DNA of 64,000 bases from Chloroflexota bacterium (GCA_016191435.1 JACPOQ010000028.1:1-64000); one strand, 5' to 3'; shown: positions 1-64,000, counted from the first letter of the stretch. Notes: a model not told the origin generated them from the letters alone. Program-made: numbers and translations.

Positions 1-2603
1 GGGGTGAACCGTCCAGCGTCCGCGGCTTCTTATCGGCGCCCAGGTCGTCCCCACACGCGTGGGGGTGAACCGTCCTCGCAGGACCGTGCCGGCTTGCTGC
101 GCGCGTCGTCCCCACACGCGTGGGGGTGAACCGGTGGCCGTCAACTCGACGGTGGGGGCGAGTTAGTCGTCCCCACACGCGTGGGGGTGAACCTGCCGCG
201 ACGGCCGGAAAGAGGATCGCGTGACGGTCGTCCCAACACGCGTGGGGGTGAACCGGGTCGATCTTCGCCGTGCCTGTCGGTCCCGGCGTCGTCCCCACAC
301 GCGTGGGGGTGAACCGGACGCTGGCGGCGCCGTGAAGGATGTGGCCGCGTCGTCCCCACACGCGTGGGGGTGAACCGGGATCCCAGTCCGCGCGCAGCAG
401 CTCCAATTCGTCGTCCCCACACGCGTGGGGGTGAACCGCGCTGCGGTCGCAGTGGCAAGACCACGTGGCGGTCGTCCCCACACGCGTGGGGGTGAACCGA
501 GCACGCGGAGCACCATTTCGCACTGGACGCGGTCGTCCCCACACGCGTGGGGGTGAACCGTCATCGCGCCGCCGGGTTCGGCCCACAGATTAGTCGTCCC
601 CACACGCGTGGGGGTGAACCGAAGAGGCGCGCGAGGGGAAGGCCTGGTTCCAGGTCGTCCCCACACGCGTGGGGGTGAACCGGAAGTGACGGCACAGATT
701 ACCCAGTTCATCGCCTTCGTCGTCCCCACACGCGTGGGTGTGAACCGATGGGCCTCGGCATGAGCGGGCAGAAGCTGGGGTCGTCCCCACACGCGTGGGG
801 GTGAACCGAGATCGACGCGATCGTGCGGGACAACGAGCGGGTCGTCCCCACACGCGTGGGGGTGAACCGAACAGTGCCCCTACCAGCGAGCCCTCGCGCA
901 CGTCGTCCCCACACGCGTGGGGGTGAACCGACGAAACCCGCGACGGAACTGGGTAACCACAAGTCGTCCCCACACGCGTGGGGGTGAACCGTTGGAGATG
1001 TCCAGCCCCATTCCCTCGGTCACGTCGTCCCCACACGCGTGGGGGTGAACCGCGCACACTCCCCGGCCTTTTGCGTCCCCGCCGGTCGTCCCCACACGCG
1101 TGGGGGTGAACCATGGAAGGAAGATTATACGATGACAACGTAGGCCGTCGTCCCCACACGCGTGGGGGTGAACCGACCGCGAGCCAACTCAAGGCAAGGC
1201 TCACGGAGTCGTCCCCACACGCGTGGGGGTGAACCGTTCGCCGCCCTCGGGTTCAGGTCGCGGTACGTGTCGTCCCCACACGCGTGGGGGTGAACCGAAC
1301 GACTGCTGGTACAGCTCCACCGTCGCCTGGTCGTCCCCACACGCGTGGGGGTGAACCGAGGTTGTCCGCCGTCAAGGCGAACCCATAGGCGTCGTCCCCA
1401 CACGCGTGGGGGTGAACCGGCACCTCGGAGCGCTGGCGCATCGATGGTGTCGTCGTCCCCACACGCGTGGGGGTGAACCGAGTTGGGCTTGAGCCTTGAG
1501 GGGGGGGAGAGGGTCGTCCCCACACGCGTGGGGGTGAACCGCTGGCGCGCCAGATCTTCGGCCCGGACGTGGCGTCGTCCCCACACGCGTGGGGGTGAAC
1601 CGCTAGCCTGGCTTCTCGGGCAGTCGCGCGCCACGTCGTCCCCACAGTGGCGTCGTCCCCACACGCGTGGGGGTGAACCGCTAGCCTGGCTTCTCGGGCA
1701 GTCGCGCGCCACGTCGTCCCCACACGCGTGGGGGTGAACCGGTTTGCGGCTGCGCGGAGGTCCCATTCAACCCGTCGTCCCCACACGCGTGGGGGTGAAC
1801 CGCTGTAGCAGGTATTGCACTTGCCCGTCTCGCCGTCGTCCCCACACGCGTGGGGGTGAACCGAAGAGCGCTACCGCCAGCAGGCCATCCCGCTGGGCGT
1901 CGTCCCCACACGCGTGGGGGTGAACCGAAACCGGCAACAAAGACTGGGCCGAAGCGGTGGTCGTCCCCACACGCGTGGGGGTGAACCGACGGCGCTCGTG
2001 GGCGTGCGCGGGGCTAAGAAGTCGTCCCCACACGCGTGGGGGTGAACCGGCCACCTACACATCGAGCGCGCTTGCAGCCATGTCGTCCCCACACGCGTGG
2101 GGGTGAACCGTGTTCGGCGTCAGTGTGGCTGATTCGGCCGTAGTCGTCCCCACACGCGTGGGGGTGAACCGAAGCGGCCAGCGTTTCCGCCTTTGCCTCC
2201 GCTTTCGTCGTCCCCACACGCGTGGGGGTGAACCGGTTGGCAGGTGCTGGGAGGGAAAGAGCATGGCGTCGTCCCCACACGCGTGGGGGTGAACCTTCCG
2301 TCGCGCCCGATGCGTTCAGTTCGAGCACCGTCGTCCCCACACGCGTGGGGGTGAACCGGTTAGTAGACACTGCGCGAGCAATGGCAACAAGTCGTCCCCA
2401 CACGCGTGGGGGTGAACCAGGTGCTCCGCCAGGGGTATCGGAGCGAGACGCCGTCGTCCCCACACGCGTGGGGGTGAACCGCTCATGACGCTCGACCTCG
2501 AGGCGGTCTACGAGTCGTCCCCACACGCGTGGGGGTGAACCTGTCGCCGGAGTGCGTATTTCGTGCGGTTGGTCGTCGTCCCCACACGCGTGGTGGTGAA
2601 CCG
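1..2603 (+). CRISPR. Type I-E-like CRISPR array, 42 full repeats, left end cut by the window
   Basis: A 29-base repeat recurs with a 61-base period from position 44 to 2603; positions 1-11 are the tail of one more. The repeat holds a palindrome (CCCCAC, four-base loop, GTGGGG) and ends GTGAACCG, as in type I-E repeats, so the array should be transcribed on the + strand with its leader left of the window. Most spacers are 32 bases; exceptions are 36 (683-718), 35 (1864-1898, 2172-2206) and 33 (1114-1146, 2297-2329, 2420-2452). Repeats at 227, 719 and 2575 carry single internal substitutions. The last (2575-2603) is degenerate, which suits a leader-distal end. No cas gene is present in the window. 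All open frames inside the array are artefacts of the 61-base period. Confidence 0.97.
1569..1724. repeat. 78-bp tandem duplication inside the CRISPR array
   Basis: Bases 1569-1646 are repeated exactly at 1647-1724. The unit holds the last five bases of one spacer, a full repeat, the spacer at 1603-1634 and the first 12 bases of the next repeat. The result is one spacer present twice (1603-1634 and 1681-1712) and a 12-base repeat stump at 1635-1646 followed directly by GTGGC. The breakpoints fall inside a spacer and inside a repeat, so this is not simple repeat-to-repeat recombination. Confidence 0.93.
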
Positions 2604-2732
2604 ATTTCAAACCGCAGGCGGCGAAGGTCTGCCCGAACGACGCCCGGGACGTTGCCTGCCGGTCATTCGTTAGGTACGGTGGGACTCGGGTGGCCAGGGC
2701 GCCCCACAGGCACACTATGCCAGAGGTCGGCA

Positions 2733-3545
2733 ATGTCAAGTCTCATCACAGCGGACCGCAGCGGCGAGCGCCACGCATCGAGCGGACGCGGCCGTACGGG
2801 CGACCAAACGCTGGAGCTGATCCTTGAGAAGGCCGAGGAGATGATCCACGACAAAGGTTTCATGGCGGTGTCTCTTCGAGACCTGGCCAACGCTGTCGGC
2901 GTCCGTGCTGCATCTCTCTACTATCACTTTCCGTCGAAGGAAGACATCCTCTTCGCGATAACCAAGCGACATATGGACGGGCTGCTCACTGCAACGCGCG
3001 AGGCGCTCGGAGCCGTAACTCCCGAGGACGTTGCCTGTCGCCTTGAAACACTGCTCCGGACGGCCGTGACATATCACGTCGAACACCGGTACCCGGCTGG
3101 CGTGATGGTCAACGAAGCTAGGAACCTCAAGCCCGAGCATCATGTGGTCGTACGAAGGCTCACGAAGGAGTACGAAGCCATCTTCCTCGAGCTAGTGCGG
3201 GCGGGCACCCGTTCCGGGCCACTGCCTGCGACGGATCATGTCATGTCTGCGTTCGCCATCCTAGGCGCCATCACACGACTCCCGATTTGGTACCGCCCAG
3301 AGGGCCGACTGAGCCCCGACCAGATTGCAGACAGCTATGTCGCCCTCTTTCTCTGGCCGCGGCAGCCGGCGCAGCTCACGGAAGCCGCGCTCCATCAGAT
3401 TGTTGGTGCGGACCGGGTGGTCAGCGTCTTTGGGAGGGATCCGGTCGAGGACATCGCCGAGTGCCCTCGCGAGCCAGGGGAAGTCCTGTCCCAGGACGGC
3501 GAAGGGAGTGCGCGCGTTGCTCCAGGTCCGGGGCATCGACGATGA
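2733..3545 (+). CDS. TetR/AcrR family regulator, 3' end replaced at an IS junction
   Basis: An N-terminal TetR helix-turn-helix is clear (residues about 30-75, including the motif VRAASLYYHFPSKEDIL), followed by an alpha-helical ligand domain up to about residue 207 (SYVALFLW), close to the usual family length. The ATG at 2733 is chosen because upstream in-frame codons run into the CRISPR array. After about position 3358 the frame crosses into the opposite-strand transposase and continues as about 60 unrelated residues to the stop at 3545, so the native C-terminus is probably lost. It lies upstream of the 4644-14399 operon, whose promoter region holds a TetR-type palindrome, and is the obvious candidate regulator. 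Whether the hybrid tail is tolerated is unknown. Confidence 0.85.
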   Translation: MSSLITADRSGERHASSGRGRTGDQTLELILEKAEEMIHDKGFMAVSLRDLANAVGVRAASLYYHFPSKEDILFAITKRHMDGLLTATREALGAVTPEDVACRLETLLRTAVTYHVEHRYPAGVMVNEARNLKPEHHVVVRRLTKEYEAIFLELVRAGTRSGPLPATDHVMSAFAILGAITRLPIWYRPEGRLSPDQIADSYVALFLWPRQPAQLTEAALHQIVGADRVVSVFGRDPVEDIAECPREPGEVLSQDGEGSARVAPGPGHRR

Positions 3546-4473
3546 CGTGGACGGCAGCCATCAGTCCCGCGCGTTGCCCTGCATGCTCGGCGCGCCGATA
3601 GCGCTCGCCAATCCACTCGGCGGCATTGTGCTTGAGGTGCCAGGTGCAGCGTTGCTGGCGGACGCCGGGAAGGGTCATCGCGACGGCTGATTCGATCGCC
3701 TGGTCGCCGTCGCTGATGACGGCAAAGGGCGGGTTGTAGCGGCTGATGCCCAGCTCGACGAGGGCTGTCTCCCAGGCCTCCTGGTTGCGGTCGGAGGAGA
3801 GCACGGAGCCTATCCAATGCTGGCCCCCAAGCGCATCCTGGGCGCGCAGAGAGAGGAACCAGCGCCGTTCGCCTCTGACCTTGTGATAGACCTCGTCGAG
3901 ACCGAGATAGCGAGCGGGGAGCCGTCCGGCGGGGGCGTGGCGGCCCCTCGCCGTCGTCTGGAGGGAACGCCAGATGGTCATCAGCCCGACGGCACTGCGG
4001 CAGTGGCGCTCAATCAGCCGTTTCGCCGCCCGGTAGCTGCAGCCCTCGAGGTAGAGGAGGAGCACCTGCTGGTCGAGGTCCAGCCAGAGGCGTTTGCGCC
4101 TGGGCAGGAGCGGATGCCTGAAGGGCACACTCTTGTCGCACCCGCGGCAGACCAGCTGCGGTATCCGCAGCGTGATCACGCCTTCGGTGGTCAGCGGTTG
4201 TCGCCGGTAGTGGCCATTGCGCCGCAACTCGCTGCCCAGCCGCGGACCACAGCGCGGGCACGGCCAGGGGCTCAGCACGCGCCTCCAATCGCGGCCGCGC
4301 CGCCTGCCCAGGTACCGCGTCACCGCCCGGTCGATCACCCCTTGGAGCGCCCATTCCTTCACGCTTCGTGCCGCATCCTCCGCTCGTTCACTGAGCCAGC
4401 GCACCGTCGCGCCAACCTCCTCGCCGTCGCACCGCCGCTCGATTGCCTCTGTTAGCCTGTGCATGGGCTCCAC
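3360..4473 (-). pseudogene. Truncated, frameshifted DDE transposase (mutator-like, N-terminal zinc finger)
   Basis: The N-terminal part has paired CxxC motifs (CPRCG near residue 73, CRGCD near 110), a first catalytic Asp (YLGLDEVYHKV), a second (AVISDGDQAIES) and the CTWHLKHN motif typical of mutator-type transposases. After VIVDAPDLEQ, near 3530, homology jumps to another frame (FPWLARALGDVLDRI, then RTNNLMERGFRELRR with the presumed catalytic Glu). The sequence then ends where the TetR gene begins, lacking roughly the last 40-60 residues of the family. Frameshift and loss of the tail make it inactive. No terminal inverted repeats were found. The opposite-strand open frames here are shadows. 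Confidence 0.8.
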
Positions 4474-4573
4474 TTCTCCCTTCGGTGTGCTTCAGCAGCT
4501 ACAACCTAACGGAGAGCTGGAGCCCTCTTCTCCTTCCATGAAGTCCCGAGGCGCTGTCAAGCGCAAGCCTGCA

Positions 4574-4592
4574 TTGACTAACGGTTGTTAGT
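4574..4592. promoter_or_regulatory. Candidate TetR operator with overlapping -35-like element
   Basis: ACTAACGGTTGTTAGT (4577-4592) is a perfect 6+6 inverted repeat with a four-base centre, the size and form of TetR-family operators. TTGACT at 4574-4579 overlaps it and resembles a -35 box; no convincing -10 is seen. It lies 52 bases before the first gene of the operon, so a repressor bound here would block the promoter. Confidence 0.5.
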
Positions 4593-4643
4593 TAGGTAGC
4601 CTCCGACCACAGCCCGACTGGGCGAAAACGCGGAGGCGAATGA

Positions 4644-5672
4644 ATGGTGCAACGTTGGGGCGTGACGATTCCTCTCTCGGACCAGCCGCTCCGGGACCAG
4701 GTGCCGCTTTTCAGCCTCGCTGAAGAGCTCGGATACACTGACCTCTGGTCATCAGAGGTCAATGGCACAGACGGCTTCACTCCACTGGTGTTGGCCGCTC
4801 AGGCAGCCAAGCGCGCGCGCTTGGGAACGGCGATCGTCAGCACATACACCCGCGGACCGCTCATTCTCGCGATGCACGCCGCCTCCCTGAATGAAGTCGC
4901 GCCCGGTCGTGTAGTGCTTGGGCTCGGGTCGGCCTCGCTGCCAATCGTGGAGTGGTGGAACGGCGTGAAGTTCGACCGCCCGCTCAGCCATGTTCGGGAC
5001 ACCACCGAAGTGGTCCGACGGGCATTGGCGGGCGAGAACGTGACGGCTTCGCTTCCAACGGTCGAGGTACGTCGAGCGAAGTACACTCGCGCGGTTGAGC
5101 CGCCGGTGCCCATTTACCTCGCCGCCCTTCGTCCCAAGATGTTGGCGCTTGCCGGACAGGTCGCGGACGGCGTGATCATCAACCTGCTCTCTGCGGGAGA
5201 TGTGCCGAAGGTCGTGAAAGTGGTCCGGGATGCAGCCGAGCAGGCGGGCCGCGATCCCTCAGCGATTGAGGTTGTGTGCCGCATCTTCGTGTGCGCTTCC
5301 GAGGATCGTGCCGCTGCCGGCGACGTCGCGCGGCGATTCCTCGCGGGCTACCTGACCGTTCCAACCTACACGAAGTTCCAGCAATGGCTCGGTCGCGGCG
5401 AGATTCTCCGGCCCACTTTAGATGCATGGGCTGAAGGCGATCGGAAGAAAGCACTCGCAGTGCTTCCCAACGAAGTCGTCGACGAACTGGTCCTGAATGG
5501 AACGCCCGACTATTGCCGCGGAAAGGTGATCGAGTATTGCAAGGCGGGGGTGGATCTCCCCCTGCTGCAACTGTTCAAGACCGCTGATCAGCCGGCGGAC
5601 AACACGTACGCACTGCGAGCGCTGGCGCCGGTCACTGCCCCAGCGCTTGCGACCACTCGCCAAGGAGGCTAA
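4644..5672 (+). CDS. LLM-class flavin-dependent oxidoreductase (F420/FMN type)
   Basis: This 342-residue protein has the bacterial luciferase-like TIM-barrel pattern: LFSLAEELGYTDLWSSEV near the N-terminus, RARLGTAIVSTYTRGP, and VVLGLGSASL, as in F420-dependent reductases of the LLM group. The start ATG at 4644 has GGAGG seven bases upstream. It is the first gene of a tightly packed operon (three bases before the next start). The family oxidises or reduces small organic substrates using F420 or FMN; the substrate cannot be read from sequence. Its position beside CoA-ester enzymes and an importer suggests a role in catabolism of an imported compound. Confidence 0.88.
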   Translation: MVQRWGVTIPLSDQPLRDQVPLFSLAEELGYTDLWSSEVNGTDGFTPLVLAAQAAKRARLGTAIVSTYTRGPLILAMHAASLNEVAPGRVVLGLGSASLPIVEWWNGVKFDRPLSHVRDTTEVVRRALAGENVTASLPTVEVRRAKYTRAVEPPVPIYLAALRPKMLALAGQVADGVIINLLSAGDVPKVVKVVRDAAEQAGRDPSAIEVVCRIFVCASEDRAAAGDVARRFLAGYLTVPTYTKFQQWLGRGEILRPTLDAWAEGDRKKALAVLPNEVVDELVLNGTPDYCRGKVIEYCKAGVDLPLLQLFKTADQPADNTYALRALAPVTAPALATTRQGG

Positions 5673-5675
5673 CTG

Positions 5676-6467
5676 ATGTCGCTGAATGGAAACCGCCAGG
5701 TTGTGAGCTCGGTGTCTGCGAATGTGCTGACGCTCACCTTGAATCGCCCCGAGAAGCTGAACGCCGTCACCTATCAGATGATTTCCGAACTCCTCGTCGA
5801 ACTACAGCGTGCGGAAGAGGACTCGTCTATCCGATGCGTCCTCATCATGGGCTCCGGGCGGGCGTTTTCAGCTGGAGACGACGTCACTTCGATGGGCGAG
5901 ATGCCGTACGGAGTATTCCCTGGAGCCCATCCCGTTAAGGAGTATCAGCAGCGACTCATTCGTCGATTATTCTTGTTCCCCAAGCCCGTGGTGGCGGCCG
6001 TTCGCGGACGGTGCCACGGCATTGCCCAGGACATTACGCTGTCGGCTGACTTCCGAGTCGTCAGCCGCACTACGGTCTTTGGCGACATGCGCGCAAAGCG
6101 CGCGGTTCCCGTGGGGAGCGGCGGCACGTATCTGCTCGCGCTGATGATCGGCCTCCCGGCCGCAACGAACATCATGATGACCGGAGATGTCATTGACGCC
6201 GATGAGATGGCTCGCCTCAAGCTCGCCACCACAGTGGTAGACGACGAGGCCCTCGATGCAGAGGCGACGGCCTTCGCGCAGCGGCTGGCGAACGGTCCCA
6301 CCAAGGCACTTTCCATCCTCAAACGCGAGCTGAGGAGCCGATTCGCCGAGCAGCTAGACGCGGCACTTGGATTGGAGATAAGCCTCCTCGACGAGCCGGT
6401 CGAGGATCGGGCCGAAGGACGGCAATCGTTCGCCGAACGGCGCGAGCCGGTCTACACGGGCCGCTGA
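5676..6467 (+). CDS. Crotonase-superfamily protein (enoyl-CoA hydratase/isomerase-like)
   Basis: This 263-residue protein has the crotonase signature: LNRPEKLNAVTYQM at the N-terminus, the oxyanion-hole segment RAFSAGDDV and VAAVRGRCHGIAQDITLSAD. The first catalytic Glu of true hydratases is not found (FGDMRAKRAVPVG replaces the usual PE...G run), and the second aligns with Asn in PAATNIMMTGD. It therefore probably does not hydrate enoyl-CoA by the classical mechanism and may be an isomerase, lyase or thioesterase of the same fold. AAGGAGG precedes the ATG by seven bases. It is co-transcribed with the LLM oxidoreductase upstream and the CoA-transferase four bases downstream. Confidence 0.87.
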   Translation: MSLNGNRQVVSSVSANVLTLTLNRPEKLNAVTYQMISELLVELQRAEEDSSIRCVLIMGSGRAFSAGDDVTSMGEMPYGVFPGAHPVKEYQQRLIRRLFLFPKPVVAAVRGRCHGIAQDITLSADFRVVSRTTVFGDMRAKRAVPVGSGGTYLLALMIGLPAATNIMMTGDVIDADEMARLKLATTVVDDEALDAEATAFAQRLANGPTKALSILKRELRSRFAEQLDAALGLEISLLDEPVEDRAEGRQSFAERREPVYTGR

Positions 6468-6471
6468 AGCT

Positions 6472-8721
6472 ATGCGGGAGCCAGGACAGCCTCTCAAGGG
6501 TTTGAACGTCGTGGAGTACGGCCCAGGCGTTTCAACGGCCTTCGCCGGCTGGCTTCTTGCAGAGCTGGGGGCCTCGGTGAGTTACCTGCCGAAGCCCCCT
6601 GCGCTCGCCGAGAAGCTTCCCCCGCTCTCGCCTGCCGCGGCTTATTTCATTCAGCGGACCTCGCACCGCAAGGCTCAGATCGAACCTGGGCCTGCGGGCG
6701 CCGTGTTGCCCGATGACGCGATCGTACTGTCTGCATTCGAAAAGGATGATGTCCGCCGAGACCTCGGCGGTAGCCCATCGATCGTCTCGGTGGCCTCATC
6801 GACCCGGCCGGACTGGGAGATTGTCGAGTGTCTCGAAGACGATATGCGGCTTTGGGCACGCTCGGGGCTCGCCTCACTCTCTCGCGCACTTACAGACTCA
6901 GGCGGCTATGGGCACATCTCCTTTCCGACGAACTTTCAGCCAAGCCTTCTGGCCGGTGAAGCTGCTGCAATCGCGGCTGTCTCGATTGGGCTCGCTCGCC
7001 TGGGCGGTGGTCCGCCGATCTGCATCGAATTCGATAAGCTGGAATTGCTGGCGACGCTTCCGATGCAGCCAATTGCGACCGCTCAGATTGAAGGCAGGGT
7101 CGTTGGCGACTTGGACGCCGCCGCATATCCCGGCGGCGTTATAGAAGCGCTCGACGGAAAGGTCTACGTTCGTCCTGTGGAGCCGACCCATTGGAAACGG
7201 CTGCTCGAACTCGTCGGTGACATGGAATGGGCAAGCCTGGAAGCGTTGTCGGACCGACGCTTCTTGCTTGAAGCGCGGGAGCTGATTGACGGGCCGCTCA
7301 AGACATGGGTTGCCAGTCGCACGAAAGAGAACATCGTCGAAGCGGCCCAGGCCCGACACATCCCGTTGGCTCCGCTCAACCGGCCGGCCGACGTGCTGGA
7401 TGATCGGCACCTACTGGCAAGAGAGTTCTTCGGATCATCAGGTGGTCCGAAAGACCTTTCCGTGCCGTGGGTTGTGGAAAGTAAATCCAGGCATAGAACG
7501 TCCCCCAATGGGAATCGGCGACCAGGCAAGGAAACGCTTCCGCTTAGTGGGCTGCGCATTCTCGATCTGACGTGGGCTTGGGCGGGACCTTTCGCCACAA
7601 CCGTCTTAGCAGACCTGGGTGCCGACGTGATCAACGTCGAATGGGACCCGCGTGCCAGCAACATGCGCACACAGCCACCGTTCGCCGCATCCAACGAGAC
7701 ATCCACCGATGCCAGCGGTTGGTGGAGCTCGAATCAGCGAGGCAAGCTGAGCGTCGGCGTAAACCTCAAGTCGATCGAGGGCCAACGTATCATCCGTGAA
7801 CTTGCCGCGGTGAGCGATGCTGCAATCGAGAATTTCTCCCCGGGCGTCGTGGACCGGCTGGGGATTGGCTTCCGTGATCTTCAGGACGTCAACGAGACTC
7901 TCGTCTACGTCTCGATGTCGGCTTTCGGAAAGTCGGGGCCGAACTCGCACTTCGTCGGCTATGGCCCCCACCTGTTCGCGTCCGCCGGGTGTGCCTTCGC
8001 CTTCGGGCACGAGTCTGTCCCCACCCAGATGCTCATCCCCTATGCGGACCCAGTGTCAGGAATGGCGGGCGCGCTGGCGCTGGTGGCGTACATATTTGGA
8101 GCCAGGGCGTCTGACAGCGGCGCGGCCATCGACGTCTCCGACTTAGAAGCGACGACGCTAATTATGGCGGACGTGTTGCTGCGCTTTGCCGAGGGTCGAC
8201 CGCCCGTTGAGGACCCACCAGAGCCGATCGTCCTCCACTCGCGTATCGGGCGGAGCATCGCTGTCTTCGTCCCGGCTCATGGTGGTCGGAGCCGAGCGGC
8301 GTCCGCGCTGAAAGCTCACGATGACTCCGTCGGCAGTCTCGTCGAGGCCGCTTGGTGGATGCAATCCGACGAGATCTGCATGGCGTTGGACCACGACCAA
8401 CTCGCCTGGGCGTGGGTTCAGAACTGTGCCGAGGTCCTCTTGGATGCTGACCTGAAGCGTGCAAATTTCTGGATAGCTGACCAGTCACCTGAGCTCGCGC
8501 GGGCTGATGCGCGCATCGGGGCGCCGTTTTGGCGAGTGAATGGTGAGCGCGCCCGGATCCGGTGCGGAGCTCCGCTTCTTTTTAGCGACACGCGGTCGGT
8601 GCTCAACAACATCCTCTGCTACGACGCCGACCGAATTGACTCCCTCACCAAGGGTGGAGCCATCAAGGAGAGGAGTTCGCTGACCCCGAAGGAGGTGGGT
8701 AGGATCGCGACGAAAAGCTAG
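6472..8721 (+). CDS. Double-domain family III CoA-transferase (CaiB/BaiF type)
   Basis: At 749 residues this is about twice the usual CaiB/BaiF length. The N-terminal half begins with a family start (LKGLNVVEYGPGVSTAFAG) and is a divergent copy. The second half, from about residue 350, carries the standard opening LSGLRILDLTWAWAGPFA, then ADLGADVINVEW, VENF-like AIENFSPGVVDRLG and SMSAFGKSGP. The usual catalytic Asp position appears as Gly (HFVGYGPHLFASAG), unlike the complete enzyme at 59514-60707. The family moves CoA between acyl donors and carboxylic acids. The gene sits in the LLM/crotonase/importer operon and probably activates the imported acid. Activity is uncertain because of the Asp change. 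Confidence 0.85.
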   Translation: MREPGQPLKGLNVVEYGPGVSTAFAGWLLAELGASVSYLPKPPALAEKLPPLSPAAAYFIQRTSHRKAQIEPGPAGAVLPDDAIVLSAFEKDDVRRDLGGSPSIVSVASSTRPDWEIVECLEDDMRLWARSGLASLSRALTDSGGYGHISFPTNFQPSLLAGEAAAIAAVSIGLARLGGGPPICIEFDKLELLATLPMQPIATAQIEGRVVGDLDAAAYPGGVIEALDGKVYVRPVEPTHWKRLLELVGDMEWASLEALSDRRFLLEARELIDGPLKTWVASRTKENIVEAAQARHIPLAPLNRPADVLDDRHLLAREFFGSSGGPKDLSVPWVVESKSRHRTSPNGNRRPGKETLPLSGLRILDLTWAWAGPFATTVLADLGADVINVEWDPRASNMRTQPPFAASNETSTDASGWWSSNQRGKLSVGVNLKSIEGQRIIRELAAVSDAAIENFSPGVVDRLGIGFRDLQDVNETLVYVSMSAFGKSGPNSHFVGYGPHLFASAGCAFAFGHESVPTQMLIPYADPVSGMAGALALVAYIFGARASDSGAAIDVSDLEATTLIMADVLLRFAEGRPPVEDPPEPIVLHSRIGRSIAVFVPAHGGRSRAASALKAHDDSVGSLVEAAWWMQSDEICMALDHDQLAWAWVQNCAEVLLDADLKRANFWIADQSPELARADARIGAPFWRVNGERARIRCGAPLLFSDTRSVLNNILCYDADRIDSLTKGGAIKERSSLTPKEVGRIATKS

Positions 8722-8772
8722 GTGTCAAATCCGGATTCGGCAACATGCCAGCATTTTAGGGGAAGGGACAGG

Positions 8773-10455
8773 ATGAACTCTCCAGAGAACTACTGGACAA
8801 AGAAGGCGGCTCGCTACGCGACGACCCGCCGGCGTTTCATTGGAACAGCAGGCGCGGCAGCGGCTGGTGCGACTGCACTCGCCACGGTCGGATGCGGTGA
8901 CGATGACGAGGCATCAACCCCGACAGCGTCGGGCACCGCAAGCACGGCCGGCACTGCGTCGGCCACGGCCACGGGCGCGGCGAGTTCACCGACGAGCACC
9001 GCGCCAAAGGGAGCAATCCGGTTCGCCATCGGCGACCAGCCTGAGAACTACTCAGGCATTCGCCAATCTGGCGGCGCATCGTTCTTCTTCACGACGAACG
9101 TATTTGAGAACCTCACGGGTATTGATGCCCAGGGCAAACTCATTCCTGCAGCGGCCAGCAAGTGGGAGGTTGCACCTGACTTCAGCAAGGTGACCTTCAC
9201 CTTACGGTCAGGAATGACATTTCACAACGGGACCCCGGTTACGTCTGAAGACGTGGCGTACTCCATCAACACCTATAAGGCGGTTTCCGTCTTCAAAGGC
9301 AATCTCGCGTTCATCGACAAGGTCGAAACGCCAGATGCGCAGACCGTCATCGTCTCACTGACTCAGCCAGATGCGCGTCTCATCACCAGCGGTATCGCGC
9401 CGATCGAGCCGAAGAAGTACACGGCTGACGTTGGTGAGGACGGATTCCAGAAGAAGCCCGTCGGATCCGGCCCCTATAAGGTCCGTTCGATCACTCCAGG
9501 CGAAGGCTGGGTGCTTGACGCGCAGGCAGGGCATTGGCGGAACCCGACTTTCAGCGAAGCCACCTACAAGGTGGTGCCGGAAGCGCAGTCGCGGGTCGCG
9601 GCGATCCAGGCCGGTGAGATTGACGTGGCGTACAACCTTCCGTATCTCCAGGGCGATGCGCTTGCGAACGACAAGAACATCGAGGTTGTGAAGCACAACC
9701 CGTGGGAGAACATCTACTTCAACCTCGATCCTGGTGACTCGAAGCTTCCGTTCGGCGACACCCGAGTTCGAAAGGCTATCCTCCTCTCACTCGATCGCGA
9801 GACGATCGTGAAGAGCCTCTTCCGGGGCAACGCGGCCGTTGCGGGGGCGCTGGTTCAGGAAGGCGTTATGGGATATGACGCGGCCATTAAGCCCTATACT
9901 CGGGACATCAAGGAGGCGAAGGCGCTGCTCAGCGCCGCGGGCTATGCCAGTGGGTTCGACCTCCAGGTGAACGGTCTTGTCGGAGGCCGGAGCCCCCAGT
10001 CGCAGCAGGTGGGCGAAGCGGCGGCCGAGATGCTGAAGGAGGCTGGCATCCGAACGAAGGTCAATAACCTCGAGTACGGGATCTGGATCAACACGGTTCG
10101 GCCCACCACTGATCCCGTGCTGGACGGCATCATCTTCCAACTCTGGAGCGATGCGGCTCCGGGGGATCCCGCAAACCGCATTCTGGGGTCGGTTGCGACG
10201 GGTGGGGCCTACTCCTACCAGAAGGGGCAGCTGGGAGACCAGTTCAAGAAACTTGTGGAAGACAACGTCAAGCTGAAGACGCCGGAGGAGCGCTCCATAC
10301 ACATGAAGCAGGCGTTCAAGCTGCTCTACGACGAGGTGCCGATCATCCCGCTGTATCACCCATACCTGTTGCACGGGGTTCGCAAAGACAAGGTCTCGTG
10401 GAAGCCCATCCCTGGCTACACGTACCTGGTTCCCTGGACGGGCCGAGCGCTCTAG
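8773..10455 (+). CDS. ABC transporter substrate-binding lipoprotein, family 5 (peptide/opine/nickel type)
   Basis: The 560-residue protein starts best at ATG 8773 (AAGGGACAGG just upstream); a GTG at 8722 is the alternative. The N-terminus has twin arginines (RRRF, residues 19-22), a hydrophobic stretch and a lipobox-like TVGC with Cys41, then a Thr/Ala/Ser-rich linker, so it is probably exported through Tat and lipid-anchored. The body follows SBP family 5: FENLTGIDAQGKLIPAAASKWEV, FTLRSGMTFHNGTPVTSEDV, AQPDARL-like segments and a C-terminal EVPIIPLYHPYLL. It captures the substrate for the permease and ATPase genes that follow. Confidence 0.93.
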   Translation: MNSPENYWTKKAARYATTRRRFIGTAGAAAAGATALATVGCGDDDEASTPTASGTASTAGTASATATGAASSPTSTAPKGAIRFAIGDQPENYSGIRQSGGASFFFTTNVFENLTGIDAQGKLIPAAASKWEVAPDFSKVTFTLRSGMTFHNGTPVTSEDVAYSINTYKAVSVFKGNLAFIDKVETPDAQTVIVSLTQPDARLITSGIAPIEPKKYTADVGEDGFQKKPVGSGPYKVRSITPGEGWVLDAQAGHWRNPTFSEATYKVVPEAQSRVAAIQAGEIDVAYNLPYLQGDALANDKNIEVVKHNPWENIYFNLDPGDSKLPFGDTRVRKAILLSLDRETIVKSLFRGNAAVAGALVQEGVMGYDAAIKPYTRDIKEAKALLSAAGYASGFDLQVNGLVGGRSPQSQQVGEAAAEMLKEAGIRTKVNNLEYGIWINTVRPTTDPVLDGIIFQLWSDAAPGDPANRILGSVATGGAYSYQKGQLGDQFKKLVEDNVKLKTPEERSIHMKQAFKLLYDEVPIIPLYHPYLLHGVRKDKVSWKPIPGYTYLVPWTGRAL

Positions 10456-10483
10456 TCGCGCCCCGTTCCGTCCCCACCACCGC

Positions 10484-10518
10484 CCCGGTGCCTGATGATC
10501 CCCTCCCCAGGCACCGGG
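10484..10518 (+). promoter_or_regulatory. Intercistronic stem-loop between binding protein and permease genes
   Basis: CCCGGTGCCT (10484-10493) and AGGCACCGGG (10509-10518) form a perfect ten-pair stem with a 15-base loop in the 100-base gap after the binding-protein gene. There is no T-run, so it is not a full terminator. Such hairpins are known to stabilise the upstream mRNA or weaken read-through, giving more binding protein than permease; that role is inferred. Confidence 0.6.
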
Positions 10519-10555
10519 CGGCTGGCAGATCAAGTCCGAGTTGGAGGACGTGCCG

Positions 10556-11473
10556 ATGGTCAGGCTTCTTGTCAGCCGACTGTTGCAATCACTCGTCGCG
10601 TTGTGGGGCGTTACTGTCCTTATCTTCTTCGTCACACGCGCGTCGGGGGATCCGGCGCTTCTTCTTGTGCCGCCTCAGGCAACGGATGCCGAGGTCGCCG
10701 AAGTCCGAAAGGATCTGGGCCTGGATGAATCGTACGTGGTTCAGTACGCAAAGTTCCTTGAGGGGGCGGTGCGACTGGACTTCGGCGATTCCTACCGCAA
10801 CCGCCGTCCCGCCATGGATCTTGTAAAGGAACGCATGCCCGCGACCCTGCAGCTCGCGGTCGGTGCCTTCGTCTTCGCGATCGTCGTGGCCGTGCCCGTG
10901 GGAGTCCTTTCGGCAGTCAGACAGGGAGGCTGGTTTGACCGTTTCGGAAAAGCAGTCGCGTTGCTCGGTCAGGCCATGCCCAGCTTCTGGCTTGGTCTGC
11001 TTCTGATCCTGTTCTTCTCGGTCCGGCTCAAATGGCTGCCGACGGGCGGGCGCGACGGGTGGGACAGTTATCTGTTGCCCACCGTGACATTGAGCTCCTA
11101 CCTAATCGCTGTCCTCGTGAGACTCATCCGGTCATCAATGCTCGAAGTGCTCCGAAGCGAGTACGTGAAGTTCGCGCGACTACGCGGCCTCTCGGAGTAC
11201 TCCGTAGTCATGAAGCACGCGTTCAAGAACGCTGCGATTCCTATCGTTACAGTGGCTGCGCTGCTCTTCGCAGCTTTCCTGACGGGCGCGGTCGTAACGG
11301 AAACCGTCTTCTCTTGGCCCGGGATAGGGCGGCTGGCTGTGTCTTCGATACTCGCCCGGGACTTTCCCGTTGTGCAGGCCATTGTTCTTCTCAGTGCGAC
11401 CATCTACATCACGACTAACTTCCTGGTCGACCTCGCGTACCTCTGGATCGACCCCCGGATCAGGTTTTCATAA
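10556..11473 (+). CDS. ABC transporter permease, DppB/OppB-like
   Basis: This 305-residue membrane protein starts at ATG 10556, with GGAGG eight bases upstream; a TTG at 10541 is less likely. It has the N-terminal signature RLLVSRLLQSLVALWGVTVL with a first membrane helix, a periplasmic segment with GDPALLL, and the EAA-like loop (ARLRGLSEYSVVMKHAFKNA) that docks the ATPase. About six membrane helices are visible. It pairs with the next gene to form the channel of the family 5 importer. Confidence 0.93.
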   Translation: MVRLLVSRLLQSLVALWGVTVLIFFVTRASGDPALLLVPPQATDAEVAEVRKDLGLDESYVVQYAKFLEGAVRLDFGDSYRNRRPAMDLVKERMPATLQLAVGAFVFAIVVAVPVGVLSAVRQGGWFDRFGKAVALLGQAMPSFWLGLLLILFFSVRLKWLPTGGRDGWDSYLLPTVTLSSYLIAVLVRLIRSSMLEVLRSEYVKFARLRGLSEYSVVMKHAFKNAAIPIVTVAALLFAAFLTGAVVTETVFSWPGIGRLAVSSILARDFPVVQAIVLLSATIYITTNFLVDLAYLWIDPRIRFS

Positions 11474-12409
11474 GTGGCAAATATGAGAGGTGAAGACGTT
11501 CAAGCGAGCAGCATCTCCGGGCTGGTCACTCCAGTTTCGTTTGGCCAAAGCCCCAGCAGGTTGCGGCGAATTCGTCGCTTTTTCCGGGTCGTCCCAGTGG
11601 CGTCGCTTGCGGTGCTCGGCCTGGTCGTTTTGTTCGCGGTGTTCGCACCGTTCATCGCGCCTCAGGACCCTACGAAGCAAGACCTTCTGCGTGCCGTGCA
11701 GCCGCCTGCCTGGGAGGATGGTGGCGAAATGGCGCATCTCTTGGGCACCGACCAACTCGGTCGAGACATACTATCAAGGATCGTTTACGGAGCTCGCCTC
11801 TCGCTGGAGCTTTCCGTAATAGCAGTCGTCTTAGGCGGCATCGCAGGGACCACACTGGGACTCCTTGCCGGGTACCGAGGCGGCATTTTCGATCTCATCA
11901 TCATGCGATTCGTGGACCTCTGGATAGCGATGCCGTCAATCCTCATCGGCTTGATATGGTCGGCCACCTTCGGTGCCGGATTCCAGACGATCCTTGTGGT
12001 TTTGGTGCTAACCGGCTGGATCCAGTACACGCGGGTCATCCGAGGCGAAGTGCTCTCCCTGCGCGAGCGAGATTACGTGGCGCTCGCCAAGGTGGCAGGA
12101 CAGGGACCATTCGCGATCATGCGAAAGCATCTCCTCCCCAACCTATCGGGCACGCTCGTGGTTATCGCGACACTCGACTTCGCTCGAGTGATCCTCTTCG
12201 AAGCGGCGCTCAGTTTCCTCGGGATCGGCGTCCAGCCTCCGACCTCGTCGTGGGGCCTCATGTTGTCGGATGGACGCGAACTGCTGAGCGTAGCGCCCTG
12301 GCTTACTCTGTATCCCGGCCTTGCGATCCTCGTGACGGTTCTGAGCATCAACCTGCTGGGGGACCGCCTCCGCGACCATTTTGACCCTCACCTGAGGCAA
12401 ATGGCATGA
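11474..12409 (+). CDS. ABC transporter permease, DppC/OppC-like
   Basis: This 311-residue second permease has an N-terminal cytoplasmic extension, the helix VASLAVLGLVVLFAVFAPFI, LGTDQLGRDILSRIVYGAR (a hallmark of DppC proteins) and the EAA loop KVAGQGPFAIMRKHLLPN. The GTG start directly follows the upstream stop; an ATG nine bases further on is an alternative. The stop overlaps the start of the next ATPase gene (ATGA), showing translational coupling. Confidence 0.93.
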   Translation: MANMRGEDVQASSISGLVTPVSFGQSPSRLRRIRRFFRVVPVASLAVLGLVVLFAVFAPFIAPQDPTKQDLLRAVQPPAWEDGGEMAHLLGTDQLGRDILSRIVYGARLSLELSVIAVVLGGIAGTTLGLLAGYRGGIFDLIIMRFVDLWIAMPSILIGLIWSATFGAGFQTILVVLVLTGWIQYTRVIRGEVLSLRERDYVALAKVAGQGPFAIMRKHLLPNLSGTLVVIATLDFARVILFEAALSFLGIGVQPPTSSWGLMLSDGRELLSVAPWLTLYPGLAILVTVLSINLLGDRLRDHFDPHLRQMA

Positions 12410-13425
12410 CGGACGTGGAGGCGCGGCCCAACGTCGCCCTTGAAATTGACGATCTCACCACGGTCTTTCGGTCCCGTCACGGTGTCGTTCGCGCCGTGGA
12501 TGGCGTCTCACTCGAGGTGAGAAAGGGCGAGATGCTCGGAGTGGTAGGGGAGTCCGGATCTGGCAAGTCGATGCTCTGCCTCTCGATTATGCGGCTCGTG
12601 CCGGGTCCCGCGGGCCGCATTGAATCCGGAAGAGTAAGACTGGGAGGTGTCGACCTGCTCCGGCTTACAGAGGCGGAGATGCGTCAGTACCGCGGTCGGC
12701 GCATCGCCATGATCCTGCAGGACCCTCTCATGTCGCTAAACCCGGTCTACTCGATCGGGAATCAGATAAATGAGTCGCTCAGAATAGTCCATCCCGGCGC
12801 GGGAGCGAAAGAACGCGTCCAGAAGGCCATCGAGTTGCTGCGGTCCGTTCGGATTCCGGAACCTAAGGATCGACTGAAGGCGTTCCCGCATCAGCTGAGC
12901 GGAGGCATGCGCCAGCGGGTCTGTGCGGCCATTGCCCTAAGTGGCCCGCCAGAGCTGCTCCTCGCGGACGAACCAACGACTGCACTCGACGTCACAACGC
13001 AGGCGGAGTTCTTGCGGTTACTCCGCGACCTTCGGGATGATCTCGGAGTGAGTATCGTGCTGGTTACGCACGACCTCGGCATCGTGGCCCAGAACTGTGA
13101 CCGTGTGGCGGTGATGTACGGGGGCCGGATTGTCGAGGAGGCACCCGTGCGGCGGGTTTACTCTGGTCCGCGGCATCCCTACACGGCCTTGCTCTTGCGC
13201 TCCGTCCCCTCGCTTGAGACCCAAACACTGGGGAGCCGGCTCATTCCCGTTGACGGCACACCTCCCGATCTGAGTCAGCTCCCGTCCGGATGCCGGTTCG
13301 CACCGCGCTGTCCGCTTGCCGACGCTCGTTGCCACGCGGAGTATCCGCCCATCACCGAAATCGAGAGCGACCACCACTCGGCGTGCTGGAAGCCGGGTGA
13401 GGTGGCTTCGCTGTTGGAGGTCTAA
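12406..13425 (+). CDS. ABC transporter ATPase, DppD/OppD-like
   Basis: The 339-residue ATPase shows Walker A GVVGESGSGKSM (about residue 45), Q-loop region MILQDPLMSLNP, signature LSGGMRQRV, Walker B LLLADEPTTALD and the switch His in VLVTHDLG. The C-terminal oligopeptide extension contains the Cys-rich stretch CRFAPRCPLADARC, which in this family can bind an iron-sulfur cluster. It overlaps the upstream permease gene by four bases and drives import with the next ATPase. Confidence 0.95.
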   Translation: MTDVEARPNVALEIDDLTTVFRSRHGVVRAVDGVSLEVRKGEMLGVVGESGSGKSMLCLSIMRLVPGPAGRIESGRVRLGGVDLLRLTEAEMRQYRGRRIAMILQDPLMSLNPVYSIGNQINESLRIVHPGAGAKERVQKAIELLRSVRIPEPKDRLKAFPHQLSGGMRQRVCAAIALSGPPELLLADEPTTALDVTTQAEFLRLLRDLRDDLGVSIVLVTHDLGIVAQNCDRVAVMYGGRIVEEAPVRRVYSGPRHPYTALLLRSVPSLETQTLGSRLIPVDGTPPDLSQLPSGCRFAPRCPLADARCHAEYPPITEIESDHHSACWKPGEVASLLEV

Positions 13426-13427
13426 CC

Positions 13428-14399
13428 ATGACAACCGCTCAGCCGGTGATGGAGATCAAGCATCTGACGAAGCACTACGCGACCGGCTCGCCCTGGTCCC
13501 TCCGCAAGAGCCGGACCGTTCATGCCGTGGATGACGTCAGTTTCCAGCTCGGTACCGGCGAAACGCTGGGAATCGTTGGCGAGTCGGGCTGCGGAAAGAC
13601 CACCGTCAGCAGGGTCATTCTCGGGTTGGTACCACCGACCGACGGCCAGATTTTGTTCCAGGGGTCGGACATCTCCCGGCTCTCACGCCGGCAGAGGCAC
13701 GACTACCGCACTGAGGTCCAAGCGGTGTTCCAGGATCCCTACGGTTCGCTCAATCCTCGCATGCGGGTCAGCGACATCATCCTTGAGCCACGCACCGTGC
13801 AGCGGCGTCTAGGCAGACGCGAGGCGAAGCAGCTGTCGGGGGAGTTGCTCGAATCGGTGGGCTTGCCGGGTTCGATGGGCACCCGATTCCCGCACGAGTT
13901 CAGCGGAGGACAGCGTCAACGCTTGGCCATCGCTCGAGCGCTCTCCGTGAACCCAAGCGTGATGGTGCTCGATGAGCCCGTTAGTGCCCTGGATGTCTCC
14001 ATTCGCGCCCAGGTCATCAACTTGCTCATGGACCTGCAGCAGGAGCGCGGTCTCTCCTACTTGCTGATCGCCCACGACCTGGCGGTCGTCGCGCACTCAA
14101 GCCACCGCATTGGCGTGATGTACCTCGGTAAGCTAGTAGAGCTGGGTCCGTCTCGGGATGTCGTTACACATCCGCTCCATCCGTACACCCAACTCCTCCT
14201 ATCGGCCCATCCCGTCCCCAATCCCAATGTTCGGCCTACTCCGAAGCAAACCAACTCAGAGCTCCCGAGCCCGATAAATCCGCCGTCCGGCTGCCGATTC
14301 CGAACTCGCTGTCCGCTCGCTGCGGATGTTTGCGCCGAGCGAGAGCCGGAGTTCCGCGAGCTCGAACCGACCCACTGGGTGGCGTGCCACATGAGATGA
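13428..14399 (+). CDS. ABC transporter ATPase, DppF/OppF-like
   Basis: The 323-residue partner ATPase has Walker A GIVGESGCGKTT, AVFQDPYGSLNPRM, signature FSGGQRQRLAIARAL, Walker B MVLDEPVSALD and His-switch LLIAHDLAVV. The C-terminal Cys cluster CRFRTRCPLAADVC is present, so the gene looks complete to its stop at 14399. Its last 150 bases contain one arm of a 37-bp perfect inverted repeat whose other arm lies 580 bases downstream. It is the last gene of the operon, and decayed phage DNA follows. Confidence 0.95.
   Translation: MTTAQPVMEIKHLTKHYATGSPWSLRKSRTVHAVDDVSFQLGTGETLGIVGESGCGKTTVSRVILGLVPPTDGQILFQGSDISRLSRRQRHDYRTEVQAVFQDPYGSLNPRMRVSDIILEPRTVQRRLGRREAKQLSGELLESVGLPGSMGTRFPHEFSGGQRQRLAIARALSVNPSVMVLDEPVSALDVSIRAQVINLLMDLQQERGLSYLLIAHDLAVVAHSSHRIGVMYLGKLVELGPSRDVVTHPLHPYTQLLLSAHPVPNPNVRPTPKQTNSELPSPINPPSGCRFRTRCPLAADVCAEREPEFRELEPTHWVACHMR
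14255..14291 (+). repeat. 37-bp inverted repeat, left arm (inside the dppF-like 3' end)
   Basis: These 37 bases, coding part of the C-terminal extension of the ATPase (SELPSPINPPSG), occur as an exact reverse complement at 14871-14907. Similarity stops abruptly at both ends. Confidence 0.9.
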
Positions 14400-14522
14400 C
14401 TCGGGAGGTCGCCGCCAACCGATGGCCTCCAAGCGCCTGTCCATCGTGCTCATGACGCCCGCCTCGGACCGGCACCGTCCATCCCCGTGGGATTTCTGGC
14501 CATCAAGACGGATGCTGCCCGC

Positions 14523-14738
14523 ATGGGACTCAATGGTAACCGCTTCAAGCTCGGTGGCGGCCGCCGTCCGTGTCCGGAGTGCCACGGCTATCCGCCGCTC
14601 GTGGTGGTGGACCAGCGCCATGTGCCAACCTGCCAAACATGCGAAGGCACGGGCTCGGTTCCCCGCGAGGACAACGAGAAGGCCGTCCCCGGAGGACGGC
14701 TCGCCGCTGTAGTGCCTCGGGGAATCAGACGCGATTGA
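14523..14738 (+). CDS. Small protein with paired CxxC motifs, probably phage-derived
   Basis: Starting at ATG 14523 the frame gives about 71 residues with two CxxC pairs (RPCPECHG and PTCQTCEGTG), a DnaJ-like or zinc-ribbon arrangement common in small phage and host proteins. A GTG at 14487 would add 12 residues. It lies at the left edge of the prophage remnant, just past the importer operon. No specific family was recognised; a role as a small DNA- or RNA-binding protein is only a guess. Confidence 0.45.
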   Translation: MGLNGNRFKLGGGRRPCPECHGYPPLVVVDQRHVPTCQTCEGTGSVPREDNEKAVPGGRLAAVVPRGIRRD

Positions 14739-14769
14739 CCTCCCACCCGCGCTTGCTGCCGTAGCGCTC

Positions 14770-15366
14770 CTAGCGCCCTTCGAGGATGAACACGTCGTTG
14801 CCTTCGCAGCCGTCGCCGTATTCGGCCTCCTGGTCCGCCGGGCCGCCTTGCTCGTGTACCTCGGTGACGCGCCGGACGGCGGATTTATCGGGCTCGGGAG
14901 CTCTGAGGCCGACGACGTCAACGGCCAGCCGCCCAGCCCGCAGCTCCATTGCGAGCCGAAGCTCCAGTTCGTCCAGCTCCGCGCGTTCGGCCGGCCTCAT
15001 CCACGTGCGCGCGCTGGCGGGTCGCGCCTGTGCGCCCGGGCCGCGAACGGCCTCCCAGTCCACGTGGGAGCGTGCCGCCGCCAGGTGGAGTTCGCCGGGC
15101 TCCGTGAGCGGGAACGGGCCGGCGATGCGGACGATGCCCGCATAGATGTCCAGCGTCTTCGTCCGCCACATGTCCAAAGCGTCCCGAAGCTGCGCATGGA
15201 CCACCTCCGCGCCCACCGCCTCGGCCAGTTCCCCCAGGGTGATCTCCGCCGCCCCCCACTCCGCCCACCGCAGTTCGACGTTGCGCACTATTCCGTCGAA
15301 GAGCACCTGCTGCGCTTCCTGCCAGTCCGCCGGACGTTCGTCGCCGGAAGCGCCACCCGCGGGCAC
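14770..15366 (-). CDS. Hypothetical protein on the minus strand in the prophage left edge
   Basis: This 198-residue frame has reasonable protein composition (for example WQEAQQVLFDGIVRNVEL, then ITLGELAEAVGAEVVHAQLRD) and is a better coding candidate than the overlapping + frames. No family is recognised. The 37-bp inverted repeat arm (14871-14907) lies in its 3' part, so the last 45 residues may come from rearranged DNA. It is opposite in direction to the flanking phage genes. Real coding is possible but not secure. Confidence 0.35.
   Translation of the reverse strand: MPAGGASGDERPADWQEAQQVLFDGIVRNVELRWAEWGAAEITLGELAEAVGAEVVHAQLRDALDMWRTKTLDIYAGIVRIAGPFPLTEPGELHLAAARSHVDWEAVRGPGAQARPASARTWMRPAERAELDELELRLAMELRAGRLAVDVVGLRAPEPDKSAVRRVTEVHEQGGPADQEAEYGDGCEGNDVFILEGR
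14871..14907 (-). repeat. 37-bp inverted repeat, right arm
   Basis: Exact reverse complement of 14255-14291. The two arms enclose 579 bases. No integrase gene is next to them. Confidence 0.9.
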
Positions 15367-15528
15367 GCCCTCACCGAGCCAGACGGCCCGATCGCCAATG
15401 GGACGTGCCTTCGCTGCGGCGCGAGCCGGCGATTCAGCAATGTCTTCTTCGGCGATGCGTCCGACCCGGCAGCCATCCGGCGACGCATCCGCCCGTTCCG
15501 GGAGCGGCGTCAGCGCCGGGCCGGATGA

Positions 15529-15837
15529 ATGCGCCGCTGCCTCGACTGCGGCGTGTTCTCATCCCGTTCACGATGCGCCCCGTGCGCATCAGCGCGACGA
15601 CGGCCACGTGACCAGCGGAACAACGCCGCTCGCGGCGGCAACGGACGGACATGGCAAAGGACGCGAAGGGCGGTCCTCTAACGAGATGGACACCGATGCC
15701 TGGCGTGCGGAGCCACCGGTGTTAGGTTCGAGGTCGACCACATCGTGACGCTCGCGGCCGGCGGCTCGAACGAGCCCGTCAACCTGCGGACGCTTTGCAT
15801 CCCATGCCACCGCAAGCGACGAGGAGGGGGCGAGTGA
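15529..15837 (+). pseudogene. HNH endonuclease with an in-frame stop (phage type)
   Basis: Reading from ATG 15529 gives a 102-codon frame: an N-terminal Cys pair (CLDCG), a basic linker, RRAVL, a TAA stop at 15679-15681, then RDGHRCLACG, the HNH core FEVDHIVTLAAGGSNEPVNL and the final zinc pair LCIPCHRKRR. Apart from the one stop the frame is open and matches small phage HNH nucleases, which sit next to terminase genes and assist packaging. The nonsense codon replaces what is normally a Glu-type residue, so the gene is dead unless read through. The stop at 15835-15837 overlaps a GTG that begins a copy of the ParB-like N-terminus. Confidence 0.8.
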
Positions 15838-15874
15838 AATCTCTACCAGGACAGGCGCCGGAACCGTCGACCCT
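15834..15874 (+). repeat. Direct repeat, copy 1: start of a ParB-like gene
   Basis: These 41 bases match 18512-18552 with two mismatches. Both copies begin with GTG and encode VK(S/P)LPGQA followed by EPSTL. Copy 1 is cut off after about 15 codons by the cargo genes at 15931-18276; copy 2 continues into the ParB-like domain. A similar GGTTCG-containing stretch precedes each copy (near 15724 and 18485). Confidence 0.8.
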
Positions 15875-15930
15875 GCAACCGCCAGCGTCCGCGGTCCGCG
15901 TGGGTAGCCGGCCGCTGCACGACGCTCATG

Positions 15931-17883
15931 TCACCCGGAGCGAAATCTGTAACCGACGCCCGAGACCGTCTCCACGCATGAGGCGCGCTCCCGTAGCTTC
16001 TTCCTCAGGCTGCGCACCACGGCCTCGATGACGTTGCTGCCGCCCGTATAGCTGTAGCCCCAGACGTCCTGGATGAGCGATGCGCGGCTCACTGCCTGGC
16101 CTTCGCGGTCCACCAGGTACTCCAGCACGCCAAACTCTAGCCGGGTCAGCGGCACCCTCTCCTTGCCGAGCACGAGCTCGCGCCCGCGCCGGTCCAGCAC
16201 CTCTGGGACGTCAACGCCAAGCTCCGCCGCGACAAGTCCAGCCAGCCAGCCGTCTACGGATTCCGGGCCGAAGTCGTTCACGTTCAGGTTGTAGACTTCG
16301 CCGCCCACCTCCATGGCGCCGCATGATTCGAATCCCAGCTTGTCGATGACGGGCTTGAAGGCGCTTTGGGCGGGCTCCCGCAGGGCCATGTAGATGCGCC
16401 GCAGCTGCGGGCGCATCGCCATGTAGTTGCGCTTGATGTCCAGCCAGCACGCCGCCTGCTCCGGCGATGGCATCTCGCCCCCCTGCTCCGAGAGCAAGTA
16501 GCGCACAAACACCGGACGCTGGTCGTATGGCATCGGGTTGGCGTCGATGTGGCGCTGCCAACCGCTCGCGATGGGATCCTGCTCCACGAGCGCAGCGTCG
16601 GCCGGATTGGGGCTGAACATCGCGTAGAAGCCGCGCACCACCCGGTCGCGGTCCCGCGCGACGTGAAACGACTCCGGCCGCTGCTTTACCCAGAGGCGAG
16701 CCGCGGCGGCAGCTTCGGGCGTTTCGTGCATCGCGGCGAGCTGTTCGATCGCAGCGTGGTCGTCCGCGCCCCGGGCCAACTCGACCGTGTATTGAGGGCC
16801 TCCGCTTGGAAAGAACGCCTCGCGGATAACCGGGTTCTCGAGGATGTAGAGGACGTCTGCCGTGTAGCGCCAGAGTTCCTCGACACCCGCGGTACTGACC
16901 TCATCTCGCAGCTGCCGCCACGCACGGCGGCGTAGCTCGCGGTAGGTTGCCGGATCTACAGCGCGGACGTGGCTGGCGATTGCGTCCCGCACCGCATCGT
17001 GCACGATGAGCCCATCGCTGCCGCTGGAGACGAACGGCAAAGCTTGTAAGCGCTCGAAAGCATCATCGGGCGCGGCGTGCGGGAGCATCGCCCGAAGCAA
17101 CGAACGCGTCACGCGCCGCACCGAAACGGCCGCGTTCAGCGCATCGCGTGTTGCCGGCTCGCCAACGTCGGCCAGGTACATGCGCGCGAGGGAAGCGACG
17201 ACCATGGGGATGGCCTCGCCCTCGAGGTTGCGGTCCGGCCGTTCGAACAACGTCGCCGCCGCGAGTCGTAAGGCCAGCGGGTGCCCGTGGACGAAGCGGT
17301 TGATTCGTAGCGCCTCCCGCTCGCCGACGCCGTTACGCGAGAGCAATGCCAATGCCGCGGCGTCTCCGAGCGGTTCCAGCGCCACCGAGCGCACGAGAGC
17401 GTGCCAGCGCGCAGATGCCAGCCAGTCCGTTACGGGCGGCTCGCGGCCTGCAAGCACCAAGCGGACGTTCGCGCCAAGGGACGGAAGAAAAGTCTCGCGC
17501 AACCACGCGTCGAGAAAGCGAAAGACTTCGTAGGTGTCGAGGATGAGCACGACGCGGTGGCTCAGGCGCCCAATCCGCTCCGAGACAGCTCCCAGCGTCG
17601 ATGCCCGGGAGCCGACGGCCGATGCCAGGCTGTGAATGAAGCCGCGGTCGGTCGGCTCGATGGCCCGGCAGTCCAACAGAACGACGGTCGCGCCTGCTGC
17701 CCGAGCTCGGTCGGCGAACGCTGAGACTAACGCCGACTTGCCCACGCCCGCGATGCCGTGCACATAGACCAGCACGGGGCCGACTTGATCGAGCACGCTG
17801 AGCACGCTGGCCAATTCGTGATCTCGACCGACGAACTGGGGAGGCGATTTCACGCCGGGGGCTGTGCGGACGTTGTTGGCCAT
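15931..17883 (-). CDS. STAND-type ATPase regulator with C-terminal winged helix
   Basis: Using ATG 17883 the protein has about 650 residues (a GTG at 17925 would add 14). Order of parts: PPQFVGRDHELASVL and Walker A HGIAGVGKSALV, Walker-B-like VVLILDTYEVF, NB-ARC-like helical region with GHPLALRLAA, a middle region that ends like a GNAT acetyltransferase (FKPVIDKLGFESCG), and a C-terminal OmpR/PhoB-type winged helix (LTRLEFGVLEYLVDREGQAVSR, VVRSLRKKL, GVGYRFRSG). AfsR/SARP proteins carry the winged helix at the N-terminus, so the order here is reversed. It lies ten bases after the YdhR-like gene on the same strand and is probably co-transcribed with it. It is a non-phage gene lodged in prophage DNA. 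Confidence 0.85.
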   Translation of the reverse strand: MANNVRTAPGVKSPPQFVGRDHELASVLSVLDQVGPVLVYVHGIAGVGKSALVSAFADRARAAGATVVLLDCRAIEPTDRGFIHSLASAVGSRASTLGAVSERIGRLSHRVVLILDTYEVFRFLDAWLRETFLPSLGANVRLVLAGREPPVTDWLASARWHALVRSVALEPLGDAAALALLSRNGVGEREALRINRFVHGHPLALRLAAATLFERPDRNLEGEAIPMVVASLARMYLADVGEPATRDALNAAVSVRRVTRSLLRAMLPHAAPDDAFERLQALPFVSSGSDGLIVHDAVRDAIASHVRAVDPATYRELRRRAWRQLRDEVSTAGVEELWRYTADVLYILENPVIREAFFPSGGPQYTVELARGADDHAAIEQLAAMHETPEAAAAARLWVKQRPESFHVARDRDRVVRGFYAMFSPNPADAALVEQDPIASGWQRHIDANPMPYDQRPVFVRYLLSEQGGEMPSPEQAACWLDIKRNYMAMRPQLRRIYMALREPAQSAFKPVIDKLGFESCGAMEVGGEVYNLNVNDFGPESVDGWLAGLVAAELGVDVPEVLDRRGRELVLGKERVPLTRLEFGVLEYLVDREGQAVSRASLIQDVWGYSYTGGSNVIEAVVRSLRKKLRERASCVETVSGVGYRFRSG

Positions 17884-17934
17884 CGGTCTATCCCATCGGG
17901 CAGACTCTACGCCAACGTGCGACACCAGGCGCGG

Positions 17935-18276
17935 CTACGAAGCCAGGCGGGCTGTCGCCGTCAGCGACGCCGCAACAGGCCCGCCAGAACTGCCCGTTGG
18001 CCTGCTGAGCATCTCGAAGTCGCGCGAAATGAGGTTTGCGAAGTTCGGGTTGCCGGTGACGCCCTTACCCAGGTCTGATCCCAGGTAGGCCCGCATAGCG
18101 GCCGCGTCCTGCCAGATGTAGACCCCACCGTAGGTGTTCTTGCCGGCGTCGGCGAGCCAGATCTTGCCAAGCAGGCCGGGCACGCTTGCGAAGGCCGGCG
18201 CCACCTGGTTCGGCATCGAGCGGAACTCGGCGTCGGTCATGTCTTTCAGGTTGAAGTTGACGATTTGGACGTGCAC
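17935..18276 (-). CDS. YdhR-like / ABM-fold putative mono-oxygenase family protein
   Basis: The GTG at 18276, preceded by GGGAGGAG, gives 113 residues. The sequence VHVQIVNFNLKDMTDAEFRSM, then APAFASVPGLLGKIWLADA and GGVYIWQDAAAMRAYL matches the YdhR/antibiotic-biosynthesis-mono-oxygenase fold: small ferredoxin-like proteins that often act on aromatic compounds or quinones. Function is unproven. It precedes the STAND regulator by ten bases, suggesting the regulator controls this pair or senses its substrate. Confidence 0.75.
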   Translation of the reverse strand: MHVQIVNFNLKDMTDAEFRSMPNQVAPAFASVPGLLGKIWLADAGKNTYGGVYIWQDAAAMRAYLGSDLGKGVTGNPNFANLISRDFEMLSRPTGSSGGPVAASLTATARLAS

Positions 18277-18511
18277 TGCACTCCTCCCGTTCTGTGATGG
18301 GAGGAGAGTACGGGTGGCAGCGCGGAGATTTATGAGGACGGGATGAAAAGATCCTGAAAGCGTCCGAACCAATCGGGAAGCTGTCGTTCCGACCATGGAC
18401 GACTCAGGCCGTCTGGCGTGCGCGCCGCGTCATCACTGTGGCCTCATCTGCTCTGGCAGCCCCAAGCGGCGACGCCGCGTGCTAGGTTCGGACGAAAGAG
18501 AGGAGGGGCAG

Positions 18512-18785
18512 GTGAAACCTCTACCAGGACAGGCGACGGAACCGTCGACCCTCCCTGTTTCTCGCGCGCGCAAGATGACGCGAAAAGTTGAGGAGCCGGC
18601 CGCCGCGGCAGTTCCGCCTCGACCGCTTGCACGTGGCGCCGTGGAACCCGCGCACCATCAAGGACGAGCGCTTCCAGAACCTCGTCCGCAGCATCCAAGC
18701 CGATCCGGACTTCCTCTGGCGCCGCCCTATCCTCGCCACCGCGGACGGCACCATCTACGCAGGCAACATGCGCTACCGCGCGGCG
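18512..18785 (+). pseudogene. ParB-like nuclease-domain protein, frameshifted and truncated (phage type)
   Basis: From GTG 18512 the first frame reads VKPLPGQATEPSTL and on to VEEPAAA; near 18595 homology moves to another frame that reads RQFRLDRLHVAPWNPRTIKD, ILATADGTIYAGNMRYRAA. That is the start and core of a ParB N-terminal (sulfiredoxin-like) domain, often encoded between HNH and terminase genes in actinophage-like prophages. It ends abruptly at about 18785. The frame break and missing remainder mean no functional product. Confidence 0.7.
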
Positions 18786-19089
18786 GGCGCCGGCGTCGGC
18801 ATGCGCTTTCTGAACCACGTCTGCGAGCGCTACTTCCGCGGCGAGAACCGCTACGGCCGCCCGGGGCCGATGCTCTTCCACACGAGCCACCCTGGCCTCT
18901 GCGCGGCGCTCCGACGTGACTCGAAGTGGGTCAAGAAGTCGGCACGGCTCTTCGGCGCGAACAAGCTGCGCAGCGCCCGGTCGCTCACTCGGGCCGCGCG
19001 GAAGCGAGGTGGCACGGAGATTGCTTCGGCGGTCGGTTTCGCGCGGTTCAGGGGTTCAAGTACGTTGGCTCCCGTGAGGGGTAAGCCAG
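18786..19089 (+). other. Phage remnant without an assignable gene
   Basis: The + frame continues open from the ParB fragment (ATG at 18801; MRFLNHVCERYFRGENRYGR, then DSKWVKKSARLFGANKL) but resembles no family I know. It probably joins the tail of another phage gene to the ParB fragment by deletion. Confidence 0.4.
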
Positions 19090-19562
19090 ATGGCCGGCAA
19101 GCGCCAGAAGCCGCCGGGAGAGCTTGTCTACCGGCGAGGTGGCCGCGCGAAGCCGCTTGTGCCAGTAGTCCCCGCCCACCTCCCCCGCGGTCCCCTGACG
19201 GTCTCGCCGACCATGCGGTCGCAGTTTGGACGGCGTTCTGGGCTTCGCGGGTCTCGGGCGCCGTAGATCTGGACGCCGACGGCGAAGCCCTCCGCCACTG
19301 GATGCTTTGCATCGACGAGCGCGAGAAGCTGCGAGCGGCGACGGTTCGCGCGCCGCTGGTGAAGGGGAGCCACGAGCAGCTGATGCTCAACCCGCTCTTC
19401 CGGCGGCTCCGCGACCTGAACCGGGAGATCGCCCGCGCCGAGGAGCATTTCGGGATGACGCCACTCGCGCGACTGCGGCTCGGAGTGACGTTCCTCCAGG
19501 AGCAGGCCGCGAAGGACGACCTGCAGGCGAGGCGGGAGCGGCGACAGCCTCACCCGATGTGA
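19090..19562 (+). pseudogene. P27-family phage terminase small subunit, frameshifted
   Basis: ATG 19090 opens MAGKRQKPPGELVYRRGGRA, typical of P27-type small terminases, and runs to LTVSPTM. Near 19200 homology passes to the frame DHAVAVWTAFWASRVSGAVD, then KGSHEQLMLNPLFRRLRDLN and MTPLARLRLGVTF, ending at TGA 19562. A one-base indel separates the two parts. The small subunit recognises phage DNA for packaging; this copy is inactive. The usual neighbour, the large terminase, is displaced 1.2 kb downstream by the EVE-domain gene. Confidence 0.82.
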
Positions 19563-19627
19563 CGTCGGCGGCTGGTAGCATGTTCATCGCGTCCTCGAAG
19601 CGGACACAGAAACGGCTGGCATCGCTG

Positions 19628-20725
19628 ATGGCTTACTACTTGGATTTGTTCTCTCCTGAAACCTACGAAGCGTTCACTCGATCCGATCGCGGCGTATCGG
19701 GCTTCAGAACCAGACAGGACGGAGTAGCCAAGAGAGTTCGCGCCGGTGACATCTGCTATATGACCAAGATGTCGCGATGGGTTGGGATTCTGAAAGTGAT
19801 CGATGGCCCGTTTCGCGACGCGACGCCGATCTTCGTCGAGGAAGATGACCCCTTCGTCGTCCGCTTCCACGTCGAACCTTCCGTCTGGTTACCGGTTGAA
19901 AAGGCGGTACCGATCCACGAGGACGCTGTCTGGAATCGACTCTCTTTCACGAAGGACCAGAGCAAGGCTTCATCCACATGGACGGGGAAACTGCGAGCAA
20001 GCTTGGTCAACATCGAAGATCCGGATGGGTCGTTCCTCGAAGAGATCTTGCAGGCACAGGCGTCGGCCGGCAGTACGGATTACCGCTATGAGGAAGATGC
20101 ATACAGGAGACTGCTTGGCCACCACGTTCGGCGAGCCGACAAGGACATCGCCGTAACCGTGCCGGAGGACGAAGAGGCTTCGACGGCGCCGGTCGCCCCT
20201 GAGGAAGTTCGGGAGTCCATTCGGGTTCAGGCTCTGCTGGCAGAAGTCGGTGCACGAATGGGAATGCAGATCTGGATACCGCGGGCCGATCGTGCGCTCG
20301 TGCTGAAGGAGTGGCGCGGCGACCATCCTCCCGTTATCGAGCGTTTGCCGCTCAATTACGACGACACAACGCTGAAGACCATCGAACAGATTGACGTCCT
20401 CTGGCTTAAGGGGAGAGCGATTAAGCGCGCGTTTGAAGTCGAGCACACGACATCGGTTTACTCGGGCATTCTCCGCATGGCTGACCTTCTCGCACTCCAG
20501 CCAAACATGGACATCAGGTTGCACATCGTGGCGCCGGTCGCGCGGCGCGACAAAGTCTTTCAAGAGCTGCGGCGCCCAGTGTTCTCACTCTTGGACCGCG
20601 GCCCGCTCCACGAGAGCTGCACGTTCCTCTCTTACGACAGTGTTCGGGAGCTTTCCCAGCAGCCCCATCTTGCTCACTTGTCGGAGTCTGTGCTCGACGA
20701 ATACGAGGAAGAGGCCGAGACGTAG
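19628..20725 (+). CDS. EVE-domain protein with C-terminal PD-(D/E)XK-like nuclease domain
   Basis: The 365-residue protein begins AYYLDLFSPETYEAFTRSD and SGFRTRQ, with GDICYMTKMSRWVGILKV and PFVVRFHVEP: an EVE-type fold (residues about 1-140), a family that binds modified bases in DNA or RNA. A charged linker leads to a C-terminal domain with RAFEVEHTTSVYSGILRMADL, an E-x-E/T pattern of PD-(D/E)XK nucleases, and a helix rich in Asp and Arg. The start ATG 19628 is chosen because the EVE domain begins there. Such fusions are best explained as modification-dependent restriction enzymes. It is intact, unlike the phage genes on both sides, and sits between the small and large terminase genes. Confidence 0.75.
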   Translation: MAYYLDLFSPETYEAFTRSDRGVSGFRTRQDGVAKRVRAGDICYMTKMSRWVGILKVIDGPFRDATPIFVEEDDPFVVRFHVEPSVWLPVEKAVPIHEDAVWNRLSFTKDQSKASSTWTGKLRASLVNIEDPDGSFLEEILQAQASAGSTDYRYEEDAYRRLLGHHVRRADKDIAVTVPEDEEASTAPVAPEEVRESIRVQALLAEVGARMGMQIWIPRADRALVLKEWRGDHPPVIERLPLNYDDTTLKTIEQIDVLWLKGRAIKRAFEVEHTTSVYSGILRMADLLALQPNMDIRLHIVAPVARRDKVFQELRRPVFSLLDRGPLHESCTFLSYDSVRELSQQPHLAHLSESVLDEYEEEAET

Positions 20726-20764
20726 CCAGTTTCCCGGCGCCTGCCCAACCCGTAGGTTCGCTGA

Positions 20765-21649
20765 ATGGCTCCCCACCGCTGGTACTCCTATGGCCCCGAT
20801 GTGACCGCCTGGATCGAGGCGAACTGCGTGCTGCCCTCGGGCGAGCACATCGGCCGGCCGTTCCGCCTGATGCCCTGGCAGAAGGACTGGATCAACGAGC
20901 TCTACGCCTGCGACGCGAAGGGCAACCTCCGCTACCGCTGGAGCCCATTGCGCCGGACGCTGCTGATCGAGGACGCGGCCCAGCGGCTGACGGCCGCCTC
21001 CTATGACAACGGCGCCCGGCCGTCGGGCGTGCTCGTCACGGACCAGCAGCTCAAGCCCGACACGGCGAAGCGTCTCCAGGAGCAGACGACGTCGCTGCAT
21101 GGCGGCGTGGACAACGCCTTCAAGCTGGCGGTCCTGGAGGGCGGGCTCGACTGGAAGCCGATGTCGCACTCGCTCGTGGACGCGCAGGTGGTCGAGACAC
21201 GCCGGCTGACGCGCGAGGAGTGCGCCGCCGCCTACGACGTCCCGCCACCGGTGGTCGGCATCCACGACCGAGCGACGTTTAGCAACATCACCGAGCAGCA
21301 CATCATGCTCTACCAGGACACCTTCGGGCCGTGGCTCACGATGATCGAGGAGACGCTGCAAACGCAGCTCATCGACCCCGAGCCGCTCCTCGCCGACCAA
21401 TACGTCGAGTTCGACCTGAACGAGGTCTTGAAGGGGAACCCGAAGGAGCGTTTCGAGGCACTCAAGGCGGCCGACTTCCTCACGCCGAACGAGAAGCGCG
21501 CCCTGGAGAACCGCGACCGCGTCGACGACCCGCGTGCCGACATGCTCTGGATGCCCCTGAACATGATGCCCATCGGCGAGGGCGCGGTGGCAATGGAGGA
21601 GCGGCTGGCGCGCCTGCAGGCGGCCAAGGCGGCCGAGGAGGGGCGATGA
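20765..21649 (+). pseudogene. Large terminase N-terminus fused to HK97 portal C-terminus by deletion
   Basis: The single open frame joins two phage proteins. Residues 1-60 (APHRWYSYGPDVTAWIEANC, FRLMPWQKDWINELYACDAK) are the start of a large terminase. From about residue 72 the sequence is HK97-family portal protein (RLTAASYDNGARPSGVLVTD, EECAAAYDVPPPVVGIHD, LYQDTFGPWLTMIEETLQTQ). Terminase ATPase motifs, its nuclease domain and the portal N-terminus are missing, so a deletion of roughly 2 kb is implied. The fusion kept the frame, which hides the damage from gene finders. Neither half can function in packaging. Confidence 0.85.
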
Positions 21650-21864
21650 CGCGGGAGGGTCTTCGGCCGATCCGTTGCTCGTCGTGTGGGAAGCTCGTCT
21701 GCGAGGCCGACGGGACGGTGGTGTTCCGGTGCCCGCGCTGCAAGCGGTGGAGTCGTAGTCCTCGGAAGTCACATCTCTTCCGGCTCAGCGATCCGGCCAA
21801 GATAGCTCACGAATCGCTGGATCAGTCTGTCACGGAAAGGCGGTTCCAACGCGGCGACCGATGA
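21646..21864 (+). CDS. Com-like zinc-ribbon protein, 3' end disturbed
   Basis: ATG 21646 overlaps the stop of the portal frame. Residues 8-37 (PIRCSSCGKLVCEADG, then FRCPRCKRWSR) are a four-Cys zinc ribbon like Mu Com-type translational regulators, which are common between portal and protease genes. After about position 21757 the frame runs over the 3' end of the opposite-strand gene, so the natural end is probably near SR and the last 30 or so residues are foreign. Confidence 0.55.
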   Translation: MTREGLRPIRCSSCGKLVCEADGTVVFRCPRCKRWSRSPRKSHLFRLSDPAKIAHESLDQSVTERRFQRGDR

Positions 21865-22356
21865 CTCAGGGTGATTCGTCAGCCACTGCTCAAGATAAGA
21901 CGGAGTGGCCGTTACAATGAGCTTGAAGTCGAACGCCAGCTTCGTTTCCATGAGGGGAGGTTCAGGCTGCAGAACATGGTATCTGTCGTCGCGGTTGCTA
22001 AGCAGAATGTCGCTGGTCTTGCTAGGCCAGCGCGATGCGCCGTCCACGTAGGTTCCAGCAAGGACGTGATCCGCGTCGAAGCCGGGGCAAAGCAGGATGC
22101 TCCGTAGGCGTTTATCTCCGCTGACCGGCGGCCGCCCCTCTTTCAGCGGAAGCCCGTTCCGCGCGAGATGATCGAACTGGAGGTCACACTCCTGGTTGAG
22201 AACCACGAGCCACGGGTATGTTGCCAACCTGCTCGCGAGCGCGCCGTTTTCGCCAAACGCAACTTCCGGGATCTCGACATCCCGGAGGATATGCGTCTGC
22301 TCGATTCTTCCCGTGCTGGGAACGCGGTATCGTGCGATGGGTTCACCTTCCGACAG
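21769..22356 (-). CDS. Unknown protein of the antisense cargo set, non-ATG start
   Basis: The coding-like frame reads GEPIARYRVPSTGRIEQTHI, VEIPEVAFGENGALAS, then YPWLVVLNQECDLQFD and ends IAEPEEM. No ATG, GTG or TTG precedes this stretch in frame; a CTG at 22356 is the most upstream sensible start and TTG 22227 would lose about 43 conserved-looking residues. The NQECDL motif recalls proteins of unknown function in phage and defence loci (often T-Q-x-C-D). It overlaps the upstream 129-residue gene by about 14 bases, so start by coupling is plausible. Confidence 0.55.
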   Translation of the reverse strand: MSEGEPIARYRVPSTGRIEQTHILRDVEIPEVAFGENGALASRLATYPWLVVLNQECDLQFDHLARNGLPLKEGRPPVSGDKRLRSILLCPGFDADHVLAGTYVDGASRWPSKTSDILLSNRDDRYHVLQPEPPLMETKLAFDFKLIVTATPSYLEQWLTNHPESSVAALEPPFRDRLIQRFVSYLGRIAEPEEM

Positions 22357-22732
22357 GTAGCGAGATCCATCGCTCCTTGATGTCAGGGCCTACCGCCTCT
22401 CGCCGGATTGCGGCCATCTTGGTCTCGTACTCGGCGATCTCCTCGAGTTGAGGAGCGACCGATGTCACGACTTCGTCTGGCAGACCGGCGATGATGGCCA
22501 TGCACCTGGCACGGGCCATGTTCGAAAGCATGGTGACTAGCCCGGAGCGTGCTTCTTCATGAGTCCACGTAGCGGGCTGATGGAATCGGAGGGTGCCGGC
22601 CCATTCCATTTCAAGTGTCGCTCCGCCGAGTTCGATCGCGTCCTTGGAGGAGAACGACGGGAATTCATACACTATCAGGTGGTCGCCAACCTCGACCAGA
22701 TTGGTGAATGTGGCAGGAAGGCTCTTAGTCAC
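22343..22732 (-). CDS. Unknown 129-residue protein of the antisense cargo set
   Basis: An open frame with good protein character: SFSSKDAIELGGATLEMEWA, HEEARSGLVTMLSNMARARC, and a helical C-terminus with EEIAEYETKM. No family recognised. It overlaps the TIGR04255 gene upstream by eight bases and the next gene downstream, making a coupled three-gene unit on the minus strand within + strand prophage genes. It may act with the TIGR04255 protein, but nothing in the sequence shows how. Confidence 0.6.
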   Translation of the reverse strand: MTKSLPATFTNLVEVGDHLIVYEFPSFSSKDAIELGGATLEMEWAGTLRFHQPATWTHEEARSGLVTMLSNMARARCMAIIAGLPDEVVTSVAPQLEEIAEYETKMAAIRREAVGPDIKERWISLPVGR

Positions 22733-23501
22733 GTGGTGTTGGCTCCATCTGTTGATGCATGTCCTCTGTGATCGACCATCGGAAGACCTGGAATATCCGT
22801 CGATTGAACTCGGCTAGCCGCGCAGGAACGTCGGCCATCCCAGTCTTCGCCTCGGTTGCGTGGTCGATATCCAATAAGTAATTGCCGGCGTCGTCTAAGC
22901 CGTGTCGGATGGCGATAGTCCAGTCGCCATCGGCGAGGGCGAAGATCTGCTGGGCACCTGTCACCTCTGGACCTAATTGGGGATCTGCTAGCGGCCCCAG
23001 CAGGGACGGGTTGATGCGGCCTGCCCATCCGCCCGGAAATTGCTCAGCCTTGAATAGGTTCACGTATCGCAGACCGACCCGCCCGAAATCGCGAATTTCG
23101 TAAACATCGGTTAGGGCTGCAAGTAGAACGTTGAACCTTTCCCCGAAGTCTGGGAAGTGACGGTAATCCTTGGTCTCCAGACTCAGGAAGTTCACCGCGA
23201 GGCCCGCGACCCAGGCACCGTCTTCGGTCCGAAATCGCCAAGTGGCTGGGGTCGGAGGCAACGACTCGACGGACGCAGGGAGGGATGCCCCGAGCGCTAG
23301 CCGGAACTCTATGCTCTCCTCACGTACGAACACAGGAAATGACTGACGCACGCGGTCCTGAAATTCGACAGGCACCGCTTGCCCGATCTTCAGTATCGGG
23401 TTGAACCGTAGCTGGCACACAACGGTTGTGAGTCCCGTCTTGGCGTAGTCGCATTCCGGGTAGGCCAGGTCGGCAAGCGCCATCCAACAACTCCCCGGCA
23501 C
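22725..23501 (-). CDS. TIGR04255 family protein
   Basis: The 258-residue protein has the family layout: an N-terminal VVCQLRFNPILKIGQAVPVE, the central RFRTEDGAWVAGLAVNFLSLE, IRDFGRVGLRYVNLF and the C-terminal RRIFQVFRWSITEDMHQQME. TIGR04255 proteins are scattered in bacteria, often near mobile elements and defence genes, with unknown activity. It is the first gene of the antisense set 23501-21769. Its intactness within broken phage DNA suggests selection on the cargo. Confidence 0.78.
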   Translation of the reverse strand: MPGSCWMALADLAYPECDYAKTGLTTVVCQLRFNPILKIGQAVPVEFQDRVRQSFPVFVREESIEFRLALGASLPASVESLPPTPATWRFRTEDGAWVAGLAVNFLSLETKDYRHFPDFGERFNVLLAALTDVYEIRDFGRVGLRYVNLFKAEQFPGGWAGRINPSLLGPLADPQLGPEVTGAQQIFALADGDWTIAIRHGLDDAGNYLLDIDHATEAKTGMADVPARLAEFNRRIFQVFRWSITEDMHQQMEPTPRD

Positions 23502-23666
23502 CCGATTCTACTGCCCCTTGGGCCACGTGGGCACCTTGCGTCGCTTGCATTCTCCCACAAGCCGCGTTAGGGCTCGGAACAGTGCGAAGCATCGTCCACG
23601 CCGGAGCCCCCCGCGGGCCGGAGCGAAAGTTCCGGCCGTTTTGTTCGGCCGGGGAAGGGGCAGCCG

Positions 23667-24413
23667 GTGCGGATCGACTGGAAGTCCAACCTTCGCGGAG
23701 TCGCGCGGTACCCGGCTGAGTGCAAGCTGCTCGGCGAAGGCGAGCCAGCCGGCACCTTCGAGGCGTACGTCGCCATCTTCGGCACGCCCGACCGTCCCGA
23801 CTTCTTCGGCGACTCGGACATCATCGAGCCCGGCGCCTTCACCCAGGCCCTCCAGGAGAAGGGGCTCCCGCCGGTTGTCTGGTCGCACGTCTGGACGATC
23901 CCTCCCGTCGGGCAGGCGCTCCAGGCAGTCGAAGACGCGAAGGGCCTGCGCATCAAGGCTCGGCTCTTCCTCGACGACGACGGCATCAGCGGCCAGTACG
24001 CTCGCTCCATCCATACCGGCATGACCGCCACGCCGCCCGTCGTGCGCGAGTTCTCGTTCGCCTTCGAAGCGAAGGAGTGGAGCGACGAGAAGGTCCAGAC
24101 CGGCCAGTTCATCCGCCACCTGAAGCGGCTGGAGCTGTTCGAAGTCGGCCCGGTGCTCGTGGGCCGTCACCCGGACACCGAACTCATCGGCGCCAAGTCG
24201 CAGCCGCTGGTAGTGGCGCCCGCGGCGCTCGACCGGCAGGCAATCGCCCGCTCTCTCAACACCAAGTCTCCCGCACACCTCCGCGCCCGCTGGGACGCCG
24301 CGCTCAAGGCCGGCGCCCGAAACGCAAACGCCGACCTGGGGCGGCTCAACGACATCCACGACCAGGCCGGCGAAATCCAGACCCTCGCCGTCGCCAACGG
24401 CGCCGAACGGTAG
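23667..24413 (+). CDS. HK97 family prohead protease
   Basis: The 248-residue protein (GTG start at 23667) has the U35 protease pattern: GTFEAYVAIFGTPDRPDFFG, DIIEPGAFTQAL, the likely catalytic His in VVWSHVWTIPPVG and Ser in VREFSFAFEAKEW, then a linker-rich C-terminus as in proteases with a scaffold tail. It cleaves capsid scaffold in HK97-like phages. It is the only complete structural phage gene left, and the capsid gene that should follow is cut after about 24 codons. Confidence 0.88.
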   Translation: MRIDWKSNLRGVARYPAECKLLGEGEPAGTFEAYVAIFGTPDRPDFFGDSDIIEPGAFTQALQEKGLPPVVWSHVWTIPPVGQALQAVEDAKGLRIKARLFLDDDGISGQYARSIHTGMTATPPVVREFSFAFEAKEWSDEKVQTGQFIRHLKRLELFEVGPVLVGRHPDTELIGAKSQPLVVAPAALDRQAIARSLNTKSPAHLRARWDAALKAGARNANADLGRLNDIHDQAGEIQTLAVANGAER

Positions 24414-24422
24414 GAGGCAGCC

Positions 24423-24497
24423 ATGAGCATGACCATCTCGATCGACAACCTGCGCACCGCCCTCCGCGACACCAACGCGAAGGCCGCGGTCGCCTTT
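24423..24497 (+). pseudogene. Phage major capsid gene, first ~24 codons only
   Basis: ATG 24423 opens SMTISIDNLRTALRDTNAK, a plausible capsid or scaffold N-terminus right after the protease, then breaks at about 24495 where an IstB reading frame begins (LRQLKLSGML). The rest of the capsid and tail genes are absent, so the prophage ends here at an IS21-type insertion or deletion. Confidence 0.55.
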
Positions 24498-25233
24498 GCG
24501 CCAGCTCAAGCTCTCCGGGATGCTCGACGCGATCAGCGCGCGGAGCGAAGAGGCCCGGACCACCGCCCTCGCCCCGCTCGACTTCCTCTTGCTGCTCCTC
24601 GACGACGAGCTCGCGCGCCGCCAGTCCGAAGGCATTGCCCGGCGAATCCACCAGGCACGATTCGAGGATCACTGCGACCTGCGCGACTTCGACTTCGCCT
24701 GCAACCCTGAGCTGCCTAAAGCGCGCATCTCGGAGCTGGCGAGCGGCCGCTACCTCCAGAACCACGCCTCCGTCTTCCTCTGCGGCCCGACCGGCGTGGG
24801 CAAGACTTTCGTCGCCCAGGCGCTCGGCGTTACCGCCTGCCAGCAAGGCCGCCGTGTCGTCTTCAGCAAGACGAACGCGCTCCTCACCGACCTCGCCGGC
24901 GGTCGCGCCGATGGCAGCTGGCAGCAGCGCTTCCGGCGTTACGTTGCTCCCGATCTGCTCATCCTCGACGACTTCGCGATGCGTGAGTACACGGTCGTGC
25001 AGGCTGAGGACCTCTACGAGCTGGTCGGCCGCCGCTTTCAGCGCAGCTCGCTCATCCTCACCACGAACCGCGAGCCAAAGGATCTCTATCCGCTCTTCCC
25101 CAACCCCGTGCTCGCCGTGGGTCTGCTCGACCGGCTCGTCAACAGCGCCCACGTCATCGCCATGACCGGCCGCAGCTACCGCCTCCGCCAGCGCCCCGCG
25201 GAACCGTCGAAGAGCGCTGGGGTCGCAAATTAA
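24496..25233 (+). CDS. istB: IstB-like ATPase of an IS21 remnant, N-terminus trimmed
   Basis: The frame has IstB motifs: LKLSGMLDAI near the start, Walker A CGPTGVGKTFVAQALG, Walker B LLILDDFAMREY, LILTTNREPKDLYPLF and a C-terminal RSYRLRQRP. It begins at the junction with the capsid fragment and lacks perhaps a dozen N-terminal residues. No istA accompanies it, so the element cannot move by itself. IS21-type end repeats follow at 25222-25272. Confidence 0.8.
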   Translation: MRQLKLSGMLDAISARSEEARTTALAPLDFLLLLLDDELARRQSEGIARRIHQARFEDHCDLRDFDFACNPELPKARISELASGRYLQNHASVFLCGPTGVGKTFVAQALGVTACQQGRRVVFSKTNALLTDLAGGRADGSWQQRFRRYVAPDLLILDDFAMREYTVVQAEDLYELVGRRFQRSSLILTTNREPKDLYPLFPNPVLAVGLLDRLVNSAHVIAMTGRSYRLRQRPAEPSKSAGVAN

Positions 25234-25272
25234 CATGATCACGCGGCTGGCAAATAAACGTGATCATTGACA
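25222..25272. repeat. IS21-type right end with two terminal repeats
   Basis: Two related blocks, GCAAATTAACATGATCA and GCAAATAAACGTGATCA, lie about 27 bases apart right after the istB gene, and the element ends near TTGACA (25272). Multiple end repeats with a terminal CA are usual for IS21 elements. The left end is missing. Confidence 0.65.
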
Positions 25273-25322
25273 GCGCGGCTTCACGAGCTCGTTCTGGCGA
25301 TGTTGCGGGATGTCCGTACGGG

Positions 25323-25790
25323 GGGATCTCTTCGATAATCGACTGGGATCGAATCCACGAATTTCGCCTGCCCACGGACGGGCGGAAGGTCTTCCGTCCG
25401 GAAACGCGGCAGGAGGACGTTGTCCGCGGACTCGACAACAAGGGGTACCTCGAAGACCTCGATTTGCCGTTCACGCGCAAGAACACTGTCACCGCCGTTG
25501 ACGGCGACGGTGCGGTTGTCGAGCGCTGGCCACTTTGACGGTGCCTGGCCGGAACGTTCACAGTCGATGGCATCACGTTCGTTCTTGACGACGGTGACTT
25601 CTGGACCGTCGATTCAGGCTTTCAGAAGCGTCTCGACGGCGAGATCGGCGCGATTCCAGAGATCACCTGGTTGCCAGCGCTGCTGCGGCTACGATGCGCG
25701 AGGACGGTTACAACAAGCTTGCCGCATCGGTGACGGAGGGTTGTCGTCTACTTGACAACCTCCTGATCACTATTCCCACCTTGAATTCGT
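25323..25790 (+). pseudogene. Decayed TIGR04141/DUF6119-like gene fragment
   Basis: One + frame reads IIDWDRIHEFRLPTDG, LEDLDLPFTRKNTVTA and GDGAVVERWPL, meets TGA at 25536-25538, and goes on in the same frame with RCLAGTFTVDGITFVLDDGD and FWTVDSGFQKRLDGEIGAIP. Near 25690 homology shifts frame to EDGYNKLAASVTEGCRLLDN. This order matches the C-terminal part of sporadically distributed TIGR04141 proteins. Both ends are missing, the left one at the IS21 end, and the gene has a stop and a frameshift. It may once have belonged to the defence cluster that follows on the other strand. Confidence 0.6.
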
Positions 25791-25825
25791 TGTGCCCGAG
25801 GCCGGAAGGCCAGTCCACGAATCGG

Positions 25826-26623
25826 CTAGCCATCTCTCCACACCCCCATGTCGGCTGCTCGCCTTGCCCAGTCGGGAGTTACGTATGGTGCACCATACCG
25901 ACCCATGACGATGGCACCGAGGGTGGAGTTCAACACCGCCTGGGTGGCCAGCGCCCGGCCTGCCATCAGGCGAATGTTCTCGGCCGAGGTGGAAATCATG
26001 ACACTTTGCAGGTGCAGCCCGTCGTCTTCGATGCGGAGGCGCCCAGGGATGAAGATATCCTGCTCCTCCGGACGATGAATACCGCCGAGAACGTGCTTCA
26101 CCTTGTTGTACGCCACGACCCGTCCCCTGCCGTCCGACGTTCGCAGGCCCAGGATCCCCCGGGCGCCTTCAAGTTGCGCTGGGATGGCCCTGTCCACCGC
26201 CGCAACGATAGTCGGGTCCATGCCGGCCGCCTCCATCTCGGCGGTCGTCGGGACATGCACCATTCGGCGGTAGTCGTCAGGGCCCATCGCATCAAGCGCC
26301 GCTTTCAGGTCAGCTTCCTGCGTTGGCTTCACGTCGACGTGGTCGAGCAAATGGATCAGCGAACCTTCTACCGTGCCCGGCTTCCAGTTGCGGAGCACGA
26401 GATGCCAACCGACGAAGTCCTCAGTCCCCAGCATTTCGAGGCTGTATGTCTGGACGGCAAGGTAAGCCCGTTCGGTGTCGGGAAGTGAATCAAGCGGTGC
26501 TCCCAGTATCAGCTCGGCCTCGAACGCCCGCTGGCCCGTTGAAAACTGGATGGCATTCAGCAGGACCCGCTTGTCCTCGAGGAGTTGATCGTTGTCCGGA
26601 TAGCCAACGACTCTACCCGCCAT
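25826..26623 (-). CDS. Unknown 265-residue protein, last gene of the helicase/methylase operon
   Basis: The start ATG 26623 overlaps the stop of the 99-residue gene (TAATG). The protein has no recognised domain; notable stretches are VVGYPDNDQLLEDKRVLLNA, ERAYLAVQTYSLEMLGTEDF, ARGILGLRTSDGRGRV and VKHVLGGIHRPEEQDIFIP, with a mixed alpha/beta look and no signal peptide or membrane segment. Its coupling to the upstream four genes implies a stoichiometric partner of the system, for instance a regulator or sensor; this is inference only. Longer upstream open reading of the same frame is antisense noise. Confidence 0.7.
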   Translation of the reverse strand: MAGRVVGYPDNDQLLEDKRVLLNAIQFSTGQRAFEAELILGAPLDSLPDTERAYLAVQTYSLEMLGTEDFVGWHLVLRNWKPGTVEGSLIHLLDHVDVKPTQEADLKAALDAMGPDDYRRMVHVPTTAEMEAAGMDPTIVAAVDRAIPAQLEGARGILGLRTSDGRGRVVAYNKVKHVLGGIHRPEEQDIFIPGRLRIEDDGLHLQSVMISTSAENIRLMAGRALATQAVLNSTLGAIVMGRYGAPYVTPDWARRAADMGVWRDG

Positions 26624-26922
26624 TACATACCCGCCAGGTCCGGCAGCTCGCCGCGCGCGAGCTGGTCGTAGGCGTGGAGGACGTAGCGTTGGGTGCGGTA
26701 TTCGCCGAACTGCTTCAGCTCGTTTCGCTTGAGGCCGGGGAACGAGGCGCTGGGGTAGGGAGCGTCCAGGATCCACTCGAGGTCCGGGCGGTCGAGGTGG
26801 TAGAGGTGGGCGAAGATGGCGTCGAGCTCGCACTTGAGGCGGTGGCGGCGGTCCTCGTCCCAGGGGAACGGGTCGCGGTCGTAGTCGAGGTCGCGCGCAC
26901 TGAGGGCTTCCGGGCTATTCAC
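26623..26922 (-). CDS. 99-residue protein resembling the C-terminal tail of Eco57I-type methylases
   Basis: The GTG start at 26922 overlaps the methylase stop (GTGA). The sequence PFPWDEDRRHRLKCELDAIF, then HLYHLDRPDLEWILDAPYP, EYRTQRYVLHAYDQL has the order of the C-terminal helical tail of PglX/Eco57I-like enzymes (E-E-R-x-x-L-x-x-E-L-D-A, a YGEYRT-like motif, then a helix). The adjacent methylase already has its own tail of that kind, so this is a second, separate copy. It could be a relic of another methylase or a free-standing specificity or dimerisation subunit. Confidence 0.65.
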   Translation of the reverse strand: MNSPEALSARDLDYDRDPFPWDEDRRHRLKCELDAIFAHLYHLDRPDLEWILDAPYPSASFPGLKRNELKQFGEYRTQRYVLHAYDQLARGELPDLAGM

Positions 26923-29900
26923 GACATCATCCCGAGGATCAGGTCACGTGACCGGAATGCGCCGTAGCGTTGACGCTCGTACTTGGCTGCAGTCGAGAAG
27001 CTCTCCAGGATCAGGTCCATATCTTCCCGCGACAAGCTAAAGACATCCCGAGCGACGATTGCGTCCAGTTCAGCTCTGGCCACGAGTCGTTCCTCTGGGT
27101 CTGAGAATCCAAGAGGTTCGGCGCCGTCGGGTACCGTGGGAACCCAACCGTAGACCGACATCTCATTCCAGTAGCTCGCCATCTCAGGCCCAGCGCAGGT
27201 TAGTCGTAGCACCAGTTCGGCGAGTCGAGGACTAACAAGCTCGGGACTTCGATACCTCGGAAACGGAAGGCTATCCATGACGGTGAGCGTGAGATTGATG
27301 CTCGTCTTCTTCCGCACCAGATAGTCCATCGCGTAGGAGTTCGCAACAGCGAGCCAGGGCACGTAGCCAAACTCGAATTTCCCGGAGAATGTCATAGTCT
27401 GAAGCGAGTGACCACAGACGGTGCCATTCGGGATAAGCGAGGCGACAAGTGTTCGCTCGTTAGTTGGACTGGTCACGTTGCACCAAGCGGCCCTGAAGCG
27501 CCCAACTCGCTCGCGGGCCTTGTCGGGCACCTGGCCAACTGCTACGTACCACTGGGGCTGGATTCGTTTCCGTGGATGCCCGAACTCGAAATCCTCCCAG
27601 TCGGCCGAACGTCCTCGCCCGCCACGGTATCCCTTCGCCCGGTGGTCATACTGTCCGACCATCCTTCCCTCGTACACGGGGAGGCCGCCAGAATCTCCGC
27701 TGAAGAGGTCGCGGTCATTGCCCATATCGACCTCGCGCATGTAGTGCCGAATTGGCTCCCCGGCGCTCTCGTCACCGAACTTCGGCCAAGCGGCGTACAT
27801 CTTCGCTACGATGTCGATCTCGCGCTGGCTTCCGAACTCCATAATGGCCAAGGCATCGGGCGAGAACTCGCGGACGAGCGGGACCGGAATCCGGAGGGCC
27901 TCATCGGCGTTGGCGCGCTGGAGCTGTTCAACCGAGCGGATGTTGAAGGCACTGAGAAAGCTGTCGGTATGTTCTGTACGAAATGCCGAATACAGACAGA
28001 ACTTGGTGCGACTATCTATGTCTTTGAACCAGACCTCCGCAGAGTTCTCGAAGCCGAACAGTCGGGATAGAGTCCAATGCGCAAAAAGGCGTTCGCGAAG
28101 CGCCATAGAATTGGCACCATTCGAAAGTCCCTCCGGGACAACTTGCCCTGTAGCTCCGCCTAACCGTGTGAGGCATAAATGATTCTCCACGAACATACGG
28201 AAGATATTGAAGTCGCCCTTTCCGAGGTTGCCTGGAGCGAACAGCAAGAACCGCCCGGAGTTCTTGAGGAAATGGGCATTCTGGTAGAGGAGCCGACAGT
28301 AGTTGTCCCAGCGATGGGCTATCGGTTCATCCGCCAATAGCGCAGCCTGGATTCGACGTTGCTCGGTCGCATCTGCAAAGCGAATGGAGGGCTCGTAGAC
28401 AGCGAAGAACTCTTTAACGTCGGGACTCAAGGTGTCCCAGGGCGGGTTGCCGAGCATGCAGTCGAAGCCGCCCTTGCGGTCGTCGAACACGTCTGGAAAT
28501 TCCAGCTCCCAGTGAAACGGCCGCACTTCCTCCAGCATCCGCGCCAGTTGCCGTTCGAACGCGTTGCCCATCTCTTGCTCGCGCCCGGCGCGATGGTGGA
28601 GCAGGGTCGACTGTGTGGGCGGCGCCGGCGATTCGTCGTGGAGCGGCCAGAAGAAGGCAGCGGTCCAGAGGTCGGCGGCACGCTTCTTGTGGGCCAGCTT
28701 CGCCGCGAACTCGCCGTACTCCTCTTCCTTGAGCAGCACGTCTTCAGGCGCGTCCTCCTCGAACTCCGCAATTGCCCGCGCTTCCTTCGCCTCGGCAGCG
28801 CTGGGGCCAGCGGGCTCAAGTCCCGTGGATTCGAAGAGGCGCAGCTGGGGCTTCTCCAGCTCCTGCCGATTCTGCTTCTTCACCTCCTTCGCGACGTCCT
28901 TGCTGTCGCCTTCGACCGGCTCGAACGCCTCGGTGGGGATGCCTTTCTCAATCAGCTCCGTCGTCGCACCGACGAGCGAGTTGCCGCATTTGATGTGGTG
29001 GTCGAGGAAGCCGAGCGGCCGGCCGGGCTCGTGCCCTTCGAGCCACAAGGCCAGCCGGCAGAGGTCGACCGCGAGCGGGTTGAGGTCGACGCCGTAGACG
29101 CAGTGCGTGATCGCTTCGCGGATGCTGTGGCGGAGGACGGCCGGGTCTGGCTCGTGCTCGCCACTCGCCAGCCGCGCCAGCTCCCGCCCGATGCGCCGCG
29201 CGGCAGCGAGGAGGAAGTGCCCGCTCCCGCAGGCGGGGTCGCAGACCGCGAGGTCAAGCAGTGCCCTTCGCTTTCCTTCGATGTCTGGCGCCGATTCGAG
29301 CGCCTGCTGGATGACGGGGTCAAGTGCGCTGCGGATCAACTCCTGTACCAGTACCGAAGGGGTGTAGTAGGAACCGGTGGACTTCCGCTCTCCGCCGCTC
29401 GCGAGGGTGAACTGGGCCCGGCTGCCATCCGCCCGAAGTGACGGTTGTTCATCGAGGAGGCTCTCGTACACGGAGCCAAGCTCCTCGACATCGAGATCGC
29501 GGTAGTTGATGCGTCGATACCCGAACTTGGTCGGGGCCAGCGAGAGTCCACGGGCGGCCCCCTTCAGGGCATCGTTGCGGAGCTGCGCCGCCTCCAGGTC
29601 CGGACACATGCGTGTATCGAAGATGCCGCCACCGAGCGCGGGCAGTCCGAGGTTCGGGTTCCCCGCGCGCAAAAGGTCGAACGCCACGCGTTGCGCGCGC
29701 CAGAGGTCGTCGTGCCGGTTATCGCCGCGGTCGAGCCGGAGTCGTTCCCGCAGCCGCGAGACGGAGTAGTGGTCGTTGTAGATCTCGCGGCCACGGGCCC
29801 GGACATCCTTTTGAGCCTGGGGCTCCTCCTCGCGGTCACGTGGAAAGAGCAGGTCGCGTTCCTCCGCCACGAGCAGGAACAGGAGCCGGTAGACCACACG

Positions 29901-30785
29901 GAGAAGCTGCCGGTAGTAGCCGACGTCGTCGAGATCACCCGCTGCGAGCTTCTCCCGCAGGGCTTCGTTCTCCGGGTGGTCGAGGAACCCCTGCCCGAGG
30001 GCGCGAATCGCATTCTCGACGCCGAGCCGCAGGTCACCAAGCGCGCGGGCGCCGCGGACGAGCGCGGCTTTGTACCACTGCTCAAGGAAGCACGCGTCGG
30101 TGTCGCTCGTCCCCTTTGGCAGACGGCTCCGGTGCGCGACCAGCCAGAGGAGGGTGAAGTCGGCGAAGACGCCGCCTTCCATCATTCCTTCGAGGTCGAA
30201 CTCCAGGTACGCGGGACGCGTGAGGCTGGCGTTGTCGCGGAGGATTCGAAGTTGGCGGCCGTTGCTGACGATCCCCCAGAGGTGGTCGGTTTCGTTGAGG
30301 TACGACTGGAGGAAGCCATGCGGGCTCGCCTTCTGGCCGGGTGCCGAGGGATCGGCTTTATCCAGCGGCTGAGAGGCGGCTACGAGGTGCAAGGGTGGCG
30401 CTGTGGCTTCGCTGGTGGCTCGATGGGAGATGTGAAACGGCCGGCCGTTTACCTCCTCCGCCTGCGGCCGATAGCCCAGGTCGTCGTAGTCCAGCTCCGC
30501 AAGCAACGGAAGCAGCCACTGCTGGCGCGTGACGCCCAGTTCGGCGCCGGGCCGCGAGCCTTCGAGCCGGGCTTTGAAGGCGCCCCAGTACGCCTTCGCG
30601 TGCTCCCAGCTGCGTGCCGCAGCCTCCGTGAGCCGGACGTTCGGCTCGAGGCCGTAATCGCGTGCCGGGTCGAGACCTGGCAGATCCCGTTCGCGCGGAT
30701 CGGTGATGCGCTCGAGCAGTTCGGGCGGCAGCAAGCCTCCCTCAGAGCGGACGGTCGGACGGGAGTCGAGTGCGCGGCGTGCCAT
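26919..30785 (-). CDS. Eco57I-type N6-adenine DNA methyltransferase (DrmMI/PglX-like)
   Basis: Starting at ATG 30785 (overlapping the helicase stop as TGATG) the protein has about 1288 residues. Motif I is CDPACGSGHFLLAAARRIG, motif IV is NPPWDTLSPD, and between them lies YGVDLNPLAVDLCRLALWLE, all hallmarks of gamma-class adenine methylases fused to a long specificity region. The C-terminal tail includes EERLVARAELDAIV and RYGAFRSRD. No nuclease motif was recognised inside it, so protection and target recognition are the likely tasks, with cleavage or blocking left to the helicase genes. Third gene of the operon. Confidence 0.88.
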   Translation of the reverse strand: MARRALDSRPTVRSEGGLLPPELLERITDPRERDLPGLDPARDYGLEPNVRLTEAAARSWEHAKAYWGAFKARLEGSRPGAELGVTRQQWLLPLLAELDYDDLGYRPQAEEVNGRPFHISHRATSEATAPPLHLVAASQPLDKADPSAPGQKASPHGFLQSYLNETDHLWGIVSNGRQLRILRDNASLTRPAYLEFDLEGMMEGGVFADFTLLWLVAHRSRLPKGTSDTDACFLEQWYKAALVRGARALGDLRLGVENAIRALGQGFLDHPENEALREKLAAGDLDDVGYYRQLLRVVYRLLFLLVAEERDLLFPRDREEEPQAQKDVRARGREIYNDHYSVSRLRERLRLDRGDNRHDDLWRAQRVAFDLLRAGNPNLGLPALGGGIFDTRMCPDLEAAQLRNDALKGAARGLSLAPTKFGYRRINYRDLDVEELGSVYESLLDEQPSLRADGSRAQFTLASGGERKSTGSYYTPSVLVQELIRSALDPVIQQALESAPDIEGKRRALLDLAVCDPACGSGHFLLAAARRIGRELARLASGEHEPDPAVLRHSIREAITHCVYGVDLNPLAVDLCRLALWLEGHEPGRPLGFLDHHIKCGNSLVGATTELIEKGIPTEAFEPVEGDSKDVAKEVKKQNRQELEKPQLRLFESTGLEPAGPSAAEAKEARAIAEFEEDAPEDVLLKEEEYGEFAAKLAHKKRAADLWTAAFFWPLHDESPAPPTQSTLLHHRAGREQEMGNAFERQLARMLEEVRPFHWELEFPDVFDDRKGGFDCMLGNPPWDTLSPDVKEFFAVYEPSIRFADATEQRRIQAALLADEPIAHRWDNYCRLLYQNAHFLKNSGRFLLFAPGNLGKGDFNIFRMFVENHLCLTRLGGATGQVVPEGLSNGANSMALRERLFAHWTLSRLFGFENSAEVWFKDIDSRTKFCLYSAFRTEHTDSFLSAFNIRSVEQLQRANADEALRIPVPLVREFSPDALAIMEFGSQREIDIVAKMYAAWPKFGDESAGEPIRHYMREVDMGNDRDLFSGDSGGLPVYEGRMVGQYDHRAKGYRGGRGRSADWEDFEFGHPRKRIQPQWYVAVGQVPDKARERVGRFRAAWCNVTSPTNERTLVASLIPNGTVCGHSLQTMTFSGKFEFGYVPWLAVANSYAMDYLVRKKTSINLTLTVMDSLPFPRYRSPELVSPRLAELVLRLTCAGPEMASYWNEMSVYGWVPTVPDGAEPLGFSDPEERLVARAELDAIVARDVFSLSREDMDLILESFSTAAKYERQRYGAFRSRDLILGMMS

Positions 30786-33628
30786 CAGCTGACCACCGGC
30801 GCGATGATGTAGCATCCAAGGACATCGGCGGGTAGGTGCGGCTCGACGCGGTGGCGGAGATCCTTCGTTGTCATCCTTGCCGCTTTGCGCACGCGGTCGT
30901 GGGCTGCAAGAAGGGCTGCGGCGCGATCCTTCGCCCGCCCGGCGATATGCGCTTCGAGCGCAGGGATCGCATCAACGGCACGCTGAAGCCAGACGATTCG
31001 CTGCGCCTCGGGGACGTTGCCGTCCGCGCGCGCGCCGAGCAGTGACAGCGCCTCATCGTCTGGCAACCACTTCGGCGCATTGGCCTCACCCTGATACCCG
31101 AGGACGAGGCATTCTTCGGCGAGGAGAGCCTCGGTATCTGCACGGCGGCTCACATCGAGTTGGAAGCGCAGGCGGAGGAGCAGGAGCGTCGTCGTGCGCT
31201 GCACAACGTTCGATCGGATCGCCGCGGAACGGGCGGCCACACCATCATTCGCGCCTTCGAGTGCCGAACCTACTAGATAGTTCGCAAGCGACTCGACCAG
31301 TGGATGGATGCGCGGAATGTGGATGGCGTCCTGCGGCACGGGCAGGTGAAAACCGATGCGTCTGCGCCCGGCCAGCCCGCTCGCCTCTTTCACCGCCGCC
31401 GGGAGTCGCGAAGCATCGGAGAGATCGATGACCAAAGCCTTCTGTTCCTCCCCCAGCGGCTGGCCAAGGCGGGCGGTGGCGTCGCGAGCAAATCGCTCGA
31501 CATCGTTCGAGTCTCCCAATGCCCCCGCCGACTCGCGGAGCTCGGCCATCACCTCCTCCGGGTGCATTGCGTGCTGGGCGAAGATGGTGCGGCTGCGCTC
31601 TTCGCGCTCCACGGCGCGATTCCAGTCGAGTTGTTGTTCCGCCTGGTCGAACTCAAACTGCATCTGGCGGCTGTCGTCACGCTTCAGCAGGACCGCCTCG
31701 AGGATCGCTTCAAGCACTTTGTCGGACTCCGTTGGCACCGGTACGGAGACTCCGAGGGTCTGTCGAATCTGTTCAGCCTTGCGAATAATCACCCTGAGCA
31801 CGGCGCCATCGACCGGATTGTCCTGTCCATACACGAGGACGCTGCGGACCTCTGACGACGGCTGGGCATAGCGATCGACCCGACCATCGCGTTGCTCGTG
31901 TCGCGTGGGGTTCCAGCTCAGGTCGTAGTGGACGACTGCGTCGAAGTGGCGCTGAAGATCGATGCCTTCGGATAGGCAGTCGGTGGCGACGAGCACGCGC
32001 CGGGATGAGTCGCCCAGTAGTTCGACTCGCTGTCGCCGCACCTCCGGCGGGAGTACACCGGTAACCGATTCGACGGTCACCGGTGTACGGCCGCGGCGAT
32101 TCAGGCGTTCCCCTAGCTCGTCGGCGACGTAGTTAGCGGTCGCGATGTACCGGCAGAAGATGATCGGGTTGAAGCCGTCCTTAAGCAGCGATTCGATGTC
32201 GGTCGTGAGCCTGGCCAGCTTGCGATCATCGTCGCCCGCGAGCTTCTCAGCGTCACGCGCCATCTCTAGCAGGCGGCGCCGATCTCGGGCGTCCGATGCT
32301 TCGGCGGCGATCGTGTCGGCGCCTGGAACCGCATCGTCCTCGTCCGCCGACTCGCTGGATTCCTGGTCGAACACGGAGCGCAGCCCGCGCTCGTCGATTT
32401 CGGATACGTCGCCTTCGGCTTCTCCGGCCCCTCCTGCCCGCGTTCGCAGAGCGGCGGCAGCCGCCATCGGGCTCGAGCCCACGCAGCGAAGAAGCGCGAG
32501 TGCCGCCCACCAACGGACGCGTTGCTGGAACCGCGTCGCGCCCTCAGTCGAGCGCACCATCTCGGTGGCGTAATCCAGCACTCGGTCCAGGAGCGCGCGG
32601 TAGCCCGGCGACATCGTGTACGGCAGCTCGGAGGCTTTGCGCGTGGGGAAGTCGGTACGCTCCCCTGAGAAGGCAACCACGTCGCCACGGCGCCGCTGCA
32701 CGAAGTGCCGGGCGATCCGCCTGCGAAGCTGCTCGTGTTGCTGGCCGCCGAGGCCCTCGGGAATCGATGCAAACTCCGGGTCCAGCAGCCCGAGCAGGGA
32801 GTAGAACGCAGACTCGACACCGCTGTGTGGTGTCGCAGTGCAGAGCACAAGGTGCCTTTCGGAATTCGCTGCCAGCTCTTTGACCAGCCGGTGGCGCTGC
32901 TGCTGCCCGCCGCCCGTCGAGGCGCCCTCAGCACAGGTGTGAGCTTCGTCGACTATCACGAACTCGGGGCAGGCGCGAATGAAGTCGGCACGGCGCCGGT
33001 CCGACTTGATGTAGTCGATGGAGACCACCACGAACGGGTATTCGTCGAACAGGGACCGGCCGATTGGCAGGTTTCGCTCGAGCCGGGCGACGGTACCCGG
33101 ACGCACGACCTCGGCGTCGATGCGGAACTTGCCAGAAAGTTGTTCCTGCCACTGCTCGCAGAGGTGCGGCGGGCAGAGGACAGCCATGCGCCGGATCTCG
33201 GCACGGTCGAGGAGTTCCCGGGCGATGAGGGCTGACTCGATGGTCTTCCCGATGCCGACGTCATCGGCGATGAGGAGCCGCACGGGATCCTGCCGGAGGG
33301 CCATCAGCAAGGGCACCACCTGGTAAGAGCGCGGCTCGACACCAATACGCCCAAGCGAGCGGAACGGTCCAGCTCCAGAACGGAAGTTGAGGCGGACAGC
33401 GTCCATGAGCAACCGAGCCGAGGCGAAGTCCCCGTGTCGGGCCGGGTCAGGTGGCGAGAACGTGGCGGACCGAACATCGTGGCCCTCGACGGGGAGAAAG
33501 AGGCCAACCGACTCATCATCGGACCCGCCGAGGGGGCGTAGACTGAGGAGTTCGTGATCACTCTGCGGCAGGACGACCCAGTCGCGCCCACGTGCGCGCA
33601 CAAGCGTTCCGGCGCGGTACTCCGTCAC
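30785..33628 (-). CDS. SNF2-type helicase (DrmD-like)
   Basis: The GTG at 33628 overlaps the upstream stop (GTGA), giving about 947 residues. Helicase motifs: Walker A LLIADDVGIGKTIESALIA, LCPPHLCEQWQEQL, DEAH box FVIVDEAHTCAEGA, LCTATPHSG, and the second RecA domain with ATDCLSEGIDLQRHFDAVVH and SWNPTRHEQRDGRVDR. These are typical of the SNF2-like subunit of class 1 DISARM and related systems. The C-terminal 300 residues are helical with no known motif. Stop and next start overlap (TGATG). Confidence 0.88.
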   Translation of the reverse strand: MTEYRAGTLVRARGRDWVVLPQSDHELLSLRPLGGSDDESVGLFLPVEGHDVRSATFSPPDPARHGDFASARLLMDAVRLNFRSGAGPFRSLGRIGVEPRSYQVVPLLMALRQDPVRLLIADDVGIGKTIESALIARELLDRAEIRRMAVLCPPHLCEQWQEQLSGKFRIDAEVVRPGTVARLERNLPIGRSLFDEYPFVVVSIDYIKSDRRRADFIRACPEFVIVDEAHTCAEGASTGGGQQQRHRLVKELAANSERHLVLCTATPHSGVESAFYSLLGLLDPEFASIPEGLGGQQHEQLRRRIARHFVQRRRGDVVAFSGERTDFPTRKASELPYTMSPGYRALLDRVLDYATEMVRSTEGATRFQQRVRWWAALALLRCVGSSPMAAAAALRTRAGGAGEAEGDVSEIDERGLRSVFDQESSESADEDDAVPGADTIAAEASDARDRRRLLEMARDAEKLAGDDDRKLARLTTDIESLLKDGFNPIIFCRYIATANYVADELGERLNRRGRTPVTVESVTGVLPPEVRRQRVELLGDSSRRVLVATDCLSEGIDLQRHFDAVVHYDLSWNPTRHEQRDGRVDRYAQPSSEVRSVLVYGQDNPVDGAVLRVIIRKAEQIRQTLGVSVPVPTESDKVLEAILEAVLLKRDDSRQMQFEFDQAEQQLDWNRAVEREERSRTIFAQHAMHPEEVMAELRESAGALGDSNDVERFARDATARLGQPLGEEQKALVIDLSDASRLPAAVKEASGLAGRRRIGFHLPVPQDAIHIPRIHPLVESLANYLVGSALEGANDGVAARSAAIRSNVVQRTTTLLLLRLRFQLDVSRRADTEALLAEECLVLGYQGEANAPKWLPDDEALSLLGARADGNVPEAQRIVWLQRAVDAIPALEAHIAGRAKDRAAALLAAHDRVRKAARMTTKDLRHRVEPHLPADVLGCYIIAPVVS

Positions 33629-36600
33629 TTCGCCTCCTCGCCGAACACCCAGGCGTGGGCCCGAGCGGTTTCTTCCCATGGCGTCTCGGGAGTGAATCGA
33701 ATGACTTCGTACCCCGCCTCCCGGAGCCGGCGGTCTGCCTCGGCGTCGCGGGCCTTTCGGTGCTCATAGAGGTGATGCCGGCCGTCGATGAAGACACAGG
33801 CGGCCGCGTCCCGATAGTAGAAGTCGGGGTTTGCGGGCGGTTCCGCGATGTGCCTTTGAGCTTCATCCGGTGGCCGCAACCCGTGCTCTTCGAGGAAGTC
33901 AAGGAATTCGGGCTCGGCAGATGACCCGGGATCCAACGTCCGGCGTAATTCGGCAAACTGCTCCGCACGAGAGCGACTCCCAGCGCCGACCGATGTCTCA
34001 CACCCGCCCAGCCGCAGGAGTACGTCCTTCACACGGTGGCGGTCCAGAATCTCGTGGTAGCGGGTGTTTGAGTAGCTGCGCAGGCAGTCGTAACAGGCGG
34101 CCTCGCAGTCCTCGCGGGCATGGGGCGCGCGGCGTTGGTCGTCGCCGGTGGTGGGGTCGAAGTGGCAGACTTCCAAGGCAGCCCGTGCGACTTCAGCCAT
34201 CGCTCCCTGGTCAACGGCGAGCCGTTCGAGAACGCCCGCACCACCCTCCGCCGATTCGTAGAACATCAGTAGACGTGGTTCTTCGGGCGTTGGGAGCGGC
34301 TCTACCGCGAGCTCGGACGGCTCGACCTGGTACACCGTTTCGATTCCACGCTTCAGGGCATATTGGAGGCTCATGAGCGCGTCGGGCGCCAACTGGGGAC
34401 CGAAGCGAAGCAGCAGCGTGTTCCGCCGATCCTCAACGAATGGCACCACGCGCTGGATGCCCGTCGCCAGTTGGGCTTCCGGGTCAGCCTCCTCCGAATC
34501 GGCATCCGGCTCCTGGTCGCTCCGGCCCCATCTGCCGGTGTTCATGTTGAGGTTAAAGCCGTGGATCTCCTTGTTCTTTCTCCGCACCCAGCCGAGATTG
34601 AACCGCCAGAGTGTCGCGGTCGGCGCGAGCTCGCCAAATGCCACGGGGTCGCCGTTCGCGGAGTAGGACATGCGAACGCGGCGATCCCCCTCGGGGCCGG
34701 ATGCGAAGGCATAGGCCGTCCGGACCTCGTAGCCAAGCCGCAGGCGCTCCTCTTCGTCGCTGGTGATCCGGGCCATGCGGCGGGTCTTCACGCCGGCCAG
34801 CCGCAAAAGCTCCGAATAGGTTCGCGAAGCCCCTTCCATGTTCTCCCCGCACCCGTGGCAGACCTCGTCGTTCACACCGGCCCCAAAGTGGGCGAAGCCG
34901 CAGAGTCCGCAGAGCTTGCAGCTGGTTGTCCGGAGGCCATTGTTGTCCACGGTGGGGAGGATCACTCCATCGACGCGGTACCTCGCGCCCTCGTGGTAGA
35001 TGAGGCTCCTCGGACCAAACTCGGATACGGCGATGAACCGGGGGCGTGAGATCGCCTCCATCTCTCGGCGCCGGGAACCTTGGAGCCGTTCACCTGGCAG
35101 GTAGGCGGCAATCGGCAGCCGGGGGAAGTTGTAGCCCGGGAGGAAGCCCTCGCTGGCGAAGTAGCGGTAGGGGTTGAAATCCGAGGATGGTTCGACCTCC
35201 TGGCCCGCGAGGAGGTCGAGCTGGCGTTGTGCCTCGTCGCGCCGCAGAGCCGCACGATCGCGGTCAGGCTTAGCGACGGCCATATCTCGCGCAATGCGCT
35301 CTTGTTCCTGGCGCTGTGCCATCGCCGAGCGATACATGAAGCGCCAACGCTCAGTCGCTCGGTCGAACGTGGCCGGGGCGCTGGCGAGGGTGCGGTCAAG
35401 CCAGGCCGCATCGTGCCACGGGGCGTCCGCCAGCGTGGCGGCCAGTTGGCCCAGCATCGGCGCGCAGACGGCAGCGGCCCGACTTCGAGCGTTTTCGCTG
35501 GCCAGCGAATCGGCGATACCAGGCAGGAGCGGCAGACCGTCTCCGTGCGTCAGGTCGATCACGTCCTGCATCGAGCGGCCCAACGATTGCTCGGTGGCGG
35601 CCAACCACTCGGCATGCACGTGAGCCTTGATGAGGTCCTCGTTGGCCAGGTCGAGCCGGGGCGGTTGGACAGCCCCGGAAACCATGAGGCTAGGCCGGTG
35701 GAAGAAGTACTGGTCGTGCTGGTTCATAGACGAGCAATAAGTCGTTACGAGTGCGGGTTGGCCACCGCGGCCGGCCCGCCCGCTGCGCTGAGCGTAGTTC
35801 GCCGGGGTAGGCGGGACGTTGCGCATGTTCACCGACGACAGATCGGAAATGTCGACACCAAGTTCCATCGTTGGCGAGCAATACAAAATTGGCAGGGTAC
35901 CCTGCCGGAAGCGCTCCTCGCGCGTTTCGCGATCGTCGGTTGCCACTTGTGCCGTGTGCTCCCGCGCTTCCAGCGTTGCGAGGTTTAGCGCCACATGCTG
36001 GTACAAGTCCCGGAAGAAAGCGTTGGCGTCGGCCTGCTCACGCGAGACACGAGGCGTCCGCGTGAAGTCCACCGCCGGTTTCCCGTCACCCAGGCGCCAT
36101 CGAAGGCGCGCCATACGTAGCCGGTAGATGATGGGCTGCCCTGCGCCATCCTTTGGCTCCCGGAACTCCTTCCCACCGTACGGTTCCAGGAAACCATTCC
36201 GCGCGAGGACATCTACCAGAGATCTCGCAAGGGCGGGGAACTCCTTCGCCGGGAGTTTCTTCTGGGCCGGAAGCCCAGGCCACGTCCCCGGGCTGCGGAG
36301 GAAGTGCCCGATACCGCTCTGGGCGGTCAGCGCAGCCTCGCGGTCCCCGCGAGTATCAAGGGCCGGCGCCAACCTCCCGACGCGGAACAGCTGAAGCCGT
36401 TCATCGCCTTCGACACCCCAGCTCAATCCGCCTTTCGGCGCAGGCTCCTTCGATGAACGAAGGTGCTGCTCGCTGAGCCGCTTCATTCGGTCTTGATCGT
36501 CGCTTTCGAGCGCGCCAGCGTTCACCGCCAGGGCGCGCCGCATCCAGTTGAGCAATTCGCGACAGGCGCGTTCCCGATCTTCGGGCGTAGCTGTCCACAC

Positions 36601-38928
36601 GTAATCGGGCGCGCCCTCCCACTTCGAAGTGTCGCTGCACAAGTCATCCAAGCGTTCGTAGTCGATGGCTAGCAGGCCTGCCTGCTCAAGGTTCGGTGAT
36701 GTGAGTCGCCAGCCAAAGCGCATGTCGTTGAACACGCGGTAGGCGATCACGGCCCGTAGTGCCCTCTTCGCGTCGTCTCGGCTGTACTCGTCGTCGGGGT
36801 TTCGGCCGTAGTCCGCGTAGTCCAGCCCGAGTGAATCCACAACCCTGATCGGCAGCTCCTCGTAGTCAAGACCACCTGGCCCGGCATCGCTGACTGCCTT
36901 CAGCAATGCGCCTCGCAGCCAGGTGGTCTGTACGAAGTCATTGAAGTGCCCAGCCTGCAGGGAGGCGTCTTGACGGTTGTCCGTGAAGCTCAGCAGCTTC
37001 CGCGCTTGAGCGCTGACGTCTGCGGCGACACGCAGGGCTTGAACGACCGAGAGGGAAATCACGGTCGTCGCTGTACTGCGGCCCTCGGTTGCCAGTTCGG
37101 TGAGCTTGCCGATATCGGATCGTTGTCTTCCGGAGTACGAAACCCGACAACGGACACATACTCGGAAAGGTGATCGGAGAAACCACGCGTCGAGCCCCTG
37201 AAGAGCAGTCCCCGGAGAGCACTTGCCGTCGGCGGCAACGCGCACGTTCGTGGGTACGAGGTCACGGTAGGCCCGCGCTACTCGTGGGAATCCATCCGGT
37301 CCGGTTTCGACCCAATCCTCGGGAAAGTCCTCGTCCGGATCTCCTGTCCAGTCGAGCCCAGCAGCGAGCGCCACGTAACCTGAGACGATGTCCTCGTCAT
37401 CTGCTTCGGCCCGCGACGAGACGTCTCGACCGCGAAGCTGTCCATCCCGGAGGGCACGCCGGCCGCCGAGGTTCCGATCCACCAGTTGCCCCTCTCGCTG
37501 ATCCCAGTCGACGACGTAGTATTCCTGCCCGCACTCCCGGCAAAACGCGAGCGGCAAGAGAATGCGCGATCTGTCGCCTGGGGGTTCAGGGACGAACTGC
37601 TGGGCTTGCATCGTCAGGTGGCGCTGCGAGGGGTTCTCGACGGAGGCGTAAACGGTGTCGCCCCGTGAAACGAACTGGTGAAGGCGGAACGCGAATAGCG
37701 GCAGGCCGGTACCGAGGCTCCTTGCGTGGAAGCCCGCAAGGAGAGCCTCCCGGAGGTGAGTAGCTGCTGTTTCCGGCGAGACTCTGGCCTGCTCCGCCAG
37801 GAGCTTGGCTGCTGAAGGGAGGTCGAGAGGCTCGGCGCGCACAACCGTGCCATCCTCCTCGGTTCCCAGCCCCAGGACGCGCTCGATCCAGCTCGCTACC
37901 GGGTCGGAGACCAACGCTTTCACGTCCCTGGGATAGCTCGTTGCTTCGCTCAGCCGTCGGCGAAGTGCGTCGGGCGATGTGTCTCCTCGCGTTACCTTGA
38001 CAAGCGACTCGTCTATGACAGCGTTGGCCTCGACCTTCGCGCCAAAGATGGTTGAGGCGACGGCAGCGACCGTCTGACGCCGCTCGGCCCGAGTGCCGCC
38101 ACCCGCGATGGTGGCCGACGTACCGACGCACCGGAGCGCTTGGGCGCGGGTGCGTTCTCGGACGCGACGCACGAGCATGGCGACGTCCGCGCCCTGACGG
38201 CCGCGATACGTGTGCAACTCATCAAGCACAAGAAAGTCAAGGCCCTGCGCAGCTCGGATGACCTTGCGATCAATCTCGGCCGGCCGCGTCATGATGAGTT
38301 CGAGCATCATGAAGTTGGTGAGGAGTATGTCAGGAGCGGAATTGGCGAGCCGCTCGCGCTCGTCCGCGCTTTCCTGCCCGGTGTACCTTGCGAACGTGAC
38401 CGGCTGGTTGGCCTCGCCGTACCCCGCAACGACGAACTTTCGAAGCTCCTCCATCTGGCTATTGCAGAGCGCGTTCATCGGATAGACGACGATGGCCGAG
38501 ATATGGCCCTGTCGCCCTTCTCGGGGCTTTTGCAGGACGTGGTCGATGATCGGGACCATGTACGCGAGGCTCTTACCGGAGCCGGTGCCCGTCGTTAGGA
38601 CGTACGAGCGTCCGGTGCGAGCAATCTCAATTGCGTCACGCTGGTGACGGTAAAGGAGTAGTGGCTCCCCGTACGGATCCTTGTGCTTGTTACGGCGGAA
38701 GATCCGAGCGCACTCCGAATGGAGGAGTCCCTCCCCTACGAGGTCGTCGATCGACCCGCCGGGTGCATAGGCAGGATTGAGTTGGACCAAAGGGTTCGGC
38801 CAGAGCACTCCGCTTTCCAGCTCCGCATCGACGAAGCCTCGGATGTGCCCGTCGCGGATGCGAACGAAGCTCTGCACGTACCGAGCGTAGTCGTCGATGA
38901 CCTTATCTCTGAGGCCGAAGACATCCAT
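33625..38928 (-). CDS. Giant DEAD/DEAH helicase with DUF1998-type zinc region and C-terminal nuclease-like domain
   Basis: The 1767-residue protein starts at ATG 38928. In order: Walker A LTTGTGSGKSLAYM (about residue 130), ILLTNFMMLELIM, DELH box FLVLDELHTYRGRQGADVA, GTSATIAGGG, a Cys pair CRECGQEYY, the second RecA domain with SPTMELGVDISDLSSVNMRN and YAQRSGRAGRGGQP, a zinc cluster CKLCGLCGF/CHGCGENM, and the DUF1998/MZB Cys set ending ACYDCLRSYSNTRYHEIL. The last 100 residues (PPANPDFYYRDAAACVFIDG and EAGYEVIRFTPE) look like a DUF559/Vsr-type nuclease. It may correspond to DrmA plus DrmB fused, or to a DruE-like helicase. First gene of the defence operon. Confidence 0.85.
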   Translation of the reverse strand: MDVFGLRDKVIDDYARYVQSFVRIRDGHIRGFVDAELESGVLWPNPLVQLNPAYAPGGSIDDLVGEGLLHSECARIFRRNKHKDPYGEPLLLYRHQRDAIEIARTGRSYVLTTGTGSGKSLAYMVPIIDHVLQKPREGRQGHISAIVVYPMNALCNSQMEELRKFVVAGYGEANQPVTFARYTGQESADERERLANSAPDILLTNFMMLELIMTRPAEIDRKVIRAAQGLDFLVLDELHTYRGRQGADVAMLVRRVRERTRAQALRCVGTSATIAGGGTRAERRQTVAAVASTIFGAKVEANAVIDESLVKVTRGDTSPDALRRRLSEATSYPRDVKALVSDPVASWIERVLGLGTEEDGTVVRAEPLDLPSAAKLLAEQARVSPETAATHLREALLAGFHARSLGTGLPLFAFRLHQFVSRGDTVYASVENPSQRHLTMQAQQFVPEPPGDRSRILLPLAFCRECGQEYYVVDWDQREGQLVDRNLGGRRALRDGQLRGRDVSSRAEADDEDIVSGYVALAAGLDWTGDPDEDFPEDWVETGPDGFPRVARAYRDLVPTNVRVAADGKCSPGTALQGLDAWFLRSPFRVCVRCRVSYSGRQRSDIGKLTELATEGRSTATTVISLSVVQALRVAADVSAQARKLLSFTDNRQDASLQAGHFNDFVQTTWLRGALLKAVSDAGPGGLDYEELPIRVVDSLGLDYADYGRNPDDEYSRDDAKRALRAVIAYRVFNDMRFGWRLTSPNLEQAGLLAIDYERLDDLCSDTSKWEGAPDYVWTATPEDRERACRELLNWMRRALAVNAGALESDDQDRMKRLSEQHLRSSKEPAPKGGLSWGVEGDERLQLFRVGRLAPALDTRGDREAALTAQSGIGHFLRSPGTWPGLPAQKKLPAKEFPALARSLVDVLARNGFLEPYGGKEFREPKDGAGQPIIYRLRMARLRWRLGDGKPAVDFTRTPRVSREQADANAFFRDLYQHVALNLATLEAREHTAQVATDDRETREERFRQGTLPILYCSPTMELGVDISDLSSVNMRNVPPTPANYAQRSGRAGRGGQPALVTTYCSSMNQHDQYFFHRPSLMVSGAVQPPRLDLANEDLIKAHVHAEWLAATEQSLGRSMQDVIDLTHGDGLPLLPGIADSLASENARSRAAAVCAPMLGQLAATLADAPWHDAAWLDRTLASAPATFDRATERWRFMYRSAMAQRQEQERIARDMAVAKPDRDRAALRRDEAQRQLDLLAGQEVEPSSDFNPYRYFASEGFLPGYNFPRLPIAAYLPGERLQGSRRREMEAISRPRFIAVSEFGPRSLIYHEGARYRVDGVILPTVDNNGLRTTSCKLCGLCGFAHFGAGVNDEVCHGCGENMEGASRTYSELLRLAGVKTRRMARITSDEEERLRLGYEVRTAYAFASGPEGDRRVRMSYSANGDPVAFGELAPTATLWRFNLGWVRRKNKEIHGFNLNMNTGRWGRSDQEPDADSEEADPEAQLATGIQRVVPFVEDRRNTLLLRFGPQLAPDALMSLQYALKRGIETVYQVEPSELAVEPLPTPEEPRLLMFYESAEGGAGVLERLAVDQGAMAEVARAALEVCHFDPTTGDDQRRAPHAREDCEAACYDCLRSYSNTRYHEILDRHRVKDVLLRLGGCETSVGAGSRSRAEQFAELRRTLDPGSSAEPEFLDFLEEHGLRPPDEAQRHIAEPPANPDFYYRDAAACVFIDGRHHLYEHRKARDAEADRRLREAGYEVIRFTPETPWEETARAHAWVFGEEAK

Positions 38929-39093
38929 GCGGGCGCGCTCCCTTCACCTTCGCGGGGCGTGTGGGCTACCGCCGCTGAGTGTGTCATGTTGGTCGATTGA
39001 ACCTCTACACCGCAAGCGCGCCAGCAGCTGTCGTGAAGTCACGCCCGACCATCGTGCAGCTCGGCTATCGTCGGGCAAGGGCGTGACGAGCCG

Positions 39094-39938
39094 TCAACTC
39101 CCCCAGCAACCTCGTCGTCTTCTGGGAATGGGTTCCGCATGCTCGTCCTTCAATTCCCGCTGTAGCGATGCCACCAGGGTCTTGTACGCCCGCTTGACCG
39201 CATTGGTGTCTCCGAGCGCCGAGTGGCATCGCATCACACCGCGCACCGCTTCTTCGTCAATCGGATCGCGCTGCAGGATCGCTTCGTACAACTGGATTGC
39301 CAGCTTCGGATCGCGACCGTCGAAGGCGAGCCGAGCGGCGCGGTGGGCCGCCGTCACGAACCGCTTCTGGTAGTCGCGGCGGTAGACCTCCGCCCACTCG
39401 TAGATCTCGTCGCCGAGGAAGTCGGCGCTGTACAGGGCCAGCGCCGTTCGTCCTCGACCAGCGCCTCATAGCCCTGGAGTCTTTCAGCCCGGCCAACGTA
39501 CCCGTCAAAAGGCGTCGACGCCACACGGAACGGGCCGGGCCGGAGGATATAACGCTGGCTTGCCGTGAACAGCACCTGGCCATCCAGCTCACCGGCTGCT
39601 TGCGTCGCCCTTCGCCTGAGGTAGTAGGCCGCGTTGGACAACTGGTGGTCGAGCTGGTCTACGTCGCCATCGGGCCAGAGCGCCTCCGCCACCGTATCTC
39701 GCAGCACCGGCGTGCCGCCATGCGCCGGAAGGAAGGCGAGGGGCTCGCGAGCCTTCTTGATGTTCCATCCGTTTACCTCCCCGATTTCCGTCTCGACCCG
39801 AAACGCGCTTCCGCAGCCTCCGCTTCCTGCTGTGCTTATCCCTCGCCCGGCAAGGATCGCACCCTCGGCACCGAGCTCTAATTTCGTTGAGAGCGGCCCG
39901 ATCCGTTCGAACGCCTGGCAGCACTGGTTAATTGACAA
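39094..39938 (-). pseudogene. BTAD/SARP-type transcriptional regulator, frameshifted and N-terminally cut
   Basis: The frame from 39938 shows a winged-helix region (IKKAREPLAFLPAHGGTPVL, RDTVAEALWPDGDVDQLDHQ, LSNAAYYLRRRA) and the start of a bacterial transcriptional activation domain (FDGYVGRAERLQGYEALVED). Near 39450 homology moves to another frame reading ALALYSADFLGDEIYEWAEV, then AAHRAARLAFDGRDP and DEEAVRGVMRCHSALGDTN, ending at 39094. One base is missing at the break. The N-terminus stops close to the IS256 element. It is upstream of and co-oriented with the helicase operon (165-base gap), so it was probably its regulator. Confidence 0.72.
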
Positions 39939-39968
39939 TGGTCACGTCCCGTCAAGTGGTGTAGCGGC

Positions 39969-41308
39969 GGTGCCATCGTGGTGGGGTGTCGGCCGCGGCC
40001 GACACCCCAGTTTGCGGCTTAAACAGCGAGCGGAAGTGAGTCGATAGCGACCTCCTGCGGTGATGATGTGACGACTTCCCTGAGCAGCGGTTTCAGGGAC
40101 TCGTCACTGAGGTAGCGACGGGCGATGAGCCATTCGTCGTTCTGCTCGGCGAGGACCGCACCGATGAGGCGAAGCGCCGCTTTGCGGTTGGGGAAGATGC
40201 CGACGACATCCGTGCGCCGGCGGATCTCTTTGTTCAGGCGCTCCTGGGGGTTGTTGGACCAGATCTGGCGCCAGTGCGGCTGGGGGAAAGCCGTGAAGGC
40301 GAGGATGTCCGGGCCGGCCTCGGCGAGCATGGTGGCGGCGTCCGAGAAGCGGGCCTCGAGCTGTTCGACCACTTGCCGATGACGCGCCCAGACGTCGATC
40401 GCGTCTGTCTGCTGGTAGATGGAGCGCACGAGCGTGGCGACCAGGGGCTGGGCACTCTTCGGTACCTTCGAGAGCAGATTCGTCATGAAGTGAGTGCGGC
40501 AGCGCTGCCAGGATGCGCCGCCAAAGACAGCAGCGATGGCAGCCTTGAGTCCACCATGGGCGTCGGAGGTGACGAGCTGGACGCCTGCGAGCCCGCGTGC
40601 GACGAGGCTGCGCAGGAAGGCGAGCCAGAAGGCACCGTCCTCGGCTGTGCCAGCGTCGATGCCAAGGATCTCGCGTTTGCCCTCGCCGTTGACGGCTGTC
40701 GCGACGACCACCGCGATGTTCACGACCCGTCCGTCCTCGCGCACTTTCTGGGTGAGCGCATCGAGCCAGAGATACGGATAGGGACCAACGTCGAGCGGAC
40801 GGTTGCGGAAGGCTTCGACGACCCCATCCAGGTCACCGCAGATGCGCGAGACCTCGCTCTTGGAGATGCCATCGCAGCCCAGGGCACGCACGAGGTCATC
40901 GACGCGCCGCGTAGAGACACCCTCGACGTAGGCCTGCTGGATGACGGCAAGGAGGGCTTGCTCGCTGCGGCGACGGGGTTCCAGGAAAGCGGGGAAGTAG
41001 CTGCCGGTGCGCAGTTTCGGGATCGCGAGGGCGAGCGTGCCGGCGCGCGTATCCCAGCGGCGTTCGCGGTAGCCGTTGCGCTGGGCGACACGCTCGACTG
41101 AGCGTTCGCCGTAGGCCGCGCCGGCCTGGGCGTTGACCTCAGCGTCCATGAGGCCGTGCAGAAGCGTCGAGAGCGCTTCGTGGAGGAAGTCGGTACTGTC
41201 GTCGCCCAGGCGCTTGCGGACGACATCGAGGATGTCCATCGTAGGGGTCGCGGTCATGGTGTCAGCTCCTTGGAGTGTGGCTGGAGTTCAACACCACGAT
41301 GACACCAT
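39969..41308. mobile_element. IS256-family insertion sequence, about 1.34 kb
   Basis: GGTGCCATCGTGGTG at 39969-39983 and the reverse complement of GGTGTCATCGTGGTG at 41294-41308 form 14/15 matching terminal inverted repeats around an intact transposase gene. The size fits the family. No target duplication was recognised, so the exact outer bases are uncertain by a few positions. Confidence 0.75.
40019..41257 (-). CDS. IS256-family transposase
   Basis: The 412-residue protein is full length: N-terminal ALSTLLHGLMDAEVNAQAGA, AQRNGYRERRWDTRAGTLAL, SKSEVSRICGDLD, first catalytic Asp in YLWLDALTQKV, second in VTSDAHGGLKAAI, the WQRCRTHFMTNLL motif of mutator-type enzymes, and Glu in NPQERLNKEIRRRTDVVGIF. 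The frame is uninterrupted, so the element is potentially active. It sits between the broken BTAD regulator and a gene-poor stretch. Confidence 0.95.
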   Translation of the reverse strand: MTATPTMDILDVVRKRLGDDSTDFLHEALSTLLHGLMDAEVNAQAGAAYGERSVERVAQRNGYRERRWDTRAGTLALAIPKLRTGSYFPAFLEPRRRSEQALLAVIQQAYVEGVSTRRVDDLVRALGCDGISKSEVSRICGDLDGVVEAFRNRPLDVGPYPYLWLDALTQKVREDGRVVNIAVVVATAVNGEGKREILGIDAGTAEDGAFWLAFLRSLVARGLAGVQLVTSDAHGGLKAAIAAVFGGASWQRCRTHFMTNLLSKVPKSAQPLVATLVRSIYQQTDAIDVWARHRQVVEQLEARFSDAATMLAEAGPDILAFTAFPQPHWRQIWSNNPQERLNKEIRRRTDVVGIFPNRKAALRLIGAVLAEQNDEWLIARRYLSDESLKPLLREVVTSSPQEVAIDSLPLAV

Positions 41309-42458
41309 GGCCGTTTTCGCTCTCGTTCGGCCGGGTTCGCTACGGGTCGTCGGGCCGGTCGTCATCGCGCCTGTGGCGCCCGACTCCCCGTCCCTCCTCC
41401 CGAACCCTCCTACACCACCCCCCGGGACTCTACTCAATCCGGAGTTAGCGTTGGCCATCCCTGTCCGATTACGCCACACCGCGCATATGTCCGTGAGGAT
41501 CGATGTTCGTATAGTTCTGGAACCGACATTCGACGCCATCCCCGTGGTCAATCACCCCAATCGCTCCCGCTGGCTCGGCCGTGAGCGGGTCCGCGCGAGA
41601 GACGCTCTGTCGCACCCGAGACTCCGGCTCCTCTGCATACGAGGGGCAAGGACACCACGGCAACATAGCGTCGATTGACCCGCCGGGATGCTAGCGGGGA
41701 GACGCGGTGAGCCGAGCCGATTGTCGGCTGGCCGCGGCCATGCCCGCCCCGTCCCCAACTTCTCCGCATATCTCCAGGTGGGCGGAAGATCCCTACTAAT
41801 GTCCTCAATGCTGGGCGAGAAACCCGTCAAGGGCTTGGAGATTCTGCGGCGCCGGCGTAAGGTTCTCCGGCTGGAGCGGCGTGAAGCCAAGTTTGGCTCT
41901 CTGTGACTGCATGGACGATTGGAGACATGACTTCCCGGGTGTTGCTCCAGTAGCCGCCGTAGTCCGCGCAAGGATTGTCAGCGTTGACGACCCGCAGACC
42001 AACATAGGCCGGCCCCGGATCGCTCGTCGCGGCGCCGAGCGCCTCGGGATCGACCCCGGCGAGCGCGACAACCATATCCGCATTGGGCGGACCATGGGGG
42101 GCACCGGGTCATAGCAGGCAGAGATGCTGAGTCAGTTGACGTTCGTCAGTTGGCCGCTCGAGAGCGCTGAGTCGCTCGCCGTTCCGTTGAACCTGATGTT
42201 CCAGGCGAGATTGAGCCCGCTTCACGCTGTCACCCAGGTCAACCGCTCCGGCCGGGTGAGTCCCGCTGGCAGCGTTACCTCAAAATCGTGCGAGGTCAGT
42301 GGACCTCAGCGCCGCAAGAGAGACGACGCTCCCTCCTGAATTCTCGAAGCCGATGAATTCCTTGTCGTCTCCTCTCCGGCCGCGCAACCCGGCGAGGGAA
42401 AGCATGCTCCAAAGGCTTGAGCTTGGCAGAAGACCCCATACTTGCCCGCTTGAACGCG
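41309..42458. other. Stretch without a secure gene
   Basis: Several short open frames occur on both strands. The most protein-like is on the minus strand at 41827-42075 (LAGVDPEALGAATSDPGPAY, VVNADNPCADYGGYW), with a possible relation to a frame at 41469-41666 (VIDHGDGVECRFQNYTNIDP). None has a clear start, a ribosome site or a known motif. They may be pieces of a degraded secreted protein. Confidence 0.4.
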
Positions 42459-42474
42459 TCAGGCAACGACTCTC

Positions 42475-42481
42475 GGCCGGT
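42475..42481. repeat. Target-site duplication of the IS21 element, left copy
   Basis: GGCCGGT directly left of the element end is repeated at 48343-48349 directly right of it. Confidence 0.88.
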
Positions 42482-42656
42482 TGTGAATCGCCAGAGTTAA
42501 TGTCCGGCATGGGGCGGTGATCGCCAGAGTCATGCCGGGTGCGATCGCCAGAGTGACGCCGGGATCGCCAGAGTGATGCCGACCCCCAGACGGCCTGTTC
42601 GTTGAGGATGAAGCCGACCCAATGAGGAGGTCGGCGTGGCGTTTCAGGAGGTCCAC

Positions 42657-43416
42657 ATGGTGCAAGTGCGAGAGATCATCCGGCGCTGGCAAGCCGGCGA
42701 AGACAAGACAGCGATTGGTCGCGCGAGCGGGGTGTCGGCGAGGACGGTGGGGCGCTACATCGGGGCAGCGATAGCCCTGGGTGTCTGCCAGGACGGCGAG
42801 CCACCGCCTGAAGGGATGCTCGCCGGTCTCCTCCAGCGAAATCAACCGCAGTCCGCTCCCGAGGCGAGAGACGCCGGCGACAGCGCGGCTGGCAGGGCAC
42901 GAGGAGCAGGTGGCCCGGTGGCTGCAGGAGGAGCGGCTCCAGCTCACGCGCGTCCACGAGCTGCTGGTGCGAGAAGGCGTCACGATCTCCTACACGACCC
43001 TCCGGCGCTACGTCCGGGAGGCAGGGCTCTGGAAACGAGCGCCGAGCACCGTGCGAATGGCTGACTGGCCTCCGGGCGAGGTAGCGGAGATGGACTTCGG
43101 CAGGCTCGGAATGCTGGTCGATGCGAGTACGGGAAAGAAGCAGACGGTCTGGGCGCTGCTCGTTGTCCTTCCCTACAGCCGTCACAGCTTCGTCTGGCCG
43201 CTACTCGGGCAAACGCTCGCCGAGAGCATCGCCGGGCTGGAAGCCGCCTGGCGCTTCTTCGGCGGGGTTCCAAGACGACTTATCCTCGATAACTTCTCCG
43301 CCGCCATCGCTGGCCCTGACGCCCTGGAGCCGCGACCGACACGGGGCTTCCTCGAGTACAGCCAGGCTCGCGGCTTCCTCATCGATGCAGCGCGCGTGCG
43401 CGCGCCCAAGGACAAG
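42657..43416 (+). pseudogene. istA: istA transposase, 5' part (frameshifted, then interrupted)
   Basis: ATG 42657, preceded by AGGAGG, opens VQVREIIRRWQAGEDKTAIG and VSARTVGRYIGAA, the IstA DNA-binding region. Around 42850 the homology shifts frame to ARLAGHEEQVARWLQEERLQ, then the integrase core with VAEMDFGRLGMLVD (catalytic Asp) and VPRRLILDNFSAAI (second Asp), up to RAPKDK at 43416. There the serine-recombinase cassette begins. The frameshift means the gene would be inactive even without the insertion. Confidence 0.85.
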
Positions 43417-43437
43417 GGTTGGGCATCAGACTGCACC

Positions 43438-45495
43438 TCATCCATGCGCTGCGCGAAGAGTTTGACGGTGGGGACGCTTCCACTTGCCTTTGACGGGTAG
43501 GTCGTCCTGGGGCGGGTCGAAGAGGCACTCTCCTTTGTCATTGTAGACGTACGCCACGAGGAGCCCGTAGTCGCGCCACTGTTTGACGGTGGCGGTGCAG
43601 ACATCGAGGCGCGCCGCCATCTCGGCGAGGGTCAGCTTACCTTCGACGCGGAGGCGGCTGAAGCGGTCCGCGAGCCCATGGGCGTGGCGGAGGGCGCCCA
43701 CGCGGAGACGGGTGAAGGGTATGCCCTGGCTGGTCCGGAGCCCGCGCTCGTTGAGGATGGCGGCGACCTCCTCGTCGGTGTGGTCGTCGAGCAGCACATC
43801 AATCGCCCGGATGACGGCGGCGTCGGTCTTGCGCTGTTCGGCGAGCGAGAGCGGTGCCGGCACGCTGAGGGTGCGGCTGGCGCCGCCCTTGAAGCGGAGG
43901 TAGCAGGTGATGGCCTCACCCTTCACGAGGGTCACGTCCTCGACGAGCAGGCGGAGCATGCGCTTCCGTTCGCGCTGCGGGGTCGACGGGTCACGCCAGA
44001 GGCGGGGGAAGTCGACGGCGAGTGCCATAATCTGGGTGCGCTGGCGCCCGTCGACGAAGAGGCCCTCGGCCTCGCGCCGACGCTCGTACTCCTCTTGGGC
44101 CGCGGCGAGTGCGCGGAGCTTGGCGTTCCAGTCCGCTTCCAGGGAGTCGGCGACGAGACGGTTGTCAGGATCGACGCGCAGGTAGCGGCGCTGGGCCAAC
44201 TCCGCCTCGTAACGCGCGCGTTCGACCTGCTGGCGGCGGAGGCGATCGGCTTCTTCAGCGCGGGTCTGGAGTTCGTCCTGGACGGCGAGAGCCACCTCCA
44301 GGGCGAGCGGACTGACCGTCTCGACCAGGAGATCGCCGACGGCGCGGTCGAGGTCGCTGCCCCGCACCCGCTGGCAGATCGGCCGGGCGTTTGCGATGCC
44401 ATCCCTCTGGCAGACGTACTCCGGGATCGGCCCGCCACGGTGCTGGTAGTAGCGCACCGTCATCCGTTCACCGCAGCGGCCGCAGATGACCAGCCCCTGG
44501 AGCAAGGCTGGTCCCTCGCGCGGTGGGCTCTTCCGTCGCTCACTGCCGTTGGCCTGGGCGTTCTCCTGCAGGCGGCGTAGGTTCTCCTCGTAGTCGGCCC
44601 AGCTGATGTAGCCGGGGTGGGCGTCGAGGATCAAGGTGTGCCATTCCTCGCGTGGCAGCCGGCGGGCCGTGGTCTTGCCGCCCACCAGTCGCCGAGTTGC
44701 GGTCCGACCGTAGGCGAAAGCTCCGGCATACCGCGGGTTCGAGAGGATGCGTAACGCCCGCCAGTGCAAAAGAGGCGACCAGATCAGCTCGCCCATGCGC
44801 GGACCGGTGCGCAATCGGCGGGGGAAGAGGAGTCCCTGCTCGCGGAAGCTGCGCACAGTGGCTGTCGCCGACCCGGCGCGGCGGAAGGTCTCGAAGAAGC
44901 TACGGACGGTGCCCTGGACCTGCTGGTCGGGGTCGAGACCGACTTTGCCGTCGGGGCCGTAGACGAGGCCCACCGGTAAGCGCAGTTCGAGCTCACCGCG
45001 GCTGGCCTTGGCGCGCTGACCGCCGATGAGGCGAGCACGGAGGACGTGGAGCTCGGCTTCGCTCATCGTGCCCTTGAGGCCGAGCAAGAGGCGATCGTTG
45101 AAGTGGCCGGGATCGTAGAGGCCGTCTTCATCGAGGATAAGGGTCTCGGTGAGGGCGCAGATCTCGAGCAGACGGTGCCAGTCCGCCGAGCTGCGCGCCA
45201 GCCGCGAGACCTCCAGGCCGAGAACGATGCCGACCTCGCCCATGCCTACTGCAGCGACGAGCTTCTGGAAGCCCTGACGGTCGCTGTCGGCGCCTGATTG
45301 GCCGAGGTCGCTGTCGACGACGACGACCCGGTCGAGCGGCCAACCGAGGGCGACCGCCCGCTCGCGCAGCGCGTACTGGCGCTTGGTGCTCTCGCTGTTC
45401 TCGAAGACCTGGCGGAGGGTGCTCTGGCGCACGTAGAGGTATGCGAGGCGCCGGAGGTGATTGGTGGTCACCTTACTGTGCAGTTCGCGGTTCAC
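43438..45495 (-). CDS. Large serine recombinase
   Basis: The 685-residue protein has the resolvase domain at the N-terminus (LAYLYVRQST with the likely nucleophile Ser, DSDLGQSGADSDRQGF, LGLEVSRLARSSADWHRLLE), then a recombinase domain (LRILSNPRYAGAFAYGRTAT), a zinc ribbon (GLVICGRCGERMTVRYY, YVCQRDG) and a coiled-coil region, followed by a C-terminal helix-turn-helix (LAEMAARLDVCTATVKQW). It should excise and insert the cassette. The start at 45495 lies within the 3' end of the 99-residue gene, which indicates coupling. Confidence 0.92.
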   Translation of the reverse strand: MNRELHSKVTTNHLRRLAYLYVRQSTLRQVFENSESTKRQYALRERAVALGWPLDRVVVVDSDLGQSGADSDRQGFQKLVAAVGMGEVGIVLGLEVSRLARSSADWHRLLEICALTETLILDEDGLYDPGHFNDRLLLGLKGTMSEAELHVLRARLIGGQRAKASRGELELRLPVGLVYGPDGKVGLDPDQQVQGTVRSFFETFRRAGSATATVRSFREQGLLFPRRLRTGPRMGELIWSPLLHWRALRILSNPRYAGAFAYGRTATRRLVGGKTTARRLPREEWHTLILDAHPGYISWADYEENLRRLQENAQANGSERRKSPPREGPALLQGLVICGRCGERMTVRYYQHRGGPIPEYVCQRDGIANARPICQRVRGSDLDRAVGDLLVETVSPLALEVALAVQDELQTRAEEADRLRRQQVERARYEAELAQRRYLRVDPDNRLVADSLEADWNAKLRALAAAQEEYERRREAEGLFVDGRQRTQIMALAVDFPRLWRDPSTPQRERKRMLRLLVEDVTLVKGEAITCYLRFKGGASRTLSVPAPLSLAEQRKTDAAVIRAIDVLLDDHTDEEVAAILNERGLRTSQGIPFTRLRVGALRHAHGLADRFSRLRVEGKLTLAEMAARLDVCTATVKQWRDYGLLVAYVYNDKGECLFDPPQDDLPVKGKWKRPHRQTLRAAHG

Positions 45496-45772
45496 CTGCG
45501 TGCCTCCTCTGGCTGCCGAGTGCCATCTCGGCCAGCACTCTCACCAGCTCCCTGCTCAGCCCGGCCAGGACCAGCCTCGGTCCATCCTGGGGTGCCAGTA
45601 CGGCTGGCAGCGGCGCCGGCCTTGCCCAGGCGGCCATCCAGGCCACAAGTCCGCTGGCCAGGAACAAAGCCAGACCACGCGGTGTCGCAGGTGGCCCGCT
45701 TGCGGTGGCCTGGGCTCGCAGGACTTCGTACGCCTGCTCAAGTTCGGCGGCCGCGCCGCATTCCTTCATCAT
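45473..45772 (-). CDS. Unknown 99-residue protein of the recombinase cassette
   Basis: A short frame between the helix-turn-helix gene (start overlaps its stop as ATGA) and the recombinase gene (22-base overlap). It begins with helical EAAELEQ-type sequence (AAAELEQAYEVLRAQ) and has a hydrophobic middle (GLALFLASGLVAWMAAW). Its place and overlaps support real coding. Function unknown, perhaps a recombinase accessory factor. Confidence 0.65.
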   Translation of the reverse strand: MMKECGAAAELEQAYEVLRAQATASGPPATPRGLALFLASGLVAWMAAWARPAPLPAVLAPQDGPRLVLAGLSRELVRVLAEMALGSQRRHAGEPRTAQ

Positions 45773-46245
45773 GGCGCCTGGAGCCCCTTTTTTCGGCGCG
45801 CCAGCGCCCGCTCCACGCTTCGCCGGTGGACTCTCAGGCCGAAGTGCTCCTCGACCAGTCGAGACAGCTGGGCAGAGCTCAATGTGCTCTCCCTGGCCAG
45901 CGCTTGCTCGAGGACGTCGACCACCTCTTCGGACAGCTTGTGGGCGTGCCGCGGCCCTGGCCTTTGGGGCACAAGCCCCGGCAGGCCAGCCCGCTCGAAG
46001 AGGGCCTGGGCCTGGTAGAACGAGGGGCGGGAGAAGCCGAAGGCAGCCGCGGTCTCGCTGACTGACTGCCCGTCCTGGCGGACTCGGCGCAGCATCTCGT
46101 ACTTGACCTGTACGAGATCTCGGGCGTCGAAGAACGGGTTGTCAGTGCTGAAGGCGGGGTCGGTGACGGCCTGGGCTCTGGGGTTGAGAGCGTGATAGCG
46201 TCGCAGGCTGACGCTCTTGTCTTCCTGCTGTTCGGCGGCAGTCAA
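45769..46245 (-). CDS. Helix-turn-helix protein of the recombinase cassette
   Basis: TTG 46245 preceded by GGAAGGA gives 158 residues; longer starts run into unrelated sequence. QVKYEMLRRVRQDGQSVSET and AAAFGFSRPSFYQAQALFER form a helix-turn-helix like those of IS630/IS3 helper proteins; a second one follows (LSSAQLSRLVEEHFGLRVHR, RSVERALARRKKG). It probably binds the cassette ends or controls recombinase expression. Confidence 0.78.
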   Translation of the reverse strand: MTAAEQQEDKSVSLRRYHALNPRAQAVTDPAFSTDNPFFDARDLVQVKYEMLRRVRQDGQSVSETAAAFGFSRPSFYQAQALFERAGLPGLVPQRPGPRHAHKLSEEVVDVLEQALARESTLSSAQLSRLVEEHFGLRVHRRSVERALARRKKGLQAP

Positions 46246-46403
46246 GCTGGATCCTTCCGTCCCCGCGTTAGTGAGATTATGCCGCACATCGAAGGCAGTC
46301 AACCAGACGTACCTCGCCAGATTCGAATGGCAAGCTGGCAACGTTGCTGCCACAGACAATCTGCCCCTAGCGGCAGAATCATCTTTACATGGACGGCGTA
46401 ATC

Positions 46404-46742
46404 TCATTGACACCCTCCTGCGTCCAACTCCCTCAGCAGGACCGCCAACGCGATCAGGTCCTCGACCCGGAATAGGCTCCGGCCGGCCGCCAAGACCAAG
46501 AACGGATCGGGGCCCTCGACGTCCGTCCAACTCGCTGGCAGTGAGCGCACGCACGTCTGCCCCTCCACGCGAAAGAACACCCGCCGCTCGCCCCACGTGT
46601 GGGCGTAGCCGAGCAGCTCGAATGTCCGACCGACCCAGGGGTGGAAGGGATGGACGACGCGAAACTGTCGCGCTTCGCTCCCATTACCCGTAGTTGAAGA
46701 CGTTTGCCAAGCCGCACGTCGAGCGTGGCGTCCAATACGCAC
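46404..46742 (-). CDS. DUF5372-like protein, first gene of the recombinase cassette
   Basis: The frame reads FRVVHPFHPWVGRTFELLGY, RRVFFRVEGQTCVRSLPASW, TDVEGPDPFLVLAAGRSLFR and a final helix LIALAVLLREL, matching small DUF5372-type proteins that accompany such recombinase genes. No standard start codon occurs between the cassette edge (about 46711) and FRVVHP; the GTG at 46742 lies outside, in istA. The gene may use a host-side start or an unusual codon. Confidence 0.65.
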   Translation of the reverse strand: MRIGRHARRAAWQTSSTTGNGSEARQFRVVHPFHPWVGRTFELLGYAHTWGERRVFFRVEGQTCVRSLPASWTDVEGPDPFLVLAAGRSLFRVEDLIALAVLLRELDAGGCQ

Positions 46743-47503
46743 GCGAACGCTTCTTCAAGGGAGGGCACTTTCGCGATATGGAGGACTGTCGGGAGCAGGC
46801 CGAGCGCTGGTGTCGCGACGTGGCCGGGCTGCGCGTTCACGGCACGACCCGCCAGCTCCCGCGCGAAGTCTTCGAGGCCGAGGAACGCGGGCAGATGCAG
46901 CCCTACGACGGCGTGCTCTACGACGTCCCGCTCTGGCGCGAGGTCACCGTCCATCCCGACCATCACGTCAGCTTCTTCCAAGCGCTCTACTCGGTGCCGG
47001 CGACGACCTGCCCTCCAGGGACCAGGCTTGAGGTCCGCGGTGATGGCGCGCTGGTGAAGCTCTATAAGAAGGGTGAGCTGGTCAAAGTCCATCCCCGCCA
47101 GGCACGTGGCGGGCGGGCGACGGACCCTGATGACTACCCGCAGGAGAAGACTGCCTACGCAATGCGTGCCCCGGATCGGGTCGTGCAGCGGGCCGGCGAG
47201 CTGGGACCGAATGTGGAGACTTTCGCTCAGCGGCTCTTCGACGGTCCCCTGCCCTGGGCGAAGCTGCGCCAGGGCCAGAAGCTCCTCTCTCTTGGGGAGA
47301 AATACACGGCGGTGCGCCTCGATGCTGCCTGCGCTCGTGCCCTCGACTACGACCTCATCGACGTCCGCCGCCTCCAGCGCATCCTCCTCCAGGCCATCGA
47401 ACGCGACGATCTGCCGAGGTCCGAGCAGGGCACGTTGCTCGGCACGCGCTTCGCCCGCCCCGGCAGCGCCTTCGACCATCGCCACCGGGAGGTCGCAGGA
47501 TGA
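46712..47503 (+). pseudogene. istA: istA transposase, 3' part
   Basis: After the cassette the IstA frame resumes with HVERGVQYARERFFKGGHFR, QAERWCRDVAGLRVHGTTRQ, the beta-rich C-terminal domain (LWREVTVHPDHHVSFFQALY, SVPATTCPPGTRLEVR) and ends overlapping the istB start. It is intact in itself but separated from its N-terminal half, so IstA cannot be made. Confidence 0.88.
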
Positions 47504-48261
47504 GTCTCGAACCAGACCTCGTCGCCCTGCTCAAACGGCTGAAGCTGGGCCAGATGATCCCCACGCTGCCAGACCGCCTCGCCCTCGCCCGTGCCCAGAA
47601 GCTTGACTACGCCGCCTTGCTCACGCTCGTCCTCGCCGACGAGGTGCAGCGCCGCGACAGTCTCGCCCTCGAGCGACGGCTCCTCGCCGCAGGCTTCGAG
47701 GAGCGCGTCACCCTCGAGCACTTCGACTGGACCACTCCCATCCAGCTCGACCGCCGCCATCTCAACGAGCTTTTCTCCCTCCACTTCCTCCAGAAGAAGG
47801 AGCACGTCCTCCTGATCGGTCCCGTCGGTGTCGGCAAGACCTTCCTCGCCCAGGCGCTCGGCGCCGCCGCCACCCGTGCCGGGCACTCGGTCCTCTTTCG
47901 CCGCGCCGACTATCTTCTCCGCGAACTGGGCCAGGCCCGTGCCGACCATAGCCTCGAGGTCGCCTTCCGGCGCTACCTCGCTCCTGACCTTCTGATCCTG
48001 GACGACTTCGGGCTCCATCGCCTCAGCCAGCAGGAATCCGAAGACCTCTACGCCCTGATCATCGAGCGCCACCGCCGCTCCAGCTTTGTCGTGACGTCGA
48101 ATCGCGACGTGTCCGAGTGGGTCGGTCTCTTTGCCGACCCCATCCTCGCCAACTCCGCTCTCGACCGCCTGGCCAACGGCGCGCACCAGCTCGTCGTCGA
48201 CGGCCCGAGTTACCGCGCCAGGCTCGCCCCACGTCCACCCCAGGAGACCGCCATGTCCTGA
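47500..48261 (+). CDS. istB: IstB ATPase, complete
   Basis: The 253-residue protein starts at ATG 47500, overlapping istA by four bases as is normal for IS21. Motifs: LKRLKLGQMIPTLPDRLALA, LDRRHLNELFSLHFLQKKEH, Walker A IGPVGVGKTFLAQALG, Walker B LLILDDFGLHRL, SSFVVTSNRDVSEWVGLF and C-terminal GPSYRARLAPRP. IstB directs IstA to targets. It is intact, but its partner is broken. Confidence 0.93.
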   Translation: MSLEPDLVALLKRLKLGQMIPTLPDRLALARAQKLDYAALLTLVLADEVQRRDSLALERRLLAAGFEERVTLEHFDWTTPIQLDRRHLNELFSLHFLQKKEHVLLIGPVGVGKTFLAQALGAAATRAGHSVLFRRADYLLRELGQARADHSLEVAFRRYLAPDLLILDDFGLHRLSQQESEDLYALIIERHRRSSFVVTSNRDVSEWVGLFADPILANSALDRLANGAHQLVVDGPSYRARLAPRPPQETAMS

Positions 48262-48342
48262 CATCCGCCAACTGCCGCTACGCCTTCTGCGGGGTCGGCA
48301 TCACTCTGGCGATCACACCCGGCTTCACCGCGGCGATTGACA

Positions 48343-48349
48343 GGCCGGT
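48343..48349. repeat. Target-site duplication of the IS21 element, right copy
   Basis: GGCCGGT, identical to 42475-42481. Confidence 0.88.
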
Positions 48350-48720
48350 TGGTGGGATGGTCGACGCTGGCGAATAACGGGTGAAGTCCGAACCACCTCG
48401 GGAACGAGCGAAGGAGATGCGTGGGGCCTTCGAGCTCGATGCCGGCACGGTCGAGCGCCTGGGTCAGGCCGAGGTCCCCCATCCAGACGGCGGTCAGCGT
48501 CTTCGGGTCGCTCTGAACCGTGATGTCGACGCCGAACCCGGGGGTCGGTCAGACACACATCCGCTTCGGGGAGCACCAGCCAGAAGTTGCGCAGCTTCTC
48601 GGGAGCGCCGCGGAAGTGGAAATGGATCGTCGGCTGAGTTGCACTGCAGATTTTGCAGTTGATGGCGAGCCCGCCGGCGGTGACCTTACCGCTGCTGCCA
48701 CGAGCAATAAGCCTGGGTCG
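48350..48720 (-). pseudogene. HxlR-type regulator, C-terminal SCP2-like part, split by the IS21 element
   Basis: On the minus strand: GKVTAGGLAINCKICSATQP, RNFWLVLPEADVCLTDP, a one-base expansion in a C-run near 48543, then GFGVDITVQSDPKTLTAVWM, GDLGLTQALDRAGIELEGP, THLLRSFPRWFGLHPLFASV. This is the sterol-carrier-like C-terminal domain found on some HxlR regulators. Removing the IS21 element and one target copy joins HPTN to RPRVVA and a stop at 42459-42461, restoring the native end. The DNA-binding N-terminus is absent upstream. Confidence 0.72.
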
Positions 48721-48737
48721 CGCCGAAAGGAGAGGTC

Positions 48738-48982
48738 ATGCACGTCGTCACGATTCATTCGATCTCCAACCCGGAGATGTTCTGAGCTGGGAAGCTGGAC
48801 CTGCCGGAGGGGACCGAGCTGGCCGTGGTTGCGCCGAGCTCAGACGAAAACGCGGCATATGCGTCTTCAAGTCCGATTCGGTCAACACCGTGAGGAGCGT
48901 CGTCGAGGCGGCGACGGGAAAGATCAGCAGCAACGAGTACGACGCGATCAACGAGGGCAACGCGGTCGGGCTGCCCGCCTAG
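48738..48982 (+). pseudogene. Small conserved-looking protein (~80 residues) with a stop and a frameshift
   Basis: AAAGGAGAGG precedes ATG 48738. The frame reads HVVTIHSISNPEMF, TGA, AGKLDLPEGTELAVVAPSSD, then shifts near 48862 to VFKSDSVNTVRSVVEAATGK and ends EGNAVGLPA. The TGA stands where a Trp codon (TGG) would fit. A good ribosome site and long coherent pieces show it was a real gene. The family is unknown to me; no motif suggests a function. Confidence 0.6.
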
Positions 48983-49094
48983 GGGTCAACAGTTTCGGAG
49001 TGCTCCCGACGCCCTGAGATGGCCACTGACGGCTGTCCGGGGTGGGAGGGAACGAGGCAGACGTCTCTTTCGAACAGAAGGAGAAGCCTGCCCC

Positions 49095-50123
49095 ATGTCC
49101 AATGATGACATCATCTACCGCTTTCGGGTGGCACTCTTTGCCCGCGCCCAGGCCGTGGGCGTGAGCCAGGCCTGCCGCGAGTTCAATGTCCACCGCTCGA
49201 CCTACTACGCCCGCCTGGCCCAGGTGAAACACTGGGGTCTCGACGCATTGCGGCCACGGGAGCGGCGGCCCCCGCAAATGCCGAACCATGCTCCGCCGTG
49301 GGTTGAGCAGCGCGTGGTCGCCTTCGCCCTTGGCTTCCCGGGGCTGGGGCCGAGGAGGATCGCAGCCGAGCTGGGACGGGAGCGCTGGGGCGGTATTGTC
49401 GTCTCGCCCAGCGGTGTCTGGCGCATCCTCTGCCGGCACGGACTGAACACACGTGCGCGTCGCCTGGCGGTCGTCGGCGGCACCGCCATCCCGGTCGGGC
49501 CGGAGCGTCCGGAGCCAGAGCCTGAGCGCCACATCGACGCTGACGAACCAGGAGAGGTGGTCCAGCTTGATTGCTTTGCGGTCGGGCGACTGAGCGGGAC
49601 CAAGGGCCGTGTCTGGCAGTACACGGCCATCGATGTCGCCAGCGCCTACACCTGGGCCGACCTTCACGCGACGCCCGTGAACCCGGACGCACGCTTCACC
49701 AGCGCCCTCGTGGAGCGGATCCAGGGCGAACTCGCAGCCGCTGGCTGGCCACTCAAACGGGTCACCACGGACAACGGCTCCGAGTTTCGCTCGCACCTCT
49801 TCGGCGACACCGTTGCCCGCCTCGGCGCAATGCACGTCCGCATCCACGCCGGACGTCCCCAGTCCAACGGCTGCGTCGAGTGCGTCCAGCGGACCATCCT
49901 TGAGGAGTGCTGGCGACCAACCTTCGCCCGGGCACTGGTGTCCAAGCTCACCGCACTCGCCCGCGACCTGGAGGCCTACCTGCGCTACTACAACGAGGAT
50001 CGCGTCCACACTGGCCGCTTCGCCAACTGGGCCGCATCCCCGCCGACATCGTCTTTGGCGCCAGCAAAATGCATCGCCGCGGAGGAGCCGTATGATCCAC
50101 TCCGATCAAAGAGAGATCTGTAG
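49095..50123 (+). CDS. IS481-type transposase, C-terminus altered by a frameshift
   Basis: Of 342 residues, the N-terminal helix-turn-helix (AVGVSQACREFNVHRSTYYA) and the rve core (EVVQLDCFAVGRLSGTKGR with Asp, KRVTTDNGSEFRSHLF with Asp, PQSNGCVECVQRTILEE with Glu) are complete. Near 50030 the natural continuation (GRIPADIVFGASKMH) lies in a different frame, so the last 25 or so residues are replaced. Catalytic parts remain, so it may still be active. AGAAGGAGAAG lies upstream of the ATG. Terminal inverted repeats were not found. Confidence 0.85.
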   Translation: MSNDDIIYRFRVALFARAQAVGVSQACREFNVHRSTYYARLAQVKHWGLDALRPRERRPPQMPNHAPPWVEQRVVAFALGFPGLGPRRIAAELGRERWGGIVVSPSGVWRILCRHGLNTRARRLAVVGGTAIPVGPERPEPEPERHIDADEPGEVVQLDCFAVGRLSGTKGRVWQYTAIDVASAYTWADLHATPVNPDARFTSALVERIQGELAAAGWPLKRVTTDNGSEFRSHLFGDTVARLGAMHVRIHAGRPQSNGCVECVQRTILEECWRPTFARALVSKLTALARDLEAYLRYYNEDRVHTGRFANWAASPPTSSLAPAKCIAAEEPYDPLRSKRDL

Positions 50124-50147
50124 ATCGATCTCCGAGTCTGTACAACT

Positions 50148-50174
50148 TAACGGTCGCGCTGCCGGCGACCGTTA
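50148..50174. terminator. Strong hairpin between the IS481 transposase and vapC
   Basis: TAACGGTCGC and GCGACCGTTA form a perfect ten-pair stem with a seven-base loop between two convergent genes. The T-run is short, so termination is probable but not certain; it would serve both strands. Confidence 0.55.
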
Positions 50175-50211
50175 TTGAGTCGCCCCCGTCATGATGAAGC
50201 CACGCCGGGCA

Positions 50212-50664
50212 TCAGGCTTCGATGATCTCAAGGTGAGCCATGAGCGTCGAGCCCGGGGCCAGTCCCGCGCCGGCGGCGCGGTCGAAAGTGGCCAGCGTCC
50301 CGCCGTGCGCCGCCGCGAGGGCGAGGAGATAGCGGTCGGTCAGCTGGCTCGGGCCCCGCGCAGAGCCGATCGCGTCCGCTAACTCGGGGTCCATCAGCCC
50401 AATGTCAGCCGGCCAGAAAGTGTGGCGATCATCGGTCACGAACTCACTCAGGAGTGCTGCGGCCGCGGGGACGGTCAGTCCGCGCTGAGACACAACCGGG
50501 TTGGCAAGGACGCGGATGCCGCCAAGCTGCGTTATGGGACAGGTCGCCCAACCTCCCGCTCTTGCAGCCGCGAACCAGGACCTGGCCGCGGCGTGATGAA
50601 CGTGCGGAGGCCACAGAAAGGCCACCAGCACGTTCACGTCGAGCAAAGCAACTCGACGAGTCAC
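50212..50664 (-). CDS. vapC: VapC-family PIN-domain ribonuclease toxin
   Basis: The 150-residue PIN protein has the first acidic residue in VALLDVNVLVAFLWP, then CPITQLGGIRVLANP, and the C-terminal acidic pair in GPSQLTDRYLLALAAAHGG and LATFDRA. VapC toxins cleave tRNA or rRNA and are held by a cognate antitoxin. Its ATG overlaps the antitoxin stop by four bases. It lies on the minus strand in the decayed stretch between IS elements and could help retain the island. Confidence 0.88.
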   Translation of the reverse strand: MTRRVALLDVNVLVAFLWPPHVHHAAARSWFAAARAGGWATCPITQLGGIRVLANPVVSQRGLTVPAAAALLSEFVTDDRHTFWPADIGLMDPELADAIGSARGPSQLTDRYLLALAAAHGGTLATFDRAAGAGLAPGSTLMAHLEIIEA

Positions 50665-50888
50665 GGGAAATCGGCCAGGATCCGCGCCACGTCGGATTCG
50701 TCGATCGGTGGGAAATCGGCAGGCACATCAAATACCGGCAGTCCATCGGCTGCCGTCCGCAGGCCGATCTTCACGATTCCGCGCCGCGCGAGGGTCGATA
50801 CCGCCTGGCCGAGAGGGATGTGCCTCGCCTCCGCCAGGGAACGGGCGGCCTCGAGCACGTCATCGTCTATCGAAAGGGTTGTGCGCAT
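50661..50888 (-). CDS. vapB: VapB-type antitoxin
   Basis: The 75-residue protein opens with a ribbon-helix-helix sequence (MRTTLSIDDDVLEAARSLAE, LGQAVSTLARRGI) and ends in an acidic, Pro-rich tail (DVPADFPPIDESDVARILAD) of the kind that wraps the toxin. It directly precedes and overlaps vapC, the usual order. It probably represses its own promoter together with VapC. Confidence 0.85.
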   Translation of the reverse strand: MRTTLSIDDDVLEAARSLAEARHIPLGQAVSTLARRGIVKIGLRTAADGLPVFDVPADFPPIDESDVARILADFP

Positions 50889-50983
50889 GATGCAAGCATA
50901 CGCGATTGATGCGCGCCGCCATAGGTCGCATCAGCGGTGTGCCATACCGACACGGCCGGCGCCGCGTAACAGGAGCAGCACAC

Positions 50984-51360
50984 GTGGCCAACGTCCTCGT
51001 TGCGGAAGACAACGAGATCAACCGTGACATGCTCCCACGCAGGCTTGGGCGCCGGGGCTTTCAGGTGGTCATCGCCAGCGACGGCGCGGAGGGTGTCGCC
51101 AAGGCGAAAAGCGAACTCCCTCCCTGACATCGTCCCTGATGGACATGAGCCTGCCGATGATGAACGGCTGGGGGCAACGCGCGCAATAATGGCTGACCCC
51201 GCAACGGAGCGGATACGAGTTATCGCGCCCTGACGGCGCATTCGATGCCGGGCGACCGCGAAAAGGCGATGGAAGCCGGCTGCGACGACTACGATATTAA
51301 GCCGGTCGAACTGGCACGGCTGCTCGAGAAGATGAGTGCGCTCGGAGTTTCCGCGCCGTG
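50984..51360 (+). pseudogene. Single-domain response regulator with several frameshifts
   Basis: From GTG 50984 (AGGAGCAG upstream) the receiver pattern is spread over several frames: ANVLVAEDNEINRDMLPRRL, ASDGAEGVAKAKSELP, DIV/LMDMSLPMMNGW with the phospho-acceptor Asp (one extra C), ATRAIMADPATERIRVIA, LTAHSMPGDREKAMEAGCDD and YDIKPVELARLLEKM with the conserved Lys. At least three indels make it non-functional. It is followed directly by a histidine-kinase-like remnant. Confidence 0.7.
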
Positions 51361-51910
51361 ACGCCGGAGCAGATGAGAGAGCTGCGTCACGAGTTGCGGA
51401 CGCCGGTGAACCACCTCATCATTACTGCTCTGAAAATCGCCGCCGTCTCGGAGTTGCGGTCCTCTGTGGCCGCTCCGCGTGCGCTCACTGTCCCGGGACC
51501 AGTGACCGACGTCCCGAATGCGGGCACACGCGGATCCGCGGGCGAGCGCAGCGCGCGAGACCGCGGCGACCGAAGCCACCCACCGCCACGGGCGCTACTC
51601 CCGTTTTCATCCCTGGTTGTGGCGCCACGCCATCACCGACTCGGAACTGCTGCTCGAAGAAGAAGGCCTTTCGGCCGCAGTTTCGGCCCAGTTAGACGAT
51701 ATTCGCTCGCGGTCTCGGACTATCCTGGGCCTGGTCCCGCAGATGCTCGCGGACGACGGGACCGTCGGCGGCGGGGCGCGATCGCTTGGAGACGACGCGC
51801 GCGAACTACAGGCCGCGGCCGCCGCCCTACGGGTGTCGGGCCACGGCCTGCCGCCATCGGACCTCGGCCTGATCGTTCCCGCCACCTCGTCGAACTTGCG
51901 GGCCGGTTAA
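51358..51910 (+). pseudogene. HisKA-type kinase fragment split by about 220 bp
   Basis: TPEQMRELRHELRTPVNHLI is a His-kinase phosphorylation box. Its expected continuation (a SELLLE-type helix) is found only near 51640 in another frame: DSELLLEEEGLSAAVSAQLD, DIRSRSRTILGLVPQMLADD, ending LIVPATSSNLRAG at 51910. The 220 bases between have no coding character that I can read. The ATG overlaps the stop of the broken response regulator, so the two formed an operon. Confidence 0.55.
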
Positions 51911-51983
51911 CCATGGGAGCGATCGGCGTCAAGCGAGACACGGCTCAGTCCATGCGCCGCGGCCCGGCCCTGCAGCGGCTCGG

Positions 51984-52352
51984 TTACGGGATCGTCGAGC
52001 GTCGTGACGGGGTCGGAGCGCTTGAGCGCGACATAAAGGCATTGGGCTTCGCCCCGAAGACGGCGACAGGTGCCTTCTTCGGAAGCTTGTTCTCGCCGTC
52101 CTTGATGATCCAGACATAGACAGCGTCTCTGCCCTTGCGCAGGCCGACGTTGTATTCTTTGTGCCGAGTGCGCCACTGGATCATGGACTTGTAGAAGCGC
52201 TGAAGCTCGTCCATATCATCGGATTCGACCGCCACGATGCCGGTCCCGTTGGTCTGTGCCTTCCCCACGGCCTGAGTGCATAGCGAGTCGCGCGGGCCCT
52301 TGCGGTAGCCCGGGTCCGGGATATCTGTGCGGTCGGTCATTTTGAGGGCCAT
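51984..52352 (-). CDS. Hypothetical protein of about 122 residues
   Basis: From ATG 52352 the frame contains ALKMTDRTDIPDPGYRKGPR, TGIVAVESDDMDELQRFYKS, MIQWRTRHKEYNVGLRKGRD and VYVWIIKDGENKLPKKAP, a soluble, charged sequence with coding character up to about residue 105; the last residues (RSSAPTPSRRS) look like run-off. No family recognised. It stands alone on the minus strand. Confidence 0.5.
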   Translation of the reverse strand: MALKMTDRTDIPDPGYRKGPRDSLCTQAVGKAQTNGTGIVAVESDDMDELQRFYKSMIQWRTRHKEYNVGLRKGRDAVYVWIIKDGENKLPKKAPVAVFGAKPNAFMSRSSAPTPSRRSTIP

Positions 52353-52682
52353 GAGACTGTCCCATCCTTCGCGCCGCCGGGCGCTGTGGTGCTGTGGCAA
52401 CCAAGAAGAACTTAACGGATTCTCTGGCATGCGGGCAAGGTGTCCGGTAGCTTGACTGTGTGACTTTTGACGATGCAATCGCGGTCAGGAACGGCTCACT
52501 GCGGAGGGTCCGGGGCCAAACGGCCGCCAGCAACGACTCGCGCGGCGCCCGTGGGAAACGCGCTGCCGCGTGTTCAGCGAGCGCCCACCTGATATCCGCA
52601 AGAGGCTACAGACCGGCCGCGAGTTCGCATGGGAGGTACAGCACGCACGCTTTGACCAATTCAACGACAGGCGGATACAGTT

Positions 52683-53309
52683 GTGCTTGGTCGACTCGAA
52701 TCCGCTCGGGGCCGCCAGCCACAGGCCAATCAGCATCACCCGCCTCGCAGTGGCGGGTTTGTGGTGTCCCCGGCTTCATGGAGCCGGGCCGCACACAATC
52801 GGCGTGCCTGCGATCTGCAGGTGGACGGCGCGAACGGGGGCACGTCTCCTGCCGGGCTAGAGGTCAAAGGTGCCCCCTCCCAGGGACGGCCCGGCTGGGA
52901 TGCCACGGGACGGGTTGGGAACGTTTTAGCGCAAATCATTACGGGCTTTTTACATGCCGTCTTCCGGTGCGGCGAAGCGCGCGAATATGATGCGGGCTAC
53001 ACCGTCCGCCAGGCACCAGACGTGGTCACGCTCCCCGGAGATCCGCAGCAAGCACCCCTGCCGGGGCCGTCCCCCTATCCGGGCCAGCGTGTGGTGACCG
53101 TCAGCCTCAAGTTCATCGGCGTGGTGCTCAGGGTGGGCTCTGATGGCTCGTTCCAGGTGCAGCAAGAATACGGCGCGGCGCTCTGGCTAAGGGGCGATTG
53201 CATCTACTTGAGCGCGGGTAATCGGCTCACGCTCGTCTGCGAGCGAGAGGGCCTCGAGAACTACGTATGCGCTCCTCCCGCCGGCGCCATAGATGAGGCG
53301 GCGGGCTGA
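52683..53309 (+). CDS. Doubtful open frame in a gene-poor stretch (52353-53426)
   Basis: The stretch between the hypothetical gene and the MMPL gene holds no clear gene. The best frame has a weak N-terminal half, but the second half (TVRQAPDVVTLPGDPQQAPL, VTVSLKFIGVVLRVGSDGSF, LRGDCIYLSAGNRLTLVCER) could be a beta-rich domain. No ribosome site was identified, and the true start, if any, may be further in. Confidence 0.25.
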   Translation: MLGRLESARGRQPQANQHHPPRSGGFVVSPASWSRAAHNRRACDLQVDGANGGTSPAGLEVKGAPSQGRPGWDATGRVGNVLAQIITGFLHAVFRCGEAREYDAGYTVRQAPDVVTLPGDPQQAPLPGPSPYPGQRVVTVSLKFIGVVLRVGSDGSFQVQQEYGAALWLRGDCIYLSAGNRLTLVCEREGLENYVCAPPAGAIDEAAG

Positions 53310-53426
53310 AGGAACACGGGCTTATGCCGGGACGCGCTTCGTCGATGGCGGAATGGGCGCGGCCTGCGGAACCGAGTGGGCGCTGAGGCGAGAGCGCCCG
53401 GCCGCTCGATCCGGGCGCTTTCCACG

Positions 53427-55622
53427 CTATTCCGCTTTGGGTTCGGCCGGGCGGGCGAGGGCGGGCCCCTCGATGTTCACCCGTGGCAGCAACCGCCCGA
53501 GCTTACGCGGCAGCCACCAGTTCGTTTCGCCCATGAGCTCCATGAACGCGGGCACGAGCAGCAATCGCACGACCGTCGCATCCAGGAAGACCGCGGTGGC
53601 GAGCCCGAGCCCGAACTCCTTGATCACGCGCTCATCGCCCAGCGCGAAGCTGCCGAAGACCGCGATCATGATCAGCGCCGCCGATGTGATGACGCGCGCC
53701 GTCGAAGCGAGCCCCATCGCGACGGCGTCGGAGTTGTTCATCCCCGCCAGGTGTTCCTCGCGGATGCGGCTCACGAGGAACACCTCGTAGTCCATCGAGA
53801 GGCCGAAGAGGATTGCGAACAGCATCATTGGCAGAAACGATTCGATCGGCCCGGTCTCACCGATGCGCAGCGGGCCCGCGAACCAGCCCCACTGGAACAC
53901 GGCGACCACCACCCCGTAGGCAGCGCCGATCGAGAGCAGATTCATGACCGCGGCCTTCAAGGGGATGATCAGCGAACGGAACACTGCCATGAGTACGAGG
54001 AAGCTGAGGCCGATGACCATCGCGAAAAAGATCGGTGTGCGGCTGGAGATGCGGTCTGTGACGTCGATGTTCGATGCCGTGGCGCCCGCAACGTACGCGC
54101 GCATCCCCGTCCCGGCGGTCGCCTTCGGGATCACCTCGTTGCGGAGGCGGTGGACCAGGCTGGCGGTCTCGGCAGCCTGCGGTGCGGTCCCGGGATAAAT
54201 GGTAATCACGGTCGTGTCGCCGGCCTGGTTCGATTGGATCGAGACGTTTGGTTCGACGTTCGGGGTCGATGTGAGTGCGGACGCGAGTGCTGCCACCTTG
54301 TCGTCGCCGCCACCGCTCGTGTCGACCACCACGGCGAGCGGGGCGTTGAAGCCCTTGCCAAAGCCGCTGGAGAGGAGGTCGTAGGCGCGCCGGCTGTGCG
54401 TCGAGGGAGCGTTATTGCCGGCATCGGTGAGGCCGGTGTCCATGCTGAAGAAGGGCACCGCCAGCGCGACGAGGATGGCGCTCGCGCCAAGGGCGAAGAC
54501 GACGGGCCGCCGCTGGATGGCGCGGCTCAGCCGGTACCAAATGGACTTCTCGTGGTTGGTTTCTTGCGTCCGGAGGAGCGGGACGCCGAGCGCATCCACG
54601 CGGTTACCGAGGAGCGCAAGCGCCGCGGGCAGCAAGGTGAGCGCCGCCACGATCGAGAGCGCGACCACGATCGCGGCGGCAATACCGAGCGCCCCGATGA
54701 ACGGTATCCCAATGAGCGTCAGCCCCAGCATGGCGATAATGACGATGCTGCCGGCGAACAGCACCGAACGGCCGGCGGTGCCAACCGCGTTCGCGACCGA
54801 GTCTTCGACCGAGAGGCCCCCGTGCAGACCCTCGCGGAAGCGCGTGATGACCAGCAGCGCGTAATCGATGCCCACGCCAAGGCCAATCATGGCTGCGAAC
54901 GAGGGGGTGAACTCCGTCATGTCGAGGAAGCGCGTCCCGACGCCGAGGAGGGCGATGGAGCCGCCCAGCGAGACCAATGCCGTCAGGATCGGCAAGCCCA
55001 TGGCGACCACAGACCCGAAGGCGACCACCAGGATCACCGCCGCCGCGGCCACCCCAACCATCTCGCTCGGCCCCAGCCCGCCCTGCTCTGTCTTCTCGAC
55101 GACCTGCCCACCCGCTTCGACGGTCAGCCCACCACCACCCGAGCGGTCCACGAAGGATACGAGCGCCTCGGCCGAGGTGGCCGGGAGGTCGTCCGCCTGA
55201 AGGGAGTACTGGACCGTGGCGAAGGCGGTATGGCCGTCCTTCGAAACGGCGCCATCCGCCTCGAAGGGCGAAGAGACGCCCGTCACATCGGGCAACTGGC
55301 GCGCTTCGGCCACGACTTCAGTGATGCGCGCGCTGAGCGCCGGGTCGGTCAACGGCGGCGAGGCCGCGTCCGTGTAGAACACGATCTGGCTGGTGCTCCC
55401 GGATTGCGCCGGGAAGCGCGTGGTCAGCAGGTCAACGGCTTTCTGCGATTCCGAACCCGGGATGGTGAAGCGCGTGGCGTACTGTCCCGAGGCCGCGGCC
55501 GCGAGCGCAACCAGGGCGGCGAGACCGATCGCCCAGGTGCCCATGACCGCCCATTTGTGGTGGAATGCGGCGCGTGCAAGGCGGTCGAAGACCGAAGGGC
55601 GTAGATTCGTGCTGTTTGCCAC
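53427..55622 (-). CDS. MMPL-family (RND-type) membrane transporter
   Basis: The 731-residue protein starts at GTG 55622 with GGAGG seven bases before. It has two matching halves: a first helix (WAVMGTWAIGLAALVALAAA), a large periplasmic loop, then a helix bundle with GLGVGIDYALLVITRFREGL and, in the second half, FGLSMDYEVFLVSRIREEHL, the two conserved Asp-Tyr motifs of MMPL proton relay. The family exports lipids, glycolipids or drugs. Divergent to a TetR gene with palindromes between, so it is probably repressed by that protein. Confidence 0.93.
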   Translation of the reverse strand: MANSTNLRPSVFDRLARAAFHHKWAVMGTWAIGLAALVALAAAASGQYATRFTIPGSESQKAVDLLTTRFPAQSGSTSQIVFYTDAASPPLTDPALSARITEVVAEARQLPDVTGVSSPFEADGAVSKDGHTAFATVQYSLQADDLPATSAEALVSFVDRSGGGGLTVEAGGQVVEKTEQGGLGPSEMVGVAAAAVILVVAFGSVVAMGLPILTALVSLGGSIALLGVGTRFLDMTEFTPSFAAMIGLGVGIDYALLVITRFREGLHGGLSVEDSVANAVGTAGRSVLFAGSIVIIAMLGLTLIGIPFIGALGIAAAIVVALSIVAALTLLPAALALLGNRVDALGVPLLRTQETNHEKSIWYRLSRAIQRRPVVFALGASAILVALAVPFFSMDTGLTDAGNNAPSTHSRRAYDLLSSGFGKGFNAPLAVVVDTSGGGDDKVAALASALTSTPNVEPNVSIQSNQAGDTTVITIYPGTAPQAAETASLVHRLRNEVIPKATAGTGMRAYVAGATASNIDVTDRISSRTPIFFAMVIGLSFLVLMAVFRSLIIPLKAAVMNLLSIGAAYGVVVAVFQWGWFAGPLRIGETGPIESFLPMMLFAILFGLSMDYEVFLVSRIREEHLAGMNNSDAVAMGLASTARVITSAALIMIAVFGSFALGDERVIKEFGLGLATAVFLDATVVRLLLVPAFMELMGETNWWLPRKLGRLLPRVNIEGPALARPAEPKAE

Positions 55623-55653
55623 AGGGGAGCCTCCGGGGTACCGTTAAGGAAGT

Positions 55654-55690
55654 GGAACGGCGGTTCCCTTTACGAATGTGGAGCATTCGT
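55654..55690. promoter_or_regulatory. Two palindromes between the MMPL and TetR genes, candidate operators
   Basis: GGAACGGCGGTTCC (55654-55667) and ACGAATGTGGAGCATTCGT (55672-55690, seven-base arms, five-base centre) are perfect inverted repeats in the 105-base divergent promoter region. The second has the usual TetR operator size. Binding there could control both genes. Confidence 0.6.
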
Positions 55691-55727
55691 TCCGCTTCGT
55701 CAATAGCGAGGGCGATAGGAGTACTCG

Positions 55728-56345
55728 ATGGCCCGTATCGGCGAACGCGCGGACGCACGGGCGAACCGTGCCCGTATTCTCGATGCGGCCCGCCAACTCC
55801 TGGCCGAACGTGGGATCGAATGGGAGATGCGCGAACTCGCCGAGCGCGCGGACGTCGGTATGGGCACGCTTTACCGGAACTTTGCGACGAAGGACGACCT
55901 CTTCGCGGCCATCGCCGGCGAACTCCTGGCGGAGGCTGTCGGTGTCATCGATGCGGCCCTCGCCGAGCCCGACGCGGCGATGGGCGTCGAGCGTTTGCTC
56001 GAAGGCCTTTTCGCCATGGCAGAGAAGGGCGGGGCTGCGGTGGAAGCGCTCCACCGCAGCGCGATCGCTGTCATCCCCGAGCAGTTCGAGTCCATGAGCA
56101 GGCGCATCGACCTCGTATTCCAGCGCGCCGTTGATGCCGGTGTCATCCGCGGAGGTTTGGACGTGGCCTTGCTTACGGACTGTATGAAGGGGCTGTTCAG
56201 CTTTTACCAGGTGCTGCGGGAGCTGCACGGTCCGGAGGTCGCCAGCCGAATGGCGCGTGAAGTGCTGCTCAACGGGATCCTCGCGCCGGACGCGCGGGCG
56301 CGCCCGGCGCCCGGACCGCACGCCCGGCCCATGGCTACGCGCTGA
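55728..56345 (+). CDS. TetR family regulator divergent from the MMPL exporter
   Basis: The 205-residue protein has a TetR N-terminus (ANRARILDAARQLLAERGIE, MRELAERADVGMGTLYRNFA, TKDDLFAAIAGELL) and a helical ligand-binding C-terminal domain. The start ATG 55728 has a weak GGCGATAGGAG site upstream. It overlaps the stop of the convergent GGDEF-EAL gene by 11 bases. The usual arrangement of repressor and efflux pump suggests it senses a pump substrate. Confidence 0.9.
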   Translation: MARIGERADARANRARILDAARQLLAERGIEWEMRELAERADVGMGTLYRNFATKDDLFAAIAGELLAEAVGVIDAALAEPDAAMGVERLLEGLFAMAEKGGAAVEALHRSAIAVIPEQFESMSRRIDLVFQRAVDAGVIRGGLDVALLTDCMKGLFSFYQVLRELHGPEVASRMAREVLLNGILAPDARARPAPGPHARPMATR

Positions 56346-58650
56346 GGCGTTCGGGCATCCTCATACGCTCCGCCAGGGCCGCCCCGGTCATGGGCCGGCC
56401 GAGGTAGTAGCCCTGGCCGACATCGCAATCGAGCGCCGCCAGCCGCGCGAGCTGGCCGGCCGTCTCGACCCCTTCGGCCACCGTTTTCAGCCCGAGCGCG
56501 TGCGCGAGGCCCACCATGGAAAGCACCAGCTCGCGCGCTTCGGGCTCGCGGTCGATGGCATCGATGAACGACTTGTCCAGCTTGAGCACGTCGATCGGGT
56601 ACTGGCGCAAGTAGCTCAACGATGAATACCCGGTGCCGAAGTCATCGATCGCAAGCGAAACGCCGATCTCCCTGAGCTGGTTGAGCGTCTTCATCGCCTC
56701 GAAGCCGTCGTCCATAATCACGCTCTCGGTGATCTCCAACTGGAGGCGTGCGGGCGCGAGCTGGTGCGCCGCCAGGGCCGCGAGCACCTCTTCGACTACA
56801 TCATCCCGCTGGAACTGGCGCACGGAGACGTTGACGCTCACGTGCACTCCGGCGAGTTCGGTGCCCTGGTCCTGCCATTCGCGCGCCTGGCGGCAGGCTT
56901 CATGGAGAGCCCAGCGGCCAAGCGGGGAAATCAGGCCGGTCTCCTCCGCGAGCGGGATGAACTCCGCGGGCGAGACCACCCCCCGCTCCGGATGGCGCCA
57001 GCGCACGAGCGCTTCGATGCCCGAGAGCGACTTGTCCCTGAGCGAGACCAGCGGCTGGTATTCGAGAAAGAGCTCGCCTCGCTCGATGGCCAGGCGCAAT
57101 TCGGCCTCTGTCTGCAGCCGTTCACGGGCCCGCCGGCTCATCATCCCATCGAACACCGCACAGCCACCGTTCCCGCGGCCCTTGGCCGCATACATCGCCA
57201 GGTCGGCGCGCCGGAGGATGTCCGTGGCGCTGCCCGTCTGGCCTGGTTGGATGAGCGCGATGCCGATGCTTGCCGTCTGAGTGACGCGCTGGACGCCCAG
57301 CACGAACGGCTCTTCGAGCGCGCGGGAAATCGTGCCAGAGATCGCGAGCGCCTCGTCATCGCCCGCAACACCGACGGCCAGGACGGTGAATTCGTCGCCG
57401 CCCAGCCGCGCGAGCGTATCGCCGGGGCGCAGGCAAGCGCGCAGCCGGTCCGCCACACCGACGAGGAGTTCGTCGCCCATTTCGTGCCCGAGACTGTCGT
57501 TCACGGTCTTGAAGCGGTCGAGGTCGAGCAGGAGCACGGCGGCGCTGGCGCCCTCCTTCGCGGCGCGGCCGATGGCATCGGCGGTGCGCTGCGCGAAATG
57601 CGCCCGGTTTGGGAGCGCCGTCAAGGAGTCGTGGAACGCGAGGACGCGGAGCTGTTCTTCGAACGCCCGCCGGTCGGTCACGTCGCGGTAGTTGACAACG
57701 ATGGCGGCCACGCTCGGTTCGGCGAGCAGGTTGCTGATGGTCGCCTCGAACCAGCGCCAGGAACCGTTGGCGTGCAGGAGCCGGACCTCGGTCTGCGATG
57801 AATGTCCGGCCGTCGCGACCACCTTCTCGAAGGCGGTTCTTGCCTGCGCTTCGTCCTCCACATGGATCAAGTTAAACACGTTACGGCCGGTTATGAAGCC
57901 GGGTTCGTACCCCATCGTGTTCCGGACGGCGGGGCTGATGTACTCGATGTAGCCATCGACCCCGATGACGCAGACCACATCCGAGGCGTTCTGCACGAGC
58001 GAGCGGAAACGGGCCTCGCGCAGCCGCAGACCTTCGGCGAGACTGGCGTTCTCGGCCGCCTGGCTCGCGGCAGTGAGCATCTGGCGCATCAGTTCACGGG
58101 AGAGGAACATGGTGAGATAGGTAACGAGCGCGATCACCGAAATTCGCACGAACAGCGCTGCCGGGGTGACGCCGGTGCCGGCAACGGCCAGAGCGGCCAG
58201 GTACGAGGCGATCGTACCGACGAAGAGCAACCCCTGCCCGCGCGGAGGATACGAAGCGGCGGAGAACACCGAAGTGAGCGCATACAGCAGGAACATCTCG
58301 GAGCGGGACCCGCCGGTGGCCACGATGAGCGTCGAAATGAGGACGATGTCGGCAGCGCTCCAGACATAGAGGAACCAGATCCCCGCCCGGCCTTCGAGCA
58401 GCCGTTTCCATGGGAGCACCCAGACCAGGCCGGCGCCAAGGGCCGCGCCGACAAGGAGCACGGTGACGCGCCCCTCCTGCATCACCCCGTGGTCTGGAAG
58501 GATGTGAAACACCCACATGAGCACGACGGTGAGCATCGTGAGTTGCACGCCCACACGCACCGTCCGCAGGCGGTAGGGCGTCAGCACCGAAGAGTTCCAG
58601 TCCATGGCACCTGCCGTGACGGGCGAGAGCACGCCGCTCGGTAGCGGCAT
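56335..58650 (-). CDS. Membrane PAS-GGDEF-EAL cyclic-di-GMP protein
   Basis: The 771-residue protein has about six membrane helices in residues 25-190, a PAS domain (FRSLVQNASDVVCVIGVDGY, IEYISPAVRNTMGYEPGFIT), a GGDEF domain with intact active site (LARLGGDEFTVLA) and an EAL domain with intact signature (LSGIEALVRWRHP, FGTGYSSLSYLRQYPIDVLK, VAEGVET). Both synthesis and breakdown of cyclic di-GMP are thus possible. A Met at 58605 is an alternative start. It stands alone, convergent with the TetR gene. Confidence 0.93.
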   Translation of the reverse strand: MPLPSGVLSPVTAGAMDWNSSVLTPYRLRTVRVGVQLTMLTVVLMWVFHILPDHGVMQEGRVTVLLVGAALGAGLVWVLPWKRLLEGRAGIWFLYVWSAADIVLISTLIVATGGSRSEMFLLYALTSVFSAASYPPRGQGLLFVGTIASYLAALAVAGTGVTPAALFVRISVIALVTYLTMFLSRELMRQMLTAASQAAENASLAEGLRLREARFRSLVQNASDVVCVIGVDGYIEYISPAVRNTMGYEPGFITGRNVFNLIHVEDEAQARTAFEKVVATAGHSSQTEVRLLHANGSWRWFEATISNLLAEPSVAAIVVNYRDVTDRRAFEEQLRVLAFHDSLTALPNRAHFAQRTADAIGRAAKEGASAAVLLLDLDRFKTVNDSLGHEMGDELLVGVADRLRACLRPGDTLARLGGDEFTVLAVGVAGDDEALAISGTISRALEEPFVLGVQRVTQTASIGIALIQPGQTGSATDILRRADLAMYAAKGRGNGGCAVFDGMMSRRARERLQTEAELRLAIERGELFLEYQPLVSLRDKSLSGIEALVRWRHPERGVVSPAEFIPLAEETGLISPLGRWALHEACRQAREWQDQGTELAGVHVSVNVSVRQFQRDDVVEEVLAALAAHQLAPARLQLEITESVIMDDGFEAMKTLNQLREIGVSLAIDDFGTGYSSLSYLRQYPIDVLKLDKSFIDAIDREPEARELVLSMVGLAHALGLKTVAEGVETAGQLARLAALDCDVGQGYYLGRPMTGAALAERMRMPERLSA

Positions 58651-58722
58651 CCCGTCCCTTGAGTATCGGGACGCGGAGCCGATGTCTTTATTCCGCGCCG
58701 AACGAGAGTTGCCTGCCGGGAT

Positions 58723-59517
58723 TTAACGGCCCCGGAACACGGGCGGCCGCTTCGCTGCGAATGCGCGGCGGCCTTCCTTGTAGTCCTCGCTGTCAAAACA
58801 CGCGTTGACGAGCGCTTCGACGTGTTCCAGGTCGCGGTCGGCCGGGTCGCGCTCCCATTCACGGAGCGCGACCTTCGCGGCGCGGACTGTCAACGGGGCG
58901 TTGGCGGCGATCTTCGCGGCATAGTGGCGCACCTCGGTTTCGAGCTCGTTGACCGGCACGATGCGGTTGATCAGGCCCGTGCGCAGCGCCTCATCGGCCG
59001 GGAGGAAGCGTGCGCTGAAGAAAATGTCGCGCGCGACCGATGGGCCAACGAGGCGCGCGAGCGCCGCCGCACCGCCGTAGTCGTAACCAAGCCCGAGGCG
59101 CGCGGCGGGGATGCCGAACACCGATTCGGGCGTCGCGATCCGCACATCCGCGCTGAGGGCGATGGCGAGCCCGCCGCCGATACAGAAGCCCTGGATCATC
59201 GCCACAAGTGGCTTATCCAGCTGGCGCAGCCAACGGTTCCCATGCGCGGTAGCGGCGCCGTAGACGTGCTTCTGGTCCGCGGACGCGCGGTGCGCGTCGA
59301 ACTCCGAGATATCGGCGCCGGAGACGAACGCCTTGCCGCCGGCGCCGCGCATGACGACCACGCGCACGTCCTCATCGTTTTGGAACGCTTCGAGCGCGTC
59401 GCCCATGCCCTGCCACATCGCCATCGACATGGCGTTTCGCCGCTCCGGTTGGTTGAACGTCAGCCAGCCGATGCTTCCATCGACTTCCGCGAGGACCTTC
59501 TCGGTGGAAAGCTTCAT
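58723..59517 (-). CDS. Enoyl-CoA hydratase/isomerase family protein
   Basis: The 264-residue crotonase has GSIGWLTFNQPERRNAMSMA, the oxyanion segment GGKAFVSGADISEFD and MIQGFCIGGGLAIALSADVR. The first hydratase Glu is Ala (FGIPAARLGLGYDYGG) and the second is Asp (VARDIFFSAR), so like the crotonase at 5676 it may not be a classical hydratase. Its start overlaps the stop of the CoA-transferase gene (four bases), and the two are probably one pathway. Confidence 0.88.
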   Translation of the reverse strand: MKLSTEKVLAEVDGSIGWLTFNQPERRNAMSMAMWQGMGDALEAFQNDEDVRVVVMRGAGGKAFVSGADISEFDAHRASADQKHVYGAATAHGNRWLRQLDKPLVAMIQGFCIGGGLAIALSADVRIATPESVFGIPAARLGLGYDYGGAAALARLVGPSVARDIFFSARFLPADEALRTGLINRIVPVNELETEVRHYAAKIAANAPLTVRAAKVALREWERDPADRDLEHVEALVNACFDSEDYKEGRRAFAAKRPPVFRGR

Positions 59518-60707
59518 GCGATCGCCCCCTGGGCGCGGAGCGCCTGTATTTTCGCCTCATCGTAGCCCAACTCGCGCAGAAGCTCGTCCGTATGCTCGCC
59601 CGGGTCGGGCGCGGCGTGGTGGAAATCGGGCGCCCCCTGGTGCCCGGAGAGGTTGATTGGCGTGCGCACGAGATGAAGGTCGCCAAGGCTATGGTGGTGG
59701 GCGGTGCGCGTCATCCCGAGGTACTGAACCTGCTCGTCTTCGAACGCCTGCCGGACGGTGTTAATCGGTCCGCAGGGGACGCCGGCGGGGTTCAGTCTCG
59801 CGATGAGTTCGGCGGTCGTAAACCGCCGCGTGACATCCGCCACCTCTCGGCGGAGCGCTTCCTTGTTCCGGGCGCGGAGCCGGCCGTCGGCGTACTCCGG
59901 CCGACCCATGAGCTCGTCTGCGCCAAGGGCCTTGCAGAACGCCGTCCACATCTTCCCGCCGCTGGCAGCGACGTTCACCAGCCCATCGCTCGAAGGGAAC
60001 ATGCCCATCGGTACTTGCGTCGGGTGGTGGTTTCCCTCCTGGCCGGGGACTTCGCCGCTCATGGTGTAGCGCGCGCCCTGGAAGTCGAGCTTCGAGAGCA
60101 TCGCCTCCAGCAGCGACGTGTGGACCCATTGCCCGCGACCGGTCTGCTCGCGGTCGATGAGCGCGAGCAGGATGCCCTGGCCGAGGAACATGCCGGCGGC
60201 CGTGTCCGAAATCGCGACGCCGACGCGCATCGGGCCTTCGCCTGGCTCGCCGGTGATCGACATCAGCCCGCTCATCCCCTGGATCACCTGGTCGACGCCG
60301 GGGCGGTCGCGGTACGGGCCATCCTGGCCGAAGCCGGAGATGCTGCCGAGGATGATGCGCGGGTTCGCCTTCGCAAGCGTCTCGTAGTCGATGCCGAGGC
60401 GATGTTTCACGTCGGCGCGGAAGTTCTCGACGACGATATCGGCGCGGGTCACGAGGTCGAGAAAGACACGGCGCCCCTCGGGGTGCTTGAGGTCCAGGGC
60501 GAGCCCGCGCTTGTTCCGGTGGAGGTTCTGCTCATCGGGGCCGTGGCGAGCGCCGGTCACCGAACTGGCGGCGGCGTCGCCGCGCGGGGGCGGTTCGATC
60601 TTGATGACGGTCGCGCCCCAGTCGGCGAGGAGGCGCACGGCCGTGGGCCCGGCCCGAGCGATGGTGAGGTCCAGGACGGTGTAGCGCGAGAGCGGGAGGG
60701 GCGGCAT
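59514..60707 (-). CDS. Family III CoA-transferase (CaiB/BaiF)
   Basis: The 397-residue enzyme has PLSRYTVLDLTIARAGPTAV, LLADWGATVIKIEPP, NLHRNKRGLALDLKHPEGR, VENFRADVKHRLGIDYETL, ISGFGQDGPYRDRPGVDQVI with the likely catalytic Asp, and GLMSITGEPG. It is full length for a single-domain member. It transfers CoA to or from a carboxylic acid and is coupled to the crotonase gene. Substrate unknown. Confidence 0.93.
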   Translation of the reverse strand: MPPLPLSRYTVLDLTIARAGPTAVRLLADWGATVIKIEPPPRGDAAASSVTGARHGPDEQNLHRNKRGLALDLKHPEGRRVFLDLVTRADIVVENFRADVKHRLGIDYETLAKANPRIILGSISGFGQDGPYRDRPGVDQVIQGMSGLMSITGEPGEGPMRVGVAISDTAAGMFLGQGILLALIDREQTGRGQWVHTSLLEAMLSKLDFQGARYTMSGEVPGQEGNHHPTQVPMGMFPSSDGLVNVAASGGKMWTAFCKALGADELMGRPEYADGRLRARNKEALRREVADVTRRFTTAELIARLNPAGVPCGPINTVRQAFEDEQVQYLGMTRTAHHHSLGDLHLVRTPINLSGHQGAPDFHHAAPDPGEHTDELLRELGYDEAKIQALRAQGAIA

Positions 60708-61013
60708 GGCACTGCTCGTTGGTGTTTCGCCGAGTCTACGCTGCGGTGGCGGTGCGAGCCCGGCGGGCGGTGCCGAGTTGCCTCGTGGTGGGCCGGCGGT
60801 CGCGGCAAGGGCCGCTTCGCGACCTCGGCCGACTTCATGCCAGGTTGGCGGGCGGCATTATCGATCTGGTTGCGAACGCTCGCTAATTGATTGCGATTAC
60901 CGTTCAATCCCGGTAAATGCCGCCCCGATCACGTGTTGGAACGTCTTGGCGCGAGCACCCTGCAAAGATGGGAACAGTTGACGAGCGGAAATCTGAGAAC
61001 GTAGAGGTGTCTC
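60708..61013. other. Divergent intergenic region
   Basis: This 306-base gap lies between the CoA-transferase gene (leftward) and the IPT/TIG gene (rightward) and should hold both promoters. No clear palindrome, hairpin or coding frame was seen. The AT-richer part near 60880-60920 (CTAATTGATTGCGATTACC) is the most likely promoter core. Confidence 0.4.
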
Positions 61014-63239
61014 ATGTCTGGTACCAGGCCAAGGCCAAGGCCACGGCCGGCGTTGTTCTGGTTCGCTGGCCTGCTCGTCGGGGCCATCGGGTTGCTGTCC
61101 GTGACCTCCGCCGGCGCGGTCGGCCATCCGACCGTCAGCGCGCTTTCTGTGCACGGCGGCTCGACGGCGGGCGGCACGCCGGTGACCATCACCGGCACGG
61201 GCTTCACTGGCGCGACCGCGGTCAAATTTGGCGCCACAAACCAACCGACTTTCACAGTCGTTGACGACACCACCATCACCACGACCAGCCCGGCGCAAGC
61301 CGCCGGGACCGTCCAGGTCATCGTGACCAGGGCCATGATGGACAGCACGGCGAACGCGAATACCTACTTCGTGTACGCCCCGACGCCGGTGGTGACATCG
61401 ATCAGCCCGACGACAGGGAGCCAGGTCGGCGGCACGAGCGTCACCATCAACGGCACGGGGCTGACGAACGCGACCAGCGTCACGTTCGGTGGCTCTGTGG
61501 CCACGATTGTGACTAACTCGAACGACACGCAGATGACCGTCACCAGCCCCGCCCACGCCGTCGGCGTCGTCGATGTCCAGGTGACGACAGTCGGCGGGAC
61601 GAGCGCCACATCGGCGGCAGACCAGTTCACGTACACCGCCGCGCCCGTGCCGGTGGTCACAGAGGTTAGCCCGAACTCCGGCTCAACGGCGGGCGGGACT
61701 GCGGTGACCATCACGGGCACGGGGTTCATTGGCGCGACCGCGGTCAAATTTGGCGGCGTCCCGGCGACGGCGTTCACGGTCAACAGCGCCACCAGCATCA
61801 GCGCGACCAGCCCCGACCACGCCGTCGGCGTCGTCGATGTCCAGGTGACGACAGTCGGCGGGACGAGCGCCACATCGGCGGCAGACCGGTTCACGTACAC
61901 CGCCGCGCCCGTGCCGGTGGTGACATCGATCAGCCCGAACTCCGGCTCAACGGCGGGCGGGACTGAGGTGAGCATCACGGGCACGGGGTTCATTGGCGCG
62001 ACCGCGGTCAAATTTGGCGGCGTCCCGGCGACGGCGTTCACGGTCAACAGCGCCACCAGCATCAGCGCGACGAGCCCGGCGCAAGCCGCCGGGACGGTCG
62101 TGGTGATCGTGAGCAACGACACGGGGGACAGCACGGCGAACGCGAATACCTACTTCGTGTACGCCCCGAGGCCGGTGGTGACATCGATCAGCCCGAACTC
62201 CGGCTCAACGGCGGGCGGGACTGAGGTGACCATCACGGGCACGGGGTTCACCGGTGCGACCGCCGTCAGCTTCGGTGGCACCCCGGCCGCGAGTTTCACG
62301 GTCGTCAGCAACACGAGCATGACGGCGGTCAGTCCCGCGCATGCGGCGGGCACCGTTAACGTTTTCGTCACGGCTCCGGGTGGCGCGAACGCGGCCACGA
62401 CGGGTAACCAGTTCACCTACACGACGGGCATCGCCGTGACGGGCGTGAGCCCGGCGAGCGGCCCACCCGCGGGTGGCACGGCGGTCATGGTCACCGGCTT
62501 CGGGTTCAACGGGGCGACGAGCGTCACCTTTGGCGGCACGGCCGCCACGAACCTCGTCGTCGTCAGCGACACGACCATCACGGTCACGAGCCCGGCGCAC
62601 ACGTCCGGCACCGTTGACGTGATCGTGACGGCTACGGCCGGCACGAGCGCGGTCAACGCCGGCGCCAAGTTCGTCTACACGGGCACAGCCGTGACGGGCG
62701 TGAGTCCCAACAGCGGGCCGATCGCGGGAGGCACTGCCGTGACCATCACGGGCGGCGGGTTCACGGGCGCCACAAGCGTGACGTTCGGCGGCGTTGCGGC
62801 CACGAACCTCGTGGTCGTGAATGACACGTCGATCACTGTGACGAGCCCGGCGCACGCCTCCGGCGTCGTCGATGTCGTCGTGGTCAGCCCCAGCGGCACG
62901 AGCCCGGTGGTCACCGCGGACAAGTTCACCTACACGGGCGGCACCGTGAGCTACACGCTCAGCTTCCGCTGGAGCATCATCGTCTGGCGCGGCGCCGATG
63001 GCATCTCGGCCAAGGTCGCCATCACGGGCCTGGAATCGCCTGATGACCCGGCGACCAACAACGTCTCGGCGATCATCACCGCCATCGACCGGTGGAACGG
63101 CACCGCACAGAAGTGGGAGGCGTATTTCCCTGGTTCGGACAACGTCCCCGGCGCCAACGATTTCACCGTCCTGAACAACGGCACGGCGTACTTCATCGCC
63201 GTCACGACCGCGACGACGTGGACCGCCGCCGGCAGCTGA
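61014..63239 (+). CDS. Secreted IPT/TIG-repeat surface protein
   Basis: The 741-residue protein has a basic N-terminus with alternating Arg-Pro, then a signal-type helix (ALFWFAGLLVGAIGLLSVTS, AGA). It continues with seven immunoglobulin-like IPT/TIG domains of about 85-90 residues, each with a GGT-x-VTITGTGF-GAT-x-V-FGG pattern, and a C-terminal domain of about 95 residues (YTLSFRWSIIVWRGADG, then NGTAYFIAV) seen in Chloroflexota-type secreted proteins. It is probably an extracellular adhesin or matrix protein. Domains 3-5 are almost identical in DNA. The next gene is 29 bases downstream and likely co-expressed. Confidence 0.85.
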   Translation: MSGTRPRPRPRPALFWFAGLLVGAIGLLSVTSAGAVGHPTVSALSVHGGSTAGGTPVTITGTGFTGATAVKFGATNQPTFTVVDDTTITTTSPAQAAGTVQVIVTRAMMDSTANANTYFVYAPTPVVTSISPTTGSQVGGTSVTINGTGLTNATSVTFGGSVATIVTNSNDTQMTVTSPAHAVGVVDVQVTTVGGTSATSAADQFTYTAAPVPVVTEVSPNSGSTAGGTAVTITGTGFIGATAVKFGGVPATAFTVNSATSISATSPDHAVGVVDVQVTTVGGTSATSAADRFTYTAAPVPVVTSISPNSGSTAGGTEVSITGTGFIGATAVKFGGVPATAFTVNSATSISATSPAQAAGTVVVIVSNDTGDSTANANTYFVYAPRPVVTSISPNSGSTAGGTEVTITGTGFTGATAVSFGGTPAASFTVVSNTSMTAVSPAHAAGTVNVFVTAPGGANAATTGNQFTYTTGIAVTGVSPASGPPAGGTAVMVTGFGFNGATSVTFGGTAATNLVVVSDTTITVTSPAHTSGTVDVIVTATAGTSAVNAGAKFVYTGTAVTGVSPNSGPIAGGTAVTITGGGFTGATSVTFGGVAATNLVVVNDTSITVTSPAHASGVVDVVVVSPSGTSPVVTADKFTYTGGTVSYTLSFRWSIIVWRGADGISAKVAITGLESPDDPATNNVSAIITAIDRWNGTAQKWEAYFPGSDNVPGANDFTVLNNGTAYFIAVTTATTWTAAGS
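61647..62174 (+). repeat. Near-identical 264-bp tandem repeats within the IPT/TIG gene
   Basis: The segment from 61647 recurs from 61911 (period 264 bases, 88 codons) with very few differences, each starting GTGCCGGTGGT. The high identity at DNA level points to recent unequal crossing over or gene conversion. Confidence 0.8.
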
Positions 63240-63268
63240 TGGCCACGAGAGATAGGAGTAACGACTGA

Positions 63269-63856
63269 ATGACTGCACGAACATTCCTCCGGATCGCCGC
63301 TTCTGCCTTGATCCTCGCGCTGGGTGTGATGCTGCCGATGGGCGCCGGCGCGGCCTTCGCCCAGGCGCCGCCGAACCCGCCGTCGCGCTTCGCCGGGACC
63401 GTCACCATCGGCGGGCAGCCCGCGCCGGCGGGCACGGCTGTGGTGGCGCTCATTGCCGGTACGGCCTGTGGGACGGGCACGACGTTCATCGAGAGCGGCC
63501 AGGCGCGCTACACGCTCGATAGCCCGCAGGCCGATTCCACCAGGCCCGGTTGCGGGACCGACGGCGCGGCCGTGACCTTCACGGTGGGCGGCGCCGCCGC
63601 GAACGAAACGGGCGTGTGGCGCAACTACCAGCTGAATATCGTGAATCTCACGGTTTCAGGGGCAGCCACGCCGACCCCCACACAGGCCACGACGCCCACG
63701 GCCACCATCACGCCAGGCCCGCCGAGCACGGGCACAGGCAACGCGCCAGGTAGCGGGTCCGCGCTCTCGTTGGTGCTTGCAGGCGGAGTGGTGGCGCTCG
63801 CCGCCGGTGGGGCGGGGTTCGTTGCGCTGCGTAAGCCCGGCAGCCGCCGGGGTTAG
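63269..63856 (+). CDS. Secreted protein with C-terminal membrane anchor
   Basis: The 195-residue protein has a signal peptide (ASALILALGVMLPMGAGAAF, cleavage near AQA), a beta-rich domain of about 110 residues (FAGTVTIGGQPAPAGTAVVA, with CGTGTTFIESGQ), a Thr/Pro linker, and a C-terminal helix ALSLVLAGGVVALAAGGAGF followed by basic residues (RKPGSRRG). The tail resembles a sorting or anchor signal, though no strict LPXTG is present. AGATAGGAG lies before the ATG. It is downstream of the IPT/TIG gene and ends in front of a strong terminator. Confidence 0.8.
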   Translation: MTARTFLRIAASALILALGVMLPMGAGAAFAQAPPNPPSRFAGTVTIGGQPAPAGTAVVALIAGTACGTGTTFIESGQARYTLDSPQADSTRPGCGTDGAAVTFTVGGAAANETGVWRNYQLNIVNLTVSGAATPTPTQATTPTATITPGPPSTGTGNAPGSGSALSLVLAGGVVALAAGGAGFVALRKPGSRRG

Positions 63857-63911
63857 CAATCAAACCCGGGCAACGGCGCCCCGGCGACAGGGACAACGGA
63901 GTTCGACCCAG

Positions 63912-63937
63912 AGGGGCGCAACGAAGGTTGCGCCCCT
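63912..63937 (+). terminator. Rho-independent terminator
   Basis: AGGGGCGCAAC and GTTGCGCCCCT form an 11-pair perfect stem with loop GAAG, followed by TTGCTTG. It lies 55 bases after the last gene and should end the 61014-63856 transcript. Confidence 0.85.
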
Positions 63938-64000
63938 TTGCTTGTCGGTGATTGGACCACGCCACGCGCCGGCCTGGCGCAGTGCACTATCGCACTCGAA

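Follow-up and report, generated by a model that had tools for sequence, protein, structure and literature searches.

Five overlapping open reading frames (ORFs) were confirmed on the minus strand at 25826-38928 of the window, the whole 64,000-nucleotide stretch of DNA analyzed here, and with corrected starts they encode proteins of 1767, 947, 1288, 99, and 265 amino acids. As the sequence-only reading had described, every junction is an overlap of 1-4 bases: the stop codon of the YprA gene meets the start codon of the SNF2 gene in GTGA (33628-33625), the SNF2 and methylase genes meet in TGATG (30787-30783), the methylase gene and the 99-residue ORF in GTGA (26922-26919), and the two small ORFs in TAATG (26625-26621). 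The source assembly is a draft, 3.8 Mb long, split into 98 contigs and 90% complete. The features of the locus, with the evidence for each, are as follows.

33625..38928, minus strand: ArmC-like YprA/DUF1998 helicase-nuclease, 1767 residues, first gene of the operon (PADLOC, Pfam, motifs, tree)
33628..33972, minus strand: predicted Vsr/DUF559-type (PD-(D/E)xK) nuclease domain at the C-terminus of the helicase (DUF559 in relatives, conserved positions)
30785..33628, minus strand: ArmA-like RapA/BrxHII (SNF2) helicase, 947 residues (NCBIfam, PADLOC, motifs)
26919..30785, minus strand: ArmB-like PglX/Eco57I-type N6-adenine methyltransferase, 1288 residues, mosaic (Pfam, PADLOC, motifs)
26922..28401, minus strand: 3' part of the methyltransferase gene that was replaced, approximately residues 796-1288 (break in the DNA match, GC content, likeness to Roseomonas)
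26623..26922, minus strand: ORF of 99 residues, apparently the C-terminal tail left over from the previous methyltransferase (tail HMM, identity to locus L087)
25826..26623, minus strand: protein of 265 residues with no family match, a probable passenger or accessory (database searches, relatives, AlphaFold2)

Alignments of homologues showed that the catalytic motifs of all three large proteins were intact and conserved. In the 1767-residue helicase, Pfam identified DEAD, Helicase_C, and MZB (DUF1998; 2.9e-10) domains together with a marginal DUF559 match, and the Walker A motif TGTGSGK, DELH, QRSGRAGR, and the zinc CxxC motifs were kept across up to 26 homologues. Its top PADLOC match was DruE3 (1.8e-99), and DruE scored 332 bits against 57 bits for DrmA. 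At the C-terminus, DUF559 was matched in 11 of 14 aligned helicases (best, 3e-6), the window copy lying right at the cut-off, and the E, D (NPDF), and D (IDG) positions of the nuclease domain were conserved in the alignment. A model of the last 351 residues (pLDDT 79; pTM 0.55) resembled MrfA over its DUF1998 part in Foldseek (probability 0.99; E 3.6e-3); no Vsr structure was matched by fold, and a solved endonuclease-like chain, 3hrl, came up at E 0.39 only. Judged from sequence, the last 115 residues of the helicase are a Vsr/DUF559-type nuclease that is predicted to be active, and the earlier claim that one protein merges the helicase and DUF1998 functions and ends in a DUF559/Vsr-like domain was borne out.

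The 947-residue protein contains the SNF2 and Helicase_C domains of Pfam, and its motifs DDVGIGKT and DEAH were kept in 45 sequences. PADLOC placed a model labeled DpdE (PDLC02853) first at 8e-235, with DrmD next; in NCBIfam, DrmD reached 3.7e-98 with 330 bits, under its cut-off of 610 bits, and DpdE reached 184 bits, under its cut-off of 500 bits. None of the operon proteins reached the equivalog cut-offs that NCBIfam sets for DrmD, DpdE, and DpdJ. The 1288-residue protein matched the Pfam Eco57I family (3.4e-14) and, in PADLOC, DrmMI (1.6e-81) as well as type IIG enzymes; its methyltransferase motifs DPACGSG and NPPW (residues 780-783) were intact.

ARMADA Type I systems are defined by a YprA homologue as the first gene, followed by a BrxHII-like helicase and then a PglX-like methyltransferase, with DUF1998 (as OB-CON-DUF1998) fused to the YprA helicase core and a C-terminal Vsr nuclease predicted to be active (Bell et al. 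2025 preprint, PMC12458937). A BrxA-like insertion, a beta-barrel zinc module, and MarR-like and coiled-coil domains also belong to the type; on this point, what the analysis observed were conserved CxxC motifs. The window has the same order of YprA, BrxHII/RapA helicase, and PglX-like methyltransferase, with DUF1998 fused (MZB in the YprA ORF), a Vsr/DUF559-type C-terminus, and no ArmD; it departs from the definition in the replaced 3' half of the methyltransferase gene, the orphan tail ORF, and the 265-residue gene. A tree of 24 helicases, in which the Type I clade denotes loci with the YprA-first order and the comparators are the Type II order and DruE, paired the window copy with that of its relative G689 (100/100) and placed it in a clade of 17 rows made up of YprA-first loci (92/98), outside which fell E. 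coli L074 (Type II order), DruE, and DrmA-DrmB. Because the genes and their order coincide with the published definition and the helicase tree agrees, the three large genes are assigned by sequence to an ARMADA Type I system in a genome taken to be that of a member of the Dehalococcoidia (Chloroflexota). Direct observations are the set of genes and its order, the intactness of the motifs, and the position of the helicase in the tree.

The methyltransferase gene is a mosaic, in which everything from approximately the NPPW motif onward has been swapped for a segment of different origin that brought its own stop codon. Its closest relatives, from G689 (locus L087) and G640, belong to the same family. 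The G689 methyltransferase (contig 100) carries one upstream frameshift, and two frames were joined to read it, solely for this comparison. The window protein is about 90% identical to it up to residue 780; in blocks of 50 residues, identity to this reading was 82-100% up to residue 750 and 70% for residues 751-800, dropped to 20-42% for residues 801-1250, and returned at 84-90% in the 99-residue ORF. The DNA gave the same picture, with 82% identity from 31879 to 28402, then no match, and 88% identity from 26895 to 26620. The break sits near the NPPW motif. The replaced segment has a GC content of 57.8%, compared with 67.2% and 68.4% in its flanks, and residues 801-1250 were 36-58% identical to a Roseomonas methyltransferase versus 20-42% to L087; this Roseomonas enzyme ranked first for residues 800-1220 but not for the front half. 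A second case was found between loci L043 and L041, with 78% DNA identity up to 12332 (approximately residue 789), none up to 13689, and 90% thereafter; the L043 insert has a GC content of 36%, and the old tail was kept there as a fragment, the last 31 positions of the tail profile. A tail fragment in L030 is a third, weaker trace. Misassembly at the joins may be considered, since the window belongs to a draft assembly, but the reading frame runs through them open and collinear. Type IIG and PglX-like enzymes carry their target-recognition regions behind the catalytic domain, so the replaced part probably corresponds to the specificity half, and the swap would have altered the DNA sequence that the methyltransferase recognizes.

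Behind the methyltransferase and its tail lies a slot whose content differs between loci. In the window, TAATG leads into the 265-residue gene, and at the same position G689 has TGATG and a different gene, whose product resembles the nucleoside-deoxyribosyltransferase (NDT-like) effectors of retrons. Other ARMADA I loci carry overlapping genes in this slot for a McrB-like ATPase (L004; McrBC), DarT (L046), an OLD-like ATPase (L064), an HNH protein (L076), and SMC-like proteins (L070 and L078), and some loci have no such gene behind the methyltransferase. The 265-residue protein itself gave no match in Pfam, NCBIfam, PADLOC, or PHROGs. Its AlphaFold2 model, of fair confidence (pLDDT 81.6; pTM 0.83), consists largely of helices plus a small beta-meander, and nothing was found for it at E < 0.001 in the PDB or BFVD. 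A HEPN-like reading based on an NKxKH motif was set aside, as neither Pfam nor the fold supported it. Seven relatives were detectable, all from Dehalococcoidia, six of them through a survey of the class and one through a scan of approximately 85,000 species genomes; an eighth match, in G122, covers 50 residues only. A first scan of genome contigs with the single protein as the query returned no matches, and no relatives were found in viruses, phages, or plasmids. A weak match in G077 lies in an ordinary metabolic gene region and was treated as spurious.

The sequence-only reading had proposed the 265-residue protein as a possible new component of the system, which the surveyed loci do not support: its gene was absent from all other ARMADA loci examined, and its seven relatives do not lie beside ARMADA genes. 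We infer that it is a passenger or accessory particular to its lineage, occupying a variable slot, and not a core part. An accessory role is conceivable because the slot holds overlapping genes in other ARMADA I loci, and a more specific proposal makes the protein a functional accessory or effector in an exchangeable slot. The unrelated, often overlapping occupants of that slot, the TAATG overlap where G689 has TGATG and another gene, and the position of one relative (L009) directly behind a type IIG restriction-methylase all speak for this proposal; the other six relatives, however, lie among housekeeping or unassigned genes, no other examined ARMADA locus shares the gene, and neither a domain nor a fold was recognized, so that we regard an effector role as possible but somewhat doubtful. 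Rather unlikely, and offered only tentatively, is the broader generalization that ARMADA I methyltransferases swap their whole specificity half at NPPW, leaving orphan tails, next to an exchangeable slot for overlapping effectors, of which the 265-residue protein would be a new, structurally unmatched family.

The 99-residue ORF had been called a "tail stub", which proved literally correct. A tail profile, made from methyltransferases other than that of the window, matched it at 2e-30 and also matched the end of the window's own methyltransferase at 6e-16, with 96 bits versus 49 bits, and the G689 sequence that is 87% identical to it is the terminal part of the methyltransferase reading. Homology to G689 stops no more than three bases from the stop codon of the tail. 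In 34 of the examined loci, the tail is part of an ORF longer than 1000 residues (one of the 34 being a weak match), and at the other loci where a tail was found, insertions, frameshifts, or gene splits had separated it. A point against the mosaic reading is that the synonymous divergence of the tail from G689 (dS 0.40) is below that of the flanking genes (0.9-1.0). The plain reading is that the ORF is the severed tail of a former methyltransferase, still open and overlapping; a recent duplication of the present tail is contradicted both by the distant likeness of the two tails, as seen in their bit scores, and by the identity to the G689 tail.

Translational coupling might instead have kept the 99-residue ORF as a working separate subunit that complements a degenerate methyltransferase tail in trans. 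Its open frame, GTGA overlap, and intact tail motifs agree with such a role, as do its higher score to the tail profile and a dN/dS of 0.15 against G689, which is below neutral, and Paracoccus L075 also has a free-standing tail ORF. However, that dN/dS exceeds the values of the flanking genes (0.06-0.07), homology begins within approximately ten residues of the start and tracks the recombination joint, the like event in L043 left a mere fragment, and most relatives have no separate tail copy. We therefore consider a working subunit unlikely and retain the severed tail as the preferred reading.

Comparison with known systems left the ARMADA Type I assignment in place. ARMADA Type II, with the order of E. 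coli L074, has the same three core protein families, but its order is SNF2, methylase, YprA, and then a RelE-GajB-like ArmD helicase, whereas the window begins with YprA, contains no such ArmD or fourth helicase in its operon, and is separate from Type II in the helicase tree. Druantia III is alike in that DruE models give the core of the window helicase its best scores and that the helicase has a C-terminal nuclease; this nuclease, however, is of the DUF559/Vsr type and not PLD, a methyltransferase and an SNF2 protein are present, and DruH had no match in the operon in PADLOC or Pfam. The likeness to Dpd consists in the PADLOC DpdE label of the SNF2 protein, and membership was rejected on the sub-threshold NCBIfam DpdE score and the lack of deazaguanine genes in the operon.

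Class 1 DISARM shares with the window DrmD-like and DrmMI-like proteins and the presence of DUF1998, and the scores of the SNF2 protein and the methylase to DrmD and DrmMI models would favor a variant in which DrmA and DrmB are fused. The window joins these functions in one DruE-like protein that does not score to DrmA, its DrmD score stays below the curated cut-off, and no separate DrmB and no DrmC/PLD nuclease were matched in the operon by PADLOC or Pfam, in agreement with the earlier remark that DrmC is absent. In Nocardioides, moreover, DISARM is a separate locus adjoining ARMADA I, and in the tree its DrmA-DrmB lies at a great distance from the clade. A fused class 1 DISARM was ruled out by the DrmA score, the missing DrmC, and the tree, and is in our view extremely improbable. 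Five overlapping genes, two of them without family matches, might likewise suggest a new five-component system, which is hardly credible because the small genes do not co-occur with the three large ones, the core being ARMADA Type I, the 99-residue ORF a severed tail, and the 265-residue gene absent from every other ARMADA locus examined. The idea that both small genes are fixed in the operon accordingly failed. The earlier view that the composition differs from DISARM and Druantia stood, as this is a defense-type operon belonging to neither, and the view that it was uncatalogued fell, three of the five genes corresponding to those of ARMADA Type I.

Taken as a whole, it is highly probable that the locus is an ARMADA Type I system with a mosaic methyltransferase and its orphan tail, a likely change of specificity, and a non-core 265-residue gene. 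Published phage tests of ARMADA used a Type II system, in which all four genes were required and protection was non-abortive, and none were reported for Type I (PMC12458937); in Druantia III, DruE loads on 3' single-stranded DNA and acts as a helicase-nuclease effector (PMC13192584). On the basis of these two studies, the operon likely confers DNA-targeting immunity in which a translocase and a helicase-nuclease work with a methyltransferase for specificity or self-marking. The PglX-like methyltransferase would mark self DNA at its target site or work inside a recognition complex, the RapA/SNF2 translocase and the YprA helicase would engage unmarked or replicating phage DNA, and the C-terminal Vsr-type nuclease of YprA would cut it, so that the phage would be blocked and the cell not killed. 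Recombination close to NPPW replaced the back half of the methyltransferase, and the old tail stayed behind as the 99-residue ORF.

The core of this system is ordinary, and what the locus adds to it is a modular replacement, cleanly demonstrated, in the methyltransferase, along with a single unexplained gene, a passenger or accessory. It extends ARMADA Type I by a member from the Dehalococcoidia and illustrates how an ARMADA I methyltransferase can exchange its back half, by a clean swap behind the catalytic motif that was seen twice. It also advises caution, as small overlapping ORFs in defense operons can be leftovers of recombination and not new components, and the variable slot behind the methyltransferase offers a practical hunting ground for uncharacterized effectors. 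The ARMADA I cassette is common: the SNF2 protein was found in 56 of 400 Chloroflexota genomes (E < 1e-80), and the run of YprA, SNF2, and methyltransferase genes is annotated in plasmid records across many phyla, including those of Roseomonas, Deinococcus, Nocardioides, Chlorohelix, Sphingobium, and Agrobacterium.

Besides the five-gene operon (window 25826-38928), whose three large genes constitute an ARMADA Type I (ARMADA I) system, the window holds these features:

35-2300, CRISPR array, in which a 29-nt repeat (GTCGTCCCCACACGCGTGGGGGTGAACCG) recurs more than 30 times at 61-nt spacing
19226-20725, protein that combines an ASCH/EVE-like PRK00809 stretch with a C-terminal region resembling restriction enzymes
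20765-24413, phage remnants, namely a portal protein (1.1e-54) and an HK97-type prohead protease
24496-25230, IstB-like IS21 helper ATPase adjoining the operon 3' end
40019-41257, Mutator-family transposase following a truncated gene copy upstream of the operon
43438-45495, large serine recombinase

The large serine recombinase suggests that a mobile element lies next to the defence genes. The truncated gene copy upstream of the operon falls within 39088-41257; in the nearest relative (genome G689, L092) that gene encodes a full 1020-aa protein at the same place. Within the phage remnants, a gene for a TIGR04255 protein was found on the opposite strand, interleaved with the portal and prohead protease genes.

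The CRISPR repeat was type I-E-like. The C-terminal region of the protein at 19226-20725 matched REase_II (3e-14 in PADLOC), and this protein is a candidate modification-dependent restriction enzyme.

At another ARMADA I locus (L043:12332-13689), a segment of 36% GC stands in place of the methyltransferase back half, representing a second such case after the methyltransferase of the window operon, with the old methyltransferase tail persisting as a remnant downstream of the replaced segment. The tail at the Paracoccus ARMADA I locus (L075:21564-21956) is a separate ORF located behind an unrelated 108-aa ORF. At L046:14695-15375, the end of the ARMADA I methyltransferase gene is overlapped by a gene for a DarT ADP-ribosyltransferase.
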